From positions 930,001 through 994,000 of the forward strand of contig NZ_NPZB01000002.1 of assembly GCF_002895945.1 (NCBI RefSeq): 64,000 nucleotides of DNA, given 5' to 3'. Of the stretch, positions 1 through 64,000 are shown one piece after another. The notes beneath the pieces were generated by a model. The model was not told the DNA's origin. It saw only the letters and a program-made list of their open reading frames with translations, and made no database searches. The position numbers and the translations under genes were made by a program. Position 1 is the stretch's first letter. Every line of letters starts with the position of its first letter. This DNA is from Solilutibacter silvestris. Lineage in GTDB: Bacteria > Pseudomonadota > Gammaproteobacteria > Xanthomonadales > Xanthomonadaceae.

Positions 1-1387
1 CACGCCAGTCGAGGTCGCCGGAAATGGCATTGTTCTGCAACACGAGTGCGCTGCCGGCGCCGCCGCCACCACTGATGACCTCGCAATCGCCGAGGCCAGT
101 GATGGTGTTGAAGCGCATTGTCACCATGTTCGCGCCGGTGAGCAGGTCGATCGAGACGGTATTGCCGAGGGCGCGACACAGGTCATCGGATTCCAGCGCC
201 GAGGTCGGATAGCCGAGGAGGGCGTTGCAGTTGCCGATGATCACGCTGTTCTCGATCAGGCCGGGGCCTGCGACTTTCACCTGATTGCCGGCATTGGCGT
301 ATGACAACACCTGTCGCACGGTCACGCTGCCGGTGCCGTTGGCGTACAACAGGTCGATGCCATCGGATGTGTTGTGGTGCACCTTGGTGCCCTGGAAGAT
401 CCAGTTGCCACCGGTGCGCCCGGTGCCAAGGCCATCGCCGTAACCGCCTTCCAGCTGTCCCCAGCAACCGAAGTAGGTGTGATCGACGTAGTTCTCGATG
501 CAACCGTTCCAGGCGATCTCGCCGCCAATGAAGGCGATGGTCCCGCTGTTGCTCGATCCGGTCTGGCTGCCATAGGCGACATCACCGTCCCAACCAGCCC
601 AGCCGTTGCCGAGGATGCGCACGTTGTATAACGTCCAGTCGGTGAGTTTCCCCGCCGACACGCCATTGTGCGGAAAGCCGTGGACATCGACGTTGCCGAT
701 GAAGGTCTTGCCGGCGCCGACGGCAACGATCCCGTCGGCACCGATGTCGCCGAACGGCGGATTGGCGGGACATGCCGCGGTGACGGCCCCCGGCGTGGTC
801 GTTCCGGAATGGTTGTGCGCGTAAGCGCAACTGGCATGATCGGTGAGATCGAGGCATTGCACTTCGACGTTCTGGCTGCCGGTGAGGTTGAGGACGCGAT
901 CGGCGCGCCCGCTCGCCCACAGTTCCGGCTTGGTGCTGCACGTCGTCCAGTCCTTGCCGAGGATGCGCGTGCGCGTGTCCCAGGTCGCGCCGGAGGGAAT
1001 CGGCGGCGGGTAACAGTCGTAGCTCCAACTCGGCGAACAGTTGGCCGTTCCTGGCGCACCGACACCGATCTTATAACTGCCCGGCGAGATGATCAAGGTA
1101 TCGCCGCCGGCGATCAGTGGCGTGGTCGGCGTGGTCTGGCCGAGCGGAAACGCAATGTTCGGGCTGGACCACGCGCAGTTGCGACTCTTGCCGTCGTAAG
1201 CGGCATCGACCAGACCGGTGCACTGGGTGGCATCACCGCCATCGCTGCGCACGTAATACGTGTTGGCCGCGAACGACAGCGGCGAGGCGATCGCCAACGG
1301 CAGCGCGGCGGCGATGCCGAGCGGCAATGGCAGCATGCGGATGCGCGGATGGCGACGGGCAGGAATGGCTGTCTTGTACGTAGTCAT
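1..1387 (-). CDS. Secreted right-handed beta-helix repeat protein (C-terminus beyond window)
   Basis: The frame is open from an ATG at 1387 through the left edge, giving about 462 visible residues. The N-terminus has a basic stretch followed by a hydrophobic segment ending LSFAAN, a clear Sec signal peptide, so the product is exported. The body has many short turns rich in Gly, Asn and Asp, with phrases such as NVRILGNGWAGWDGD, KVHHNTSDGIDLLYANG and GLIENSVIIGNCN. These are typical of pectate-lyase-like parallel beta-helices (Beta_helix/NosD class). It is also rich in Cys (about 16 in the visible part). Its ATG overlaps the stop of the ATP-grasp gene upstream (ATGA), so the two are probably translationally coupled. 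It may modify or bind the polysaccharide made by the locus; no catalytic residues could be assigned. Confidence 0.8.
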   Translation of the reverse strand, partial: MTTYKTAIPARRHPRIRMLPLPLGIAAALPLAIASPLSFAANTYYVRSDGGDATQCTGLVDAAYDGKSRNCAWSSPNIAFPLGQTTPTTPLIAGGDTLIISPGSYKIGVGAPGTANCSPSWSYDCYPPPIPSGATWDTRTRILGKDWTTCSTKPELWASGRADRVLNLTGSQNVEVQCLDLTDHASCAYAHNHSGTTTPGAVTAACPANPPFGDIGADGIVAVGAGKTFIGNVDVHGFPHNGVSAGKLTDWTLYNVRILGNGWAGWDGDVAYGSQTGSSNSGTIAFIGGEIAWNGCIENYVDHTYFGCWGQLEGGYGDGLGTGRTGGNWIFQGTKVHHNTSDGIDLLYANGTGSVTVRQVLSYANAGNQVKVAGPGLIENSVIIGNCNALLGYPTSALESDDLCRALGNTVSIDLLTGANMVTMRFNTITGLGDCEVISGGGGAGSALVLQNNAISGDLDWR

Positions 1388-2637
1388 GGCGGGGGATCCA
1401 TGGGGGGGAAATTGGAAGTGGAGACCGCAACCTGGGTGGTCGCTGGTACCAGGTGGACGCTGCGCGCGAGGGAACGGCGCAATTGGACGGACACGCGATG
1501 GATGGCCGGGCGGGGATCGTTCCAGCGGTACACGTGCTCATAGGCGCCGGGCCAGTCGAGCAGTGCGGTGGTGATCGAGGCGCGCGCATGCTTCAGCGCG
1601 TTGGCATCCTCGATCCAGTTCACGCAACCCTTGCCGATGCGATAGCGACGCACCGCCGCCACCGGCAGTTCCTGCGCATCGCGCCATGCCATCTCGCAGA
1701 CGTTCACGCCGCAGCGCGCGGCGAATTCGACGTACCACCAGGCCCGCGTGTTCACTTCGAGGAGGCGGTACTCGCCATCACGTGCATCCTGCTTGAACTC
1801 GGCGCTGAAGATGCCGCGGTAATCCAATTGGTCGAGCAGGCGCATGCAGGCCATCACCGCTGGTTCGATCTCCTCCAGCGCGATGCTGCGGCAGAACGTG
1901 CTGTTGCCGAAATCGGGTGGGTGGATGCGGGTGCGCCGGCGCGCGAACAGGCCGGGATAGCGGCCGGCGCGATCGCGGAAGCCATCGACGAACACGTGGT
2001 TGCCAACGGGGCCGGGGACGTATTCCTGCACGATCATGCCGTGCCCCTGTGCCTGCAATTGCGACCAGGTTTCCCGACAGGCGCGGGCGTTCTCCACCCA
2101 CACGCCCTTGCGCCCGGTGATGCGGCTGAAACTCTGGGAATCGATCGGCTTGATGAAGACGCGATCGAGCTGTGCGAACGGCAAGTGGTCGAAATCGGAA
2201 TCGTCATGCACGGTAAAGGTGCGCGGGAAGGCGATGTCCTTGCCCTCGAGCCAATCGGCGAAGCGTGCCTTGTCCTGCAGGATGCGCATGGTCGTCGCGG
2301 AACTGGTGCTCGCGAGATAGCGATCCATCACCCGGCCGCCGACAGCGTTGCGCGCCACCCAGTCGGCGATGTCATCGGCGCAGGGAATCAACACCGCTGG
2401 CCCGATATCCGCACGCGCCAAGGCTTGCTCGACCCCTGTGGTCGAACCATCCCATGCGGGTGTCCCAAAGAACGGGCGGAACCAGCGCGAATGGGCGGCG
2501 AGGTCGCCCGGCGGACAAGCCGTCCATGCCGGGATGCCGGCGTCATGTATCGCGCGCAGGGCACCAAGGCCGGTAAACCCGGCTCCCATCACCAGCGCTG
2601 GAATCCTTTCGTCCATCGTTTGTCCGTGATCCTTCAC
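1384..2637 (-). CDS. ATP-grasp domain protein of the polysaccharide locus
   Basis: A 417-residue cytoplasmic protein. Residues 14-30 (PALVMGAGFTGLGALRAI) form a pre-ATP-grasp Rossmann-like start. The middle and end show ATP-grasp features: a lysine strand (VFIKPIDSQS), EYVPGPVGNHVFVDG as the central hairpin, and FSAEFKQDARDGEYRLLEVNTRAWWY carrying the Mg-binding Glu/Asn pair (LEVN). Such enzymes ligate a carboxylate to an amine or thiol through an acyl phosphate; family members in sugar clusters often attach amino acids. The substrate cannot be read from sequence. A second ATG at 2616 is an alternative start; neither has a strong Shine-Dalgarno. The stop overlaps the beta-helix gene start by ATGA. 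Confidence 0.78.
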   Translation of the reverse strand: MKDHGQTMDERIPALVMGAGFTGLGALRAIHDAGIPAWTACPPGDLAAHSRWFRPFFGTPAWDGSTTGVEQALARADIGPAVLIPCADDIADWVARNAVGGRVMDRYLASTSSATTMRILQDKARFADWLEGKDIAFPRTFTVHDDSDFDHLPFAQLDRVFIKPIDSQSFSRITGRKGVWVENARACRETWSQLQAQGHGMIVQEYVPGPVGNHVFVDGFRDRAGRYPGLFARRRTRIHPPDFGNSTFCRSIALEEIEPAVMACMRLLDQLDYRGIFSAEFKQDARDGEYRLLEVNTRAWWYVEFAARCGVNVCEMAWRDAQELPVAAVRRYRIGKGCVNWIEDANALKHARASITTALLDWPGAYEHVYRWNDPRPAIHRVSVQLRRSLARSVHLVPATTQVAVSTSNFPPMDPPP

Positions 2638-2711
2638 GTGAAGTCAGCACATTCGCGGTCGTTGCGGCAAGGCATGGATGCAAGGTCACCGCATTGGCGG
2701 CGAGCACGCGT

Positions 2712-3152
2712 TCAGCCAGCGCTGGTTCCCCATGGCGGCCCGGTCGCGGCAGTCAGCGGATCCGCGCCATCGACCGCCCAGATTCCAAGGCCCAGCAACG
2801 CCAGCCCGAGCAGGGTGAGCAGCGTCACCGCCATCACCTGCTTCCGCGTTGCGTCGTCGCCGCTTTCGTCGGGGTGGACAGCCGCAACCACCTCGTGGCG
2901 CGGCAGTTGCTCTTCGACGGCTCTTGGCTGGATGGCCGCACCACGGACGCGCGCTCCCGGAAAACGGCCATGGCGCCGATGGAAGCGCAATGCCTCCAGG
3001 TACAGCATCATCAGGTCTTCTTCGCTCAGCGCCGCGCCACGGTCGGGATGAAGTTCGGCGATGCGACGGCGGAACAAATGTTTCAGGGTATCGACGTCGC
3101 AGTCGGGATCGACGTCGAGCGATGCATACAATGCCGTGAAATCGCTCGTCAT
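2712..3152 (-). CDS. Membrane-anchored J-domain protein
   Basis: A 146-residue protein starting at an ATG preceded by GGGAGGGAA at good spacing. Residues about 5-50 form a J-domain with the diagnostic HPD tripeptide (AELHPDRGAAL), needed to stimulate the Hsp70 ATPase. There is no G/F region, zinc finger or client-binding C-terminus. Near the C-terminus, residues about 108-128 (VMAVTLLTLLGLALLGLGIW) form one transmembrane helix. It is therefore a small inner-membrane J-protein that could recruit DnaK to the membrane. It shares the strand of the polysaccharide run but is separated from the ATP-grasp gene by 74 nt. The partner is unknown. Confidence 0.75.
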   Translation of the reverse strand: MTSDFTALYASLDVDPDCDVDTLKHLFRRRIAELHPDRGAALSEEDLMMLYLEALRFHRRHGRFPGARVRGAAIQPRAVEEQLPRHEVVAAVHPDESGDDATRKQVMAVTLLTLLGLALLGLGIWAVDGADPLTAATGPPWGTSAG

Positions 3153-3272
3153 GCGGATTCCCTCCCGGTCGTCGAACGCATCCTGCGCAGACCAATCATG
3201 ATCGTTCGATCCTAGTCCGATGGTGGCTACAATGCAACGCAGAAGCGGGCAGGGAAGGCAGGCGCTGCAGAC

Positions 3273-4760
3273 ATGAGGGGAACCACCGCAGCGGACGGGA
3301 TCGGGCGCCATTACCTGCGCTATTCCCTTGGCAACGTCTCCACCATCCTCGCCGGACTGGTGTCCTTCCCGTTGATGACGCGCCTGCTGGACAACACCCA
3401 GTACGGCATCCTTGGCTACTACGACAACTGGATGTTGCTGGCGGTCGCAGTTGCCAAATTCGGCGCCCAGCATTCGCTGCTGCGGTTTTACCCGCATGGC
3501 GAGGATGCCGGCGACCGCGCGGCGTTCTTCACCAATTTCTTCTACCTGCCGCTGGCGTGTTCGCTGCTGTTGTGGCTGGTATTGCTGGTGGTGATGGCGA
3601 CGATCGATCGCGCGACCGGCGCCCAACAGCACCTGGTGTTCTGGATGGCGATGTTCGCGGTGCCGATGTCGAGTTTTTCCAGCCTGGCGGAAACCATCCT
3701 GCGTGCAAGCGAACAATCGCGCACGGTGCTGGTCACGCGCGTTGTCGGACGCTGGCTGGAAGTGGCGTTGATGGTCGGTGCGGTGGTGTTGCTCAGCCAC
3801 AGCGCCATCGCCGCTTATGGCGGCAAGCTGGCCGCGACAGTGTTGGTCACCGGGTGGTACGTAGCGTGGGTGCGTCGCCACGTCCGCTTCATGCGTTCGC
3901 ACGTGTCGTTCGCACGGATGCGCGAAGGCATGCGCTACGGGGTGCCGATGGTGGCCAACGAGATCGTCGCCGTCGCGATCGTCGTGGTCGATCGGCTGAT
4001 GCTGAAAGGCATGCTGGGCGAATTTGCTGCGGTCGGCATCTACAGCGTGGGCGCATCGCTGGCGATGCAGTTGAACGCCTTCATGAACACCAGCGTGTTC
4101 GATGCCTTGATCCCGACCGCCAATCGCCTGTACCAGACCGAAGGCGCGGACGCGGTGCGTGCGTTGAAGCAGCGGGTGCTGTTGCCGATGACCTATTGTA
4201 GCATCGGCATGGCGATGCTGCTGGGCCTGTTCGGCGGCGACGCCATCATCGCGCTCAGTGGTGCGGCCAAGGCCGCTTCCGGGCCGGTGTTCTCGGTCCT
4301 CGGCATGGTGTTCGCGCTGTATCCGTTGCTGGCGCTGTCCGGCTTTGGCCTGCTGCTGGAAAAACGCACGCACAAGATCCTCGTGCTGATGCTGTCCAGC
4401 CTGGCGATCAACGTCGCGCTCAACCTGTGGTGGATCCCGCGCTTCCACGTCATGGGCTCGGTCTATGCCAGCGCGATCAGCACGCTGGTGCTTGGCCTGG
4501 CGTATTGCATTTTCGTACGGCGCAATTTGCTGCAATTCCCGGCACCGGGTGTCGTCGCGCGGGCGCTGCTGGCAGCAATCGCCTGCCTCGTCATCGCATG
4601 GTGGCTGGCCGGCGTGTTGACGCCAGGCTGGATGCGCTTCCTGTTTGGCAGCGGAACATGTGCAGTTGTTTACGCGGGCATGGTGCTGGCGCTGGATGCG
4701 CGTGCGCGTGTCCTGTTGCAGCGGTTGCTGGGCCGCTTCGGCATCGGCAAACCGACATGA
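3273..4760 (+). CDS. Wzx-type oligosaccharide flippase
   Basis: A 495-residue polytopic membrane protein with about 12-14 hydrophobic segments. The N-terminal signature GRHYLRYSLGNVSTILAGLV and SFPLMTRLLDNTQYGILGYY matches the Polysacc_synt/MOP superfamily, in which the first helix is followed by a conserved LTR/QYG loop. Members flip undecaprenyl-PP-linked repeat units across the inner membrane in Wzx/Wzy-dependent pathways. The gene faces opposite to the surrounding minus-strand glycosyltransferases and converges on the acetyltransferase gene with a 17-nt gap. It is therefore transcribed separately from the main run although it clearly belongs to the same pathway. Confidence 0.85.
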   Translation: MRGTTAADGIGRHYLRYSLGNVSTILAGLVSFPLMTRLLDNTQYGILGYYDNWMLLAVAVAKFGAQHSLLRFYPHGEDAGDRAAFFTNFFYLPLACSLLLWLVLLVVMATIDRATGAQQHLVFWMAMFAVPMSSFSSLAETILRASEQSRTVLVTRVVGRWLEVALMVGAVVLLSHSAIAAYGGKLAATVLVTGWYVAWVRRHVRFMRSHVSFARMREGMRYGVPMVANEIVAVAIVVVDRLMLKGMLGEFAAVGIYSVGASLAMQLNAFMNTSVFDALIPTANRLYQTEGADAVRALKQRVLLPMTYCSIGMAMLLGLFGGDAIIALSGAAKAASGPVFSVLGMVFALYPLLALSGFGLLLEKRTHKILVLMLSSLAINVALNLWWIPRFHVMGSVYASAISTLVLGLAYCIFVRRNLLQFPAPGVVARALLAAIACLVIAWWLAGVLTPGWMRFLFGSGTCAVVYAGMVLALDARARVLLQRLLGRFGIGKPT

Positions 4761-4777
4761 GCAGTCAGGCGCGATCA

Positions 4778-5320
4778 TCACGGGCAGTCGAGCGGGCTCA
4801 TCCGCACTGCGGCGCCGACCACGCGCATGCGTGCGGGAACATCGCGGGTGACCACGGTATTGGCGCCGATCACCACGCCGTTGCCGATGGTGATGTCGCC
4901 GATCACTTTGGCGCCGGCACCGATGTAGACGTTGTCACCGAGGCGTGGCCAGCGGGTCGATTTCCCGGCACCCTTGTAGCCGATGGTGACGCCCTGGCCG
5001 ACACTGAGATGATGGCCGGCATTGCAATGGAGGAAAATGCCGCCGTGATGACCGATGTGCAGTCCCGGACCGATGTCGGCATTGGCCGAGATCTGGATGC
5101 CGAGGGCGAGATCACTGGACACTTTCAGTGGCAGGTAGACCAGCGTGAACGGCAGCCGCAACAGGCGCGATGGAATCCGCCGCGTCCAGCGCACGTAGCG
5201 GTAGACCAGCGTCGCCAGGAAGCCGTAGGTGAAGAACGCATGGGCCGGCGCACGCCATCTCGGTGCGCCCGCATGTTCGTCAAGGTAGGTGCGGAAATCC
5301 TCCCTCAGCGCGGCGAACAT
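4778..5320 (-). CDS. Serine acetyltransferase-like hexapeptide (left-handed beta-helix) acetyltransferase
   Basis: A 180-residue protein whose C-terminal two thirds consist of hexapeptide repeats (ISANADIGPGLHIGHHGGIFLH, VTIGYKGAG, LGDNVYIGAGAKVIGDITIGNGVVIGANTVVTRDVP). The His pair in the GLHIGHHGG stretch matches the catalytic region of CysE/NeuO-type O-acetyltransferases. The N-terminal domain is shorter than in true CysE, and the gene sits among glycosyltransferases. It is therefore more likely to O-acetylate a sugar or glycan than serine; a CysE candidate lies at the right edge of the window. An ATG 48 nt upstream is an alternative start but would overlap the divergent YdcF-like gene. 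Confidence 0.75.
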   Translation of the reverse strand: MFAALREDFRTYLDEHAGAPRWRAPAHAFFTYGFLATLVYRYVRWTRRIPSRLLRLPFTLVYLPLKVSSDLALGIQISANADIGPGLHIGHHGGIFLHCNAGHHLSVGQGVTIGYKGAGKSTRWPRLGDNVYIGAGAKVIGDITIGNGVVIGANTVVTRDVPARMRVVGAAVRMSPLDCP

Positions 5321-5352
5321 GACGGGCTCGCCTTGGCAATCGAGTGCACGCG

Positions 5353-6102
5353 ATGAGCGACTTCGCATTGTCGCCGCTGACATGGTTGGCGCTGGCGGCG
5401 CTGGCGTTGGCAGTGTTCGGCACACGCCTGCCGCGGATCGCGAAACGGGTTTGTCAGGGCGTTGTTGTCCTCGCGGTGTTCGCCTGTACGCCGCTGTGCG
5501 CGAACGCGTTGCTGTGGCTGGCCGAACGCCATCCGCAAGTGAAGGAATGCGCCGCCACGCAGGGCGACTGGCCAATCGTGTTGCTCACGGCCGGCTTCGA
5601 CCGTCCGCCGCATTCGCCCGATGATGGCGCCGCGTTGAACAGGGAAAATTTCGAGCGGATGGATATCGCGTACCGGTTGGCGCTGGCCGATCCGCAAGCG
5701 ATCCTGCACGTGTCCGGTGGCGGGCGGGAACGCATCGCCGAAGCCGAGGTCGTCGCCCGTCGGCTGGAACAACGTGGTCTCGCACCGGCAGGCTTGCGCA
5801 CGGAAACGCGTTCCCGCACCACCTGGGAGAACGCTTTCGCGTTGCGCGGTGATATCACCCGGGCGCGGCTGGTGACATCGCCGGCACACCTGCAACGTGC
5901 AGCGATGGCCTTCCACGCCGCCGGCATCGAGATCTGCGCTGTTGCAGGCACGAGTGGGGTGGTGGCGATGGATGGCGTTGGCTACCTGCTGCCGCGTCGC
6001 ACCGCACTGGTCAAGACCGAACAGGCACTGCACGAACTGGTCGGGCGTGTCGCCTATGCGTGGCAGGCATGGCGCGTTCATGCCGCCAGCAACCGCTCGT
6101 AG
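5353..6102 (+). CDS. YdcF/ElyC-like DUF218 membrane protein
   Basis: About 249 residues. The N-terminus has two hydrophobic segments (PLTWLALAALALAVFG and GVVVLAVFACTPLCANALLWL), followed by a soluble DUF218 domain. The domain shows the usual order: a strand WPIVLLTAGF, an Asn/Arg-rich loop, the Gly-rich GG loop in ILHVSGGGRER, then AEAEVVARRLEQRG and TRSRTTWENAF (the conserved S.TT.EN signature). E. coli ElyC affects the undecaprenyl-phosphate lipid carrier pool, and DUF218 proteins recur in polysaccharide loci, which fits this context. A GTG at 5344 is an alternative start. The 3' end overlaps the convergent glycosyltransferase gene by 25 nt. Confidence 0.78.
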   Translation: MSDFALSPLTWLALAALALAVFGTRLPRIAKRVCQGVVVLAVFACTPLCANALLWLAERHPQVKECAATQGDWPIVLLTAGFDRPPHSPDDGAALNRENFERMDIAYRLALADPQAILHVSGGGRERIAEAEVVARRLEQRGLAPAGLRTETRSRTTWENAFALRGDITRARLVTSPAHLQRAAMAFHAAGIEICAVAGTSGVVAMDGVGYLLPRRTALVKTEQALHELVGRVAYAWQAWRVHAASNRS

Positions 6103-7262
6103 TGCGGAAGCATCGCATCACCGATCGCATCCCAGCCATAACGTGCTTCCGCCAGCCGCCGCGCTTCGCGCCCGAGCATGGCGCGCCGGGCGGGGTCGTC
6201 GAGCAAGGCGAGGATGCGTTCGGCGAATGACTGCGCATCGTCGGCGAATTCGCCGTGGACACCATCTTCAAGATCGATGCCTTCGCTGCCGATCGACGTG
6301 GTGACGATGGCCTTGCCGAAGGCCATCGCTTCCAGCACCTTCAGGCGCGTGCCGCTGCCCATGCGCAAGGGGACGACATAGACCGAGGCGCGTTGCAGCA
6401 ACGGTCGCAAATCCTCGACGAAGCCGCTGACATCGACGTTGCCGGAAACGTTCCCTGGAACGTGCAAACCATCGGACTTGCCGACCAGGGTGAAGCGCAG
6501 GCCGGGTCGATGCATCAGCACCCTCGGCAGCACATCGGCCAGGAACCATTCGATGCCGTCGCGATTGGGGAACCAGCCCATCTGTCCGACGAATACGAGA
6601 CTGCCGTCTTCATCACCGCTGCCCGGTCGGTTGCTGTCGAGATCGACACCGTTGGGGACGGTGATGGCATCGCGCGCGCCCATCGTCGCGAGCTGGGCGC
6701 GATCCTGTTCCGAACACGCAAGCACCAGATCTGCGCGTCGGCAGGCGGCTTCCTCGAACCTGTTCAACCTGCCGGTCTGGCTGCGCAGGAAGGCGCGATG
6801 CAGCGGTCGCGATTCATTGTCGCCACGCACGCGCAGCAACGCATGTTCGACATTGTGTGCGTTGTAGATGATGGGAACGCCCGATGGCACGCATTCGGCG
6901 CAGGCCATCAGCGGCAGCATGTCGATATGGACGAGATCGGCATCGCTTGCCAGTTCGCCGAGGCATGTTTTCAGCCGCGCATCGGCATAACGATGCACGA
7001 CGTACGGCAGCGGTCCCGCCAGGCTCGACGCCAGCTGGGTGGCGGTGGACAGCGCATCCTGTCGCAATGGGTGGACAACCAGCCGCGCCACATTCGTTGG
7101 CAGATCGTCTTGCGCGATCGCTGCATCCTCGGGACGCAGGCAACTGAGCAGGGTGACCTGGTGGCGGCGCGACAGAGCCCGCAACAAATGCCAAGAACGC
7201 AACTGGTGACCCTCCGTCGGCGGCCACGGCAGGCGACTGGTGACCATCAGCACCCGGGCCAT
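6078..7262 (-). CDS. Glycosyltransferase, GT4-like (TIGR03087/Stp1-type)
   Basis: A 394-residue GT-B enzyme. The N-terminus (MARVLMVTSRLPWPPTEGHQLRSWHLLRALSRRH) is characteristic of the sugar transferases linked to XrtA/PEP-CTERM exopolysaccharide loci (TIGR03087). The C-terminal nucleotide-sugar domain has SLVFVGQMGWFPNRDGIEWF, then VYVVPLRMGSGTRLKVLEAMAFGKAIVTT, the EX7E-like region of GT4 enzymes. It acts at the cytoplasmic face in building the repeat unit. The start ATG overlaps the upstream GT2 stop as TGATG, so the two are coupled; an in-frame upstream ATG inside the GT2 gene is less likely. Donor and acceptor sugars are unknown. Confidence 0.85.
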   Translation of the reverse strand: MARVLMVTSRLPWPPTEGHQLRSWHLLRALSRRHQVTLLSCLRPEDAAIAQDDLPTNVARLVVHPLRQDALSTATQLASSLAGPLPYVVHRYADARLKTCLGELASDADLVHIDMLPLMACAECVPSGVPIIYNAHNVEHALLRVRGDNESRPLHRAFLRSQTGRLNRFEEAACRRADLVLACSEQDRAQLATMGARDAITVPNGVDLDSNRPGSGDEDGSLVFVGQMGWFPNRDGIEWFLADVLPRVLMHRPGLRFTLVGKSDGLHVPGNVSGNVDVSGFVEDLRPLLQRASVYVVPLRMGSGTRLKVLEAMAFGKAIVTTSIGSEGIDLEDGVHGEFADDAQSFAERILALLDDPARRAMLGREARRLAEARYGWDAIGDAMLPHYERLLAA

Positions 7263-8392
7263 CAGTGCGGCTTCCACAAACGATTGGCATCACGTGATAT
7301 CGCCGCCGGCAACGACAACAACGCGGCGGTGTTCAGCATCAGGAAGGTGCCAGCGGTGATGGCGAATGGCAATCGTCGCGCCGTGCCAGGCACAGCGATG
7401 GCGAACAGCGCAATCCCGTATCCGATGCACTGCGCGACGAACAACGCGCGATACAGCGGGTCGCCCGAGAACGCGCAGGCGAGCAGGGCGGCGAGCATCG
7501 CCCACGGTGCCAGCAAGCGGCTCAGTTTGTGCGAATACCAAGCGAACCACACCGGGTTGCGCCATGGCACGAGCAATCGCGGCAATCGTGCGATCAACTG
7601 CCAGTTCCCGGCCAGCGTTCGTACCTTGCGCGCGAATTCCTCGCCGTGGTTCGCGGATGCCGTGTCCCAGGCGATCGCGCGCTCCGACATCCACACCCTG
7701 TGTCCGGAAAACACCACCTGCAAGGGCAACCACATGTCATCGAGCAGCGTGCCTGCCGGCATCGGCACGAACAGCGAGGTGCGCAGGGCGTGGATCGCGC
7801 CACTGACGCCGTGCAGCCAGCCCAGCGCCGATTCGTCATGGCGGAGTTGGCGTTCGATGCGCCAGTACAGGCCGAGGTCATTGTCACCGTCACTTTCATT
7901 GCGGAAGCGAAGTTCGCCTGCCACTGCGCCGATGCGGGGGTTGTCGAACGGCGCGACCAGTGCGCGCAATGTGCCCGGTTCGAAGCGTTGACGGGCATCG
8001 GCGAAGACGGTGATCGGAGTGGTCACTGCGCGCAACGCAATATTCAACGCCGACGCCTTGCCGTCATTGTCAGTGAGGGTGATGACGCGACAACGCGGAT
8101 CGCCAATGTTTGCCGCGCGCGAGGTGGCATCATTACTGCCATCGTCGACCACGATCACCCGTATGCGATCGGCGGGATAGTCCTGCGCCAGGATGTCGCG
8201 GGTGCGCGCGGCGATTCGTGTTTCTTCGTCGTGGGCGGCGATGACGACCGTGATTTCCGGTAGTGCACCAGGTGCGGCGTCGACGGAACGCTTGCGGCCG
8301 CGACCGGCGATCCGCAACAACAGCGGGTAGCCGAGATAGGCGTAGGCCAGCATCGCCATGCACAGCCAGAACATGAGTGCGCTGGCGTTCAC
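7262..8392 (-). CDS. Family 2 glycosyltransferase with membrane segments
   Basis: A 376-residue processive-type GT2 protein. An N-terminal transmembrane helix (MFWLCMAMLAYAYLGYPLLL) precedes the GT-A domain. That domain contains ITVVIAAHDEE, the nucleotide-binding VIVVDDGSND, an acidic DXD-like FADARQR, and later TLLDDMWLPLQ plus a QXXRW-like RKVRTLAGNWQ. Three or four C-terminal hydrophobic segments follow. The most likely start is the GTG at 8392, which overlaps the deacetylase stop as GTGA; an upstream start would run deep into the deacetylase gene. The arrangement resembles exopolysaccharide glycosyltransferases with a membrane-embedded catalytic module. The sugar specificity is unknown. 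Confidence 0.82.
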   Translation of the reverse strand: MNASALMFWLCMAMLAYAYLGYPLLLRIAGRGRKRSVDAAPGALPEITVVIAAHDEETRIAARTRDILAQDYPADRIRVIVVDDGSNDATSRAANIGDPRCRVITLTDNDGKASALNIALRAVTTPITVFADARQRFEPGTLRALVAPFDNPRIGAVAGELRFRNESDGDNDLGLYWRIERQLRHDESALGWLHGVSGAIHALRTSLFVPMPAGTLLDDMWLPLQVVFSGHRVWMSERAIAWDTASANHGEEFARKVRTLAGNWQLIARLPRLLVPWRNPVWFAWYSHKLSRLLAPWAMLAALLACAFSGDPLYRALFVAQCIGYGIALFAIAVPGTARRLPFAITAGTFLMLNTAALLSLPAAISRDANRLWKPH

Positions 8393-9108
8393 GTCAGGGC
8401 CGCGCGCAATCGCTGGTAGCGGGCATTGCCGAGCATGCGCTTGGGGACGGCCAATGCGCCATGGCGCAGGCGCGCCCAATGTGCGGCTGGTCCGCTCCAG
8501 TTCGCCAGTGCCGCGAATTTCGCATCACCAAGTTCTCGGGTAATGGCGATGCGGTTGCGCCAGCGCGGCTGCGGGTCATCTTCGTCGGGGCCGGGACGGG
8601 AACCGTAGAGATCGCGATAGCCGCAGGCCAATGCCTCGTCCAGTTCGCGCGCACCGCCGCGCCCGCCGGGCAATGCCATCGCATCCACTGCATTGCCGGT
8701 GATGTCTTCGAGCACTGCCTTGCTGTCGTGCAGCTCGCGGCGCAACGTCTCCACATCCATGTCTTCGAGGAAGCCATGACTCATGCCGTGGGCACCGATG
8801 TGCATGCCGGCATCGGCGAGCGCGCGCACGTTGCTGCGCCGGAGCATGCCGGGGCGATCGATGAATCCGCTGGTGATGAAGAAGGTGGCGTGCAATCCAC
8901 GTTCGACCAGCATCGGCAATGCCGCGGTGACATTGCTGACGTCGCCATCGTCGAAGGTGATGTGAAAGAGATTGGGGTGTTCCCGGTTCGCGATCCAGTC
9001 GAGTTGGCGCGCAAAGCGTTGTCGCGTGATGCTGTACACCGGATCGAAATGTCCCGGCGACGAAGTGCCGTCATGGATGCCGTGATACATCAGGTGCATG
9101 CGGCGCAT
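8389..9108 (-). CDS. Polysaccharide deacetylase (NodB homology), first of two
   Basis: About 239 residues of CE4/NodB fold. Motif 1 is FHITFDDGDVSN, with the catalytic and metal-binding Asp pair. Motif 2 is IGAHGMSHGFLED, matching the H-X-X-S-H zinc-binding motif. ALPGGRGGARE follows, in place of the usual RPPYG motif 3. It is expected to remove N-acetyl groups from a polysaccharide. No signal peptide is visible, so its location is uncertain. The chosen ATG forms a TGATG overlap with the second deacetylase gene; ATG 9120 is an alternative start four codons upstream. Confidence 0.82.
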   Translation of the reverse strand: MRRMHLMYHGIHDGTSSPGHFDPVYSITRQRFARQLDWIANREHPNLFHITFDDGDVSNVTAALPMLVERGLHATFFITSGFIDRPGMLRRSNVRALADAGMHIGAHGMSHGFLEDMDVETLRRELHDSKAVLEDITGNAVDAMALPGGRGGARELDEALACGYRDLYGSRPGPDEDDPQPRWRNRIAITRELGDAKFAALANWSGPAAHWARLRHGALAVPKRMLGNARYQRLRAALT

Positions 9109-10133
9109 CACTGCCTCCATTGTCGCAACCAGCCGAGCAGGCCGCTGGTTTCGCTGAAGAACAATGCTTTCGACAGACCGCCACCCGGTGCGCGGAAACG
9201 CGCATCGAAGGCATTGATGCGGCCGATGCGGTAGGGATCGGTGTTGGCGCGATTCAGGCGTTCGACGGTGGTGACGGCGGTGACATAGCCAGCGGCCCGC
9301 AACAATTCGACCTCACGCTGGCCGAAATCCTGGGCACGGCCGTTGGGATAGGCGAAGTGGCGCGGTCGCCGTCCCAGCCCTTGCCGCAACACGCTGGTGG
9401 AGACGGTGATTTCCTCGCGTGCATGGGCATCATCCGTTTGCGAGAGCAGGGGATGGGTATGGGTATGGGCGCCGATTTCGATGCCATGCGTTTGCAGTTC
9501 GGAGATGCCATCCCAGCCCAGCATTTCTCCCGCGCCCGGCAATGGCTCGGTGGGCGCCGCCATTTCGAAGATGCGATCCACCGCGGATTCGACCTCGCGT
9601 GGTGGCAGTGACTTGATGCGATCCGCCAGCCGCTGCAACAACTGCGGGTGCGTGGCGGCATTCGTGACGTCGACCCGGTCCATGCCGAGGAAAGCAAGAT
9701 CAATCACGGGATTGCCGGCATTCTGGATCGCATGCGCCAGTCGGTAGTACCACAGCAATGTCCCGCCGATCAGCGAGGTGACCACGTACAGCGTCGCCGG
9801 CGGTGGTGGTGACATCGCGAGGATGTTCAGGTTGTCCTTGTAACCATCGTCCAGGGTGATGGCATAGCGCGGCCCGCGCCGGTGCGTGGACAGGTGCACG
9901 CGGCCATCCTCCAGCGAAACCAGCCAACGCTTGCCGCGCAACCATTGGACGTGACGCGCGAAGGTGGATGGTGATGTGCTGAGCGGCGCGGGATCATATT
10001 CGTCGCGCAGGCGGTGGTACATCAGCACCGCCAGCGACGGGCCGCACAGCCAGCGGTAGAGCGAGTCCGCGCCGCTGTAATGCGCCATCAGCGCAAATCC
10101 GTACTTCGCCAGCAGGAACAGTTCGTGCGTCAT
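9108..10133 (-). CDS. Polysaccharide deacetylase (NodB homology), second of two
   Basis: A 341-residue NodB-domain protein. It shows LAVLMYHRLRDEYDP (the common pre-domain YHR motif), motif 1 YAITLDDGYKDN and motif 2 IGAHTHTHPLLS. The latter carries the metal-binding His pair, with Thr where Ser is usual. The FAYPNGRAQDFG motif sits in the motif-3 position. An extra helical insertion lies between the first two motifs (about residues 125-215), longer than in minimal CE4 domains. It overlaps the polymerase gene stop by 4 nt. Two adjacent, quite different deacetylases in one operon suggest de-N-acetylation at two positions or two stages of the same polymer; this is inference. Confidence 0.84.
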   Translation of the reverse strand: MTHELFLLAKYGFALMAHYSGADSLYRWLCGPSLAVLMYHRLRDEYDPAPLSTSPSTFARHVQWLRGKRWLVSLEDGRVHLSTHRRGPRYAITLDDGYKDNLNILAMSPPPPATLYVVTSLIGGTLLWYYRLAHAIQNAGNPVIDLAFLGMDRVDVTNAATHPQLLQRLADRIKSLPPREVESAVDRIFEMAAPTEPLPGAGEMLGWDGISELQTHGIEIGAHTHTHPLLSQTDDAHAREEITVSTSVLRQGLGRRPRHFAYPNGRAQDFGQREVELLRAAGYVTAVTTVERLNRANTDPYRIGRINAFDARFRAPGGGLSKALFFSETSGLLGWLRQWRQ

Positions 10134-11461
10134 CGCCGCACCCCGTTCGCGACGGGAAGATCACGCGACTTGAGCAACAGGCCGACATAGACCCAGAAGC
10201 AGCCGATCATCGGGTAATAGGTGAAACGGTCGCCGAACACGTTGCCGACGACCAGCGCGGACCATGCGCCGAGCATTCCCAATGCGATTCCGTATTGCCA
10301 ACTCCTTGGGAGAGCCTTTCGCAGTCGCTTGATGCAGAGGAAGAACAGCGCCAGCAATAGCGACAGCAACACCAGCGCACCGATCACGCCGCCTTCCGCC
10401 AACGTGCGCAGATAGAGGTTGTGGGTATCCATGTGATATGGATTCACCCTTCGCGCGAAGGTATTGAAGCCGGTGCCGGTCACCGGGTGGGCGACGAAGC
10501 TGTCCCAGGCGATGCCCCAGTACACCATGCGCATCCGCGTGCTTTCATCCTGCTTGCCTTCCTCCACCGAAGTGCTCTGGTAGCGTTCGATCACCGATTC
10601 GGGGAGGATGGCCGGCAACGCGATCGCCACGACCAGGAACAGCGGCATCAGTTTCCAGCGTCCGCGCCAAGCCAGCAGCACGCAAATCAGGCCGACCGCG
10701 ACCGCGACGTAGGCCGTGCGCGAGTAAGCGAAGAGAATGCAGAAGACCGCGCAGGAAAGGCCGAGTGCGACCAGCGCACGCAGCAGCCTGGGCATTCGCA
10801 CCGCGATCAGCAGCGCGAAGCACAGCACGGCCATGGTGACGCAGAAGCCGGCGAATTCGTTGGCGCCCAGCAGTGCGAACGTGCCCTTGATGCGCAAGGC
10901 ATCGCCGTAATGCCATTTCGCCACCGACGTATGTTGTATCCAGGTGACCTTGGCGATGTACGGCAGCGGCAGCAGGCTGGCGATCATGATCTTTTTCGCC
11001 TGCGGCCAGTCGCGCACGCTCATCTGCACGACGTAGACCAGCGACACCGCGATCAGGTGATCCTTCAGCACGTTGATGCGGTCGCCGTCGCTGACCAGTT
11101 GCGAGCCGACCAGGTATGACACCACGGCGTACAGCATGTAGACCAGGACGGCGATGTTGACGGACTCGCGCCGCACCAGCCGACCACCGCAAACGAACGC
11201 CCCTAGCAGCGACAACGCGAAGAAGACATTGAGGAAGTTGAGCCCACCACCGAATTGCGGGATGTAGCCGGTCTGGATGTTCTGCAGCGGCAACAGGAAC
11301 ACGAACAGGTACAACGGCCAATTGTTGCGGTATCGACGCGCGGGGGCAGCCGCCTGCACCTCGTCCGCGACGGCGACCGGCACCGGCGAACGCCAATGCA
11401 ATCCGCGCTCGGCGAGCGGGAAGTGCATGCCGGCCGGATCAGGCTGCACGTGCGACACCAT
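10130..11461 (-). CDS. O-antigen ligase/Wzy-type polysaccharide polymerase
   Basis: A 443-residue integral membrane protein with about 10-12 hydrophobic helices and one large periplasmic loop. The loop between the later helices contains MRMVYWGIAWDSFVAHPVTG and TGFNTFARRVNPYHMDTHNLYLRTLAEGG. The H-N-LYL and G-G elements are the conserved Wzy_C signature. In this Wzx/Wzy-like locus the parsimonious role is polymerisation of flipped repeat units. The ATG at 11461 has GGAGA at good spacing and overlaps the upstream glycosyltransferase stop by 23 nt; an ATG at 11428 just after that stop is an alternative. Confidence 0.85.
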   Translation of the reverse strand: MVSHVQPDPAGMHFPLAERGLHWRSPVPVAVADEVQAAAPARRYRNNWPLYLFVFLLPLQNIQTGYIPQFGGGLNFLNVFFALSLLGAFVCGGRLVRRESVNIAVLVYMLYAVVSYLVGSQLVSDGDRINVLKDHLIAVSLVYVVQMSVRDWPQAKKIMIASLLPLPYIAKVTWIQHTSVAKWHYGDALRIKGTFALLGANEFAGFCVTMAVLCFALLIAVRMPRLLRALVALGLSCAVFCILFAYSRTAYVAVAVGLICVLLAWRGRWKLMPLFLVVAIALPAILPESVIERYQSTSVEEGKQDESTRMRMVYWGIAWDSFVAHPVTGTGFNTFARRVNPYHMDTHNLYLRTLAEGGVIGALVLLSLLLALFFLCIKRLRKALPRSWQYGIALGMLGAWSALVVGNVFGDRFTYYPMIGCFWVYVGLLLKSRDLPVANGVRR

Positions 11462-12560
11462 CGTTTCTCCACAACTGCCGGTAGAGTTCGGCATACCGCG
11501 CAGCCATCACTTGCGCCGAATGGCGATCCCGCACGTATGCCCGGGCCGCAGCGTCATCGACGCGGGTGCCGATCGCCGCCTGCATCGCCTGCGCCCAGGC
11601 GGCTTCGTCCAGCGGCAACACCTTCGAACCGGGCGCATGCGCGAGCAGGGCGGGGACATCGCCGACGGCGCTGGCCAGCACCGGCTTGCCGGCGGCCATG
11701 GCTTCCAGCACCACCAGCGGCATGCCTTCGCTGAGCGAGGGCAGGGCCAGCACGTCCATCGCGGCGTACAGCGGCGCGCAATCATCCACATGCCCAAGCA
11801 ATGTCACTTGCGACTCCAGCCCTAGCGCGTTCGCGAGATAGGCCAGCGCGGAATATTCCGGGCCATCGCCGGCGACCAGCAGGCGGATCGGTGCCCCGGT
11901 GCCGATGCGTGCCATTGCCTTCAGCAGCAAGGCGAAATTCTTTTCGAGCGCCAATCGGCCGATCGCCGCGAACACGGTGTCTTGCGGTTCGCAGCCGTAG
12001 TGTCGCCGCGCCTCGGCGCGTTGCAGTCGCGACGCCGGTTCCGGCAATTCGATGCCATTGGCGATGGCGTGAATGCGCGTGTGTTGCACCCCGGCGGCGA
12101 TCAGGCGATCGACCTGCTGCCGTGCCACCACCGCCACCGCGTCATAGCGCTTCAGCAATGCGCGCTCGATCCGGTTGTAAAGGCGCAGCGCGGCGCCGGT
12201 CTCGACCCAGCCGTGCGTCGTCGCCACGCAGCGGCAATCGAGGCCGCGCGTCGCCAGCCATGCGTACACCACGCTCTTGGGATCGTGCGCATGGATGCAT
12301 CCGGCCTGTTGCGAACGCAACAGCCCGCGCAGCGACGCCACAGCGCTGGCATCGAGGCGGCCATGGCTCGGCAACAGGATGGCTTCCTGGTTGCGTCGGC
12401 ACGCTTCTTCATGCAGCGGGGAATGCCCGAGGTGGTGATTGCCGATCGAGACGAGCCGGCTCGGCTGTCCCGCCGCAGGCAGATGGCGGGATAGCGCCAG
12501 CACCATGCGATCGGCGCCGTACAGCCCCGCGCTTGAACGCAGATGGACGACCGGCCTCAT
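11439..12560 (-). CDS. GT4-family glycosyltransferase
   Basis: A 373-residue GT-B glycosyltransferase. The N-terminal domain begins VVHLRSSAGLYGADRMVLALSRHLPAAG, with the GLYGAD glycine loop. The C-terminal domain shows FAAIGRLALEKNFALLLKAM (donor-binding Arg/Lys), LLVAGDGPEYSALAYLANAL and LPSLSEGMPLVVLEAMAAGKPVLAS, the EX7E motif of GT4 retaining enzymes. It overlaps the next GT4 gene by 4 nt at its 5' end and the polymerase gene by 23 nt at its 3' end, so it is embedded in one transcript. Donor specificity cannot be read. Confidence 0.87.
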   Translation of the reverse strand: MRPVVHLRSSAGLYGADRMVLALSRHLPAAGQPSRLVSIGNHHLGHSPLHEEACRRNQEAILLPSHGRLDASAVASLRGLLRSQQAGCIHAHDPKSVVYAWLATRGLDCRCVATTHGWVETGAALRLYNRIERALLKRYDAVAVVARQQVDRLIAAGVQHTRIHAIANGIELPEPASRLQRAEARRHYGCEPQDTVFAAIGRLALEKNFALLLKAMARIGTGAPIRLLVAGDGPEYSALAYLANALGLESQVTLLGHVDDCAPLYAAMDVLALPSLSEGMPLVVLEAMAAGKPVLASAVGDVPALLAHAPGSKVLPLDEAAWAQAMQAAIGTRVDDAAARAYVRDRHSAQVMAARYAELYRQLWRNDGVARAA

Positions 12561-13720
12561 GCCAGCCCCAGCAGGCCGCGGTACAGATGGTCGTAGGCGA
12601 TGATCATCCGCGCCGCCGAGAACTCTTCCTCAACGATCCTGCGTGCGCGTTGCCCGAGGTCGTGGCGGCGGTGCGCGTCGCGTGCGAGCGACAACATCGC
12701 CTCGGCGAACGCCGCGGGATCATGCGCTGGCACCAACACGCCGTTGACCCCCGGCTTCACCAGTTGCAGGTTGCCGCCAACGGCGGTCGCGACGACAGGC
12801 AAGCCGCACGCCATCGCCTCGAGCAATGCGTTGGACATGCCTTCGGACGAGGACGCGAGCACTGCGACATCGCAGGCGGGCAGGAGGTCGTCAACCGCAT
12901 CGATCGAGCCCAGCAGGTCGATGTTGCCGGCCAGTCCACTTGCGTCCACCTTGCGGCGGACTTCATCGGCCATCGGGCCGTCCCCGGCCAGCAACAAGCG
13001 CACATCGGGATACTCGGCGTGCAGTCGTGCGAAGGCATCGACCAGCACCAGCGGACACTTCACTTCCGTCAATCGTGCGACGCAGCAGAACACCACGGTG
13101 TCGACTCCGAGGCCCAACGCTCGCCGCCGCGCCTCGCGCCATGTCGCCTCGCGCGGGCGATAGCGCAGCGTGTCCACGCCATTGGGGATGACCGTGGCCC
13201 GGCACAACGGCAGGTGCTCGTGCGTCGCCAATGCATCGAGGATCTGTCGCGCTGGTGCCACCACGCGGTCGAAGCGATGATTGAGCAGGCGAAACGCGTG
13301 CTTCAGGCGATTGCTCTTCTTGAAACCCATGTCACGGCGATTGGAGATGTGGATCACGCCACGCCGCTTGGGCAACAATGCATTGAGGACGTCGGCCTTC
13401 TCGTGTTGCGATTGCACGATGTCGTAACGACCGCTGGACAACAGCCGGCGCAGCACCTGGTAGGCGCGCAATCCACTGCGGCCATAAACCGCGGCGACCG
13501 GAACACGCAGCACCTTGATGCCGGGGAGAGACGGCATCGGCACGATGGCACCGGACGCCAGTTCGACGACGGTGACCGCATAGCGATGGCGTGGCAACCC
13601 GCGCAACAGGCTGCGCAGGAATTGTTCGCTGCCCCCGGTCACCGAGAGGCTGGTGTCCGTTACCACCAGCAATCCGGCCGGTGGTTCAGGGCTGGTAGCC
13701 GATGTAGAAGACGATTCCAT
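12557..13720 (-). CDS. GT4-family glycosyltransferase
   Basis: A 387-residue GT-B glycosyltransferase. It contains LLVVTDTSLSVTGGSEQFLRSLLRGL, the acceptor-side glycine loop, then CCVARLTEVKCPLVLVDAFARL, LLLAGDGPMADEVRRKVDASG and LASSSEGMSNALLEAMACGLPVVATAVGG, a GT4 EX7E motif. The true start is uncertain: the ATG at 13720 leaves a short polar N-terminus and lies inside the 3' end of the beta-barrel gene by about 35 nt. A 22-codon longer version is possible but would overlap it by about 100 nt. The 3' end overlaps the following GT4 gene by 4 nt. Confidence 0.86.
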   Translation of the reverse strand: MESSSTSATSPEPPAGLLVVTDTSLSVTGGSEQFLRSLLRGLPRHRYAVTVVELASGAIVPMPSLPGIKVLRVPVAAVYGRSGLRAYQVLRRLLSSGRYDIVQSQHEKADVLNALLPKRRGVIHISNRRDMGFKKSNRLKHAFRLLNHRFDRVVAPARQILDALATHEHLPLCRATVIPNGVDTLRYRPREATWREARRRALGLGVDTVVFCCVARLTEVKCPLVLVDAFARLHAEYPDVRLLLAGDGPMADEVRRKVDASGLAGNIDLLGSIDAVDDLLPACDVAVLASSSEGMSNALLEAMACGLPVVATAVGGNLQLVKPGVNGVLVPAHDPAAFAEAMLSLARDAHRRHDLGQRARRIVEEEFSAARMIIAYDHLYRGLLGLA

Positions 13721-15008
13721 TCTCTTTGAAGTTCTGGGTATGCACCGGCGTGTTGCGGGTGCGATGCTGGAGATCGATGCGCGCATTCCAGTGCGTATTC
13801 CAGCGATAGCCGAACCCGGCTCCGATGAATTGATTGCGGTCGTTGCCGATTTGTTGGGTCAGCGTGCGACGGAACGCCGCGGCGTAGGCATTGAAGGTCC
13901 ATGACGGCGTCAGCCGGTACGAGCCTGACAGGCTGCCCAGCAATGCACGCCAGCCTTCGCCACCGGGCTGCAAGGGCGTGGCACGATCAGATTCGATATC
14001 CGCCTTGAACGTCAGTCGTGCCGAGCGATAGTCGTAGAACATCAGTGCGCGGCGGTCGCGGTAGACCTGCGGCGTCACCACGCCTTCGGCGTTGAGGAAG
14101 TCCTGGATCAACACGTAGCGTTCGTCGAGGCTGTGCGCGACCACGTCTTCGGTGGTGTCGGCGTATTGCTGGCTCAGGCGCAGGTGCAGGGCCTGGCTGC
14201 TGCTCGGGATCCAGGCAACATCGATGCGGACCAGTGGCCCGGACGCGCTGACGTTCTGCTTCTGTATGTTCACCCGCGACCAGCCGAGGTCCGTCTGCAA
14301 CAGGATCGTGCGCATCCGGGTGTCATAGCGCGCGAAGATGCTCTCGCGATCATAGTCATCGCTCTTCGAGAGCTTGCTGAACCTGACTTGTTCGGTCGTC
14401 ACGGCGCCACTGATCGAACGGTTCGGCGCGAGGTCGTGATCGATCGCGCCCGAGAGCAGGTATTGCTGGCCATCGATTTCATGCGTTTTCGCCGCCACGC
14501 TGTCACTGACGCGCAGGTCGAAGCGCGATCGCGTGGTCGGGGAGAGACTCGCGACCCAGGTCGGTCCCGCGACGAAGACATTGATCTGCTGCGCGTTGGC
14601 CGGGTTGTACGACACCAGGCTGTCGGCCGGACGACGGGTCAAGTGATCGGCCGCCATGAACTCCAGCCGTCCCGGCGAGATCACCCAGTTGGCCTGCGCG
14701 GCCAATGCACCGCGTGCGCTGTTGGGAAAGCTGCCTTGGGCGTAATCGAGGTACTGGGCGATGCCGTGGGCCGTCAGCCGCAGATTGCTCGAGTCGCGGC
14801 GCACGTCGAACGTCAGTGTCGGCGCGATCACCCAGTCGTCCTGCGGATGATCGGGAATCAGCCCGATGTTGTCGCTGTGCAGGACCGATACGCCCAGTTC
14901 GTAGTTGATCCTGTTCTGGGCCATCGCCGGCCCTGATCCGAGGGCCATCATCAACGATGCTGCAAGAATGTGTAGACGCCAGGAATCCTTTCGGCGTGTA
15001 TGTCGCAC
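13686..15008 (-). CDS. Outer-membrane beta-barrel protein of the polysaccharide locus
   Basis: A 440-residue protein with a signal peptide ending GSGPAMAQN. The mature part consists of alternating amphipathic strands with many Tyr, Arg and Ser (FDVRRDSSNLRLTAHGIAQYLDY, LLSGAIDHDLAPNRSISGAV, GAGFGYRWNTHWNARIDLQ). It finishes with an outer-membrane-like aromatic strand, ENGIVFYIGYQP. Similar barrels accompany Wza/Wzz genes in XrtA-type exopolysaccharide loci, where a role in export through the outer membrane is assumed. It lies 3 nt after the CpsD-like gene stop. It is not a homologue of the alpha-helical Wza channel; whether it is a pore or a polymer-modifying barrel cannot be decided. Confidence 0.8.
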   Translation of the reverse strand: MRHTRRKDSWRLHILAASLMMALGSGPAMAQNRINYELGVSVLHSDNIGLIPDHPQDDWVIAPTLTFDVRRDSSNLRLTAHGIAQYLDYAQGSFPNSARGALAAQANWVISPGRLEFMAADHLTRRPADSLVSYNPANAQQINVFVAGPTWVASLSPTTRSRFDLRVSDSVAAKTHEIDGQQYLLSGAIDHDLAPNRSISGAVTTEQVRFSKLSKSDDYDRESIFARYDTRMRTILLQTDLGWSRVNIQKQNVSASGPLVRIDVAWIPSSSQALHLRLSQQYADTTEDVVAHSLDERYVLIQDFLNAEGVVTPQVYRDRRALMFYDYRSARLTFKADIESDRATPLQPGGEGWRALLGSLSGSYRLTPSWTFNAYAAAFRRTLTQQIGNDRNQFIGAGFGYRWNTHWNARIDLQHRTRNTPVHTQNFKENGIVFYIGYQP

Positions 15009-15011
15009 GGT

Positions 15012-15707
15012 TCACCCCATGTCGTTGAAAACGACGCCTGCGAATTTTTCCGGTGGGAATTGCTGCACGGCACGGGAGATCGTTTCCGCCGTGTTCATGG
15101 CATAACCGGTGACCAGCACCACGATGTCGGCCATCTCGGCCAGGATCCGCGCATCCGGCGACGACTCCACCGGCGGCGCATCCAGGAACAGATAGCGATT
15201 GGCATAGTGGCTGCGCAGCGAATCGACCAGCAGGCGCATCTGCGGGGTGGCGAATTGTTCCGCGCTGTTCTCGCGTGGCGGGCCGGCAGGAATCAGGCCC
15301 AGTCGCGGCACGCCGGTGTCGTGGATCAATTCGGCGATGTCATCCACCTGTCCCTGCAGATAGTTCGCCAGATGGGCGTCGCCACTGTCGATGCGCATCA
15401 CCTCGTGCTGCGAGGGATGACGCATGTCGCAGTCGACCAGCAGCGCGGTGCGGGCATCGTCGAAGGCGAAGGCGGCGGCAAGGTTGCGCGCAACGAAACT
15501 GCTGCCGCAACCGGCCGACACCGGCGCGATCAGGGTGACGAAATTGCCATCCATCATCGACAGCAGTTTGGTGCGCAGGTCGCGAAAGGCGTCGACTTCC
15601 GGTTGCGCCACGCTGGCGCGGTAGATCGTGCTGCGTTCGCGCAACTGCGCCGGCGTCAAGGTCTTGCCCGGCGGCCGCATCAGCGCATGGTCGCGTTGGG
15701 TTTCCAT
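15012..15707 (-). CDS. CpsD/CapB-like BY-kinase homologue with degenerate Walker A
   Basis: About 231 residues related to the P-loop domain of bacterial tyrosine autokinases. The pre-motif EVDAFRDLRTKLL and the Walker A' strand TALLVDCDMRHPSQHEV are well kept, and YLFLDAPPVESSPDARILA fits Walker B and the following helix. The P-loop, however, reads SAGCGSSFVARNLA: the invariant lysine of GxGK(S/T) is replaced by Ser. The C-terminal Tyr cluster used for autophosphorylation is also absent. It may be a structural partner of the Wzz protein rather than an active kinase. ATG 15707 is preceded by GGAGGGTGGA, favouring it over the GTG at 15725 or ATG at 15722. Confidence 0.8.
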   Translation of the reverse strand: METQRDHALMRPPGKTLTPAQLRERSTIYRASVAQPEVDAFRDLRTKLLSMMDGNFVTLIAPVSAGCGSSFVARNLAAAFAFDDARTALLVDCDMRHPSQHEVMRIDSGDAHLANYLQGQVDDIAELIHDTGVPRLGLIPAGPPRENSAEQFATPQMRLLVDSLRSHYANRYLFLDAPPVESSPDARILAEMADIVVLVTGYAMNTAETISRAVQQFPPEKFAGVVFNDMG

Positions 15708-15721
15708 GATTCCACCCTCCA

Positions 15722-17314
15722 TCACAATCCCCCCGCGCGGAAGATCGCCAGCGCGCCATAGACCACCGGCACCGCCAGGAACAGGCTGGCCGCGAACGCG
15801 GCCTGGCGCAGCATCGATGCGCGACCGGCACGCGTCGCATAGCGCGGCGTCACGCCAAGCAGTGGCACCGCCGACAGCGTTTCCACCTGTTCCGGCGAGC
15901 GCAGCTTGTGGTCGAACTTCACCGTTGCAAGGAGCAAGGCGAGTGGCAGCAGCAAGGCCACCACCAGGCTGGCGATCGCCACGTGCATCAGCCGCAGGCC
16001 GCTGGCGCGCACCGGCACCAGTGCCGGTTCCTGCACGCGGAAACTCATGCCGCGATGACCCTCGTCGAGGTTCATCGAGAGGCGGGCGTTCTCGCGCCGC
16101 TTCAACAGATCCTGGTAGAGATCGCGATTGACTTCGTAGTCGCGGGTCAGTTCCGCCAACGCACTGGCGGCAGCGGCGATCCCGCGATTCTGCGCCATCG
16201 CGCCGCCCAGCAATTGTTCGGCGGTGCCGCGACGTGCATTGATCGAGGCGCTTTCGCTGCGCGCGGCGGCCAGCTTGCTGCGCAGTTCGCCATACAACGG
16301 ATTGATGGTGCTGGTGCTTTCCAGGCTGGAGCCGCCTTGCGCGGTGCTGGCGACCTTGCGAGTGGCTTCGGCGTTCTTGAGCTGCGCCTGCAGGTCATCG
16401 AGCTGGTGGTTGATCCGCACCACGTCCGGGTACTGGTCGGTATAGGTCAACAGCAGCTTGGCGCGCTGGTTCATCAAATCGGCCATTTGTGCACGGATCT
16501 GGCCCTCACGGGTCTGCACCGCGTTCACTTCGCTTTCGTTGCCGAGTTCGGTCTTGATCGCGGTTTCCTTCGAGCGCGCATTCTGCAAGTCCATGTCGGC
16601 GGTATCCACCTGGTGGCGCAGATCGGCGATGCGACCATTGACCTCGGTTTCCACGCCTGGGCGTGCATCCGGATTGACCGAACGATAGGCTTCCAGACGC
16701 GCTTCCGACTGCTTGAGCTTGTCATGATAGGTATTGACTTGGGCGTCGATGAACTGGAACGCCTCGCGGCTTTCGCGTGCCTTGGCGGCCAGGCTTTCGC
16801 TGATCACCTGGTCGCCCAGTGCCTTGGTGACCGCATAGGCACGTTGCGGATCGGAATCGGAATACTCGATCTGGATGAGTTTTTCGCCGGTATCGATCTG
16901 TGTGCGGTTCTTGACCTGCTCGATCAGGCGATCCTGTTCGATCGGACTGAGCGGGGCGTCCATCCAGCCGCCTACGCGCAGGATTTCGTGCATCACCTTG
17001 TTGCTGAAGGCGACTTCCTTGGCCAGCGCCGCGCGATCGGCCACTGCGGTCGGCACCGCGCGGCCTTCCATCAACGGTCGGATGATGTTGCTGTCCTCGA
17101 CCACGATCGTGGTGCGCGAGGCATATTTCTTCGGCAGCATCACGCCCACGACGAGGCCGAGCAGGGCGATGGCGGTGAAGATCGCGGCGTAACGCACCGG
17201 CCGCCTGCGGAAATCCTTGGCCACGCCGCGCAGGAGTTCGTGCGGGGTGGTGGTGCTTTCGCGCATCTGCAGAGATACCGTGGCGTTGCTCCCCGACAAC
17301 AACGGCACACTCAC
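15722..17314 (-). CDS. Wzz/GumC-type polysaccharide chain-length determinant
   Basis: A 530-residue inner-membrane co-polymerase. An N-terminal transmembrane helix (YAAIFTAIALLGLVVGVML) is followed by a long periplasmic region with a Wzz domain and extended coiled coil (about residues 165-400, many Glu/Arg/Gln heptads). The GNVR-like domain and a second transmembrane helix (VAIASLVVALLLPLALLLA) come next. An additional C-terminal hydrophobic segment (AAFAASLFLAVPVVYGALAIF) follows the conserved LRSPEQVETLSAVPLLGV motif, an arrangement seen in XrtA/GumC-type proteins. It sets chain length and couples polymerase to the export channel. It overlaps the Wza-like gene by 4 nt. Confidence 0.88.
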   Translation of the reverse strand: MSVPLLSGSNATVSLQMRESTTTPHELLRGVAKDFRRRPVRYAAIFTAIALLGLVVGVMLPKKYASRTTIVVEDSNIIRPLMEGRAVPTAVADRAALAKEVAFSNKVMHEILRVGGWMDAPLSPIEQDRLIEQVKNRTQIDTGEKLIQIEYSDSDPQRAYAVTKALGDQVISESLAAKARESREAFQFIDAQVNTYHDKLKQSEARLEAYRSVNPDARPGVETEVNGRIADLRHQVDTADMDLQNARSKETAIKTELGNESEVNAVQTREGQIRAQMADLMNQRAKLLLTYTDQYPDVVRINHQLDDLQAQLKNAEATRKVASTAQGGSSLESTSTINPLYGELRSKLAAARSESASINARRGTAEQLLGGAMAQNRGIAAAASALAELTRDYEVNRDLYQDLLKRRENARLSMNLDEGHRGMSFRVQEPALVPVRASGLRLMHVAIASLVVALLLPLALLLATVKFDHKLRSPEQVETLSAVPLLGVTPRYATRAGRASMLRQAAFAASLFLAVPVVYGALAIFRAGGL

Positions 17315-17943
17315 AGCACGCGCTCCGGCACCGAGATGACATCACCGGACGTCAACGTGTAGTTGGTGCCCAGGTCGCCCTTGTTCAGGACCTGGTCGAG
17401 GCGCACGCGATAGTTGCCACCGGGCATATTTTCCTTCGGCCGCCGATGCAGTTCGGTGCGATCGGGAGCGGCGAATTCGGTGACGCCACCTGCGGCAAGG
17501 ACCGCATCCAGCACCGTCATGCCTTGCCGCCACGGCACCGAGACCGGATTGCGCACCGCGCCGGTCACCCGCACCCGCGAAAGGTATTCGTGGCTGCGCA
17601 ACTCGGTGAGGATCACCGCGACCTGCGGATCGCGAACGTAGGCGGTCAGCTTCTGCTTGATGTCGTCGGCGACTTGTTCCGGGGTACGACCACCGGCGGC
17701 GACATCGCCGATCAACGGAACCGAAATCTTGCCGTCGGGGCGCACCGGTACGGTGATCCCGAGCTCCGGGTTGCGCCAGACCGAGACCTGGACGACATCG
17801 TCCACGCCGATCAGATAGGCTTTGACTGCCTGCGTGGCATCTGCCGGTGGGGCATCGGCACGAGCGCCGGTTCCACTGGTCGCACACGCGGAAAGAAACA
17901 TCATGCACATTACTGTGCATGCCAAACGTAGCATCCTGCTCAT
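17311..17943 (-). CDS. Wza/GumB-type polysaccharide export lipoprotein
   Basis: A 210-residue protein with a lipoprotein signal (MCMMFLSACATSG; lipobox LSAC). A Poly_export domain follows (AYLIGVDDVVQVSVWRNPELGITVPVRPDGKISVPLIGDV) and then an SLBB domain (VRVTGAVRNPVSVPWRQGMTVLDAVLAAGGVTEFA). It is shorter than E. coli Wza and lacks its C-terminal amphipathic helix, as in GumB and the XrtA-associated export proteins. It forms the outer-membrane/periplasmic part of the export machine. As first gene of the minus-strand run it has a good ribosome-binding site (AGGAG) and a candidate promoter upstream. Confidence 0.9.
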   Translation of the reverse strand: MSRMLRLACTVMCMMFLSACATSGTGARADAPPADATQAVKAYLIGVDDVVQVSVWRNPELGITVPVRPDGKISVPLIGDVAAGGRTPEQVADDIKQKLTAYVRDPQVAVILTELRSHEYLSRVRVTGAVRNPVSVPWRQGMTVLDAVLAAGGVTEFAAPDRTELHRRPKENMPGGNYRVRLDQVLNKGDLGTNYTLTSGDVISVPERVL

Positions 17944-17967
17944 GGCTTGCTCCTAACTTCATCGCCG

Positions 17968-17996
17968 AATCTACACCCGCTTGCAAGTCGCGGCAA
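17968..17996 (-). promoter_or_regulatory. Candidate sigma-70 promoter of the polysaccharide operon
   Basis: On the minus strand, TTGCCG (17996-17991) and TAGATT (17973-17968) are separated by exactly 17 bp, each matching the sigma-70 consensus at 4 of 6 positions. The -10 lies about 25 bp before the Wza-like start codon. No other promoter-like pair of this quality was seen in the gap to galE. Confidence 0.45.
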
Positions 17997-18030
17997 GTAG
18001 GTGTTTTCTGATTTTCCCACCCGCATTCAT

Positions 18031-18055
18031 GATGATTTGAATCATCGAATTTCGA
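18031..18055. repeat. Two adjacent palindromes between the export gene and galE
   Basis: Positions 18031-18046 read GATGATT-TG-AATCATC, a perfect 7-bp dyad. The next, 18045-18055, reads TCGAA-T-TTCGA, a perfect 5-bp dyad overlapping it by two bases. They lie just upstream of galE in the divergent regulatory region, an AT-rich patch in GC-rich surroundings. Overlapping dyads at a divergent promoter are typical of operator sites, but no regulator can be named. Confidence 0.5.
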
Positions 18056-18069
18056 ATAAAATCAATGCC

Positions 18070-19089
18070 ATGAAGATCCTCGTCACCGGCGGTGCCGGCT
18101 ATATCGGCAGCCATTCCTGCATCGAACTGGCCGCATCGAATCATCAGGTTGTGATCCTGGACAACTTCTGCAATGCGTCGCAGGCCTCGGTTGCGCGTGC
18201 GGAAAAACTGGCCGGAACACGCTTTCTGCTGCACCGCATCGATCTTCGCGACGCCTCTGCGGTCCATCGATTGTTCGAACAGGAGCGCTTCGATGCCGTG
18301 GTCCACTTCGCGGCGCTGAAGGCCGTCGGCGAGTCGGTGGAGAAACCACTGGAGTACTACGGCAACAACGTCACTGGCAGCATCCACCTGGTGCAGGCGA
18401 TGCGTGCGCATGGCTGCAAGCGCCTGGTATTCAGTTCATCGGCGACGGTCTACGGCAATCCCGACAGCGTTCCGGTGGATGAAGAAGCGCCGCTGCGGGT
18501 GACCAATCCCTATGGCCGCAGCAAATTGATGATCGAAGACATGATCCGCGACGTCTGCGCGTCGGATCCGGAGTTCAACGCGATCCTGCTGCGCTATTTC
18601 AATCCGGCGGGCGCGCATCCTTCCGGCACGATCGGCGAGGATCCGTGCGGCATCCCCAACAACCTGATGCCCTACATCTGCCAGGTCGCGGTCGGTCGGC
18701 GTGAGCGTCTCGGCATCTTCGGCGGCGACTGGCCGACGATCGATGGCACCGGCGTGCGCGACTACATCCACGTGGTCGATCTGGCGCGCGCGCATGTCGA
18801 TGCAGTGAACGCGCTGGAACATGCACGACATCCCGCCACCACGCTCAATCTCGGCACCGGGCAGGGCGTCAGCGTGCTGCAACTGGTACATGCCTTCGAG
18901 CAGGCCAGTGGCCGCAAGGTTCCTTATGAGATCGTCGAACGCCGTGCCGGCGATGTCGCTTCGGTGTATGCCGATCCGCGCCGCGCGCACGATGTCATCG
19001 GCTGGAAGGCCGCTCGTGATGTAGACACCATGTGTGTCGATGCCTGGCGTTGGCAGTCGCAGAACCCTGAAGGATATGGTGACGCCTGA
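18070..19089 (+). CDS. galE: UDP-glucose 4-epimerase
   Basis: A 339-residue extended SDR enzyme that interconverts UDP-glucose and UDP-galactose in the cytoplasm. It starts MKILVTGGAGYIGSHSCIEL (GxxGxxG NAD-binding loop). It also shows VVHFAALKAVGESVEKPLEYY, FSSSATVYG with the catalytic Ser/Thr, and NPYGRSKLMIEDM containing the YxxxK pair. Downstream, LRYFNPAGAHPSG and RDYIHVVDLARAH are typical of GalE itself rather than other epimerases. Length is normal for GalE. It is divergent from the polysaccharide operon and presumably feeds it UDP-Gal. The start at 18070 was chosen because homologues begin at this MKILVTGG. Confidence 0.93.
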   Translation: MKILVTGGAGYIGSHSCIELAASNHQVVILDNFCNASQASVARAEKLAGTRFLLHRIDLRDASAVHRLFEQERFDAVVHFAALKAVGESVEKPLEYYGNNVTGSIHLVQAMRAHGCKRLVFSSSATVYGNPDSVPVDEEAPLRVTNPYGRSKLMIEDMIRDVCASDPEFNAILLRYFNPAGAHPSGTIGEDPCGIPNNLMPYICQVAVGRRERLGIFGGDWPTIDGTGVRDYIHVVDLARAHVDAVNALEHARHPATTLNLGTGQGVSVLQLVHAFEQASGRKVPYEIVERRAGDVASVYADPRRAHDVIGWKAARDVDTMCVDAWRWQSQNPEGYGDA

Positions 19090-19092
19090 GCG

Positions 19093-20100
<1,008 letters not shown>

Positions 20101-20130
20101 CCAGGGCGTGCCCGATAGTGTTGACAGGCC

Positions 20131-21444
<1,314 letters not shown>

Positions 21445-21594
21445 TGGCATCCTGTCCATCCTAGACTTTCGGCACACGTCAGTTGACGGAGGTGCAGTGT
21501 ACTCTTGCAGCTTCGTGTGGTTGGTCCATGCAGTACCCGGATCGCCCGTGGCACGCATCATCCCTACGCTGATCGGCTCCAGGAGTTCTTCTTG

Positions 21595-22764
21595 ATGAAA
21601 ACCACCACGCGCCTGCTCGCGCTGAGCGTCCTCTCCACGGCCCTGATCGCCTGCTCGTCGAAGCAGGGCGGCGGCCCCGGCCAGGGTGGGCAGATGCCGC
21701 CGCCGGAAGTCGGTTTCGTGGTGGTGCAGCCTTCGACGATTGCCGTCGAAGCGCAATCGTCCGGACGCCTGGCCGCCTATCGCAGCTCGGACGTGCGCGC
21801 GCGTGTCGCCGGCGTGGTCCAGCGCCGCATCTATACCGAAGGCAGCGACGTGAAGGTCGGGCAGCCGATGTTCCAGATCGATCCGGAACCGCTGCGCGCT
21901 GCCACGGCAGCGGCGCAGGCCGCGCTGGCGAGTGCACAGGCCACCTCGGCCAACGCCCACGCCGCAGCCGAACGCGCCCGTGGTCTGGCGCCGGGCAAGT
22001 TCATCTCCAGGGCCGATCTCGACAATGCCGTCGCCGCCGAACGCAGTGCCAATGCGGCGGTCAAGCAGGCCCAGGCAGCGGTGCAGTCGGCACGCATCAA
22101 CGAGGGTTATGCCTCGGTGCATGCGCCGATCGCCGGTCGCGCCGGCATCGCCCAGGTCACCGAAGGCGCGCTGGTCGGGCAGGGCACTGCGACCCTGCTT
22201 ACCACCGTCGATCAGGTCGATCCGCTCTACATCGAGTTCTCGGTCGGCGTGAACGATCTCACCAAACTGCGCGAGCTGTCCGCGCAAGGTGGCGGATCGC
22301 GCGAGGTCGATGTGATCCTGCCCGATGGCAGCATGTTCGATCAGAAGGCGCGTCTCGATTTCTCCGGCAGCGTGGTCGATCCCGCGACCGGCGCGGTGAA
22401 GCTGCGCGCGCTGTTGCCGAATCCGCAACATTTGTTGATGCCGGGCACCTTCGTCACCGTCAAGGCCACGCTCGCCGAGCAGCAGGGGGCTTATCGCATC
22501 CCGCAGATCGCCATCCTCCGCGACCAGCAGGGTCCGTACGTGCTGGTGGTCGGCAGCGACGACAAGGCCGCGCGCAAGAGCCTGCCGGATGGTCGCCAGC
22601 AAGGCAGCAACTACATCGTGTCCGGCGGTCTGGCGCCCGGCGACAAAGTGATCGTCAGTGGCGTGCAGCGCGTGCAACAGCCCGGCCAGGCAGTGAAGCC
22701 TGTGCCCGCAGATGCCAAACCGGCGGCGCCGGCCGCGGCCGCAGCTCCGGCCAAACAGGGATAA
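21595..22764 (+). CDS. RND efflux periplasmic adaptor (AcrA/MexA-like lipoprotein)
   Basis: A 389-residue membrane-fusion protein. The signal peptide ends in a lipobox (LIACSSK), so it is lipid-anchored in the inner membrane. SSGRLAAYRSSDVRARVAGVVQRRIYTEGSDVKVGQPMFQID is the lipoyl half-motif. An alpha-hairpin coiled coil (about residues 95-165) and YASVHAPIAGRAGIAQVTEGALVG complete the lipoyl domain, and the rest is beta-barrel and membrane-proximal domain. The end is Ala/Pro-rich and flexible. ATG 21595 has AGGAG 9 nt upstream. It lies 3 nt before the pump gene. No TolC-type outer-membrane factor is encoded nearby, so it probably uses one encoded elsewhere. Confidence 0.92.
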   Translation: MKTTTRLLALSVLSTALIACSSKQGGGPGQGGQMPPPEVGFVVVQPSTIAVEAQSSGRLAAYRSSDVRARVAGVVQRRIYTEGSDVKVGQPMFQIDPEPLRAATAAAQAALASAQATSANAHAAAERARGLAPGKFISRADLDNAVAAERSANAAVKQAQAAVQSARINEGYASVHAPIAGRAGIAQVTEGALVGQGTATLLTTVDQVDPLYIEFSVGVNDLTKLRELSAQGGGSREVDVILPDGSMFDQKARLDFSGSVVDPATGAVKLRALLPNPQHLLMPGTFVTVKATLAEQQGAYRIPQIAILRDQQGPYVLVVGSDDKAARKSLPDGRQQGSNYIVSGGLAPGDKVIVSGVQRVQQPGQAVKPVPADAKPAAPAAAAAPAKQG

Positions 22765-22767
22765 CCC

Positions 22768-25700
22768 ATGCCGAAGTATTTCATCGAACACCCGGTACTG
22801 GCCTGGGTCGTCGCGATCCTGATTTCGTTGTCGGGAGCGTTGGCGATCCGCAGCCTTGGCGTCGAGTCGTATCCCAACATCGCCCCGACGCAGGTGAGCG
22901 TGGGCGCGGGGTATCCGGGCGCCAGCGCCGAAACCACCGAACGCGCGGTGACGCAGATCATCGAGCAACAACTCACCGGCATCGACAACCTCGACTACTT
23001 CAGTTCGTCGAGCGCCAGTGGCCAATCCAGCATCAACCTGACGTTCAAGCCCGGCACCAATCCCGATATCGCGCAGATGCAGGTGCAGAACAAGGTGGCG
23101 CAGGCGACGCCGCGACTGCCGAGCGAAGTGGTGCAATCGGGTGTGGTGGTGGCCAAGGCCAACTCCGGCTTCCTGATGGTGGTGGCACTGCGCACCAATA
23201 ATCCGTCGGTCGATCGCGACGCGCTGGCCGACCTGATCGCCTCGCGCGTGGTCGACCAGGTGTCGCGCGTGCCGGGCGTCGGCAGCACCCAGGTGTTCGG
23301 CGGCCAGTACTCGATGGCGATCTGGCTGAACCCCGAGAAGCTGAAGGCCTACGGCATGTCGGCGAGCCAGGTATTGGCGGCGGTGCGCGGGCAGAACGTG
23401 CAGTTCTCCGCCGGTACAGTCGGTGGTGATCCGTCTCCGGCGTCGCAAATGGTGACGGCAACGGTCTCCGCGGAAGGACGCTTCAGCACGCCGCAGGAAT
23501 TCGAGAACATCCTGCTGCGCACCAACAGCGATGGCGCGGCGGTGCACCTGAAGGACGTCGCACGGGTGCAGTTGGCTGGCGCCTACGGTTTCAACATGAA
23601 GTGGGATGGACAGCCGGCGGCAGGTTTCGCCGTGCAGCTGGCGCCGGGCGCCAATGCACTGGCAGTCGCCGACGCCGTGAAGGCGCGCATGGACGAACTG
23701 CAGCCGAGCTTCCCCGCCGGCGTGCAATGGTTCTGCCCTTACGACACCTCGACCTTCGTCAAGATTTCCGTGCAGGAAGTGGTCAAGACGCTGTGCGAGG
23801 CGGTGGTGCTGGTGTTCCTGGTGATGCTGCTGTTCCTGCAGAACCTGCGCGCCACGTTGATCCCGACCATGGTGATCCCGGTGGCGTTGCTCGGCACGTT
23901 CCTCGGCATGTACATGATCGGCTTCACCATCAACCAGTTGTCGCTGTTCGGCATGGTGCTGGCCATCGGCATCGTGGTTGACGACGCCATCGTGGTGATC
24001 GAGAACGTCGAGCGCATCATGTCCGAGGAAGGACTGTCGCCACGCGAAGCGACGGTGAAGGCAATGCAACAGATCACCGGCGCGGTGATCGCCATCACCC
24101 TGGTGCTGGCCGCGGTGTTCATTCCCAGTGCATTGCAAAGTGGCAGTGCCGGCGCGGTGTACAAGCAGTTCGCGCTGACGATCGCCATCGCGATGTTCTT
24201 CTCGGCCTTCCTCGCGCTCGGCTTCACGCCCGCGTTGTGCGCGACGCTGCTCAGGCCGACCGCCCATCACGAAGCGCGCAACCCGATCTTCCGCGGCTTC
24301 AACAAACTCTACGATCGCATCAGCAAGACCTACGTCGGCAATATCGCCAGTGCGATTCGCCACACGCCGCGCTGGATGGCGGTGTTCGCAGCGCTGGCCG
24401 TGGCGGGTGGCTTCCTGTTCTGGAAAATGCCGGGCAGCTTCCTGCCGGAAGAAGACCAGGGCTATGCCATCGTCATGGTGCAGTTGCCGGCCGGGGCCAC
24501 CTTGCGCCGCACCGATGCGGCGCTCGACGAAGTGCGCACCAAATTGCAGCAAATGCCCGAAGTCGACGGGATGATGCAGGTGTCCGGTTTCAGCTTCATC
24601 GGCGCCGGTGAAAACGCCGGTATCGCTTTCGTTCGCCTCAAGGACTGGAGCCAGCGCAAGACCACTGCCACCGAATTCATCCAGAAAGCGAACATGGTGA
24701 TGTTCGGCATTCGCGATGCGCAGGTGTTCGTGATGAACATGCCGACGGTGAATGGCCTTGGCCAGTTCGGCGGCTTCGACATGTACCTGCAGGATCGCAG
24801 CGGCCAAGGCCGTCCCGCGCTGGGGCAGGCGCTGGGCGCGTTGATGGGCAAAGCCTCGCAGGACAAGACGTTGATGGCCGTGCGCCCGAATGCCTTGCCC
24901 CCTGCCGCGCAACTCAGGCTTGATGTCGATCGCCTGCAAGCGCAGTCGATGGGGCTATCAGTGGGCGACATCTACAGCTCGATCCAGTTGATGCTGGCGC
25001 CGGTCTACGTCAATGATTTCATCCAGGGCGGACGCGTCAAGCGCGTCAACATGCAAGCCGATGCGCCGTACCGCACCGGGCCGGAATCGCTGCAATCGTT
25101 CTACACGCCCTCCACCCAGACCGATGCCGCGGGCGTGCCGCTGATGATTCCACTCTCCAACGTGGTCCATGCCAAGTGGGAGATGGCATCACCGTCGTTG
25201 ACGCGCTACAACGGTTTCGCCGCAGTGGAAGTGGTGGGCCAGCAATCGCCGGGCCACAGCTCCGGTGATGCGATGAAGGCGATGGAAACCATCGTCAACA
25301 AGGATCTGCCGCAGGGCTTCGGCTACGACTGGGCAGGACAGAGCTACCAGGAAATCCTCTCCGGCAACCAGACCACGATGCTGATGGTGCTGTCGATCAT
25401 CGTGGTCTTCCTGTGCCTGGCCGCGCTGTACGAAAGCTGGTCGATCCCGGTCGCGGTGTTGCTGGTAGTGCCGATCGGCATCCTCGGCGCGGTACTGCTG
25501 TCCTGGGCGCGTGATCTGCCGAACGACATCTACTTCAAGATCGGCATCATCACGGTGATGGGCCTGGCGGCGAAGAACGCCATCCTGATCGTCGAGTTCG
25601 CGATCTTCGCGCAACGCGATGGCAAGCCATTGGCCGCAGCGGTACTCGAAGCCGCGCGCCTGCGCCTGCGACCGATCCTGATGACGTCGCTGGCGTTCAT

Positions 25701-25899
25701 CGCCGGCGTGACGCCGCTGGCGATTTCCGTCGGCGCCGGCGCCAACTCCCGCCATGCCATCGGCACCGGCGTGATCGGCGGCATGCTGTTCGCCACCTTC
25801 CTCGGCCTGTTGTTCATCCCGGTGTTCTACACCACGGTGCGGCGCTTCCTCGGCGACAAGCTGGATGGACCGGTGAAACCTGAATCGCACGATTCCTGA
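22768..25899 (+). CDS. RND multidrug efflux transporter (HAE1/AcrB family)
   Basis: A 1043-residue inner-membrane proton/drug antiporter of normal AcrB size. It starts MPKYFIEHPVLAWVVAILIS. Two large periplasmic loops and 12 transmembrane helices can be traced. The proton-relay Asp pair of TM4 is present in GIVVDDAIVVIENVERIM, and GLAAKNAILIVEFA lies in TM10 with the conserved Lys. NPDIAQMQVQNKVAQATPRLPSEV is the usual porter-domain signature. It works with the adaptor just upstream and a TolC-like channel to expel hydrophobic compounds. No TetR-type local repressor is encoded on either side. Confidence 0.94.
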   Translation: MPKYFIEHPVLAWVVAILISLSGALAIRSLGVESYPNIAPTQVSVGAGYPGASAETTERAVTQIIEQQLTGIDNLDYFSSSSASGQSSINLTFKPGTNPDIAQMQVQNKVAQATPRLPSEVVQSGVVVAKANSGFLMVVALRTNNPSVDRDALADLIASRVVDQVSRVPGVGSTQVFGGQYSMAIWLNPEKLKAYGMSASQVLAAVRGQNVQFSAGTVGGDPSPASQMVTATVSAEGRFSTPQEFENILLRTNSDGAAVHLKDVARVQLAGAYGFNMKWDGQPAAGFAVQLAPGANALAVADAVKARMDELQPSFPAGVQWFCPYDTSTFVKISVQEVVKTLCEAVVLVFLVMLLFLQNLRATLIPTMVIPVALLGTFLGMYMIGFTINQLSLFGMVLAIGIVVDDAIVVIENVERIMSEEGLSPREATVKAMQQITGAVIAITLVLAAVFIPSALQSGSAGAVYKQFALTIAIAMFFSAFLALGFTPALCATLLRPTAHHEARNPIFRGFNKLYDRISKTYVGNIASAIRHTPRWMAVFAALAVAGGFLFWKMPGSFLPEEDQGYAIVMVQLPAGATLRRTDAALDEVRTKLQQMPEVDGMMQVSGFSFIGAGENAGIAFVRLKDWSQRKTTATEFIQKANMVMFGIRDAQVFVMNMPTVNGLGQFGGFDMYLQDRSGQGRPALGQALGALMGKASQDKTLMAVRPNALPPAAQLRLDVDRLQAQSMGLSVGDIYSSIQLMLAPVYVNDFIQGGRVKRVNMQADAPYRTGPESLQSFYTPSTQTDAAGVPLMIPLSNVVHAKWEMASPSLTRYNGFAAVEVVGQQSPGHSSGDAMKAMETIVNKDLPQGFGYDWAGQSYQEILSGNQTTMLMVLSIIVVFLCLAALYESWSIPVAVLLVVPIGILGAVLLSWARDLPNDIYFKIGIITVMGLAAKNAILIVEFAIFAQRDGKPLAAAVLEAARLRLRPILMTSLAFIAGVTPLAISVGAGANSRHAIGTGVIGGMLFATFLGLLFIPVFYTTVRRFLGDKLDGPVKPESHDS

Positions 25900-25916
25900 G
25901 CACGGAGGAGCATGCA

Positions 25917-26558
25917 ATGGGCAAGATACGCGTTGCCGGGTTTTCGTTGTCCCTCGATGGCTTCGGCGCTGGCCCGGAGCAGAGTCTCACCGATCCGCTG
26001 GGCAAGCGCGGCAGGGAACTGCACCCGTGGATGTTCGGCACCCGGATGTTCCATCAAATGATCGGCAAGCCCGGTGGCGAAACCGGAGTGGACAACGATT
26101 TCGCCGAACGTTCCATGGCCGGTTTTGGCGCCTTCATCCTCGGTCGCAACATGTTCGGGCCGATTCGCGGCGACTGGCCGGACAATGAATGGAAAGGCTG
26201 GTGGGGCGATGATCCGCCGTACCACGCGCCGACCTACGTGTTGACACACCATCCACGCGAATCGATCGTGATGGAGGGCGGGACCACCTTCCACTTCGTC
26301 AGCGATGGCATCGACAGCGCGTTGCGGCAAGCGCGCGCCGCGGCCGGAGATCTCGACGTCAAGATCGGCGGTGGCGTGTCGACCGTGCGCCAGTACCTGT
26401 TGGCCGGCGTCATCGACGAATTGCATTTCGCGATCACGCCAGTGGTGTTGGGGCAGGGCGAAGCAATGTTCACCGGCATCGATCTGCCATCACTGGGGTA
26501 TCGCGTGATCGAGCACGTGCCCACCGCCGCCGCGACGCACATCATCCTCGGCCGCTGA
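25917..26558 (+). CDS. Dihydrofolate reductase/RibD C-terminal-domain family protein
   Basis: A 213-residue protein starting VAGFSLSLDGFGAGPEQSL, the first strand of the RibD_C/DHFR-like fold (usually a 'MSLDG' signature). Internal landmarks are FILGRNMFGPIRGDW, PTYVLTHHPRES, GDLDVKIGGGVSTVRQYLLAGVIDELHFAITPVVLGQGEAMF. The GGG..TVRQYL.AGLIDE.H motif is diagnostic of the 'dihydrofolate reductase family' proteins used in NAD(P)H-dependent reductions of unknown substrate. A ribosome-binding site (GGAGGAG) precedes the ATG. Its 3' end overlaps the convergent di-heme peroxidase gene by 69 nt. Confidence 0.85.
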   Translation: MGKIRVAGFSLSLDGFGAGPEQSLTDPLGKRGRELHPWMFGTRMFHQMIGKPGGETGVDNDFAERSMAGFGAFILGRNMFGPIRGDWPDNEWKGWWGDDPPYHAPTYVLTHHPRESIVMEGGTTFHFVSDGIDSALRQARAAAGDLDVKIGGGVSTVRQYLLAGVIDELHFAITPVVLGQGEAMFTGIDLPSLGYRVIEHVPTAAATHIILGR

Positions 26559-27830
26559 AGCAGGCAGCGCCCAAGGCGTTGCTGCGGCGGGCTTGGCGCG
26601 ATATGGATTGTCCTTGAGATAGCCATCGTTCAAGGTACCGAGGAACACGACGATGTCGTCGATATCGGCATCGCCGAGTGACGGTTTGGCGCCCGGATGC
26701 TGGCCGGCGAACGGTGCATCCATGTTGATGTTGCCGTGGTAGCGCGCCGGCAGATCGTCGTAACGGCTCACGCGACCGCGGGCATCGCGTGAATACCAGC
26801 GTTCGGGCGTGATGTCGCGCGTGGCGTAGAACGCGACGGCGTCGCGCAAGTCGTGGAAGACACCATTGTGGAAGAACGTCTTCCTCAGCGCGACATTGCG
26901 CAGCGTGGGCGTGCGGAACAGGCCGCAATATTCCGGCTGTCCGGCCTTGTCCTTGCGTTCCGGCCCGCAGGCACCGAGATCGTCGAACGCCGGATCACTG
27001 TTGCGCGCAAGCTTGGGGTTGCGCGGGACACCCAGTGCGATCAAGCCGTAATCCGAAAACACCGGAGGCGTGCCATCGAGGGCGCGCCGCGACAGGTGGC
27101 AGGACGCACAAGCGCCCTTTTTCTCATCCTCGAACAAGGCCAGCCCACGCAATTCCCGTGTGTTCAAACGCGCATGCCCCGTCAGCCACGCATCGTATTT
27201 GCTGGTGTATGGACTGAACTCGGCGTAATCCTCCTCGAAGGCACCGAGCGCGCGGGTCACCGCAGCAAAGGCATCATCGTCGCGATCCAGTGCATGTTCG
27301 CCCAATGCCTTGCGCAGATTGCCCACATACGGCGCACGTCGTACCGCCGCGGCAATCGCGGTTTTGGTGCTGGCCATTTCGAATTTCGACGTCAACGGAA
27401 TCGCCGCCTGCTGCGCGCTGTTGTCGACACGGCCATCCCAGGTCAGGCCGCCGGTGGGGCCGTTGTCGATGGAATTGTCGGCTTCGTCTTCGGAATCGTG
27501 GTGGTGGTTGTCGTAGGGCGGAATGCGATTGAGATAGGTCAGCGTCGGTGGCGCCCGCAGTCCCTGGTCGCGCAGCAACGGACCGCCCATCTGTACGGCG
27601 AGGGGGTTCGATGGGTTGTAGCGATTGGCGGGATCATGGCAATTCGCGCACGATTGCCGGCCCGATGCCGAGTACGACGGATCGGAGAAGATGCGTCGGC
27701 CGGCATCGCGCAGCAATCCGGTGCGCACGCGAGCGTCTTCGTACCACGAGCCGGAACGACTTGCCGTTGCGATCATCGTGAGTACGATGGCGGACAGGAT
27801 CAACGGGCGTCGCAGGCGTGACATCCGCAT
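26490..27830 (-). CDS. Di-heme cytochrome c peroxidase/MauG-family protein
   Basis: A 446-residue periplasmic protein with an N-terminal signal segment (LILSAIVLTMIATASR). Two c-type heme sites are present: CANCH at about residue 61 and CASCH at about residue 240. The intervening sequence has the conserved LTWDGRVDNSAQQA and a long CGLFRTPTLRNVALRKTFFHNGVF block, with the FRTP.LRNV..T.P(F)FHNG signature of CCP/MauG enzymes. It reduces peroxides or performs MauG-like oxidations in the periplasm. The extended Asp/His-rich loop (PYDNHHHDSEDEADNS) is unusual and could bind metal. It is divergent from the phosphoesterase gene. Confidence 0.87.
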   Translation of the reverse strand: MRMSRLRRPLILSAIVLTMIATASRSGSWYEDARVRTGLLRDAGRRIFSDPSYSASGRQSCANCHDPANRYNPSNPLAVQMGGPLLRDQGLRAPPTLTYLNRIPPYDNHHHDSEDEADNSIDNGPTGGLTWDGRVDNSAQQAAIPLTSKFEMASTKTAIAAAVRRAPYVGNLRKALGEHALDRDDDAFAAVTRALGAFEEDYAEFSPYTSKYDAWLTGHARLNTRELRGLALFEDEKKGACASCHLSRRALDGTPPVFSDYGLIALGVPRNPKLARNSDPAFDDLGACGPERKDKAGQPEYCGLFRTPTLRNVALRKTFFHNGVFHDLRDAVAFYATRDITPERWYSRDARGRVSRYDDLPARYHGNINMDAPFAGQHPGAKPSLGDADIDDIVVFLGTLNDGYLKDNPYRAKPAAATPWALPASAAEDDVRRGGGGHVLDHAIPQ

Positions 27831-27869
27831 ATGCTACAAACCCGGGATGAATTCCGCAGGAGTATTTCG

Positions 27870-29429
27870 ATGATGCGCAGGCTTGCCAGGATCGTTCCCG
27901 TCGCCGTGGCCATTGCCGTGCTGGGGGCGTGCCAGACCACGCCGGGCAAGGGCAGCGCGGGCACTGGAATGCACGACTCCGGGCTCGATGCGATCCAGAC
28001 CATCGTGGTGATCTACGCCGAGAATCGCAGCTTCGACAATCTCTACGGGAATTTCCCTGGTGCCAACGGGGTGCAACACCTCAAACCCGGACAATACCTG
28101 CAGCGTGATCGCGATGGCAGCCTGCTCCAGACATTGCCACCGGTGCCAGGGCAGGGCTTGACGGTCGCATCCGACCCGAAACAGATCACAACCGAAGCAA
28201 CGCGTGGCCATCCCAATCGCGCCTATGCACTGGACGATCCGAACGGCTACGGCGTCTCGCTGGATTACAAGCTGCATGACCTGATCCATGCGTTCTACAA
28301 CCAGCAGATGCAGATCAATGGTGGCAAGAACGACAAGTTTGCCGCCTGGAGCGATGCTGGTGGCGAATCCATGGGCTATTTCGATGGATCGCAAATGGCG
28401 ATGTGGCAGGTTGCGCGCAAGTACGTGCTCGCCGACAACTTCTTCCACGGCGCGTTCGGATCGTCCTTCCTCAACCACCAGTACCTGATCTGCGCCTGCG
28501 CGCCGACCGACTTCAAGACCCAGGCCGACCCGAAGAAATACCAGAACAATATCTCGGTGGTGAACGACGATGGCGTCAGCCTGAAGGTCGATGCCAAGAG
28601 TCCGGCCTCGGCGCTTGATGGCCCGCCGAAATACGTTCACTACGGCGTGCTCACGCCTGATTTCCGTGCGGTCAACACGATGATGCCGCCGTACGCGCCA
28701 TCGGGGAAGCCGGCGCCGAAGAACAGTGCGGAGGCACTCGACCGCATCACCTTGAGTCCGCAATCGGCCGAGACCATCGGTGATCGCCTCAGCGCTGCCA
28801 ATATCGGTTGGGCCTGGTACTCCGGTGGTTGGCAGATCGCGCTGGATGGCGGCAAGGACGCGGAAAAGATCGTCTTCCAATACCACCACCAGCCGTTCAA
28901 TTACTACACGCAATACGCACCCGGCACCGCTGCACGCACGGAGCACTTGCGCGATGGCGGACTGGACGGCGCGAAATTCATCGCCGACATCGACGCCGGC
29001 AAGTTGCCGCCGGTTGCGTTCTACAAGCCGCAAGGCAACCTCAACCAGCACGCCGGATACGCCAGCGTAAGCGCCGGCGACCAGCACATCGCCGACGTCA
29101 TCGCGCACCTGGAACGCAGCCCGCAGTGGAAGAACATGGTGGTGATCGTCACCTACGACGAAAACGGCGGCTGGTGGGATCACGTCGCACCGCCGAAGGC
29201 TGATCGCTGGGGGCCGGGCCTGCGCATTCCATCGATCATCGTGTCGCCGTTCGCCAAGCGTGGGGTCGTCGATCACACTCAGTACGACACCGGCTCGATC
29301 CAGCGCCTGATCAACCATCGTTTCGGCCTTGTGCCATTACCCGGCATCCTCGAACGCGATGCCGCGTTGAAGGCGCATGGCGAAGCGGCGATGGGCGACT
29401 TCACTTCGGCACTGGAATTGTGGCACTGA
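27870..29429 (+). CDS. Lipoprotein phosphoesterase (AcpA/phospholipase C family)
   Basis: A 519-residue exported phosphoesterase. The signal peptide ends in the lipobox VLGAC (Cys about residue 18), so it is a lipoprotein. The catalytic region starts IQTIVVIYAENRSFDNLYGNFPGA, the phosphoesterase-family signature with the metal-binding Glu-Asn. FHGAFGSSFLNHQYLICAC follows, then VVIVTYDENGGWWDHVAPP with the second metal-binding Asp-Glu-Asn-Gly, and RIPSIIVSPFAKRGVVDHTQYDTGSI. It belongs with acid phosphatases and phospholipases C such as AcpA; head-group specificity is not readable. ATG 27870 has CAGGAG at 8 nt. Confidence 0.88.
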   Translation: MMRRLARIVPVAVAIAVLGACQTTPGKGSAGTGMHDSGLDAIQTIVVIYAENRSFDNLYGNFPGANGVQHLKPGQYLQRDRDGSLLQTLPPVPGQGLTVASDPKQITTEATRGHPNRAYALDDPNGYGVSLDYKLHDLIHAFYNQQMQINGGKNDKFAAWSDAGGESMGYFDGSQMAMWQVARKYVLADNFFHGAFGSSFLNHQYLICACAPTDFKTQADPKKYQNNISVVNDDGVSLKVDAKSPASALDGPPKYVHYGVLTPDFRAVNTMMPPYAPSGKPAPKNSAEALDRITLSPQSAETIGDRLSAANIGWAWYSGGWQIALDGGKDAEKIVFQYHHQPFNYYTQYAPGTAARTEHLRDGGLDGAKFIADIDAGKLPPVAFYKPQGNLNQHAGYASVSAGDQHIADVIAHLERSPQWKNMVVIVTYDENGGWWDHVAPPKADRWGPGLRIPSIIVSPFAKRGVVDHTQYDTGSIQRLINHRFGLVPLPGILERDAALKAHGEAAMGDFTSALELWH

Positions 29430-29620
29430 AGATCGCGCCGATGTTGCGGGGTTTCATCGTCATGGCGCTCGCCTTGCGTGCCAGTGCCGGCGCTCCAGGC
29501 CCGATCTACGAGAACTGCGATCCGTTGACCGGCAACGGCTATCAGTCACCGAACTTCAATTGGTCGGCGGCGAGCTTTTTTTACTGCTGCGGAATTGAGT
29601 TCGGCTTGACCGGAAGCTGA
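29420..29620 (+). pseudogene. Possible remnant of a secreted protein gene, cut at a junction
   Basis: A GTG at 29420 (or ATG at 29441) opens a 66-residue frame. It has a plausible signal peptide (MLRGFIVMALALRASAG), then APGPIYENCDPLTGNGYQSPNFNW, then the unrelated-looking tail SFFYCCGIEFGLTGS. Composition changes at about 29575: GC-rich to the left, AT-richer with a T-run to the right. The simplest reading is the 5' end of a secreted protein gene whose remainder was replaced by the neighbouring segment. It overlaps the phosphoesterase stop, consistent with an old co-transcribed neighbour. Not recognised as any family. Confidence 0.35.
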
Positions 29621-29827
29621 AAGTTGCTGCACATCTGCAGGGACCAGGCCACCCTCCAGGTGTTCATGCCGCGTGTATTCCGCGGACAAGATGAAAAACG
29701 CCACTGAACAAAACATCAAGGCCCAGAAACCGGAAATGAACCACCACAGCCTGGATGATTCGAGATGGGGCACGTCAAGTCTTTGCTCCCATTCAAGGTC
29801 CATCACATGCTGGCGAAAGAGTTTCAA
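29546..29827 (-). pseudogene. Truncated HlyD-family (bacteriocin-type secretion adaptor) fragment
   Basis: About 93 residues remain from a TTG-type start at 29827. LKLFRQHVMDLEWEQRLDV corresponds to the typical MxLFRxEAL N-terminus of HlyD-like adaptors found with peptidase-containing ABC exporters. A single transmembrane helix follows (WWFISGFWALMFCSVAFFIL), then EYTRHEHLEGGLVPADV, matching the usual GEYTRK..V.GYLVP stretch. The remaining 300 or so residues (coiled coil, lipoyl and barrel domains) are missing; the frame runs on into unrelated sequence. It lies just downstream of luxI on the same strand, so it may once have been co-transcribed with it. Confidence 0.6.
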
Positions 29828-29879
29828 TGGCTGGCACCTTGAAGAATTCCGGTCTTTGTCATGCGGTCCCCTGGACCAG

Positions 29880-30437
29880 TTATTCGTCGATTTCGATCCA
29901 ACAAGCAACAGTGGGGTGACCTGCCACCAAAATTGGAGGCCCCGCTCTGTGGGTGTGAAAACCAGTTTTTTGAAGCAATCTTTCCATGCCTATTGGAGAC
30001 ACCGTAATCAGCCGTTTGGCTCCCTGGCGCTTGGCGTAATTTGCCGCGACATTCAATATTTCGATCGCCAATTTCGAGGGATGCTGTGGGCCTGGGCTGC
30101 TCCCCTGGTTCAGGTGGCCAGTCGCAGCAAATCGTGAAAGCTCCCATACCTCCTTGGAACAGGGGGGCTTCAAGCCATTCAGCAGGTTGGGGAAAACTTC
30201 CCCGAGCAGGTACGGACGAGTCGTTGGCAGCAACCTGGCGCAACCGATAATCCTTCGGTTTTCGTCCCGGGCCAGGACATAGATGGTGTCGTTGCGATCG
30301 AACTGGTCAAGTTCCAGCTCGTTGGTGGCGTCGAGTTCCCACCCAAGCTTCTCTATGAAGATGTCCCGCCGATATTTGCCCAGCTCATGGAACAAGCGGT
30401 CGGACAGGGAAGCCGCGTTCCCGAATAAGACATCCAT
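29880..30437 (-). CDS. luxI: Acyl-homoserine-lactone synthase
   Basis: A 185-residue LuxI-family enzyme making an N-acyl-homoserine lactone from S-adenosylmethionine and acyl-ACP. The conserved residues are visible: R and F in YRRDIFIEKLGWEL with the following W, E/D in ELELDQFDRNDTIYV, the Arg in GCARLLPTTRPYLLGEVFP, and the Glu/Arg of EVWELSRFA. VAANYAKRQGAKRLITVSPIGMERLLQKTGF is the usual C-terminal signature. A strong ribosome-binding site (GGGGGAGA) precedes ATG 30437, and a lux-box palindrome lies 61 bp upstream. Base composition is clearly more AT-rich than the housekeeping genes. The acyl chain cannot be predicted reliably. Confidence 0.94.
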   Translation of the reverse strand: MDVLFGNAASLSDRLFHELGKYRRDIFIEKLGWELDATNELELDQFDRNDTIYVLARDENRRIIGCARLLPTTRPYLLGEVFPNLLNGLKPPCSKEVWELSRFAATGHLNQGSSPGPQHPSKLAIEILNVAANYAKRQGAKRLITVSPIGMERLLQKTGFHTHRAGPPILVAGHPTVACWIEIDE

Positions 30438-30497
30438 GGACCCTTTCTCCCCCTATGCCCTGCAGGGGAAGGCTGTCAGAAACCAGCTGTCCGGATA

Positions 30498-30515
30498 ACT
30501 GTCAGATTTGACACT
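30498..30515. promoter_or_regulatory. lux box upstream of luxI
   Basis: An 18-bp near-palindrome, ACTGTCAGATTTGACACT, with perfect TGTCA/TGACA arms and one mismatch further out. It is very close to LuxR/CepR-type boxes (CTGTNNNATNNNACAG). On the minus strand its distal arm could overlap a -35 element (TGACAG) for luxI. This suggests LuxR-AHL activation, hence autoinduction. Confidence 0.75.
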
Positions 30516-30603
30516 GAAGTACTTGAAAGATGCCCCGCAAGTGACTTGCGAAGACAATCGAAATCCAGTATTTGTTGTCGGCTTGTGTGAATGCTTTTCT
30601 TCG

Positions 30604-31080
30604 TCATTCAAGCTGAATATTTGCTTCGTGCAACGGGGGTGTTTTTTGGTGCATTGCATATCGATTTTCGATTGCATCAAGAACCGTTTCTTGCCAACCA
30701 AAGCATTCCAGAACTGCTTCGAGCAAGACCGCTGTCTTGAAAGGCCCGACCTCGGCTCCGTCGTTGTCCAGGAACATGACATTGGTTCGGAGTGAGTTCT
30801 GGCGCACGAGCATTGATGGGATTCTCATCGGGTCGAAAATCCAATCCCATCCCAGGGAGATGACTGGTACGGAGGTGCTGACCCATTCCGTGTAGCCTTC
30901 GATCGTCGAAACGCTGGCACCTTCCATGGGCGTCTTCTCGTGCGCATCTTCCTCAAGGCCAGATACAAAATGCTCCATGCGAATACCGCGGAAATTTCTC
31001 AGATAGAGTTTTACATAACCATCTTGGTCGAGAATCATCATTGCATTCCTCTGCCTATCGACTCGCAGCTTAGAATTCAT
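30604..31080 (-). CDS. rsaM: RsaM-family (DUF4902) quorum-sensing modulator
   Basis: About 158 residues of the RsaM/TofM-type DUF4902 family, recognised from NAMMILDQDGYVKLYLRNFRGI, ASVSTIEGYTEWVS (conserved GYTEWVS), VISLGWDWIFD, and RTNVMFLDNDGAEVGPFKTAVLLEAVLECFGWQETV. In Pseudomonas fuscovaginae and Burkholderia, members sit between luxI and luxR genes and dampen AHL production. The protein has no DNA-binding motif. Its placement here between luxI and luxR is the family's hallmark. Start options are ATG 31119, 31080 and 31041; the last has AGAGGA at ideal spacing, whereas 31080 keeps the RNAM stretch I believe conserved in relatives. Confidence 0.8.
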   Translation of the reverse strand: MNSKLRVDRQRNAMMILDQDGYVKLYLRNFRGIRMEHFVSGLEEDAHEKTPMEGASVSTIEGYTEWVSTSVPVISLGWDWIFDPMRIPSMLVRQNSLRTNVMFLDNDGAEVGPFKTAVLLEAVLECFGWQETVLDAIENRYAMHQKTPPLHEANIQLE

Positions 31081-31156
31081 CCCGCGAATTTGGAGTGAAC
31101 GCAATGGTCGCGTTCTCATTCCAGCTTTTCAAGTTGATATGGCTTGCGAGGCTCAT

Positions 31157-31197
31157 GGGATGGTTGTACTGCTACCCCGAAGCAGTACAACCATCCC
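31157..31197. repeat. Perfect 17-bp hairpin between rsaM and luxR
   Basis: Arms 31157-31173 (GGGATGGTTGTACTGCT) and 31181-31197 are exact reverse complements around a 7-base loop (ACCCCGA). There is no U-tract on either side, so it is not a standard intrinsic terminator. It lies in the rsaM/luxR divergent leader, about 100 bp before the lux box near luxR. Confidence 0.85.
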
Positions 31198-31293
31198 CCC
31201 ATTGCAGGACATCTCCCCCCATGGAAGTGCACCCCGACTTCTTTCGGGTGTATTGTCTTGACGGTAACCTACCTTAGTCCGCGAACCGAGCGT

Positions 31294-31311
31294 ACTGTCA
31301 ATTCAGACAGT
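31294..31311. promoter_or_regulatory. lux box upstream of luxR
   Basis: An 18-bp site with perfect 6-bp arms, ACTGTC-AATTCA-GACAGT, the same length and half-site as the box before luxI (ACTGTCA half). It lies about 53 bp upstream of the chosen luxR start, so LuxR probably controls its own gene as well. Confidence 0.7.
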
Positions 31312-31364
31312 CAAGCGCTGCCGACGGTGCCTTGGCATGGCTGGAGATCAATGGGAGGGTGGCT

Positions 31365-32081
31365 TTGCGAGAGTGGAAGGAAGATCAGCTTCAAGCCCTG
31401 ATTGACGGAGGCAGTCAAGAGGAACTGTTTGAAAAAATTGCCTCGTTCGGGCGTGAGATCGGATTCGAGCATTGTGCGTATGGCGTGCGTGTTCCTTTGC
31501 CAATATCAAGCCCGAAAATCATCATGCTGAACAACTATCCGCAATCCTGGCAGCGGGTATACCAGGAACAGGGTTATTTGCAAATTGATCCTGCCGTTCG
31601 TCATGGCATGTCATCGATTTCCCCCTATGTCTGGTCGGGCATTGATAAAAAAAGCGAAGAGATCCCATTTTGGGAGGACGCGAATTTCCACGGCATAGCT
31701 TCGGGGTGGGCACAACCCGTGCAGACCCCAAACGGTATCCGTGGCATGTTTACCGTTACCAGAAGTGCGGAATTGATAACAGCCGGCGAGATTCGCGATC
31801 GAATGCCGAAATTGCTATGGCTAAGCCAAGTGGCCCATTACGGGTTGGCACAACATCTGATCCAGCGCCCGAATTCCGCGCGTTTGAACAAGCTGACGGA
31901 TAGGGAGCTGGAAGTCATGCGCTGGATCGCGGAAGGCAAGACTTCGAGCGAGATTGCCATCATATTGAGCATTTCCGAACGCACGGTGAACTTCCACACG
32001 AACTGTGCGATGACCAAGCTCGAAGCGCCCAACAGGACAGCGGCAGTGGTGCGTGCGGTGCTGTTCGGGCTGATTACCTAG
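31365..32081 (+). CDS. luxR: LuxR-family AHL-binding transcription factor
   Basis: About 238 residues. The N-terminal autoinducer domain has the expected aromatic and acidic residues (a Tyr/Trp pair in NNYPQSWQRVYQEQGYLQIDPAVRHG; WEDANFHGIASGWAQPVQTPNGIRGMFTVTRS). The C-terminal GerE-type HTH reads LTDRELEVMRWIAEGKTSSEIAIILSISERTVNFH, with the TxREREVL..A.G and ERTVNFH hallmarks. No ATG fits the frame; GGGAGG at 31353-31358 supports a TTG start at 31365 (GTG 31359 and TTG 31332 are alternatives). The product should bind the luxI-made AHL and the two lux boxes. Confidence 0.92.
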   Translation: MREWKEDQLQALIDGGSQEELFEKIASFGREIGFEHCAYGVRVPLPISSPKIIMLNNYPQSWQRVYQEQGYLQIDPAVRHGMSSISPYVWSGIDKKSEEIPFWEDANFHGIASGWAQPVQTPNGIRGMFTVTRSAELITAGEIRDRMPKLLWLSQVAHYGLAQHLIQRPNSARLNKLTDRELEVMRWIAEGKTSSEIAIILSISERTVNFHTNCAMTKLEAPNRTAAVVRAVLFGLIT

Positions 32082-32097
32082 CACTTGGCAAGAGGAC

Positions 32098-33102
32098 ATG
32101 ACCTTGAACATGCTCAAAGCCTTATACGCCGGACGCGGCCCGGTGCCTCAGGATGTCATCGACGCCGTGCCATTTGATCGCCCATCGCTGATGCAAGGGC
32201 AAGCGCTCGTTGCTGTACTGGCAGCTCCGATCAATCCCAGCGATGTGCTGACCCTGACTGGCGAATACGGCATCCTGCCTCCGCTGCCAGCGGTCGGTGG
32301 CAACGAGGGAGTCGGGCGGGTTGTCGAGCTTGGACCGGACACGCATGGACCCGGGGTGGGGCAGGTCGTGCTGCTGCCCGCCGGCATTGGCACATGGGCC
32401 ACACATGTTGTCGCCCCGGCGGCACAGTTGATTGCGTTGCCGAACAACGCTGATCCGCAGCAATTGTCGATGCTGACAGTCAATCCGCCAACCGCGGCTC
32501 TATTGCTGCGTGATTTTGTCAGCCTTCACAGTGGCGACTGGGTGATTCAGAACAGTGCCAATTCCGGCGTTGGAAGCTATCTCGTCCAATTGGCCGCACT
32601 GCGCGGCGTGAAGACCGTGAACGTGGTGCGTCGCGAGTCCGCAGTCGCGGGTGTAAAAGCGCTCGGCGGTGATGTCGTACTGGTCGATGGCGAAGACCTC
32701 GCTGAACGCGTCAAGGATGCAACCGGTGCCGCCGTGATTGGTCTTGGCGTGGATGCGGTCGGCGGCAGTGCGACTATGCGTCTTGCGGCATGTCTGTCCG
32801 AGGGAGCGACCATCGCGAACTATGGCGCGTTGAGCGGCGAAGCTTGCATGGTGTCTCCACGTGAGCTGATCTTCCGCGACATCGCGCTCAAGGGCTTTTG
32901 GCTTGCGCGCTGGTACCGCATTACACCTCCCGCAGAGGTCCAGGCGCTGCTTGGTGAACTCGCGGGCCTGATCGCCCAGGGCAAGCTGCACACGCCAATC
33001 CAGGCAACCTACGATGTGGCGCAAATCAAGCAAGCGATTACCGCGGCAGCAGCAGGTGAGCGCAGTGGCAAGGTGTTGATTGTGCCCAAGCAAGAAGCAT
33101 GA
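32098..33102 (+). CDS. Zinc-independent MDR oxidoreductase (2-enoyl thioester reductase-like)
   Basis: A 334-residue medium-chain dehydrogenase/reductase. LAAPINPSDVLTLTGEYGILPPLPAVGGNEGVGRVVELG is typical of the MECR/Etr1-like branch. The NADPH-binding region is WVIQNSANSGVGSYLVQLAALRGVKTVNVVRR, with SANSGVG in place of the classic AAAGGVG, again as in trans-2-enoyl-thioester reductases. No structural zinc Cys cluster is present. It starts 16 nt after luxR on the same strand, so it may be read through from luxR. A role in supplying or altering acyl chains for AHL synthesis is a speculation from position only. Confidence 0.82.
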   Translation: MTLNMLKALYAGRGPVPQDVIDAVPFDRPSLMQGQALVAVLAAPINPSDVLTLTGEYGILPPLPAVGGNEGVGRVVELGPDTHGPGVGQVVLLPAGIGTWATHVVAPAAQLIALPNNADPQQLSMLTVNPPTAALLLRDFVSLHSGDWVIQNSANSGVGSYLVQLAALRGVKTVNVVRRESAVAGVKALGGDVVLVDGEDLAERVKDATGAAVIGLGVDAVGGSATMRLAACLSEGATIANYGALSGEACMVSPRELIFRDIALKGFWLARWYRITPPAEVQALLGELAGLIAQGKLHTPIQATYDVAQIKQAITAAAAGERSGKVLIVPKQEA

Positions 33103-33625
33103 CTGGGGAGACTGGATTTTCCATTGGCAAGTCCAGGCAGCATCCATTATACTTCGCATAATGCATATTATGTAAATATACAAGGCCTGCCAAATCAATC
33201 ATTTGGCCCGACTCCACGTTTCCACCAACCTTGACTCCGCCTTCCAGCGCGCATAAGGTTCACCACGCTTTTCCCAAAGGCCACCTTCCTTGGACAGTCA
33301 TAGTCGATCTCGTTTACGGCGCATGAGCCGACGGAACGCCTGATCCAGGAAGTCCGTCCGCTCAGGACGGGCCCGCGATGCCGCCACAGGCATTGCCCCC
33401 AACCCAAACGATATCCGCTCCGGCTTGCCGGTCAGGACGCCTTTGGCATTTCCGTTCGTTCCGGAGAGATCGCCGATGACACCCGATGCCCGCGCTTTGC
33501 TGCCTCCGGCCCGCAATGCCATTGAAAACAACGCCAGCCAGACTGGCGCGATGCCCAATCGCGGCCGCAACCGGCCGCACGTCCATTATTCCCGCCCTTG
33601 TTCCAATCGCCGCTGAGGACGCGCC
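33103..33625. other. 523-bp gene-free gap holding the dif-like site
   Basis: Apart from the XerC/XerD-like site at 33151-33178, I see no supported gene here. The left part (33110-33190) is strikingly AT-rich; the right part regains the GC-rich composition of the chromosome. Short frames on both strands (for example minus 33298-33570 and plus 33425-33616) show no family resemblance, no good ribosome-binding site and no neighbour logic. Confidence 0.6.
33151..33178 (+). other. dif: dif-like XerC/XerD recombination site
   Basis: A 28-bp site with XerC-type arm ACTTCGCATAA, 6-bp centre TGCATA and XerD-type arm TTATGTAAATA. E. coli dif has arms GGTGCGCATAA and TTATGTTAAAT around TGTATA; the CGCATAA core, the TTATG core and five of six centre bases match. 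All FtsK-orienting octamers I found point to it. To the left, GGGNAGGG at 3247, 11739, 18859, 22177, 26452 and 28149. To the right, CCCTNCCC at 34308, 37287, 37292, 37309, 39947, 56213, 57252, 60866 and 62054. It is therefore probably the chromosomal dimer-resolution site. Confidence 0.8.
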
Positions 33626-35377
33626 ATGGTGTTTGTTCCACGTGACCGTCTCAGTCAGCGTGATGCAGCGGAATTGACCGAAGGCCGCATCCTGCCCAAC
33701 GGTTACGACATCGCGGTGTTCGCGCTGGTGTTGGCTGTTGGCATTCTGTTGATCCACGGTGCCGCGGCCATGCACGCGCCGATGGCGGCACTGGATACGC
33801 ACCCGGTGTCGCTCGATATCCGTCATCTGCCGGAATACGGATTGCGTACCACGCTGCGGATGTTCGCGGCGATGGCGGCGTCGCTGCTGTTCACCTTCAC
33901 GTTTGCGACTTGGGCCTCGAAAAGCCGCCGTGCCGAACGCGTGATCGTGCCCGCATTGGACATCCTGCAATCGGTGCCGGTGCTCGGCTTCCTCACCTTC
34001 ACCGTGACGTTCTTCATCGGCTTGGCGCCCAACAGCCAATTCGGCGCGGAATTGGCGTCGATCTTCGCCATCTTCACCAGCCAGGCCTGGAACATGGCGT
34101 TCTCGTTCTATCAATCCTTGCGCACGGTACCGCGCGATCTCGATGAGGTCAGTCGCGGCTACGGTTTCTCGTCGTGGCAGCGTTTCTGGCGGCTGGAAGC
34201 GCCGTTCGCGGCACCGGGCCTGATCTGGAACATGATGATGTCGATGTCGGGCGGCTGGTTTTTCGTGGTCGCGTCGGAAGCGATCACCGTCGGCAATACC
34301 ACCGTCACCCTCCCCGGCATCGGTTCGTATCTGTCGGTGGCGATCGCGCAGAAGAATTTCGCTGCGGTGGGATGGGCCGTGTTGGCGATGGGCGTGTTGA
34401 TCCTGCTCTATGACCAATTGCTGTTCCGGCCGATCGTGGCCTGGGCCGACAAATTCCGTGTCGAGATGACAGCGTCGAACGATCGTCCGCAATCGTGGCT
34501 GTACGACCTGCTGCGCCGCACGCAGTTGCTGAAGCGCGTGATTTCGCCGCTGGAGCGCGCCTGGGATCGCTTGATGCTGGTGCGTTTGTCGAAGCCGATG
34601 CAGACGCAGGCACGTGATGACGATGCCGCGTCCGGTTGGGGCGACCGCGTGTGGCAGGTGTCGATCTGGATCGCCGGCGCCATCGGTCTGTGGATCGTCT
34701 TCGAATACGCGCGCCGCACGTTGACGTGGAGCGATCTCGCCGCTGCACTCGGCGGCGGTTTCGCTACCCTGCTCCGCGTGATCGTGCTGATCGCGCTGGC
34801 GAGCGTGGTGTGGGTGCCGATCGGCGTGTGGATCGGATTGCGTCCACGCGTGGCGCAACTGGTGCAGCCGCTGGCGCAATTTTTCGCAGCGTTCCCGGCC
34901 AACGTGTTGTTCCCGTTCGCGGTGGTCGCGATCGTCTCGACGCACGCCAATCCCGACATCTGGTTGTCGCCGCTGATGGTGCTCGGCACGCAGTGGTACA
35001 TCCTGTTCAACGTGATCGCCGGCGCCAGCGCCTTCCCCTCCGACCTGCGCGAAGTGTCCAGCGTCTATCGCCTGCGTTCGTGGACATGGTGGCGACGCGT
35101 GATCCTGCCCGGCATCTTTCCCTACTACCTGACCGGTGCACTCACCGCATCAGGTGGCTCGTGGAACGCGAGCATCGTTGCCGAACTCGCGCGCTGGGGC
35201 GACGACAAGGTCGAAGCCTACGGACTGGGCTCATACATCGCACACGCCACCGAAGCCGGCGACTATCCGCGCGTGGTGCTCGGTGTCGGCGTGATGGCAG
35301 TATTCGTCACCCTCTTCAATCGCGCGCTGTGGCGACGGCTGTATGTCTATGCCGAACGTCGCCTGCGCCTGGACTGA
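33626..35377 (+). CDS. ABC importer permease with two fused BPD domains
   Basis: A 583-residue inner-membrane protein consisting of two BPD_transp_1 permease domains in tandem. Each has about six helices and an EAA-like loop: VPRDLDEVSRGYGFSSWQRFWRLEAPFAAPGLIWN in the first half and FPSDLREVSSVYRLRSWTWWRRVILPGIFPYYLTG in the second. The class is the nitrate/sulfonate/taurine type (SsuC/TauC relatives), but fusion of both subunits in one chain marks a subgroup of unknown substrate. The ATPase gene follows 16 nt downstream; no substrate-binding protein gene is adjacent. A ribosome-binding site (GAGGA) lies upstream of ATG 33626. Confidence 0.87.
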   Translation: MVFVPRDRLSQRDAAELTEGRILPNGYDIAVFALVLAVGILLIHGAAAMHAPMAALDTHPVSLDIRHLPEYGLRTTLRMFAAMAASLLFTFTFATWASKSRRAERVIVPALDILQSVPVLGFLTFTVTFFIGLAPNSQFGAELASIFAIFTSQAWNMAFSFYQSLRTVPRDLDEVSRGYGFSSWQRFWRLEAPFAAPGLIWNMMMSMSGGWFFVVASEAITVGNTTVTLPGIGSYLSVAIAQKNFAAVGWAVLAMGVLILLYDQLLFRPIVAWADKFRVEMTASNDRPQSWLYDLLRRTQLLKRVISPLERAWDRLMLVRLSKPMQTQARDDDAASGWGDRVWQVSIWIAGAIGLWIVFEYARRTLTWSDLAAALGGGFATLLRVIVLIALASVVWVPIGVWIGLRPRVAQLVQPLAQFFAAFPANVLFPFAVVAIVSTHANPDIWLSPLMVLGTQWYILFNVIAGASAFPSDLREVSSVYRLRSWTWWRRVILPGIFPYYLTGALTASGGSWNASIVAELARWGDDKVEAYGLGSYIAHATEAGDYPRVVLGVGVMAVFVTLFNRALWRRLYVYAERRLRLD

Positions 35378-35393
35378 ATTTCGAGAAATACAC

Positions 35394-36713
35394 ATGAACG
35401 CAATCATCGCTCCCGTTTCAGTGCAACCACTCGTCGAAGTTCGTGGCGTGCGCAAGGTCTTCGACAAGGGCACCGGCACGCCGCTGGTGGTGCTCGACAA
35501 TGTCGATTTCAGTCTTGGTTCCGGCGAAATCGTCGGATTGCTCGGCCGTTCCGGTTCCGGCAAGTCGACGTTGTTGCGCACGATCGCCGGGCTGATCAAG
35601 CCGAGTGCGGGTGAAGTGCGCTATCGCGACCAGCCCGCCGGCTCACCACCGGACGATCTGGCGATGGTGTTCCAGAGTTTCGCGTTGTTCCCGTGGCTGA
35701 CGGTGCTGGAAAACGTCGAGGTCGGACTGGAAGCGCGTGGCATCGCCGCGAGTGAGCGTCGGCAACGCGCACTGGCGGCGATCGATCTGATCGGTCTCGA
35801 TGGTTACGAAAGCGCGTATCCCAAGGAAATGTCGGGGGGCATGCGCCAGCGCGTCGGCTTGGCACGCGCATTGGTGATGCATCCGAAAGTGTTGCTGATG
35901 GACGAACCGTTCTCCGCGCTCGATGTCCTCACCGCCGAAACGCTGCGCACCGACCTGCTCGATCTGTGGGCGGAAGGTCGCATGCCGATCGAATCGATCC
36001 TGATGGTGACGCACAACATCGAGGAAGCGGTGCTGATGTGCGATCGCATCGTGATCTTCGGTGCCAATCCCGGACGCGTGATCAGCGAGATCCATGTCAC
36101 CTTGCCGCAGCCGCGCAACCGCCTCGCCCCAGCGTTCCGGGCATTGGTCGAAGACATCTATGCGCGGATGACCGCACGCGCGCCGATCTCGCATCGCGAA
36201 CCGATCGCGCCGAGCGCCGGCGGTATCGCCATGCCATTGACGCCGGTGTCCTCGAACCTGCTCGCGGGTTTGCTGGAAGCAGTCGCCGCCGAGCCCTACC
36301 ACGGCCATGCCGATTTGCCACCGCTCGCCGCCAGCCTGCAGATGGAGATCGACGAACTGTTCCCGATCGCCGAAGCATTGCAATTGCTTGGCCTCGCCGA
36401 ACTGGAAGGCGGCGACTTGCGCCTGACGTCGGAAGGACGATATTTCGTCGAGAGCGACATCGACGGCCGCAAGCGTTTGTTCGCGCAACATCTTGCCTCG
36501 CGCGTGCCGCTGGCCGCGCACATCCGCCGCGTGCTCGACGAACGGCCGACCCATCGCGCGCCGTTGCATCGTTTCAGTGATGAGCTGGAAGACCACATGT
36601 CCGAGGATTACGCTGAAGACACGCTGCACGCGGTGATCAGCTGGGCGCGCTACGCCGAATACTTCGCCTATGACGAGGAAACAGGATTGCTCACGCTCGA
36701 CAATCCGAGCTGA
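35394..36713 (+). CDS. ABC importer ATPase with C-terminal AAA-associated domain
   Basis: A 439-residue protein. The first 250 residues are an ABC ATPase: Walker A GRSGSGKST, Q-loop VFQSFALFPWLTVLENV, signature MSGGMRQRVGLARAL, Walker B VLLMDEPFSALD and the switch His in MVTHNIEEA. It groups with SsuB/TauB/NrtD. The C-terminal 150 residues (LEAVAAEPYHGHADLPPLAASLQMEIDELFPIAEALQLLGLAELEGGDLRLTSEG) form an AAA-associated, winged-helix-like regulatory domain found in this fused-permease subgroup. Together with the preceding gene it makes a complete transport core. Confidence 0.88.
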   Translation: MNAIIAPVSVQPLVEVRGVRKVFDKGTGTPLVVLDNVDFSLGSGEIVGLLGRSGSGKSTLLRTIAGLIKPSAGEVRYRDQPAGSPPDDLAMVFQSFALFPWLTVLENVEVGLEARGIAASERRQRALAAIDLIGLDGYESAYPKEMSGGMRQRVGLARALVMHPKVLLMDEPFSALDVLTAETLRTDLLDLWAEGRMPIESILMVTHNIEEAVLMCDRIVIFGANPGRVISEIHVTLPQPRNRLAPAFRALVEDIYARMTARAPISHREPIAPSAGGIAMPLTPVSSNLLAGLLEAVAAEPYHGHADLPPLAASLQMEIDELFPIAEALQLLGLAELEGGDLRLTSEGRYFVESDIDGRKRLFAQHLASRVPLAAHIRRVLDERPTHRAPLHRFSDELEDHMSEDYAEDTLHAVISWARYAEYFAYDEETGLLTLDNPS

Positions 36714-36742
36714 GTGCGTCCTCCGGCTCCGACCAGGCATTC

Positions 36743-37633
36743 CTAGAACCAGATGCGGAACCCCGCCACGAAACGCGCCTGCCCGCTACGCTTATCCGCC
36801 TGCCGGCGAAAATCGGCGGTGTGCCCGAATGACTGTTCGCGGGTGACGCCGATGTACGGCGCGAATTGTCGGGTGAATTCGTAGCGCATGCGCAATCCGG
36901 CTTCGGCGGTGCTCAAACCCGAACCAATGCCGCGCAGGCGATCATCCTTGCCGTAGGCGTTCACCTCGACCAACGGTTGCAGGATCAGGCGATTGGTCAG
37001 CAACAATTCGTATTCGGCTTCGAAACGCGCTGCGGTCTGTCCGCGTTGACCGACGTATGCCGTCGCCTCTATCTCGAACTTCTGCGGCGCCAGTCCGCGC
37101 ACGCCGAAAGCGGCGAAACTCTGGCCAGCGCCGGGACTGGAATCATGGCGGACACCGGCCACTGCATTCCACCATGGCAACACGCTGCGGCCATAGAGCA
37201 CTTCCGTGCTGGCTGCTTGAGTATGGCTGGAGACGCGCTCGCCTTCACTGCGCAGCCATACGCGATTGAGATCGGTGCCGATCCAGCCCTTCCCTTCCCA
37301 GGCCACACCCCTGCCCGGCTTGTCATTCCAGGTTTCCAGACGGTTGAGCAACAGATAACTGTGTACCGCGTTGTCCATCATGTCGTGACCGCCATGTGGC
37401 GGTGTTGCAGCAGCGCGGTCGGCATCGGTCAAGGGTGGAATCGGCATCGTGGAAGGCACCGGTGTCTTTTTCGTTACATCTTTCTTGTGCGTCGCATGGT
37501 CGTCCGCAGGCGTCGACATCTGCGAGTGGTCCATGCCCTGCATTTGGGAATGATCCATGGATTGTGCGCCCGCATGCGTTGCCACAAATGCAACGCCAAC
37601 CACCGCAAACAGGTACGTCTTCGCCACCACCAT
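36743..37633 (-). CDS. copB: Copper resistance outer-membrane protein CopB
   Basis: A 296-residue protein with a signal peptide (TYLFAVVGVAFVATHAGAQS). A Met/His-rich copper-binding stretch follows (MDHSQMQGMDHSQMSTPADDHATH), then the CopB outer-membrane barrel. The barrel region shows the conserved WNDKPGRGVAWEGKGWIGTDLNRVWLRSEGE, EVLYGRSVLPWWNAVAGVRHD and a C-terminal aromatic strand FVAGFRIWF. It binds or exports excess copper at the outer membrane. Its ATG overlaps the copA stop as TGATG, so the two are coupled, the usual copAB order. Confidence 0.92.
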   Translation of the reverse strand: MVVAKTYLFAVVGVAFVATHAGAQSMDHSQMQGMDHSQMSTPADDHATHKKDVTKKTPVPSTMPIPPLTDADRAAATPPHGGHDMMDNAVHSYLLLNRLETWNDKPGRGVAWEGKGWIGTDLNRVWLRSEGERVSSHTQAASTEVLYGRSVLPWWNAVAGVRHDSSPGAGQSFAAFGVRGLAPQKFEIEATAYVGQRGQTAARFEAEYELLLTNRLILQPLVEVNAYGKDDRLRGIGSGLSTAEAGLRMRYEFTRQFAPYIGVTREQSFGHTADFRRQADKRSGQARFVAGFRIWF

Positions 37634-39414
37634 CACTCTCCTACCCGCACGGTGCGCATCATTCCCGCTTCCATGTGGTACAGCAGGTGACAGTGATAGG
37701 CCCAGCCGCCAAGCGCGTCGGCACGCACGCGATAGCTGCGACGCGTTCCCGGTGGCATGTCGATGGTGTGCTTGCGCACCATGAAGTTCCCATGTTCGTC
37801 TTCGAGATCGCTCCACATGCCGTGCAGGTGGATCGGATGCGTCATCATGGTGTCGTTGACCAGCACGATACGCACGCGCTCGCCGTAGGTGAGCTTCAGT
37901 GGCGCGGCATCGGAGAACTTCTGGCCGTTGAACGACCATGCGAATTTTTCCATGTGGCCGGTCAGATGCAGCTCGACTTCGCGACCGGGATTGCGACCGT
38001 CGGGGTCGTCGAAAGCACTGCGCAACATCGAATAACTCAGCACCTTGCGGCCGTTGTCGCGCAGGCCGATGCCGGGATCATCGAGTTTCGGCGACGGTGT
38101 CATCGCCAGCATGTCCACCAGTGGATTGCCGTGTTCGCTGACCGGGTGCGATTGCATGTCGCCCGAACCGTGGCCCATGTCCATGCCGGGCATCGCGGAC
38201 ATGTCGTTGCCGGAATGTTCCATGCCCTGCATCGATCCCATGTCGTGACCCATCGCCATGTCGGACATGGTCAACAACGGTCGCGGATCGATGGCAGGAA
38301 TCGGCGCGCGCAATCCTTCGCGCACCGCGAGCGTGCCGCTGATGTATCCGGTACGCCCGAGATCCTGCGCGAACAAGGTATACGCGTCCTGCCCCGACGG
38401 TTCAACGATCACGTCATAGGTTTCCGCCGGCGCGATGCGGAATTCATCGACCGTCACTGCATGCACGTACTGGCCATCGGCTGCGACCACGGTCATCTTC
38501 AGCCCCGGAATGCGCAGGTCGAAATGCGTCATCGATGATCCGTTGATCACGCGCAGCCGCACTTTTTCACCCGGCTTGAACAGTCCCGTCCAGTTGCCGA
38601 GCGACGTGGTGCCGTTCATCAGATAGGTATAGGTATTGGCATTGACGTCAGAGAGATCGCTCGGCGACATGCGCATGCCGCCCCACATCCTGCGATCCGC
38701 CAGCGTCGCCGACAGCCCGTTCCTCCGTGCATCACGGATGAAATTGCCGGCCGTGCGCTGATAGCGGTTGTCGTACATCGACATCTTCTTCAAGCGCGCG
38801 AACAAATGTTGCGGATCGAGATCGGTCCAATCGCTGAGCAACACCACGTAATCGCGATCGTAATGGAAGGGTTCGGGTTCGATCGGATCGATGATCAGCG
38901 GGCCATACAGTCCGCGCTGTTCCTGGAATCCGGAATGGCTGTGGTACCAGTACGTGCCCGCTTGCCGCACATGGAAGCGATAAAGATAACTTTCCCCGGG
39001 TGCGATGCCGTCGAAACTCATTCCCGGAACGCCATCCATGTTCGCCGGCAGCAGGATGCCGTGCCAATGGATCGATGCTTCATTGCCGTGCATGCCACCG
39101 CGCTGCAAGGTATTGCGCACGCGCAGATTCACGGTGCTGCCTTCCTTCCAGCGCAACAGCGGCGCCGGTAGTGAACCATTGACGGTCACTGCGTTGCGGA
39201 CATGTCCGGTGAAATCGACCGGCGTTTCGCCAATGGACAGATCGAACTCGGTGCCAGACAGGACTTCGGGCTGTCCGGCCGAACGCAGTGCCCAACCCGG
39301 CCTCGGCCATAGCCCGAGCCCCAGCAGCGCTCCGCCAGCGGCGATGCCCTGGACGAAGCGGCGTCGTGCCGGCACCGCCATTTCATCCTGCAACTCATTG
39401 ATTTCAAAAGCCAT
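37633..39414 (-). CDS. copA: Multicopper oxidase CopA (copper resistance)
   Basis: A 593-residue periplasmic multicopper oxidase with a twin-arginine signal (ARRRFVQGIAAGGALLGLGLW). All four copper-binding blocks are visible: SIHWHGILLP, GTYWYHSHSGFQEQ, MTHPIHLHGMWSDLE and the T1-site YHCHLLYHMEAGM. Between domains 2 and 3 lies a Met/His-rich insert (MSDMAMGHDMGSMQGMEHSGNDM and following residues) typical of CopA/PcoA, which binds extra Cu(I). It oxidises Cu(I) to Cu(II). ATG 39414 has GGAG 6 nt upstream; a GTG at 39420 is an alternative. A MerR-type promoter lies upstream. Confidence 0.94.
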   Translation of the reverse strand: MAFEINELQDEMAVPARRRFVQGIAAGGALLGLGLWPRPGWALRSAGQPEVLSGTEFDLSIGETPVDFTGHVRNAVTVNGSLPAPLLRWKEGSTVNLRVRNTLQRGGMHGNEASIHWHGILLPANMDGVPGMSFDGIAPGESYLYRFHVRQAGTYWYHSHSGFQEQRGLYGPLIIDPIEPEPFHYDRDYVVLLSDWTDLDPQHLFARLKKMSMYDNRYQRTAGNFIRDARRNGLSATLADRRMWGGMRMSPSDLSDVNANTYTYLMNGTTSLGNWTGLFKPGEKVRLRVINGSSMTHFDLRIPGLKMTVVAADGQYVHAVTVDEFRIAPAETYDVIVEPSGQDAYTLFAQDLGRTGYISGTLAVREGLRAPIPAIDPRPLLTMSDMAMGHDMGSMQGMEHSGNDMSAMPGMDMGHGSGDMQSHPVSEHGNPLVDMLAMTPSPKLDDPGIGLRDNGRKVLSYSMLRSAFDDPDGRNPGREVELHLTGHMEKFAWSFNGQKFSDAAPLKLTYGERVRIVLVNDTMMTHPIHLHGMWSDLEDEHGNFMVRKHTIDMPPGTRRSYRVRADALGGWAYHCHLLYHMEAGMMRTVRVGE

Positions 39415-39476
39415 TACCACTCCAGACTGCGACTATCCGGGCGCATGTCGTCTGCCCGGCCATCTTCCAAGTCTCG

Positions 39477-39507
39477 ACTCTAAAGTCTGGAGCGACTCCA
39501 AGGTCAA
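39477..39507 (-). promoter_or_regulatory. MerR/CueR-type promoter of copAB
   Basis: On the minus strand the -35 is TTGACC (39507-39502) and the -10 is TAGAGT (39482-39477). They are separated by 19 bp, the lengthened spacer typical of MerR-family activated metal promoters. The spacer holds a dyad (TGGAG-TCG-CTCCA) centred between the elements. This predicts copper-induced expression by a CueR-like activator; no such gene lies in the window. Confidence 0.65.
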
Positions 39508-39560
39508 GGGCGGACGTCCGCACTGTCCGCAACCATGACTTCAGTTGGGTTGACGGGGTA

Positions 39561-39602
39561 TTGACGAGGGCTGATTTGGTGTTATAGTTCAATACAACAC
39601 CA
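39561..39602 (+). promoter_or_regulatory. Promoter and overlapping operator of the gntR-ABC operon
   Basis: TTGACG (39561-39566) and TATAGT (39583-39588) are 16 bp apart, a strong sigma-70 pair. The -10 sits inside a palindrome with perfect 7-bp arms, TGGTGTT (39577-39583) and AACACCA (39596-39602), separated by 12 bp. This layout fits autorepression by the YtrA-type GntR regulator encoded downstream. Confidence 0.7.
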
Positions 39603-39620
39603 GTCAAACAGGACGCCACC

Positions 39621-39845
39621 ATGAACATCGGAGCAACCGCCCGCAGGCATGGCACCACGGCTCTGTTGAGCCTCGCCATCGCCGGGTTCGGCACCGCCAC
39701 CGCGCTGGCCGGTTCGCCGGTCGCACAAGCCGTCGCGCCGGTCGCCGCGGTCAAGGCGCACCCGACCTCGGGCAAGGCCAGCCGAATCGTTCGCATCCGC
39801 CAGGCCCAGGCGGTCCCGTTCTTCGCCTTCCCGCCAAGGATCTGA
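39621..39845 (+). CDS. Small secreted peptide leading the gntR operon
   Basis: A 74-residue frame with a recognisable signal peptide: positive N-terminus, hydrophobic core (LLSLAIAGFGTATALAG), likely cleavage after ALA. The remaining mature part is about 45 residues, Ala/Val-rich then basic (KASRIVRIRQAQAVPFFAFPPRI). It directly follows the promoter/operator and ends 1 nt before gntR, so it is the first cistron of that operon. I do not recognise a family. Translation is plausible from position, spacing and signal peptide, not from homology. Confidence 0.55.
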   Translation: MNIGATARRHGTTALLSLAIAGFGTATALAGSPVAQAVAPVAAVKAHPTSGKASRIVRIRQAQAVPFFAFPPRI

Positions 39846-39846
39846 C

Positions 39847-40218
39847 ATGTCACCCGTGCAATGGGCCGACGGCAGCCCGATTTACCGTCAACTCAAGGAA
39901 AAGGTCATCGCCATGATGCTCGATGGAGTCCTCAAGCCGGGCGATGCCCTGCCCTCCGTGCGCCAAGTCGCCGCGGAATACCAGCTCAACCCGATCACCG
40001 TGTCGCGGGCCTATCAGGAACTCGCCGACGAAGGCATGGTCGAGAAGCGTCGCGGCCTCGGCATGTACGTGACCGACAGCGCCCGCAACCATCTGCGCAA
40101 CAACGAACGCGAGCGCTTCCTCAAGGAAGAATGGCCGCTCATCATCGAGCGCATCCAGCGCCTCGGTTTCGAACCCGCCGAACTGCTCGATCCAACCAAG
40201 AAGTGGAGCGCACCATGA
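39847..40218 (+). CDS. YtrA-type GntR-family repressor
   Basis: A 123-residue protein. The N-terminal winged helix-turn-helix reads SPIYRQLKEKVIAMMLDGVLKPGDALPSVRQVAAEYQLNPITVSRAYQELADEGMVEKRRGLGMYV, a textbook GntR domain. Only a short C-terminal helical tail follows (ERFLKEEWPLIIERIQRLG), as in the small YtrA subfamily. Such regulators repress their own operon encoding an ABC exporter, which matches the downstream genes and the palindrome in the promoter. The stop overlaps the ATPase start as ATGA, so the two proteins are co-produced. Inducers of the family include cell-envelope stress; none is shown here. Confidence 0.92.
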   Translation: MSPVQWADGSPIYRQLKEKVIAMMLDGVLKPGDALPSVRQVAAEYQLNPITVSRAYQELADEGMVEKRRGLGMYVTDSARNHLRNNERERFLKEEWPLIIERIQRLGFEPAELLDPTKKWSAP

Positions 40219-41075
40219 CCGCCGTCATCACCGCACGTGGCCTGCGCAAGGCTTACAAGAACTCACTGGCGCTCGACAACGTCAGTTTCGAGATCCCGGC
40301 CGGCCGCATCGTCGGGTTGATTGGCCCCAACGGCGCCGGCAAGACCACCGCGCTCAAGGCCATCCTCGGACTCATTCCGTATGAAGGATCACTGGACGTC
40401 CTCGGCCGCGATCCGCAGACCCAGCGCGATGCCTTGATGAACGATGTCTGCTTCATCGCCGACGTCGCCGTGCTACCGCGCTGGCTGAAGGTGAAGAACG
40501 CCGCGGAATTCGTCGAAGGCGTGCATCCGCGCTTCGACCGCAGCCGCTTCGAACGCTTCATCGCCCCCACCCAGTTGAAGCCGGAGATGCGCGTCGGCCA
40601 GATGTCCAAGGGCATGATCGTGCAGCTGCACCTTGCCTTGGTGATGGCGATCGATGCACGCCTGCTGGTGCTGGACGAGCCGACGCTCGGCCTCGACATC
40701 CTCTATCGCCGCGAGTTCTACCAGCGCCTGCTGGAGGACTATTTCGACGAAGGCAAGACGATCATCGTCACCACCCACCAGGTCGAGGAGATCGAACACA
40801 TCCTCACCGACGTGATGTTCATCCAGAACGGCAAGCTGGTGCTCAACGCGCCAATGGAAGAGATCGGCCAGCGCTTCACCGAAGTGCTGGTGAATCCCGA
40901 CCGCCTCGACGCCGCCCGCGCACTCAAACCGATCAGCGAACGCGCGATGCCGTTCGGCAAGTCCATCCTGCTATTCGATGGCGTGCCACAAGTACAGCTC
41001 GCCGCGCTTGGCGAAACCCGCAACCCGGGCATCGCCGACCTGTTCGTCGCCACCATGAAGGGGACCTACGCATGA
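40215..41075 (+). CDS. ABC exporter ATPase of the GntR operon
   Basis: A 286-residue ABC ATPase. It has Walker A GPNGAGKTTALKAILG, the signature region RVGQMSKGMIVQLHLALVMAI (a relaxed QMSKGM form common in this drug/peptide exporter class), Walker B LLVLDEPTLGLDI, and switch His in IIVTTHQVEEIEHIL. The C-terminal 60 residues match the accessory domain of YtrB/CcmA-like ATPases. It overlaps the gntR stop (ATGA) and the permease start (ATGA), so three genes are tightly coupled. It powers the membrane protein encoded next. Confidence 0.9.
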   Translation: MTAVITARGLRKAYKNSLALDNVSFEIPAGRIVGLIGPNGAGKTTALKAILGLIPYEGSLDVLGRDPQTQRDALMNDVCFIADVAVLPRWLKVKNAAEFVEGVHPRFDRSRFERFIAPTQLKPEMRVGQMSKGMIVQLHLALVMAIDARLLVLDEPTLGLDILYRREFYQRLLEDYFDEGKTIIVTTHQVEEIEHILTDVMFIQNGKLVLNAPMEEIGQRFTEVLVNPDRLDAARALKPISERAMPFGKSILLFDGVPQVQLAALGETRNPGIADLFVATMKGTYA

Positions 41076-42136
41076 ACGCCGTCGCCGACAACGCGAACGC
41101 AATCGCACGCACCACGCCACATCCCACGCACCGCATGAAGACATTGCTGAAGCGCGAATTCTGGGAACACAAGGGCAGCTTCCTGTGGGCACCGATCATC
41201 ACCAGCGTCATCTTCCTGGTGTTCACCATCATCGGCAGCAGCGCCGGCCAGTTCGCCTTCCACAAGTTCCAGTCGGAATCGTCATCGTGGGTCGTCCATA
41301 TCGGCAACCAGGACGTGCCTGCCAACAGCGACAGCGTGCGCCAGGCATTGGCCAACGCATCGCCAACAGATCTCGCGCAGATGCACGATGCGGTCAACGG
41401 CGTGTTGATGGTGGCCGGTGTGTGGCCGCTGATGGTGCTCGGCTTCGTGGTCTTCTTCTACTTCCTGAGTGCCTTGTTCGATGAGCGCAAGGATCGCAGC
41501 GTGCTGTTCTGGAAGTCGATGCCGGTGTCCGACAGTGAAACCGTGCTGTCGAAGGTACTGTCCGGCCTGGTCGTCGCGCCGCTGATCGCGATCGCGGTAT
41601 CGCTGGTGACGATGCTGGCCTTCGCCCTGATCATCAGCGTGTTCATGCTCGGCAACGGCCTGCCGCTGGCGTTGCTGTGGTCCAACCTCGATCCGCTGAT
41701 GATCATCGGACAGATGCTGCTGCTGGTGCCGCTGTATGCACTGTGGGCGCTGCCGACTGCGGGCTGGTTGCTGCTGTGCTCGGCCTGGTCGCGCCGGGTG
41801 CCCTTCCTGTGGGCTGTGGGCCTGCCGCTGCTGACCGGTGCGCTGGTGTCGTGGGCGGTGATGTTGAACGGCATGTACCGCGATACGCCTGTGCTGAGCA
41901 TGATGTGGAAGCACGACATCGTCCGCTTGCTGACCGGCACCTTCCCCGGCGCGCATCTGATCGGGTTGTCGGAAGCGGCGATTCATCGCCATGGTCCCGA
42001 AAACCTGCACGATGGGCTGCGCTACATCAATGGACTGGACACCTGGACCACTCCCGCCCTGTGGATCGGCGCAGTCATCGGCATCGTCATGATCTTCGGC
42101 GCCATCCGCCTGCGCCGCTGGCGCACCGAAGCCTGA
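41072..42136 (+). CDS. ABC exporter permease of the GntR operon
   Basis: A 354-residue membrane protein with six to seven hydrophobic helices (for example SFLWAPIITSVIFLVFTIIG, VWPLMVLGFVVFFYFLSALF, LIAIAVSLVTMLAFALIISVFML, MLLLVPLYALWALPTAGWLLL). The region FDERKDRSVLFWKSMPVSDSETVLSKVLSGL is the conserved cytoplasmic loop of ABC-2-type permeases of the YtrC class. It pairs with the preceding ATPase. Substrate unknown; related systems are linked to cell-wall-active compounds. The lipoprotein gene follows after 31 nt. Confidence 0.88.
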   Translation: MNAVADNANAIARTTPHPTHRMKTLLKREFWEHKGSFLWAPIITSVIFLVFTIIGSSAGQFAFHKFQSESSSWVVHIGNQDVPANSDSVRQALANASPTDLAQMHDAVNGVLMVAGVWPLMVLGFVVFFYFLSALFDERKDRSVLFWKSMPVSDSETVLSKVLSGLVVAPLIAIAVSLVTMLAFALIISVFMLGNGLPLALLWSNLDPLMIIGQMLLLVPLYALWALPTAGWLLLCSAWSRRVPFLWAVGLPLLTGALVSWAVMLNGMYRDTPVLSMMWKHDIVRLLTGTFPGAHLIGLSEAAIHRHGPENLHDGLRYINGLDTWTTPALWIGAVIGIVMIFGAIRLRRWRTEA

Positions 42137-42167
42137 GCCCGCAAGATCACCTGATTCGGAGAACACC

Positions 42168-43757
42168 ATGAGTCGCATTTTCAAACTGGTTTCACTGACG
42201 CTTGCCACTGCTTTGATCGGGTGCTCGCCGTCACCGCAATCTTCGGCAACGCCCGCCGCGCCCGCCGATGCGCCGCAAACGGCCCTAGGCCAGGCCGCGA
42301 AGCGCGGCATCGATGAAGCACGCAGCAAGCTGGAAACCGAGAACATCAAGCTCGGCCAGGGCAACGGCATCCGCATCAATGGCAGCAAGACCGCGGCCAA
42401 CCAGCCGCCGGCGGAAATCACTCCGAAGGGCGATTTCATCGTTGACGGCAAGAACATCGCGGTGGATGCCAACCAGCGCGCATTGCTGCTGGATTACCGC
42501 AAGCACGTGATCGAGATCGCCGGCATTGGCATGACGATCGGCGCCAAGGGTGCGGATATCGCCGGCACGGCGGTCAACGAAGCGCTGGCCAGCATCTTCA
42601 CCGGCAAGACCGACCAGATCGAAAAGCGCGTGAATGCACAGGCGGAAACGCTGAAGGCGGATGCACAACAGATCTGCACCGCGCTACCGGCGATGCGCAT
42701 GACCCAGGACAAGCTCGCGGCGGTGCTGCCGGCGTTCAAGCCCTATGCCACGATGACGCAGGACGATATCGATAATTGCAACAAGGACAAGGGGGATCGT
42801 GTCGTCACCCGTGGTGCATCCTCCGGCCCCAACGCGGATTCGGATTCCGACTCGGATTCCGGTTCCGCTGCGGCGGCGGCCGCGGCCGCAATGCCTGTTC
42901 CACCCGTGCCGCCGGTTCCGCCCGTTCCCCCGGTCCCCCCGGTGGCGCCGAAGCACGATTTTGCCAACATGGCCTGCGCGTTCCAGCGTCCGATCAATCT
43001 CGCGCTCGATACCCGTGGCATCCGCACGGTACGTTTCGATCTGCAGAGTGATGACCTGACGGCGGATGCCGTCGCCGGCGGTGCCACTGTCGGTGGTCGC
43101 GCCTGTGCCTCATCGCAGTCGTCACTGGATTCCATGAAGGTGGAACAGCAGCGCAACGGCGACACCCTGGTGGTGCGCGCCTGGCATACCGACGGCTTCA
43201 CCGGCCGCTCCAACATCAGCATCGGCCCGATCCGCATGAGCCGCTACAGCATGATGCAACTGCAGGCCAAGGTGCCCGACAACGTGACGGTCGAAGTGAC
43301 TGCCAAGTCCGGCGACGTGATCGTGCGCAATGCGATGCGCACCAGCCTCGATCTCGGCTCCGGTGATGGCCAGTTGCTGGGCGTGCGCGGCGATGCCTTC
43401 GCCAAGTTGGGATCGGGTGACCTGATCATCGATGGCGCCCGCAACCTGCACGTCCTCGGCATCGGTTCCGGCGACTTGACGGTGCAGAACGTCTCCGGCC
43501 CGGTTCGCATCGACACCATGGGTTCCGGTGATGCGAAAATCCACACCAGCGGGTCGGTCGATGTCGGCACCGTCGGCTCGGGTGACATCACGCTTGGCGG
43601 CATCCGCGGCAACGTCCATGTCGGCACCGTCGGTTCCGGCGACGTCAACGTCGATGGCGTGCAGGGCGACCTGCGCGTGGATTCGATGGGATCTGGTGAC
43701 GTCAATCAGAAGAACGTCAGCGGCAAGGTCACGGTGCCGAAGAAACACGACGATTGA
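42168..43757 (+). CDS. DUF2884 lipoprotein with proline linker and GSGD repeats
   Basis: A 529-residue exported protein. The signal peptide ends in a lipobox (ALIGCSPSP). Residues about 35-205 resemble the YggN/DUF2884 family (GNGIRINGSKTAANQPPAEITPKGDFIVDGKNIAV, LLLDYRKHVIEIAGIG). A low-complexity linker follows: Asp/Ser repeats, a poly-Ala run, then five Val-Pro-Pro units. The C-terminal part is a DUF4097/DUF2807-like beta-helix with seven GSGD motifs about 20 residues apart (LGSGDLIIDG, IGSGDLTVQN, MGSGDAKIHT, VGSGDITLGG). The two halves are normally separate proteins. It is probably an envelope component served by the neighbouring ABC exporter. Confidence 0.75.
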   Translation: MSRIFKLVSLTLATALIGCSPSPQSSATPAAPADAPQTALGQAAKRGIDEARSKLETENIKLGQGNGIRINGSKTAANQPPAEITPKGDFIVDGKNIAVDANQRALLLDYRKHVIEIAGIGMTIGAKGADIAGTAVNEALASIFTGKTDQIEKRVNAQAETLKADAQQICTALPAMRMTQDKLAAVLPAFKPYATMTQDDIDNCNKDKGDRVVTRGASSGPNADSDSDSDSGSAAAAAAAAMPVPPVPPVPPVPPVPPVAPKHDFANMACAFQRPINLALDTRGIRTVRFDLQSDDLTADAVAGGATVGGRACASSQSSLDSMKVEQQRNGDTLVVRAWHTDGFTGRSNISIGPIRMSRYSMMQLQAKVPDNVTVEVTAKSGDVIVRNAMRTSLDLGSGDGQLLGVRGDAFAKLGSGDLIIDGARNLHVLGIGSGDLTVQNVSGPVRIDTMGSGDAKIHTSGSVDVGTVGSGDITLGGIRGNVHVGTVGSGDVNVDGVQGDLRVDSMGSGDVNQKNVSGKVTVPKKHDD

Positions 43758-43900
43758 GAACCTGTCCACGATCCTGCTGCGCTCGCCCTGCGGTCCGCGT
43801 GCGGTGCTCGCAATGCTCACGTATCAGCACATACGCTGCGCTTGCTCCGCTCCGCCACGAACCGCAGGCCTTCGCTCGCGACGGATCGTGAACAGGTTCT
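43757..43900. repeat. 144-bp palindromic repeat element (REP/MITE-like)
   Basis: The ends are inverted repeats: AGAACCTGTCCACGATC at 43757-43773 and GATCGTGAACAGGTTCT at 43884-43900, matching with one mismatch. Inner segments also pair imperfectly (CCTGCGGTCCGCGTGCGG against the complement of CCGCCACGAACCGCAGG), so the whole element can fold into a long stem-loop. It starts on the last base of the lipoprotein stop codon and reaches to 8 bp from the fumC stop. It may act as a bidirectional terminator between these convergent genes. Confidence 0.75.
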
Positions 43901-43907
43901 AGACGCC

Positions 43908-45308
<1,401 letters not shown>

Positions 45309-45359
45309 GGCGCGCTCCGGCGGGATCGGAAAGCGACGAGGATACGCCCGAGGCGCTAA

Positions 45360-46736
<1,377 letters not shown>

Positions 46737-46779
46737 TCGGCATTGTCATCCCTGGCCACGCTCGGGATGACTCAATGAA

Positions 46780-46808
46780 GAAAGGGCCGCGTGATGCGGC
46801 CCTTTTTG
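46780..46808. terminator. Bidirectional intrinsic terminator between purB and gst
   Basis: AAAGGGCCGC (46781-46790), loop GTGAT, then GCGGCCCTTT form a perfect 10-bp stem. A T-run follows on the plus strand and the AAGAAA before the stem gives one on the minus strand, so it serves both convergent genes. Confidence 0.92.
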
Positions 46809-46814
46809 TCGGAA

Positions 46815-47441
46815 TCAGGCTTTGACCTGCCCCGACGTGATCAACCCTTCTGCCAGCATCGCCTTCTGCACCGCCGGGCGTTCCGCCACGCGCTTCTGGA
46901 ACGCTTCCAATGCAGTGAACGCCGACAGATCGACATGCACGGCCTTGGCCCAACGGGTGACCGTGAACAGATAGGCATCGGCGACGGTGAAATGGTCGCC
47001 CATCAGCCACGGCTGCTTGGCCAGGATCGCTTCGAGCAAGGCGTAACGCTTCTGCAGATAGGCCTTGCGTTCCACGACCGTCGCATCCGGCGTGGCCGGA
47101 TTGAACAACGGGCTGTAACTCTTGTGGAGCTCGGTGGAAATGTAGTTGAGCATCGACTGCAACTGGTAGCGCGCCCAGGTGCCATTGGCCGGCGCGAGGC
47201 CACTCTCCGGCTTGAGGTCGGCGAGGTACTGGTCGATCGCCGGACCTTCACTCAGCACGTCGCCACTGTCGAGTTCGATGGCCGGCACGGAGCCCTTGGG
47301 ATTGATGGCGAAGTAATCGCGACCATCGGCGGTCTTCTTTTCCTTGAGATCAACCTTTTCGAGCGCCAGATCGATGCCGGCTTCGCTGGCGACGATGTGG
47401 GGAGCGAGCGAGCAGGCGCCGGGGGAGTAATAGAGCTTCAT
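46815..47441 (-). CDS. gstA: Beta-class glutathione S-transferase
   Basis: A 208-residue cytosolic enzyme conjugating glutathione to electrophiles. The N-terminal thioredoxin-like domain starts KLYYSPGACSLAPHIVASEAG, with Cys10 characteristic of bacterial beta-class GSTs. The cis-Pro and GSH-binding loop are in NPKGSVPAIELDSGDVLSEGPAIDQYL. The C-terminal helical domain has GDHFTVADAYLFTVTRWAKAV, with the N-capping box. It is divergent from an HxlR-family gene whose intergenic palindromes probably control it. Confidence 0.93.
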   Translation of the reverse strand: MKLYYSPGACSLAPHIVASEAGIDLALEKVDLKEKKTADGRDYFAINPKGSVPAIELDSGDVLSEGPAIDQYLADLKPESGLAPANGTWARYQLQSMLNYISTELHKSYSPLFNPATPDATVVERKAYLQKRYALLEAILAKQPWLMGDHFTVADAYLFTVTRWAKAVHVDLSAFTALEAFQKRVAERPAVQKAMLAEGLITSGQVKA

Positions 47442-47512
47442 GCGTTCTTCCTGTCTTGGGGGGAGAATCGGCGGGCGAAATCCCTGCCGTTGCCGTTATC
47501 CTAAACCTGCAT

Positions 47513-47574
47513 GGTTACTGTTTGATACCAGATATCCAAGAGTTACCGTAGAATGTGGTATCCCCGAAGTAACC
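47513..47574. promoter_or_regulatory. Inverted-repeat operator between gst and the HxlR gene
   Basis: Two copies of a composite site face each other: GGTTACT-GTTT-GATACC (47513-47529) and its near reverse complement GGTATC-CCCGA-AGTAACC (47557-47574), centres about 44 bp apart. A degenerate third half-site (AGTTACC) lies between. This matches paired binding sites of a dimeric HxlR-type regulator at a divergent promoter. Confidence 0.55.
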
Positions 47575-47588
47575 AGTGACTCTCCGCC

Positions 47589-47972
47589 ATGGGCCTGCCC
47601 CTCCGCCGCAGCAAGGTCGAACCGCCGCCGTCCTGCCCGCTCACCGCCTGCATGTCGCTGCTGCACGGCGCGTGGTGTCCCAACGTGATCTGGTACCTGA
47701 GCGGCGGGCCGCGCCGCTTCGGCGAATTGCGCGTGGACATCCCGCGCGTCTCGGCCCGCGTGCTCACCGCCCGCCTGCGTGAACTTGAATCGAAAGGCGT
47801 GATCGCGCGCGCGGTGCTGGACACCTCACCGCCATCGGTGGAATACAGCCTGACCGAACTTGGCGAGGAACTGGTGCCGGCACTTCGTTCAATCGTTCGC
47901 GTCGGCACGCGGCTGAAGGAACAACGCGGCCACGTGCACAACACGCCTGCACGTCGCAAAATGGCTGCATGA
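47589..47972 (+). CDS. HxlR-family transcriptional regulator
   Basis: A 127-residue winged-helix protein of the HxlR/MarR-like family. It contains CPLTACMSLLHGAWCPNVIWYLSGGPRRFGELRVDIPRVSARVLTARLRELESKGVIAR, in which the HG.W...I...L..GP.RF.EL..DIP.IS...L...L..L motif is diagnostic. The family wing SPPSVEYSLTELGEEL is complete. Cysteines near the N-terminus (two within the first 25 residues) and Cys30 could sense electrophiles or oxidants, as in HypR/QorR. Divergence from the GST gene suggests control of detoxification. Confidence 0.9.
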   Translation: MGLPLRRSKVEPPPSCPLTACMSLLHGAWCPNVIWYLSGGPRRFGELRVDIPRVSARVLTARLRELESKGVIARAVLDTSPPSVEYSLTELGEELVPALRSIVRVGTRLKEQRGHVHNTPARRKMAA

Positions 47973-48001
47973 GCCATCCCTCACCCACGAGGAGGACGAC
48001 G

Positions 48002-48217
48002 ATGGGGACGACATTCAAGATCGGCGATCACGTCCGCTGGAATTCCGAGGCTGGCTGGGTCAGTGGCACCATCATCAGGATCCACACCGGCGATTTCGAT
48101 TACAAGGGCCACACCCATCGCGCCACGCCTGACGATCCGCAATACGAGATCAGGAGCGATCGCACGGATCATGTCGCCGCCCACCGCGGCAATGTCCTGC
48201 ACCTGCTATCCGACTGA
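48002..48217 (+). CDS. DUF2945 (hypervirulence-associated TUDOR-like) protein
   Basis: A 71-residue cytoplasmic protein beginning TFKIGDHVRWNSEAGWVSGTIIRIHTGDFDYKGHTHRATPDDPQYEIRSDRTDHVAAH. The IGD.V.WNSE.G.V.G.I..........GH..RA..D.PQYEI.SD.TDH.A.H pattern is the DUF2945 signature, a small SH3/Tudor-like fold of unknown role. The ATG at 48002 has a strong GAGGAGG 9 nt upstream. It lies 29 nt after the HxlR gene and 3 nt before a DUF488 gene, so the three are probably one operon. Confidence 0.85.
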   Translation: MGTTFKIGDHVRWNSEAGWVSGTIIRIHTGDFDYKGHTHRATPDDPQYEIRSDRTDHVAAHRGNVLHLLSD

Positions 48218-48220
48218 TCG

Positions 48221-48769
48221 ATGCCCGACTTCTTCACCATCGGCCATTCCAATCGCAGCCTCGACGAATTCATCGCCCTGCTGGTGGAATCGAAGATCGA
48301 GCGCGTCGTCGACGTCCGCGCCTTCCCGCGCTCGCGCACGAATCCGCAGTTCAACATCGACACCCTGCCTGCCGCGTTGGCGGAGCACGGCATCGGTTAC
48401 GAGCACCTGGCTGCACTTGGCGGCAGGCGCGGCAGCGTGCATGACAAGGTTCCGATCCAGATCAATGGCCACTGGACCCACCAGAGCTTCCACAACTATG
48501 CCGATTACGCCCTGTCGGAAACATTCCGTCACGGCCTCGATCACCTGATCGCCGCAGGAGGACGCCAGCGCTGCGCGATCATGTGCTCGGAAGCGGTGTG
48601 GTGGCGCTGTCATCGTCGGATCATTTCCGACTATCTGCTGGCCCACGGCGAAACCGTGCTGCATATCCTCGCGCCGCACAAGGTCGAAGCCGCCAAATTC
48701 AACGAAGGCGCCGAAGTCCACGCCGATGGCACCATCACCTACCCTGGCGCGCCGGTGCTGTTCGATTGA
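48221..48769 (+). CDS. DUF488-family protein
   Basis: A 182-residue soluble protein. FTIGHSNRSLDEFIALLVESKIERVVDVRAFPRSRTNPQFN is the conserved N-terminus of DUF488 (TIGHS.r....f..LL....i..vvDVR..P.Sr..p.f). GGRRGSVHDK and RCAIMCSEAVWWRCHRRIISDYLLAHGETVLHI complete the family; the C.E....CHR motif is invariant and may bind metal or nucleic acid. Function is unknown. It follows the DUF2945 gene by 3 nt, again suggesting co-transcription. Confidence 0.87.
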   Translation: MPDFFTIGHSNRSLDEFIALLVESKIERVVDVRAFPRSRTNPQFNIDTLPAALAEHGIGYEHLAALGGRRGSVHDKVPIQINGHWTHQSFHNYADYALSETFRHGLDHLIAAGGRQRCAIMCSEAVWWRCHRRIISDYLLAHGETVLHILAPHKVEAAKFNEGAEVHADGTITYPGAPVLFD

Positions 48770-48825
48770 TCGATCCGCAACAACCATTGCGGCACAATGG
48801 TCGCTCCGTTTTCGCGGTCTCGCCC

Positions 48826-49695
48826 ATGCCCATCGGTTCCATGATCCTTTCAGCCGTGCTCGGCGCCGCTGCCGCCAGCGAAGTCCCGCAATGCCCGATC
48901 AATGCCGATCCGATGCAAGGCTGGAGCGACCGCGCGCCGCCGAGGAAAATCTTCGGCAATACCTATTACGTCGGCACCTGTGGCATCAGCTCGATCCTGA
49001 TCGTCGGCAAGCAAGGCGCCATCCTGATCGACGGCGCGACCGACAAGGCTCCGGCGGCGATCGAGGCGAATATCCACGCGCTCGGCTTCAAGTTGAGCGA
49101 CGTGAAACTGATCCTCGGCACGCATGACCACAGCGACCATGCCGGTGGCCTGGCGCAGTTGCAGCGCGATACCGGGGCGCCTGTGCTCGCACGCGCGCCC
49201 GCCGCGACAACTTTGCGCCGCGGTGCCAGCGATCGCGGCGATCCGCAGTTCGGGCAATTGGAAAAATTCCCGCCGGTCGCGAAGGTTCGTGTCATTTCCG
49301 ATGGGCAGGCCGTGACCCTCGGCGACTTGAAGCTCACGGCGCACGCCACGCCCGGACATACCCCGGGCAGCACCAGCTGGACCTGGCGATCCTGCGAAAA
49401 CGGCAAGTGCGTGGACATCGCCTACGCCGACAGCCTGACTGCGATTTCGGACAAGCAATATCGCTACAGCGATCATCCGGAGTACGTCGCGGCATTCCGC
49501 CACACGATCGACACGGTCGCGTCATTCCCTTGCGACCTGCTGCTGACCCCACACCCTGCCGCGAGCGACATGCTTGCCAGATTCAACGGCACCGCTCCGC
49601 TGATCGATGCCAGCGCCTGCAAGACCTATTCACTGCACGCGCGGGAAGCACTGGAACACCGCCTCGCCGATGAAGCCAACGGAAAAGCGCCATGA
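48826..49695 (+). CDS. Subclass B3 metallo-beta-lactamase-like hydrolase
   Basis: A 289-residue exported zinc hydrolase with a short hydrophobic leader (MILSAVLGAAAASE). The B3 zinc ligands are all visible: THDHSDHAGG (His116, His118, Asp120, His121 in BBL numbering), ATPGHTPGSTSW (His196) and LLLTPHPAASDML (His263). SILIVGKQGAILIDGAT is the usual B3 N-terminal strand, and SYADSL-like (AYADSLTAISDKQYRY) follows His196. Position 117 is Asp rather than the common Ala. It may hydrolyse beta-lactams or a related amide/ester. The stop overlaps the roxA start by ATGA. Confidence 0.87.
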   Translation: MPIGSMILSAVLGAAAASEVPQCPINADPMQGWSDRAPPRKIFGNTYYVGTCGISSILIVGKQGAILIDGATDKAPAAIEANIHALGFKLSDVKLILGTHDHSDHAGGLAQLQRDTGAPVLARAPAATTLRRGASDRGDPQFGQLEKFPPVAKVRVISDGQAVTLGDLKLTAHATPGHTPGSTSWTWRSCENGKCVDIAYADSLTAISDKQYRYSDHPEYVAAFRHTIDTVASFPCDLLLTPHPAASDMLARFNGTAPLIDASACKTYSLHAREALEHRLADEANGKAP

Positions 49696-50864
49696 TCGAA
49701 ATCGATGCCGCTGCCGGCCCCGCGCCACTTGGCATGACGCCGCAACGTTTCCTGCGCGATTACTGGCAGAAACAACCGCTGCTGATCCGCAACGCGTTCC
49801 CGCGCTTCGAATCGCCGATCCAGCCGGAAGATCTCGCCGGATTGGCCTGCGAGGAAGGCGCGCTCGCCCGCATTGTCAGCCATGACCGCAAGACCGATCG
49901 CTGGACGGTGGAAACCGGCCCGTTCCCGGAAGAGAAATTCCCGGCGATGCCGCACCACGACTGGACGGTGCTGGTGCAGGACGTCGACAAATGGGACGCC
50001 GACGTGCGCGCGTTGCTCGATGCGTTTCCGTTCCTGCCGCGCTGGCGCATGGACGACATCATGGTCTCGTTCGCCGCGCCGGGCGGATCGGTGGGCGCGC
50101 ATATCGACAACTACGACGTGTTCCTGCTGCAGGGTGTCGGCCATCGTCGCTGGCAGATCGAAACCCATCCCGATCCCGATGCCGCCTATCGCGATGACGT
50201 GCCGCTGCGGCTGCTGCGCGACTTCACGCCCAACCACGAATGGCTGCTGGGACCGGGCGACATGCTCTACCTGCCGCCGGGCGTCGCCCATCACGGCATC
50301 GCCGAGGATGCCTGCCTGACGATTTCGATCGGATTGCGCGCACCGTCCACCGCTGAGCTGTTGATCCACCAGGCCGATACCCTCGCCTTCGATGCCGACG
50401 AACGCATTCGTTACATCGATCCCGATCTCGCGGTACCCGCTGATCCCAACGAAATTGACGATGCCGCGCTCGATCGCGCCCTCGCCGCCCTTGCGCGCAT
50501 CCATCTCGAAGGTCGCGACCAGATCGGCGAGTGGTTCGGTCGCTTCGTGTCCGCCTATCGCGTCGCCGAAGGCCAGGCGCCGACGGGCGACGATGCCTCC
50601 GGGCTCGATATCGTCGACAGCATCGGCAATGGCGCTGACTGGATGCGTCACCCGCATACGCGCATGGCGTGGCGACGGCTGAGCGACGGTAGCGCCCTGT
50701 TGTTCGCGAACGGTGCGGCGTGGCCGGCGACGGTCGATGATGCAAAAGTGTTGGCCGCCGCGCAGTGGCTCGATGGCGACACGCTCGCGGCACTGAGTCC
50801 GGCCGGCCGCGAATTGCTGCAGACCTTGGCCGATGGAGGTTATCTGCTTCCCGTGGAGGAATGA
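49692..50864 (+). CDS. roxA: Ribosomal oxygenase RoxA (L16 arginine hydroxylase)
   Basis: A 390-residue JmjC/cupin Fe(II)/2-oxoglutarate oxygenase, homologous to YcfD, which hydroxylates an Arg of ribosomal protein L16. The N-terminus PQRFLRDYWQKQPLLIRNAFPRF is typical. The metal-binding triad is in GSVGAHIDNYDVFLLQGVGHRRWQIE (HxD) and MLYLPPGVAHHG (distal His). ALARIVSHD, PDPDAAYRDDVPLRLLRDF and a C-terminal winged-helix-like dimerisation part follow. Its ATG overlaps the lactamase gene, and its stop overlaps the next start as TGATG. Confidence 0.92.
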   Translation: MIEIDAAAGPAPLGMTPQRFLRDYWQKQPLLIRNAFPRFESPIQPEDLAGLACEEGALARIVSHDRKTDRWTVETGPFPEEKFPAMPHHDWTVLVQDVDKWDADVRALLDAFPFLPRWRMDDIMVSFAAPGGSVGAHIDNYDVFLLQGVGHRRWQIETHPDPDAAYRDDVPLRLLRDFTPNHEWLLGPGDMLYLPPGVAHHGIAEDACLTISIGLRAPSTAELLIHQADTLAFDADERIRYIDPDLAVPADPNEIDDAALDRALAALARIHLEGRDQIGEWFGRFVSAYRVAEGQAPTGDDASGLDIVDSIGNGADWMRHPHTRMAWRRLSDGSALLFANGAAWPATVDDAKVLAAAQWLDGDTLAALSPAGRELLQTLADGGYLLPVEE

Positions 50865-51358
50865 TGGAAAACACCACGCCATCCGCTCACCGCATCGATG
50901 GCCTCGATGCCGTCATCACCGCGATCATCGACGTGCTGCGGTCCAGCGTGCGTCGCACCTGCCTGTTCGCCCCACAGCTGGAATCGCGACTGTGGAACCA
51001 GCCAGCCATCATCAACGGCCTGCGCACGTTCGCGATTTCCGGCCGCGAGCGCGAACTTCGCATCCTCGTCGCCGAAGCCGCCGATCTGCAGCGCGATTGC
51101 GGCGCTTTGGTCGCCCTGCACCAGCGCCTGCCCAGCGCATTGCAACTGCGCCAGCCACTGGAAGGCGATGGATGGCCAGCCCAGCATCCCTTCCTGCTCG
51201 GCGATGACGGTTCGATCCTCCGTCTCGATGGCGCCGGTCGCCTCGGCGGCGATTTCACCCCGGCAGGGTTCGGGCAAGGACGCGTCGTCCAGTCGCGCTT
51301 CGATGCCGCATGGGAGCGGGCGCGACCAATGCCTGAACTGCGCGCGCTCGGAATTTGA
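50864..51358 (+). CDS. Conserved hypothetical protein coupled to roxA
   Basis: A 164-residue soluble protein. I see AVITAIIDVLRSSVRRTCLFAPQLESRLWNQPAIINGLRTFAISGRERELRILVAEAADLQRDCGALVALHQRLPSALQLR, then PFLLGDDGSILRLDG and an Arg-rich end. The pattern resembles the DUF7931-type domain that in relatives is fused to a GNAT acetyltransferase or encoded after roxA; no GNAT domain is present here. The start was set at ATG 50864 because GGAGGA (50855-50860) fits it better than the adjacent ATG 50861. Function unknown; co-translation with roxA is likely. Confidence 0.7.
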   Translation: MENTTPSAHRIDGLDAVITAIIDVLRSSVRRTCLFAPQLESRLWNQPAIINGLRTFAISGRERELRILVAEAADLQRDCGALVALHQRLPSALQLRQPLEGDGWPAQHPFLLGDDGSILRLDGAGRLGGDFTPAGFGQGRVVQSRFDAAWERARPMPELRALGI

Positions 51359-51381
51359 TGCGGTGCGGGGCCGGCTGCGCC

Positions 51382-51387
51382 TATAAT
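51382..51387 (+). promoter_or_regulatory. Candidate -10 element of the sucA operon
   Basis: A perfect TATAAT stands about 104 bp before the sucA start, in a GC-rich context. No good -35 is found at 16-18 bp upstream (best TTGATG is 21 bp away), so an activator may be needed. A leader of about 100 nt would result. Confidence 0.45.
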
Positions 51388-51490
51388 CGCAAGCTCGACT
51401 GTTCCAGCGCATTCAGCCGGTCTGTTGCGTCGGAAAATCAGTCGCTTGCACCAAACCCGACCCCGGCGACATCGCGAGTATTCCACCCTC

Positions 51491-54328
51491 ATGGCGGACA
51501 GCCTTCTCAAGCAGTTTGCGCAGACCTCCCAGCTCGGCAGCAATGCCGCCTACGTCGACGAGCTCTACGAGCAGTATCTTGCTGCCCCGGAAAGCGTCGA
51601 TGGCAAGTGGAAGGCCTATTTCGACAGTCTGAAAGGCCGCGAAGCCGGCGACGTCCCGCACTCGGTGATTGCCGATGCCGTGGCGGCAGCAGGTCGCGCC
51701 GCGATCCGCACTCCAGCCAGTGCTGGTGGCGGTAGCGCCGGTGACGAGCGCGAGCGCCACATCGGTCGGCTGATCACCGCCTATCGATCGCGTGGCCATC
51801 TCGGCGCCGACATCGATCCGCTGGGCATGCTCCAGCATCCGGACGCGCCCGACCTGACGCTGGCCTTCCATCACCTCTCCGACACCGATCTCAAGACCGA
51901 GTTCGGCACCGGCACCGTCGGTGACAGCAAGCGCCGGACGCTGGGCGATCTTTACGCCCTGCTCAAGGCCACCTATACCGGCCCGATCGGCGCCGAGTTC
52001 ATGCACATCAGCGACGTCGAGCAGCGCCGCTGGATGCAGGAGCGCCTGGAAGGCGCCGGCGGCAACTTCGGCTTCGACAAGGCGACCAAGCTGCGCATCC
52101 TCGAACGCCTGACCGCGGCCGAAGGACTGGAACGCTATCTCGGTACCAAATACGTCGGCCAGAAGCGTTTCTCGCTGGAAGGCGGCGATTCGCTGGTCCC
52201 GATGCTGGACGAACTGATCCGTCGTTCGGGCAGCCAGGGCGCCAAGGAAATGGTGATCGGCATGGCCCATCGCGGTCGCCTCAACGTGCTGGTCAACATC
52301 CTCGGCAAGCCGCCGCGTGCACTCTTCAACGAGTTCGAGGGCAAGTTCGAACACGCCGCCGACGATCACGCCCACACCGGCGACGTGAAGTACCACATGG
52401 GCTTCAGCGCCGACATCGGTACACCGGGCGGGCCAGTGCACGTCGCGCTGGCGTTCAACCCGTCACACCTGGAAATCGTCAATCCAGTGGTGGACGGCTC
52501 GGTGCGTTCGCGCCAGCTCCGCTACGACGACAAGGCGCGCAAGAAAGTGTTGCCGGTGTTGCTGCACGGTGATGCCGCGTTCGCCGGCCAGGGCGTCGGC
52601 ATGGAACTGCTGCAGATGTCGCAGGCGCGTGGCTTCAAGGTCGGCGGCACCATCCATATCGTCATCAACAACCAGGTCGGCTTCACCACCAGCTACCACG
52701 AGGACGCCCGTTCCACGCTGTACTGCACCGATGTCTCCAAGATGGTGGAAGTGCCGGTGCTGCACGTGAACGGCGATCATCCGGAAGCGGTGCTGTTCTG
52801 CATGAACCTGGCCCATGATTTCCGCCAGCAATTCGGCAAGGACGTGGTGATCGATCTGGTCTGCTATCGCCGCCAGGGCCACAACGAGGCCGACGAGCCG
52901 GCGGCGACGCAGCCACTGATGTACCAGAAGATCCGTTCGATGAAGACCACCCGCGAGTTGTATGCGGATGCGTTGGTCGCCGAAGGCGTGGTCACCGCCG
53001 AGCAGGTCAAGGCGATGGTCGATGCCTACCGCGACAAGCTCGATGCCGGCGAAGTGACGGCGGACGTGGTCGCGGCCAAGCCCGATCCGTTGCTGCCGGA
53101 CTGGAACAAGCTGTTGCAGGGCAAGTTGTCGGATCCGGTCGATACCCGCGTCAATCGCGGCAAGCTCGATGCGCTGGCGAAGCAGATCAACACCATTCCC
53201 GAAGGTGTCGTGCTGCATCCGCGCGTCGCCAAGATCTACGACGACCGCCGCAAGATGGCCGCCGGCGAACAGCCGGGCGACTGGGGTTTCGCCGAGAACC
53301 TCGCCTACGCCACCCTGCTCGATGAAGGCAATCGCCTGCGACTGGTGGGCCAGGACTCGGGACGCGGCACGTTCTTCCATCGCCACGCCATCCTCCACGA
53401 CCAGAAGACCGACAATTTCTACATCCCGCTGCGCCAGCTGGTGAAGAATCCGGAAGACGCGACGATCATCGATTCGCTGCTGTCGGAAGAAGCGGTGATG
53501 GCCTTCGAATACGGCTACTCGACCACCGATCCCGGTACGCTCGATATCTGGGAAGCGCAGTTCGGCGATTTCGCCAACGGCGCGCAGGTGGTGATCGACC
53601 AGTTCATCGCCGCCGGCGAAGCCAAGTGGGGCCGCCTGTGCGGACTCGCGCTGTTCCTGCCGCATGGTTACGAAGGGCAAGGCCCGGAACACAGTTCGGC
53701 GCGACTGGAACGCTTCCTGCAACTGTGCGCGCTCGACAACATGATGGTCTGCGTGCCGACCACGCCGGCGCAGGCCTTCCACATGATTCGTCGCCAGTTG
53801 TGCATGGATACCCGCAAGCCGCTGATCGTGATGACGCCCAAATCGCTGCTGCGCCACAAGCTCGCGGTGTCGTCGCTGGAAGAACTGGCCGACGGCGAAT
53901 TCCAGCAACTGATTTCCGATCGCAAGGCCGACCCGACCAAGGTCAAGCGCGTGGTGCTGTGTTCCGGCAAGGTCTATTACGACCTGCTCGAAGACGCCGA
54001 GAAGCGCGGCCAGAGCGACGTCGCACTGGTGCGCATCGAACAGTTGTATCCGTTCCCGCGCGCATTGCTGAAGGCCGAACTGGCACGTTATCCGCTGGCG
54101 AAAGACGTGGTCTGGTGCCAGGAAGAACCGCAGAACCAGGGCGCTTGGTTCCAGATCCAGCACCATCTGCGCGCCTGCCTGATGAACGACCAGTCGATCT
54201 CCTACGCCGGCCGCGCGCGTTCGCCGTCGCCGGCCGCTGGCCACTTCAACGATCACGTCGCCGAACAGGCGCAGTTGATCGCCGATGCATTGGTCAATCC
54301 GCCGAAGCTCGAACACGGCAACGACTGA
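51491..54328 (+). CDS. sucA: 2-Oxoglutarate dehydrogenase E1 component
   Basis: A 945-residue thiamine-diphosphate enzyme that decarboxylates 2-oxoglutarate in the TCA cycle. The N-terminal E2-binding segment [13 protein letters not shown]-like ([28 protein letters not shown]) is conserved. Catalytic regions include [51 protein letters not shown] (ThDP-binding GDAAF...), [24 protein letters not shown], and [34 protein letters not shown]. The length is standard (E. coli SucA 933). It is followed by sucB after 46 nt and lpd, a complete OGDH set. Confidence 0.97.
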
Positions 54329-54374
54329 TCCTCTCCCCTTTCACTGCATTCTCATTCTTCATCGGACATCCGAC

Positions 54375-55571
54375 ATGGCCACCGAAATCAAAGTCCCGGT
54401 TCTTCCCGAATCCGTCTCCGACGCCACCATCGCCACCTGGCACAAGAAGGTGGGCGACAGCGTGCGTCGCGACGAGAACCTGGTCGATCTGGAAACCGAC
54501 AAGGTGGTGCTGGAAGTGCCGTCGCCGGTCGATGGCGTGGTCAAGGAAATCAAGTTCGCCGAAGGCGCGACCGTCACCAGCCAGCAGGTGATCGCCGTCG
54601 TCGAGGAAGGTGCCGTTGCACCTGCCCCGGCTCCGGCCGCTGCGGCGCCCGCAGCACCCGCGCCTGCAGCTGCTGCGCCCGCTGCTGCCGTACCGGTTGC
54701 AGCGCCGGCCGCCGGCAATACCGCGCAACTGCCGCCGGGGGCGCGCTTTGCCGCCGAGAGCAAGGGCATCGATCCCGCACAGGTCGCCGGTACCGGCCGC
54801 CACGGTGCGGTGACCAAGGAAGACCTGGTCAATTACGCCAGTGGCAAGACGCCGGGCATCAGCGGTGGCGCCCGCCCGGAAGAACGCGTGCCAATGACGC
54901 GCATGCGCGCGCGCATTGCCGAACGCCTGATGCAGTCGAAGAATTCCATCGCGATGCTGACGTCCTTCAACGAGGTCAACCTCGGCAAGGTCATGGCGAT
55001 GCGCAAGGAACTCGGCGAACAGTTCGAGAAGGACAACGGCATCAAGCTCGGCTTCATGAGCTTCTTCGCCAAGGCCGCTGCCAACGCCTTGCAGAAGTAT
55101 CCGGTGGTCAATGCCTCGGTTGATGGCAACGACGTGATCTATCACGGCTACGCCGACATCTCGGTGGCGGTCAGCACCGACAAGGGCCTGGTCACGCCGG
55201 TGCTGCGCAATGTCGAACGCATGGGCTTCGCCGAAATCGAGAAGGCGATCGCCGGCTACGCCAAGGCGGCGCGCGAAGGCGGCCTCAAGCTGGAAGACTT
55301 GCAGGGCGGCACTTTCACCATCACCAATGGCGGCACCTTCGGTTCGCTGTTCTCCACCCCCATCGTCAATCCGCCGCAGTCGGCCATCCTCGGCATGCAC
55401 GCGATCAAGGAACGCGCCATTGTCGAGAACGGCCAGGTGATCGCCGCGCCGATGATGTACCTCGCTATCAGCTACGACCATCGCATCATCGACGGCAAGG
55501 ACGCAGTGCTGTTCCTGGTCGACATCAAGAACCAGCTCGAGAATCCGAGCCGCATGCTGTTGGGGATCTGA
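54375..55571 (+). CDS. sucB: Dihydrolipoyllysine succinyltransferase (OGDH E2)
   Basis: A 398-residue E2 core protein. The N-terminal lipoyl domain carries the modified lysine in [19 protein letters not shown]. An Ala/Pro-rich flexible linker of about 40 residues follows, then a peripheral-subunit-binding domain ([30 protein letters not shown]). The C-terminal catalytic domain includes [42 protein letters not shown] and the active-site HRxxDG in [16 protein letters not shown]. It transfers succinyl groups to CoA and scaffolds E1 and E3. It ends 1 nt before lpd. Confidence 0.97.
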
Positions 55572-55572
55572 G

Positions 55573-57003
55573 ATGAGCGAACAACAACAATTCGATGTCG
55601 TCGTGATCGGTGGCGGACCGGCCGGCTACCACGCCGCGATCCGCGCCGCGCAACTCGGCCTGAAGACCGCCTGCGTCGATGCCGCGCTCGGCAAGGACGG
55701 CCAGCCCGCGCTCGGCGGCACCTGCCTGCGCGTCGGTTGCATCCCGTCGAAGGCGCTGCTCGATTCCAGCCGCCAGTTCTGGAACATGTCGCATATCTTC
55801 GGCGAGCACGGCATCAGCTTCGCCGACCAGAAGATCGACGTCGCCACCATGATCGGCCGCAAGGACAAGATCGTGAAGCAGTTCACCGGCGGCATCGCGG
55901 CACTGTTCAAGGCCAACAAGATCACGCCGTTCTACGGCTTCGGCCAGTTGCAGCCGGGCAATATCGTCACGGTGAAGCAGCATGACGGCAGCACCGTTGA
56001 GCTGAAGGGTACCAACGTGGTCCTCGCTGCCGGTTCCGATTCGATCGAATTGCCGTTCGCGAAGTTTGATGGAAAAAACATCGTCGACAACGTCGGCGCA
56101 CTCGATTTCACCGCGGTTCCGAAGACGCTCGGCGTGATCGGCGCTGGCGTGATCGGCCTCGAACTCGGCAGCGTGTGGAATCGTCTTGGCGCCAAGGTCA
56201 CCGTGTTCGAAGCCCTGCCCGACTTCCTCGCCGCCGCCGACAAGGAAGTGGCCAAGGTCGCCGCCCGCGAATTCAAGAAGCAGGGCCTCGACATCCGCCT
56301 CGGCACCAAGGTCTCGAAGACCGAAGTGAAAGCCGATGGCGTGCACGTCACCTTCAACGATGGCAAGTCCGATCAGGAAATGGTGGTCGAGAAACTGCTG
56401 GTCTGCGTCGGCCGCCGCGCCGCGACCAAAGGGCTGCTGGCCGATGGCACCGGCGTCAAGCTGGATGCGCGCGGCATGATCGAAGTCGACGACCACTGCC
56501 ACACCGGCGTTGATGGCGTGTGGGCGATCGGCGACTGCGTGCGCGGGCCGATGCTGGCGCACAAGGGCTTCGAGGAAGGCATCGAAGTCGCCGAGCTGAT
56601 CGCCGGCCTGCCCGGCCACGTCAACTACGACACCATTCCGAATGTGATCTACACCGAGCCTGAAATCGCCTGGGTCGGCAAGACCGAGGAACAGCTCAAG
56701 GCCGAGGGCATCGCCTACAAGGCCGGCAGCTTCCCGTTCGCGGCGGTCGGTCGTGCGGTGGCGATGGCGGAACCGATCGGCTTCGTGAAAGTGTTGGCCG
56801 ATGCCGAGACCGATCGCATCCTTGGCATGCACCTGATCGGGCCGAACGTGTCGGAACTGGTGCACGAAGGCGTGATCTCGATGGAATTCAACGGCAGCGC
56901 CGATGATCTCGCGCGCATCTGCCACGCCCATCCGTCACTGTCGGAAGCTGTGCACGACGCCGCGATGGCGGTCGACAAGCGCGCCATCCACAAGGCCAAC
57001 TGA
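55573..57003 (+). CDS. lpdA: Dihydrolipoamide dehydrogenase (E3)
   Basis: A 476-residue flavoprotein disulfide reductase that reoxidises lipoamide using NAD+. The FAD-binding GxGxxG is in DVVVIGGGPAGYHAAIRAAQLGLK. The redox disulfide is GGTCLRVGCIPSKALL (usually CLNVGC). The NAD-binding loop is GVIGAGVIGLELGSVWNRLGAKVTVFEALP. The second FAD motif is GVWAIGDCVRGPMLAHKGFEEG, and the C-terminal catalytic His-Glu pair is CHAHPSLSEAVHDAAM. Encoded right after sucB, it is the E3 of the 2-oxoglutarate dehydrogenase complex and may also serve pyruvate dehydrogenase. Confidence 0.97.
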   Translation: MSEQQQFDVVVIGGGPAGYHAAIRAAQLGLKTACVDAALGKDGQPALGGTCLRVGCIPSKALLDSSRQFWNMSHIFGEHGISFADQKIDVATMIGRKDKIVKQFTGGIAALFKANKITPFYGFGQLQPGNIVTVKQHDGSTVELKGTNVVLAAGSDSIELPFAKFDGKNIVDNVGALDFTAVPKTLGVIGAGVIGLELGSVWNRLGAKVTVFEALPDFLAAADKEVAKVAAREFKKQGLDIRLGTKVSKTEVKADGVHVTFNDGKSDQEMVVEKLLVCVGRRAATKGLLADGTGVKLDARGMIEVDDHCHTGVDGVWAIGDCVRGPMLAHKGFEEGIEVAELIAGLPGHVNYDTIPNVIYTEPEIAWVGKTEEQLKAEGIAYKAGSFPFAAVGRAVAMAEPIGFVKVLADAETDRILGMHLIGPNVSELVHEGVISMEFNGSADDLARICHAHPSLSEAVHDAAMAVDKRAIHKAN

Positions 57004-57027
57004 CGGCACGCGCGGGTTCATCACGCC

Positions 57028-57378
57028 ATGAACCTGCAACTGCTGATCAAACTCGCCATCACCGTCATCACGGTGATGGTCGCTTCTGAATTGTCGAAGA
57101 AACCCGGCGTGCTCGGCGCACTGGTCGCCTCGTTGCCGCTCACGTCGCTGCTGGTGCTGACCTGGCTCTATCGCGACAGCGGCGATCCTGCACGCGTCGC
57201 CACGATGGGCATGGACATTTTCTGGTTCGTGCTTGGCAGCCTCGCGTTCTTCCCTGCCCTCGCAATCTCAATCCGCGCTGGCTGGCCGGTGTGGCTGTGC
57301 TTCGCCTGCGCCGGACTGGCGGGCGCGGCCGGCGTCGCTGCCGTCCAGGCCCTGCTGCATTTGCGCCAAGGCGGCTGA
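57028..57378 (+). CDS. DUF3147-like small membrane protein
   Basis: A 116-residue protein with four hydrophobic helices (LLIKLAITVITVMVASELSKK, VLGALVASLPLTSLLVLTWLY, FWFVLGSLAFFPALAISIRAG, VWLCFACAGLAGAAGVAAVQALL). The motif SELSKKPGVLGALVASLPLTSLL.LTWLY matches DUF3147, small inner-membrane proteins of unknown role. It starts 24 nt after lpdA and ends 14 nt before the antiporter gene. Related tandem membrane genes are often seen next to transporters; no function can be assigned. Confidence 0.8.
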   Translation: MNLQLLIKLAITVITVMVASELSKKPGVLGALVASLPLTSLLVLTWLYRDSGDPARVATMGMDIFWFVLGSLAFFPALAISIRAGWPVWLCFACAGLAGAAGVAAVQALLHLRQGG

Positions 57379-57391
57379 CGCACACTAGCGG

Positions 57392-58516
57392 ATGGCACTT
57401 TCATCCAAGTTGCCGCATGCTTCGGTGATGATGATTCGACCTTCCGCACATAATCCCGGCTGGAGCCTGCTGCTCCCGATCGTCACCTTGGTGGTGCTGA
57501 TCGTGGCGGAAATCTTCAAGCCGTTCCCCGGCGTCACCGCCGTGCTGGCAGCGATCGTGGTGGCCGGCGTGGTCAGCGCGGTGCATCACGCCGAAGTGAT
57601 CGCCCACAAGGTCGGCGAACCGTTCGGCACCCTGGTGCTGGCGCTGGCGGTCACAGTGATCGAATGTTCGCTGATCATCTCGATGATGATGTCGGGCCAC
57701 GGCGACGTCGCCACCTTGCCGCGCGATACCGTTTTCGCCGGCGTGATGATCCTGCTGACCGGCGTGATCGGCGTCTGCCTGCTCGCTGGCGGTCGCCGCC
57801 ATCACGTGCAGGAATTCAAGCTCGATGGCATCAATGCCGCGTTGGGAACGTTGGCGGCGATCCTCGCCTTCACCCTGATCCTGCCGAACTTCACCACCAC
57901 CACGCCAGGCCCGTCCTACGACCGCAAGCAGATGTTGTTCATCGCGATCGCGACACTGGTGCTGTTCGCTGCGTTCACTTTTTTCCAGACGGTCAGGCAT
58001 CGCGACTACTTCCTGCCACCGGGCCACGACGAGGAAGACACCCACGCCGACCCGCCGAGCGGGCGCGATGTCGTGGCCAGCAGCGTGTTGTTGCTGATCA
58101 GCCTGGTCTGCGTCGTGCTGGGTGCGGAAACGGTCTCGCCAACCGTTGAGCTTGCGCTGGAAAATGTCGGCGCACCCGCAGGGACGGTTGGCATCCTGAT
58201 CGCCGCGATCGTGTTGCTGCCCGAAGGCGTCGCGGCCGTGCGCTCCGCGCATGCCAACCGCCTGCAGACCAGCCTCAACCTCGCCGTCGGTTCGACCATC
58301 GCCACCATTGGCCTGACCATTCCCACGGTGACGCTGATCAGCCTCTACAAAGGTTGGTCATTGTCGATGGGCTTGCCGCCGATGGGCATGGTCTTGCTGA
58401 TGGTGACGCTGTTCATCACCTCGATCAGCCTGCGCACCGGGCGTACCAGTATCCTGCCCGGCATCGTCCATCTGGTGCTGTTCGCGGCCTACCTCTTCCT
58501 CAGCTTCGTGCCTTGA
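57392..58516 (+). CDS. Calcium/proton antiporter (ChaA/CaX family)
   Basis: A 374-residue membrane protein with about 11 helices. The two alpha-repeat motifs of the CaCA superfamily are present. The first is HKVGEPFGTLVLALAVTVIECSLIISMMM, with GEPFGT... and the ion-binding Glu. The second is VLLPEGVAAVRSAHANRLQTSLNLAVGSTIATIGLTIPTV, with PEG.AA.R.A...R.Q...NL..GS..A..GLTIP. A central acidic/His loop (HDEEDTHADPPSG) separates them, as in E. coli ChaA. It extrudes Ca2+ or Na+/K+ in exchange for protons. ATG 57428 or 57431 are alternative starts. Confidence 0.9.
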   Translation: MALSSKLPHASVMMIRPSAHNPGWSLLLPIVTLVVLIVAEIFKPFPGVTAVLAAIVVAGVVSAVHHAEVIAHKVGEPFGTLVLALAVTVIECSLIISMMMSGHGDVATLPRDTVFAGVMILLTGVIGVCLLAGGRRHHVQEFKLDGINAALGTLAAILAFTLILPNFTTTTPGPSYDRKQMLFIAIATLVLFAAFTFFQTVRHRDYFLPPGHDEEDTHADPPSGRDVVASSVLLLISLVCVVLGAETVSPTVELALENVGAPAGTVGILIAAIVLLPEGVAAVRSAHANRLQTSLNLAVGSTIATIGLTIPTVTLISLYKGWSLSMGLPPMGMVLLMVTLFITSISLRTGRTSILPGIVHLVLFAAYLFLSFVP

Positions 58517-58521
58517 GTCAG

Positions 58522-59130
58522 ATGAAATCGATTTGCGTCTATTGCGGTTCCAACAGCGGCACCGACCCCCGTTACGCCGAAACCGCACGCGTGCTCGGCA
58601 CCCGCATCGCCGCGGAAAACATGCAGCTTGTGTATGGCGGCGGTAACGTCGGGTTGATGGGCATAGTCGCCGATGCGGTGCTGGATGCTGGCGGCGAAGT
58701 CACCGGCGTGATCCCGCAGCAATTGATGGGATGGGAAGTTGGCCATCGCGGATTGACGCGACTGGAAGTGGTCACGTCGATGCACGAACGCAAGGCGCGG
58801 ATGTTCGAACTCTCCGATGGCTTCATCGCCCTGCCTGGCGGCTTCGGCACGCTCGACGAAATGTTCGAGATGCTGACCTGGCGCCAGCTCGGGCTCGGCC
58901 ACAAACCCTGCGCCTTCCTCGATGTCGCCGGCTTCTGGTCGCCATTGATGACGATGCTCGATCACATGGTCGATCAGCGCTTCCTGCATCCGGAGCAACG
59001 CACCGATCTCTGGCACGGCGACGACATCGACACGCTGCTGGCGTGGATGCGCGATTACCGTCCGGCGCAGGCCGACAAGTGGATGGACGAAAAACGCCGC
59101 GGCCAATTGCGTTCGGTGGCGGAGACATGA
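58522..59130 (+). CDS. LOG-family protein (nucleotide 5'-monophosphate phosphoribohydrolase-like)
   Basis: A 202-residue Rossmann-fold protein of the TIGR00730/LOG family. SICVYCGSNSGTDPRY, YGGGNVGLMGIVADAVLDAGGEVTGVIPQ, VVTSMHERKARMFELSDGFIALPGGFGTLDEMFEM carry both family hallmarks: GGGxxGLMG and PGGxGTxxE with catalytic Arg/Glu. Members hydrolyse cytokinin-type or other nucleoside monophosphates to release the base; many bacterial ones are general AMP/GMP phosphoribohydrolases. Its stop overlaps the reductase start as ATGA. Confidence 0.92.
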   Translation: MKSICVYCGSNSGTDPRYAETARVLGTRIAAENMQLVYGGGNVGLMGIVADAVLDAGGEVTGVIPQQLMGWEVGHRGLTRLEVVTSMHERKARMFELSDGFIALPGGFGTLDEMFEMLTWRQLGLGHKPCAFLDVAGFWSPLMTMLDHMVDQRFLHPEQRTDLWHGDDIDTLLAWMRDYRPAQADKWMDEKRRGQLRSVAET

Positions 59131-60131
59131 ACGTTCCAACGACGTTCGAGGCATTCCGCATCCACAATGATGCAGACGGTTATCGCAGCGGCGTCGAACG
59201 CATCGCGCTCGATGCGCTCTCCCCCGGCGAGGTGGTGATTCGCACCGCGTATTCCTCGGTCAATTTCAAGGATGCGCTGGCCGGAACGGGGCAAGGAAAA
59301 ATCCTGCGCACGTTTCCGCTCAACGGCGGCATCGATGTCGCCGGCCACGTGGTGCAATCGAGCGATCCGAAGTTCCGCGAAGGCGATGCTGTCCTCGTCA
59401 CCGGCTGCGGACTGTCGGAAAGCCGCGATGGCGGCTATGGCGAATACGCGCGACTGGAATCGCGCTGGGTGATTCCGTTGCCGGACGGGCTCAGCTTGCG
59501 CGAAGCGATGATCCTCGGCACCGCCGGTTTCACCGCAGCATTGGCCTTGTACCGGATGCTCGACAACCGTCAGCATCCCGGCCTTGGTCCGCTCGCCGTG
59601 ACTGGCGCGACTGGCGGCGTCGGCTCGCTGGCGATCGCGATCTTCAAGCGTGCCGGCTTCGAGGTCCACGCCATCAGCGGCAAGCCCGAACACGGCGACT
59701 ATCTGCGTACGCTGGGCGCAAGCGCCGTGTTGGGCCGCGACGCACTCGCCACCACCCGCGCGATGGAGTCGGTGCGCTTCGGCGGCGGCCTCGACAACGT
59801 CGGCGGATCGATGCTCGCCAGCTTGCTGGCGCAGACCGCGCCCTATGGCAATGTCGCCAGTGCCGGACTCGCCGCCAGCCCGGAATTGCCGACAACCGTG
59901 ATGCCGTTCATCATTCGCGGCGTGTCCCTGCTCGGAATTGCGTCAGCCGGCACAGAACGCAATATCCGTGATGCCATCTGGCAGCATCTCGCCAGCGACT
60001 GGAAGCCGGACAACCTTGACGTCATCTGCACAACGACCGTGAATTTGCCGGGATTGCCGGCGATTTTCGCCCGCATGCTGGCGGGTGGATCACGCGGGCG
60101 CACGCTGGTCGAATTTCCGGAAAATGCCTGA
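59127..60131 (+). CDS. YhdH/AcuI-type NADPH-dependent acrylyl-CoA reductase
   Basis: A 334-residue MDR enzyme. TAYSSVNFKDALAGTGQGKILRTFPLNGGIDVAGHVVQSSDPKF is the specific N-terminal signature of the YhdH/AcuI branch (SSLNYKDALA...G.I....P.IPGID.AG.V). VTGATGGVGSLAIAIFKRAGFEVHAISGKPEHGDYLRTLGA is the NADPH fold, and GGGLDNVGGSMLASLLAQ follows. AcuI/YhdH reduces acryloyl-CoA to propanoyl-CoA, removing a toxic electrophile. It is translationally coupled to the LOG gene, with no obvious pathway link between them. Confidence 0.88.
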   Translation: MNVPTTFEAFRIHNDADGYRSGVERIALDALSPGEVVIRTAYSSVNFKDALAGTGQGKILRTFPLNGGIDVAGHVVQSSDPKFREGDAVLVTGCGLSESRDGGYGEYARLESRWVIPLPDGLSLREAMILGTAGFTAALALYRMLDNRQHPGLGPLAVTGATGGVGSLAIAIFKRAGFEVHAISGKPEHGDYLRTLGASAVLGRDALATTRAMESVRFGGGLDNVGGSMLASLLAQTAPYGNVASAGLAASPELPTTVMPFIIRGVSLLGIASAGTERNIRDAIWQHLASDWKPDNLDVICTTTVNLPGLPAIFARMLAGGSRGRTLVEFPENA

Positions 60132-60168
60132 AGCTGTGTAGAATCGCAGCATTCCCAGGGGGATCTCC

Positions 60169-60546
60169 ATGGCTCACATTCTCGTTGTCGATGACTCACC
60201 TTCCCAGTTGCTGGGGCTGCGTCGTGTCGTCGAAAAACTCGGTCACCAATGCAGCACCGCCGAAGACGGCGCCGCCGGCGTCGAACTCGCCAAAAGCCTG
60301 CTGCCAGACCTCATCCTGATGGACGTGGTGATGCCGAACCTCAATGGTTTCCAGGCGACGCGTTCGATCACCCGCGAAGAAACCACGCGCCACATCCCGG
60401 TGGTGCTGGTGACCACCAAGGACCAGGACACCGATCGCATGTGGGGCATGCGCCAGGGCGCGCGCGCCTACATCACCAAGCCCTTCAGCGAGAAGGAGCT
60501 GTCCGAGGTGGTGACGCAGCTGCTGCCGGGTGGCGCAGCCGCCTGA
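60169..60546 (+). CDS. Single-domain response regulator (PilG/PilH-like)
   Basis: A 125-residue CheY-like receiver with no output domain. Key residues are visible: acidic pair in HILVVDDSPSQ, phospho-acceptor Asp in DLILMDVVMPNLNGFQATR, switch Thr in VVLVTTKDQDTD and Lys in AYITKPFSEKEL. The WGMRQGARAYITKPF stretch is typical of PilH/PilG in twitching-motility chemotaxis systems. No pil-chp genes are adjacent, so the assignment between PilG and PilH is open. The stop meets the convergent cbpA stop without a gap. Confidence 0.88.
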   Translation: MAHILVVDDSPSQLLGLRRVVEKLGHQCSTAEDGAAGVELAKSLLPDLILMDVVMPNLNGFQATRSITREETTRHIPVVLVTTKDQDTDRMWGMRQGARAYITKPFSEKELSEVVTQLLPGGAAA

Positions 60547-61425
60547 TCAACCGAAGGACTCGCGCAGTCCTTCGTAGGCCGCCTTTTGTGCCGCGTTCTG
60601 CGGCACCGGCGCCAGGATTTCGACTTCGACGATCTGGTCGCCCGGCACCTGTCCGGGCAGGCCGCGACCGCGCAGGCGCAACTTCTTGCCGGCATCCGAT
60701 CCCGCCGGGATCTTCAGCTCGACCGCGCCGCCCAATGTCGGCACGCTCATGACGGCGCCCAGCGCCGCCTGCCACGGCATCACCGGCAACACATAAAGAA
60801 TATTGCGGCCATCGACCTCGAAGTCGGGGTGCGCGGCGTATTCGATTTCCAGCAACAGATCGCCACCCTGCCCGCCCTGTCCACCAAGGCGGATCATCTG
60901 GCCGGGACGAATGCCCTTGGGAATGCGCACGTCCAGCGATTTCCCGTTCAAGCCGATGCGCACGCTGTCGCCACGGTACACGGCTTCCAATGGCACGCTG
61001 AAACGCGCGCGCGTCGGGCCGGCCTGCTGCTGGCGACCGCCGGGGCGACCACCGCGACCACGCCCGAACATTTCCTCGAAGAAATCGCTGAAGCCACCGC
61101 CGCCGCGGCCATCGCCGGCGAAGATCTCGTCGAAATCGAAATCGCCCGGCGCGCCATGGAACCCGCCACCACCCGCCCCCGGAGGCTGCACGTCGTCGCC
61201 CGGGCGGTAGCCGCGCGAACGCAACTGGTCGTAGGCCGTGCGCTTCTGCGGATCGCGCAGCGCTTCGTAGGCTTCATTGACGGCCTTGAACTTTTCCTCC
61301 GCGTCAGCCTCCTTGCTGACGTCCGGATGATATTTGCGCGCCAGCCGCCGGTAGGCCGACTTGATTTCCGCCTCGCCGGCATTGGGCTCGACGCCGAGGA
61401 TGCCGTAGTAATCCTTGAACTGCAT
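60547..61425 (-). CDS. cbpA: DnaJ-family co-chaperone CbpA
   Basis: A 292-residue Hsp40. The J-domain (residues 4-70) has the HPD motif in ARKYHPDVSKEADAEEKF and the N-terminal DYYGILGVEPNAGEAEIK. A G/F-rich segment (PPGAGGGGFHGAPGDFDFDEIFAGDGRGGGGFSDFFEEMFG) follows, then two beta-sandwich client-binding domains (VRIPKGIRPGQMIRLGGQGGQGGDLLLEIEY, VPTLGGAVELKIPAGSDAGKKLRLRGRGLP). There is no zinc finger, so it is CbpA-type (class B). ATG 61425 has GGAGG 6 nt upstream. It works with DnaK. Confidence 0.95.
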   Translation of the reverse strand: MQFKDYYGILGVEPNAGEAEIKSAYRRLARKYHPDVSKEADAEEKFKAVNEAYEALRDPQKRTAYDQLRSRGYRPGDDVQPPGAGGGGFHGAPGDFDFDEIFAGDGRGGGGFSDFFEEMFGRGRGGRPGGRQQQAGPTRARFSVPLEAVYRGDSVRIGLNGKSLDVRIPKGIRPGQMIRLGGQGGQGGDLLLEIEYAAHPDFEVDGRNILYVLPVMPWQAALGAVMSVPTLGGAVELKIPAGSDAGKKLRLRGRGLPGQVPGDQIVEVEILAPVPQNAAQKAAYEGLRESFG

Positions 61426-61572
61426 TGAACCTCCGCACTGCAGGCCCGTCCGATGCGACGGCCACATCGCACATTCCAACATGGATCGGCACGATCGGCG
61501 AGTGGCGGGCACGCCTTAACGCCATCTTTCCGATCCCGGGTCTACCCTGCCGCTTTCCCGACAGGCCAACCC

Positions 61573-62070
61573 ATGTCCATCCAGCCCGGCGATCCAATCC
61601 CGTCCATGCCATTGCAGGTTGCCACTGCGGATGGCGCCCAGGACAGCGACACCTCGCAGTTGTTCGACGGCAAGCGCGTGCTGCTGTTCAGCGTGCCCGG
61701 CGCGTTCACGCCCACTTGTTCGGAACGCCACCTGCCCGGTTACGTGCAGCACCACGACGAATTCGCCAAGCGCGGCATCGCGGTGTATTGCCTCTCGGTC
61801 AACGATCCCTTCGTGATGCAGGCCTGGGGCGAATCGCAGCACATTCCCGCCGGGCTGCTCATGCTCGCCGACGGCAACGGCGCCTTCACCCGTGCCCTCG
61901 GCCTGGAGATGGATGCCAGCAAGTTCGGCATGGGCGTGCGCGGCAAGCGTTTCGCCCTGTATGCGGAGAACGGCGTGGCCCGCGCGGTCGAAGTGGAAGC
62001 GCCGGGCGAATTCCGCGTTTCCAGCGCCGAAGCGATGCTCGACACGATTGCAGCCCTTCCCCCAGCCTGA
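61573..62070 (+). CDS. Peroxiredoxin (Prx5/AhpE-like 'hybrid' family)
   Basis: A 165-residue thiol peroxidase of the Prx5 subfamily. The peroxidatic cysteine is in VLLFSVPGAFTPTCSERHLPGYVQHHDEF, the exact PGAFTPTCS..HLPGY signature. VYCLSVNDPFVMQAWGE and LGLEMDASKFGMGVRGKRFALYAENGVARAVEVE complete the fold. No second conserved Cys for a resolving role is seen, so it probably uses glutathione or glutaredoxin. It is followed by a ferritin-like gene after 13 nt, a plausible oxidative-stress pair. Confidence 0.93.
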   Translation: MSIQPGDPIPSMPLQVATADGAQDSDTSQLFDGKRVLLFSVPGAFTPTCSERHLPGYVQHHDEFAKRGIAVYCLSVNDPFVMQAWGESQHIPAGLLMLADGNGAFTRALGLEMDASKFGMGVRGKRFALYAENGVARAVEVEAPGEFRVSSAEAMLDTIAALPPA

Positions 62071-62083
62071 TCCAGGAGTTGCC

Positions 62084-62683
62084 ATGAAGCACAGTGCCAA
62101 GACCGCAAAGAAACATGCTGTATCCGCGAAACCCGCTGCAACGACTGACGAACAAGGATTCACCAGCGTCCAGACCTTGCGCAAACGTGCGCGCGAGGGT
62201 TTGGACAAGGGACCGGTCACCTTCACCTACACTATCGACCGCAAGCAACTGGTCGCGAAGCTCAACGATGCGCTCGCCACCGAATGGGTCTGCGTGCTGC
62301 GTTACATGCGCCATTACTTCTCGGCGGAAGGCATGCTGGCGGAACCGGTGAAGGCGGAATTCCTGGAACATGCCAAGGAAGAACAGAGCCATGCCGACCT
62401 GATCGCCGAACGCATCGTGCAGCTTGGCGGCGAGCCCGACCTGAATCCCGCGACGCTGACCGCGCGCTCGCATGCCGAATACAAGGAAGGCAAGAACTTG
62501 CGCGACATGGTCAAGGAAAACCTGATCGCCGAGCGCATCGCCATCGACAGCTACCGCGAACTGATCAACTGGATCGGCGACCGCGACACCACCACCAAGC
62601 GCATGCTGGAAGGCATTCTGGCGATGGAAGAAGAACATGCCGATGATTTCCGCGACCTGCTCAACGGCTGGATCGGCGACTGA
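62084..62683 (+). CDS. Ferritin-like (bacterioferritin-related) protein
   Basis: A 199-residue protein with a Lys/Ala-rich N-terminal extension (KHSAKTAKKHAVSAKPAATTDEQ) and a four-helix ferritin-like domain. Metal-ligand pairs are seen in LNDALATEWVCVLRYMRHYFSAEGM, FLEHAKEEQSHADLIAERIVQLGGEPDL, KENLIAERIAIDSYRELINWIGDRD and EGILAMEEEHADDFRDLLNG (ExxH pairs). No heme-ligating Met52-type motif is obvious. It probably stores iron or detoxifies iron/peroxide together with the peroxiredoxin encoded just upstream. The basic N-tail might bind DNA, as in some Dps proteins; this is only a guess. Confidence 0.88.
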   Translation: MKHSAKTAKKHAVSAKPAATTDEQGFTSVQTLRKRAREGLDKGPVTFTYTIDRKQLVAKLNDALATEWVCVLRYMRHYFSAEGMLAEPVKAEFLEHAKEEQSHADLIAERIVQLGGEPDLNPATLTARSHAEYKEGKNLRDMVKENLIAERIAIDSYRELINWIGDRDTTTKRMLEGILAMEEEHADDFRDLLNGWIGD

Positions 62684-62760
62684 AGCCAGCTGCACGGCGC
62701 GTCATCACGCAGCGGCATATCGACATGACGACTGCTTCTGCGTTACCCGCCCACCCGGCG

Positions 62761-62789
62761 TTGTCCTGCAACGTCGCGTGGCCTAGCAT
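62761..62789 (+). promoter_or_regulatory. Candidate promoter of cysK
   Basis: TTGTCC (62761-62766) and TAGCAT (62784-62789) are separated by exactly 17 bp, with 4 of 6 matches each, 30 bp before the cysK start. No other convincing pair lies in the 136-bp gap after the ferritin-like gene. Confidence 0.4.
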
Positions 62790-62819
62790 CGCATCATCAC
62801 TTTCCTGACGAGGTCGGGC

Positions 62820-63746
62820 ATGACGATTTATTCCGATGTCACCCAGCTGGTTGGCCGCACGCCGCTGGTCAAGATCAACCGCATCATCCAGAGCAAGGCG
62901 ACGGTGCTGGCCAAGCTTGAGTTCTACAACCCGGCGAAATCGGTGAAGGACCGCATCGGCGTCGCCATCATCGATGCCGCGGTGGCCAGCGGCGAGTTGA
63001 AAGCGGGCGGCACGATCATCGAGGCGACCTCCGGCAACACCGGCATCGCGCTGGCGATGGTCGGCGCGGCACGCGGCTACAAGGTCGTGCTGACGATGCC
63101 CGATTCGATGAGCAAGGAACGTCGCGCCCTGCTCCGCGCCTACGGCGCCGAGCTGATCCTGACGCCCGCCGCCGAAGGCATGCGCGGCGCGGTCGAACGC
63201 GCGGACGCCATCGCGAAGGAACGCGGTGGAGTGCTGGCGCGCCAGTTCGCCAACGTCGCCAACCCGGCGATCCATCGCAAGACCACCGCCGAGGAAATCT
63301 GGAACGATACCGACGGCGAGGTCGACATCTTCATCGCCGGCATCGGCACCGGGGGCACCATCACCGGCGTCGGCCAGGTGTTGAAGGAACGCAAGCCATC
63401 GGTGAAGGTCTACGGCGTGGAACCGGCGGAATCGCCGATCCTCAACGGCGGCCAGCCCGGCCCGCACAAGATCCAGGGCCTTGGCGCGAACTTCATTCCC
63501 GAGATCCTTGATCGCACCATCTATGACGGCATCATCGATATCGACGCCGACACCGCAGTGGAATGGGCGCGTCGCGCGGCGAAGGAAGAAGGCCTGCTGG
63601 TTGGCATCTCGTCCGGTGCTGCACTCGCCGCCGCCAACCAGATCGCGCAACAGCCGGAAAGCGCCGGCAAAACCATCGTGGTGATCATCCCGAGTTTCGG
63701 CGAGCGTTATCTCTCCACCATCCTGTTCTCCGAACTGCTCGACTGA
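62820..63746 (+). CDS. cysK: Cysteine synthase A (O-acetylserine sulfhydrylase)
   Basis: A 308-residue PLP enzyme making L-cysteine from O-acetylserine and sulfide. It starts [20 protein letters not shown]. The PLP lysine is in [16 protein letters not shown], the Asn and substrate loop in [22 protein letters not shown], and the phosphate-binding glycines in [36 protein letters not shown] and [13 protein letters not shown] are the other conserved blocks. The next gene, 4 nt downstream, encodes a serine acetyltransferase, the previous step and a physical partner in the cysteine synthase complex. Confidence 0.96.
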
Positions 63747-63750
63747 GCGC

Positions 63751-64000
63751 ATGGCCGCGAACAACGCGCCGGGAGCATCTCCCGGCCTGCTCGGCCGTAT
63801 CCACGAGGACATCGCGGCGGTGCTGTCGCGCGATCCCGCGGCCACTTCGCCGTGGATTCCCTTCTTCACCGCGTCGGGTTTGCATGCGCTGTGGCTGCAT
63901 CGGATCGCGCATGGCCTGTGGCAGATCGCGCCATTGCGCTGGCTGGCGCGACTGATCGCCTACGGTTCGCGCATGGTCACCGGCGTGGAGATCCATCCTG
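63751..64000 (+). CDS. cysE: Serine O-acetyltransferase, 5' part (continues beyond window)
   Basis: The first 83 residues are visible. They show LLGRIHEDIAAVLSRDPAATSPWIPFFTASGLHALWLHRIAHGLWQIAPLRWLARLIAYGSRMVTGVEIHP, the N-terminal helical domain and first repeat of the short serine acetyltransferase (EpsC/CysE type; GLHALWLHRIAH..W and R..TGVEIHP are conserved). It transfers acetyl from acetyl-CoA to serine, feeding CysK. It is 4 nt downstream of cysK, an operon that makes metabolic sense. The catalytic repeats lie past the right edge. Confidence 0.9.
   Translation, partial: MAANNAPGASPGLLGRIHEDIAAVLSRDPAATSPWIPFFTASGLHALWLHRIAHGLWQIAPLRWLARLIAYGSRMVTGVEIHP

Follow-up and report, generated by a model that had tools for sequence, protein, structure and literature searches.

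The gap between two genes at 33103-33625 of the stretch analysed here, a 64-kb window of the Solilutibacter silvestris draft assembly (C2:930001-994000; three contigs of 1,664,168, 1,181,591 and 1,243 bases, 2,847,002 in total, the first two being denoted C1 and C2), raises the question of whether a 28-mer within it, ACTTCGCATAATGCATATTATGTAAATA, is the chromosomal dif. A first-pass annotation had proposed a 28-bp XerC/XerD-type site at this place (Table 1), and the sequence scan bears this out. In the window the 28-mer is the sole match at three or fewer mismatches, shuffled versions of the window gave 0 such matches in 100, and the runner-up stands 11 mismatches away. A scan of the whole assembly for dif-like 28-mers likewise returned this one match at up to three mismatches. 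Relative to the E. coli dif, the 28-mer has mismatches at 7 of 28 positions, distributed 3/1/3 over arm, centre and arm, and it was by this comparison that the two arms were assigned. The description of the surroundings as an AT-rich gap applies to the 28-mer itself (75% AT) and to 33131-33198 (62%), but not to the gap as a whole, which is 41% AT. We consider it almost certain that the 28-mer is the single chromosomal dif of S. silvestris and that the locus is a canonical XerCD/dif terminus. The evidence for this is of the sequence level, and comprises the site, its uniqueness at up to three mismatches, the switch of both KOPS and GC skew, an antipodal counterpart in three relatives and the genes for XerC, XerD and the FtsK gamma domain. 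The terminus position of this genome is now fixed to within a few kilobases.

Table 1. Features of the window that bear on the assignment of dif (positions are those of the window unless marked C2)
Feature	Position	Strand	Remarks
Six KOPS, GGGCAGGG, starting at 3247, 11739, 18859, 22177, 26451 and 28149	3247..28156	+	left of dif, pointing right
luxI-DUF4902-luxR block	29636..32081	.	52.7% GC; left of dif
Left neighbour of dif, quinone/zinc-type oxidoreductase-like gene	32098..33102	+	all profile matches below curated cut-offs
Cumulative GC skew maximum	33115 (= C2:963115)	.	scans of the window and of C2:858301-1181591
dif site	33151..33178	+	sequence scan; comparison with E. coli dif
XerC arm of dif, ACTTCGCATAA	33151-33161		arm assigned by comparison with E. 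coli dif
Central region of dif, TGCATA	33162-33167		
XerD arm of dif, TTATGTAAATA	33168-33178		arm assigned by comparison with E. coli dif
Right neighbour of dif, ABC transporter permease	33626..35377	+	PF00528
Nine KOPS starting at 34308, 37287, 37292, 37309, 39947, 56213, 57252, 60866 and 62054	34308..62061	-	right of dif, pointing left

It is standard knowledge that KOPS guide FtsK to dif and are denser close to it (PMC5357621). By eye, the first-pass annotation had counted six copies of the octamer on the plus strand to the left of the site and nine on the minus strand to its right, with none in the opposite sense. A computed scan of both strands for GGGNAGGG shows this polarity test to have been right: 15 of 15 copies in the window face dif and the search for opposite-facing copies gave none, the only correction being to one listed start, 26452, which is off by one. 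Under a coin-flip model such unanimity has p = 3e-5, and the number of copies itself exceeds what dinucleotide shuffles of the window yield (n=100; mean 6.45, maximum 11). We also compared convergence on dif among 3,693 degenerate XXXNXXXX patterns that occur 12 or more times in the window; GGGNAGGG has the top score. Just two of these patterns are fully polarised about dif, namely GGGNAGGG with 15 copies and GAGNAGGG with 12. The latter is a KOPS-like variant, with seven copies to the left on the plus strand and five to the right on the minus strand. Three of the right-hand KOPS had been placed inside copB, and this too is the case: the frame, with a CopB domain (PF05275), holds them at 37287-37316, the copies at 37287 and 37292 overlapping and that at 37309 following soon after.

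The switch seen in the window extends to the genome, in which GGGNAGGG occurs 276 times. On contig 2 there are 85 plus and 9 minus copies to the left of dif, and 35 minus and 2 plus copies to its right. The best single switch on this contig, with which 120 of 131 copies agree, falls in the interval 958149-964308 and contains dif at 963151. Within 100 kb of dif all 32 copies face it, and 246 of the 276 are directed from dnaA (C1:449283) to dif; of the 30 that run the wrong way, 21 are over 700 kb away from dif on the assumption of a reversed contig 2. When the two switch points are left unconstrained, the best pair accounts for 249 of the 276 copies; with the origin placed on a 5-kb grid, the two points are 5 kb away from the position taken for dnaA and about 1 kb away from dif, respectively. 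GC skew turns at the same place, the cumulative curve peaking 36 bp from dif both in the window and over the 323 kb of C2:858301-1181591, which is in keeping with the known rule that dif is located near the skew shift-point (Kono et al. 2011, PMC3025954). Continuous skew was computed over that 323-kb stretch and the remainder of the genome was represented by sampled 20-kb stretches; in these, skew on contig 2 is positive in 17 of 17 stretches left of dif and negative in 4 of 4 right of it, and on contig 1 it is negative in 6 of 6 left of dnaA and positive in 16 of 16 right of it, leaving out the dnaA-containing stretch, which is negative. In these checks, which the first-pass annotation had proposed, KOPS polarity inverts at dif genome-wide and the skew turns there too, and both switch a second time at dnaA on contig 1.

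We further searched for counterparts of the site in related genomes. At up to three mismatches the exact 28-mer finds matches in only 6 of 31 genomes, and its outer bases are therefore not conserved. A looser pattern, allowing up to two mismatches over 20 specified bases, detects exactly one site in 15 of the 17 genomes of the genus, and none in the remaining two (G007 and G015). In the 16 sites compared, those of the 15 genomes of the genus and one from G018, positions 3-12, 17-23 and 25 are invariant, a result favoured by the search pattern itself though the pattern tolerated two mismatches; variation is seen in the centre and in the outer bases. In the three relatives assembled as single contigs, G003, G011 and G013, 17/17, 19/21 and 29/31 KOPS within 60 kb face dif, and the skew maximum lies 3.0 kb from dif in G003 and 3.8 kb from it in G013. 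A motif scan of named genomes recovered at least 119 loci, mainly from beta- and gammaproteobacterial records, with a few labelled otherwise. When 14 proteins of the window were compared with 119 of these loci by tblastn, ABC-transporter and copA genes alone gave matches, at 28-41% identity.

A dif site had also been expected opposite oriC, and here the answer depends on the orientation of contig 2. With the contigs as listed, the arms between dnaA and dif measure 2,178,319 and 667,440 bases (76.5/23.5%) and the expectation fails; with contig 2 reversed they become 1,433,609 and 1,412,150 (50.4/49.6%) and it holds. Were the listed orientation correct, S. silvestris would have very unequal arms of 2.18 and 0.67 Mb. 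The listed order does give these directly, naturally unequal arms have been reported for a P. aeruginosa strain (PMC6199493), and the KOPS fit is equal in both orientations (246/276), since polarity on contig 2 converges on dif either way. The listed order, however, decides nothing: on contig 1, 127 bp at one end recur in inverted form at the other, and likewise on contig 2 (L137, L211, L139, L210), and the assembly is therefore compatible with contig 2 in either orientation. By eye, these contig ends resemble two parts of a transposase gene; the six stretches searched for rRNA at the ends contained none, and one tRNA is found there. The single-contig relatives have nearly balanced arms, of 1,053,049 and 1,082,088 bases in G003 (49.3/50.7%), 1,053,914 and 1,123,939 in G011 (48.4/51.6%), and 1,241,443 and 1,351,378 in G013 (47.9/52.1%), and in all three dif is on the strand opposite dnaA. 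Reversal of contig 2 results in both balanced arms and this same strand relation. Hence we regard strongly unequal arms as improbable and the reversed arrangement, with arms of 1.43 and 1.41 Mb, as the likely true one. The position of dif thereby suggests a contig orientation that is missing from the draft assembly.

Two further explanations bear on the 28-mer itself. One is that the switch in polarity follows from GC skew and gene direction, and that KOPS have no role. Composition surely contributes to KOPS polarity: the sign of the skew flips where the polarity does, and an octamer rich in G would track it. Moreover, the numerical excess of KOPS is limited to GGGCAGGG, which occurs 192 times (129 + 63) as against 46 for its reversed control, while the other three versions, at 84 copies (62 + 22), are below their reversed control (67 + 50 = 117) and yet polarised 62/22. 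That composition should account for the whole pattern is nevertheless very unlikely, given that GGGNAGGG is the most convergent of the window patterns and more numerous than in shuffles, that its genome-wide strand counts are 191 plus and 85 minus as against 94/69 for the reversed pattern, and that the number of copies per 100-kb bin drops, if not monotonically, from 32 in the bin next to dif to 8 at 1300-1400 kb. The other explanation is that the 28-mer is where a mobile element using XerCD attaches, or what is left of such an element, with the true dif elsewhere. Elements that exploit Xer, or IMEX, have been described (PMC5357621), an example being LME-1 of Legionella (PMC9765430), and elements of this pattern do occur next to dif in the genus. 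In G005 (L236:16040-17239) a partial site, matching the XerC arm and centre at 17 of 17 positions, is located at a distance of 1512 bp from dif, within the first part of a frame whose product is an Xer recombination activation factor of the VC1465 family (NF040522, 107.8 bits; cut-off 70). In G011 (C1; L215 and neighbours), partial sites that likewise consist of XerC arm and centre occur twice, at distances of 7,136 and 32,994 bp from dif; like filamentous phages, the nearer interval carries genes for a protein with a Zot domain and for a Rep_trans protein, together with three frames with no Pfam match, and the farther one spans 25.9 kb. The elements of G005 and G011 represent the known IMEX pattern (PMC5357621). 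Under the same criteria the window holds no second or partial site, and neither do the other 10 relatives, in several of which the draft contigs leave short flanks. The assembly has no further match at up to three mismatches, partial sites having been sought in the window, and both KOPS and skew switch polarity at the 28-mer; an IMEX origin for it is thus hardly credible, less so even than the compositional account. The same scan gave weaker second matches in three relatives: in G006 (C17, L242) a second dif-like 28-mer with five mismatches to its own dif, 6.8 kb to the right of it, and in G002 and G010 matches with eight mismatches.

Returning to the 28-mer as dif, its genomic neighbourhood includes a quorum-sensing-type gene set. 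The gene order here is pho - [luxI, DUF4902, luxR] - oxidoreductase - dif - ABC transporter - copB/copA. In G002, G005 and G014, which also have pho on the left, the luxR frame is found across dif in the opposite orientation, ending 24, 22 and 109 bp, respectively, past the right side of the site; luxI and DUF4902 are present in G005 and G014, and the luxR of G002 is partial. Around dif, lux homologues were absent out to 60 kb in G003, G011 and G013, and from the shorter stretches of the nine other relatives. In a tblastn search of plasmids, LuxR matched 1,024 records; the best among the matches listed has 44.6% identity, and one further record falls in the 60-80% band. In GC content the block (56.6% in G005 and 57.4% in G014; Table 1 for the block here) stands apart from pho, at 61-62%. 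The orientation of dif relative to pho is the same here as in the relatives, and a simple inversion that includes dif therefore fails to explain the change of side. We also considered, and rejected, a XerCD-mediated inversion of the block between inverted dif sites, which would leave a reversed right-hand site, whereas the orientation of dif with respect to pho is unchanged. No degraded further copy of dif was found in the window where the block ends on its far side, and the excerpts of literature among the matches listed contain no link of lux genes to dif or the terminus. That this lineage has the block linked to dif, and that the block moved across the site as an inverted unit with dif keeping its orientation, is an unlikely proposal; if true, it would suggest that a signalling module was rearranged by a route linked to Xer or to the terminus.

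The genome encodes the proteins that would act on the site. Two tyrosine recombinases exceed the curated cut-offs of the XerC and the XerD profile, respectively (TIGR02224, 367.3 bits, cut-off 335.15; TIGR02225, 356.4 bits, cut-off 329.6), the broad integrase family having 11 matches overall. A single FtsK gamma domain (PF09397, 99.3 bits, cut-off 30.6) maps to C2:905497-905679, at a distance of 57 kb from dif, in a frame that scores 836 bits, below the 1566-bit cut-off of the equivalog model for FtsK of E. coli length. Among solved structures, the FtsK gamma domains of 2j5o and 2ve8 are nearest to it and are identical to it in the stretch KIGYNRAAR, which we take to be the KOPS-reading helix. 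By analogy with the known E. coli pathway, FtsK would load at KOPS through its gamma domain and be sent along both arms toward the terminus, where it would meet XerC and XerD bound at dif and activate XerD. A chromosome dimer would then be returned to monomers at division by a crossover between its two copies of dif. Binding, strand exchange and dimer resolution at this site are all predicted from that pathway.

In comparison with known systems, IMEX resemble what is seen in the genus, in that such elements flank dif in G005 and G011, and differ in that none was detected at dif in this window (PMC5357621). No integrated element is apparent at dif here, whereas at least two relatives have taken some up. 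The XerCD/dif site of S. silvestris is otherwise a further example of a textbook system and causes little surprise. It departs from the E. coli type in the bases of the site, with no mechanistic difference seen, and shares with it a single 28-bp two-arm site with a 6-bp centre at the turn of GC skew, genes for XerC, XerD and an FtsK gamma domain, and KOPS of the form GGGNAGGG that converge on the site.
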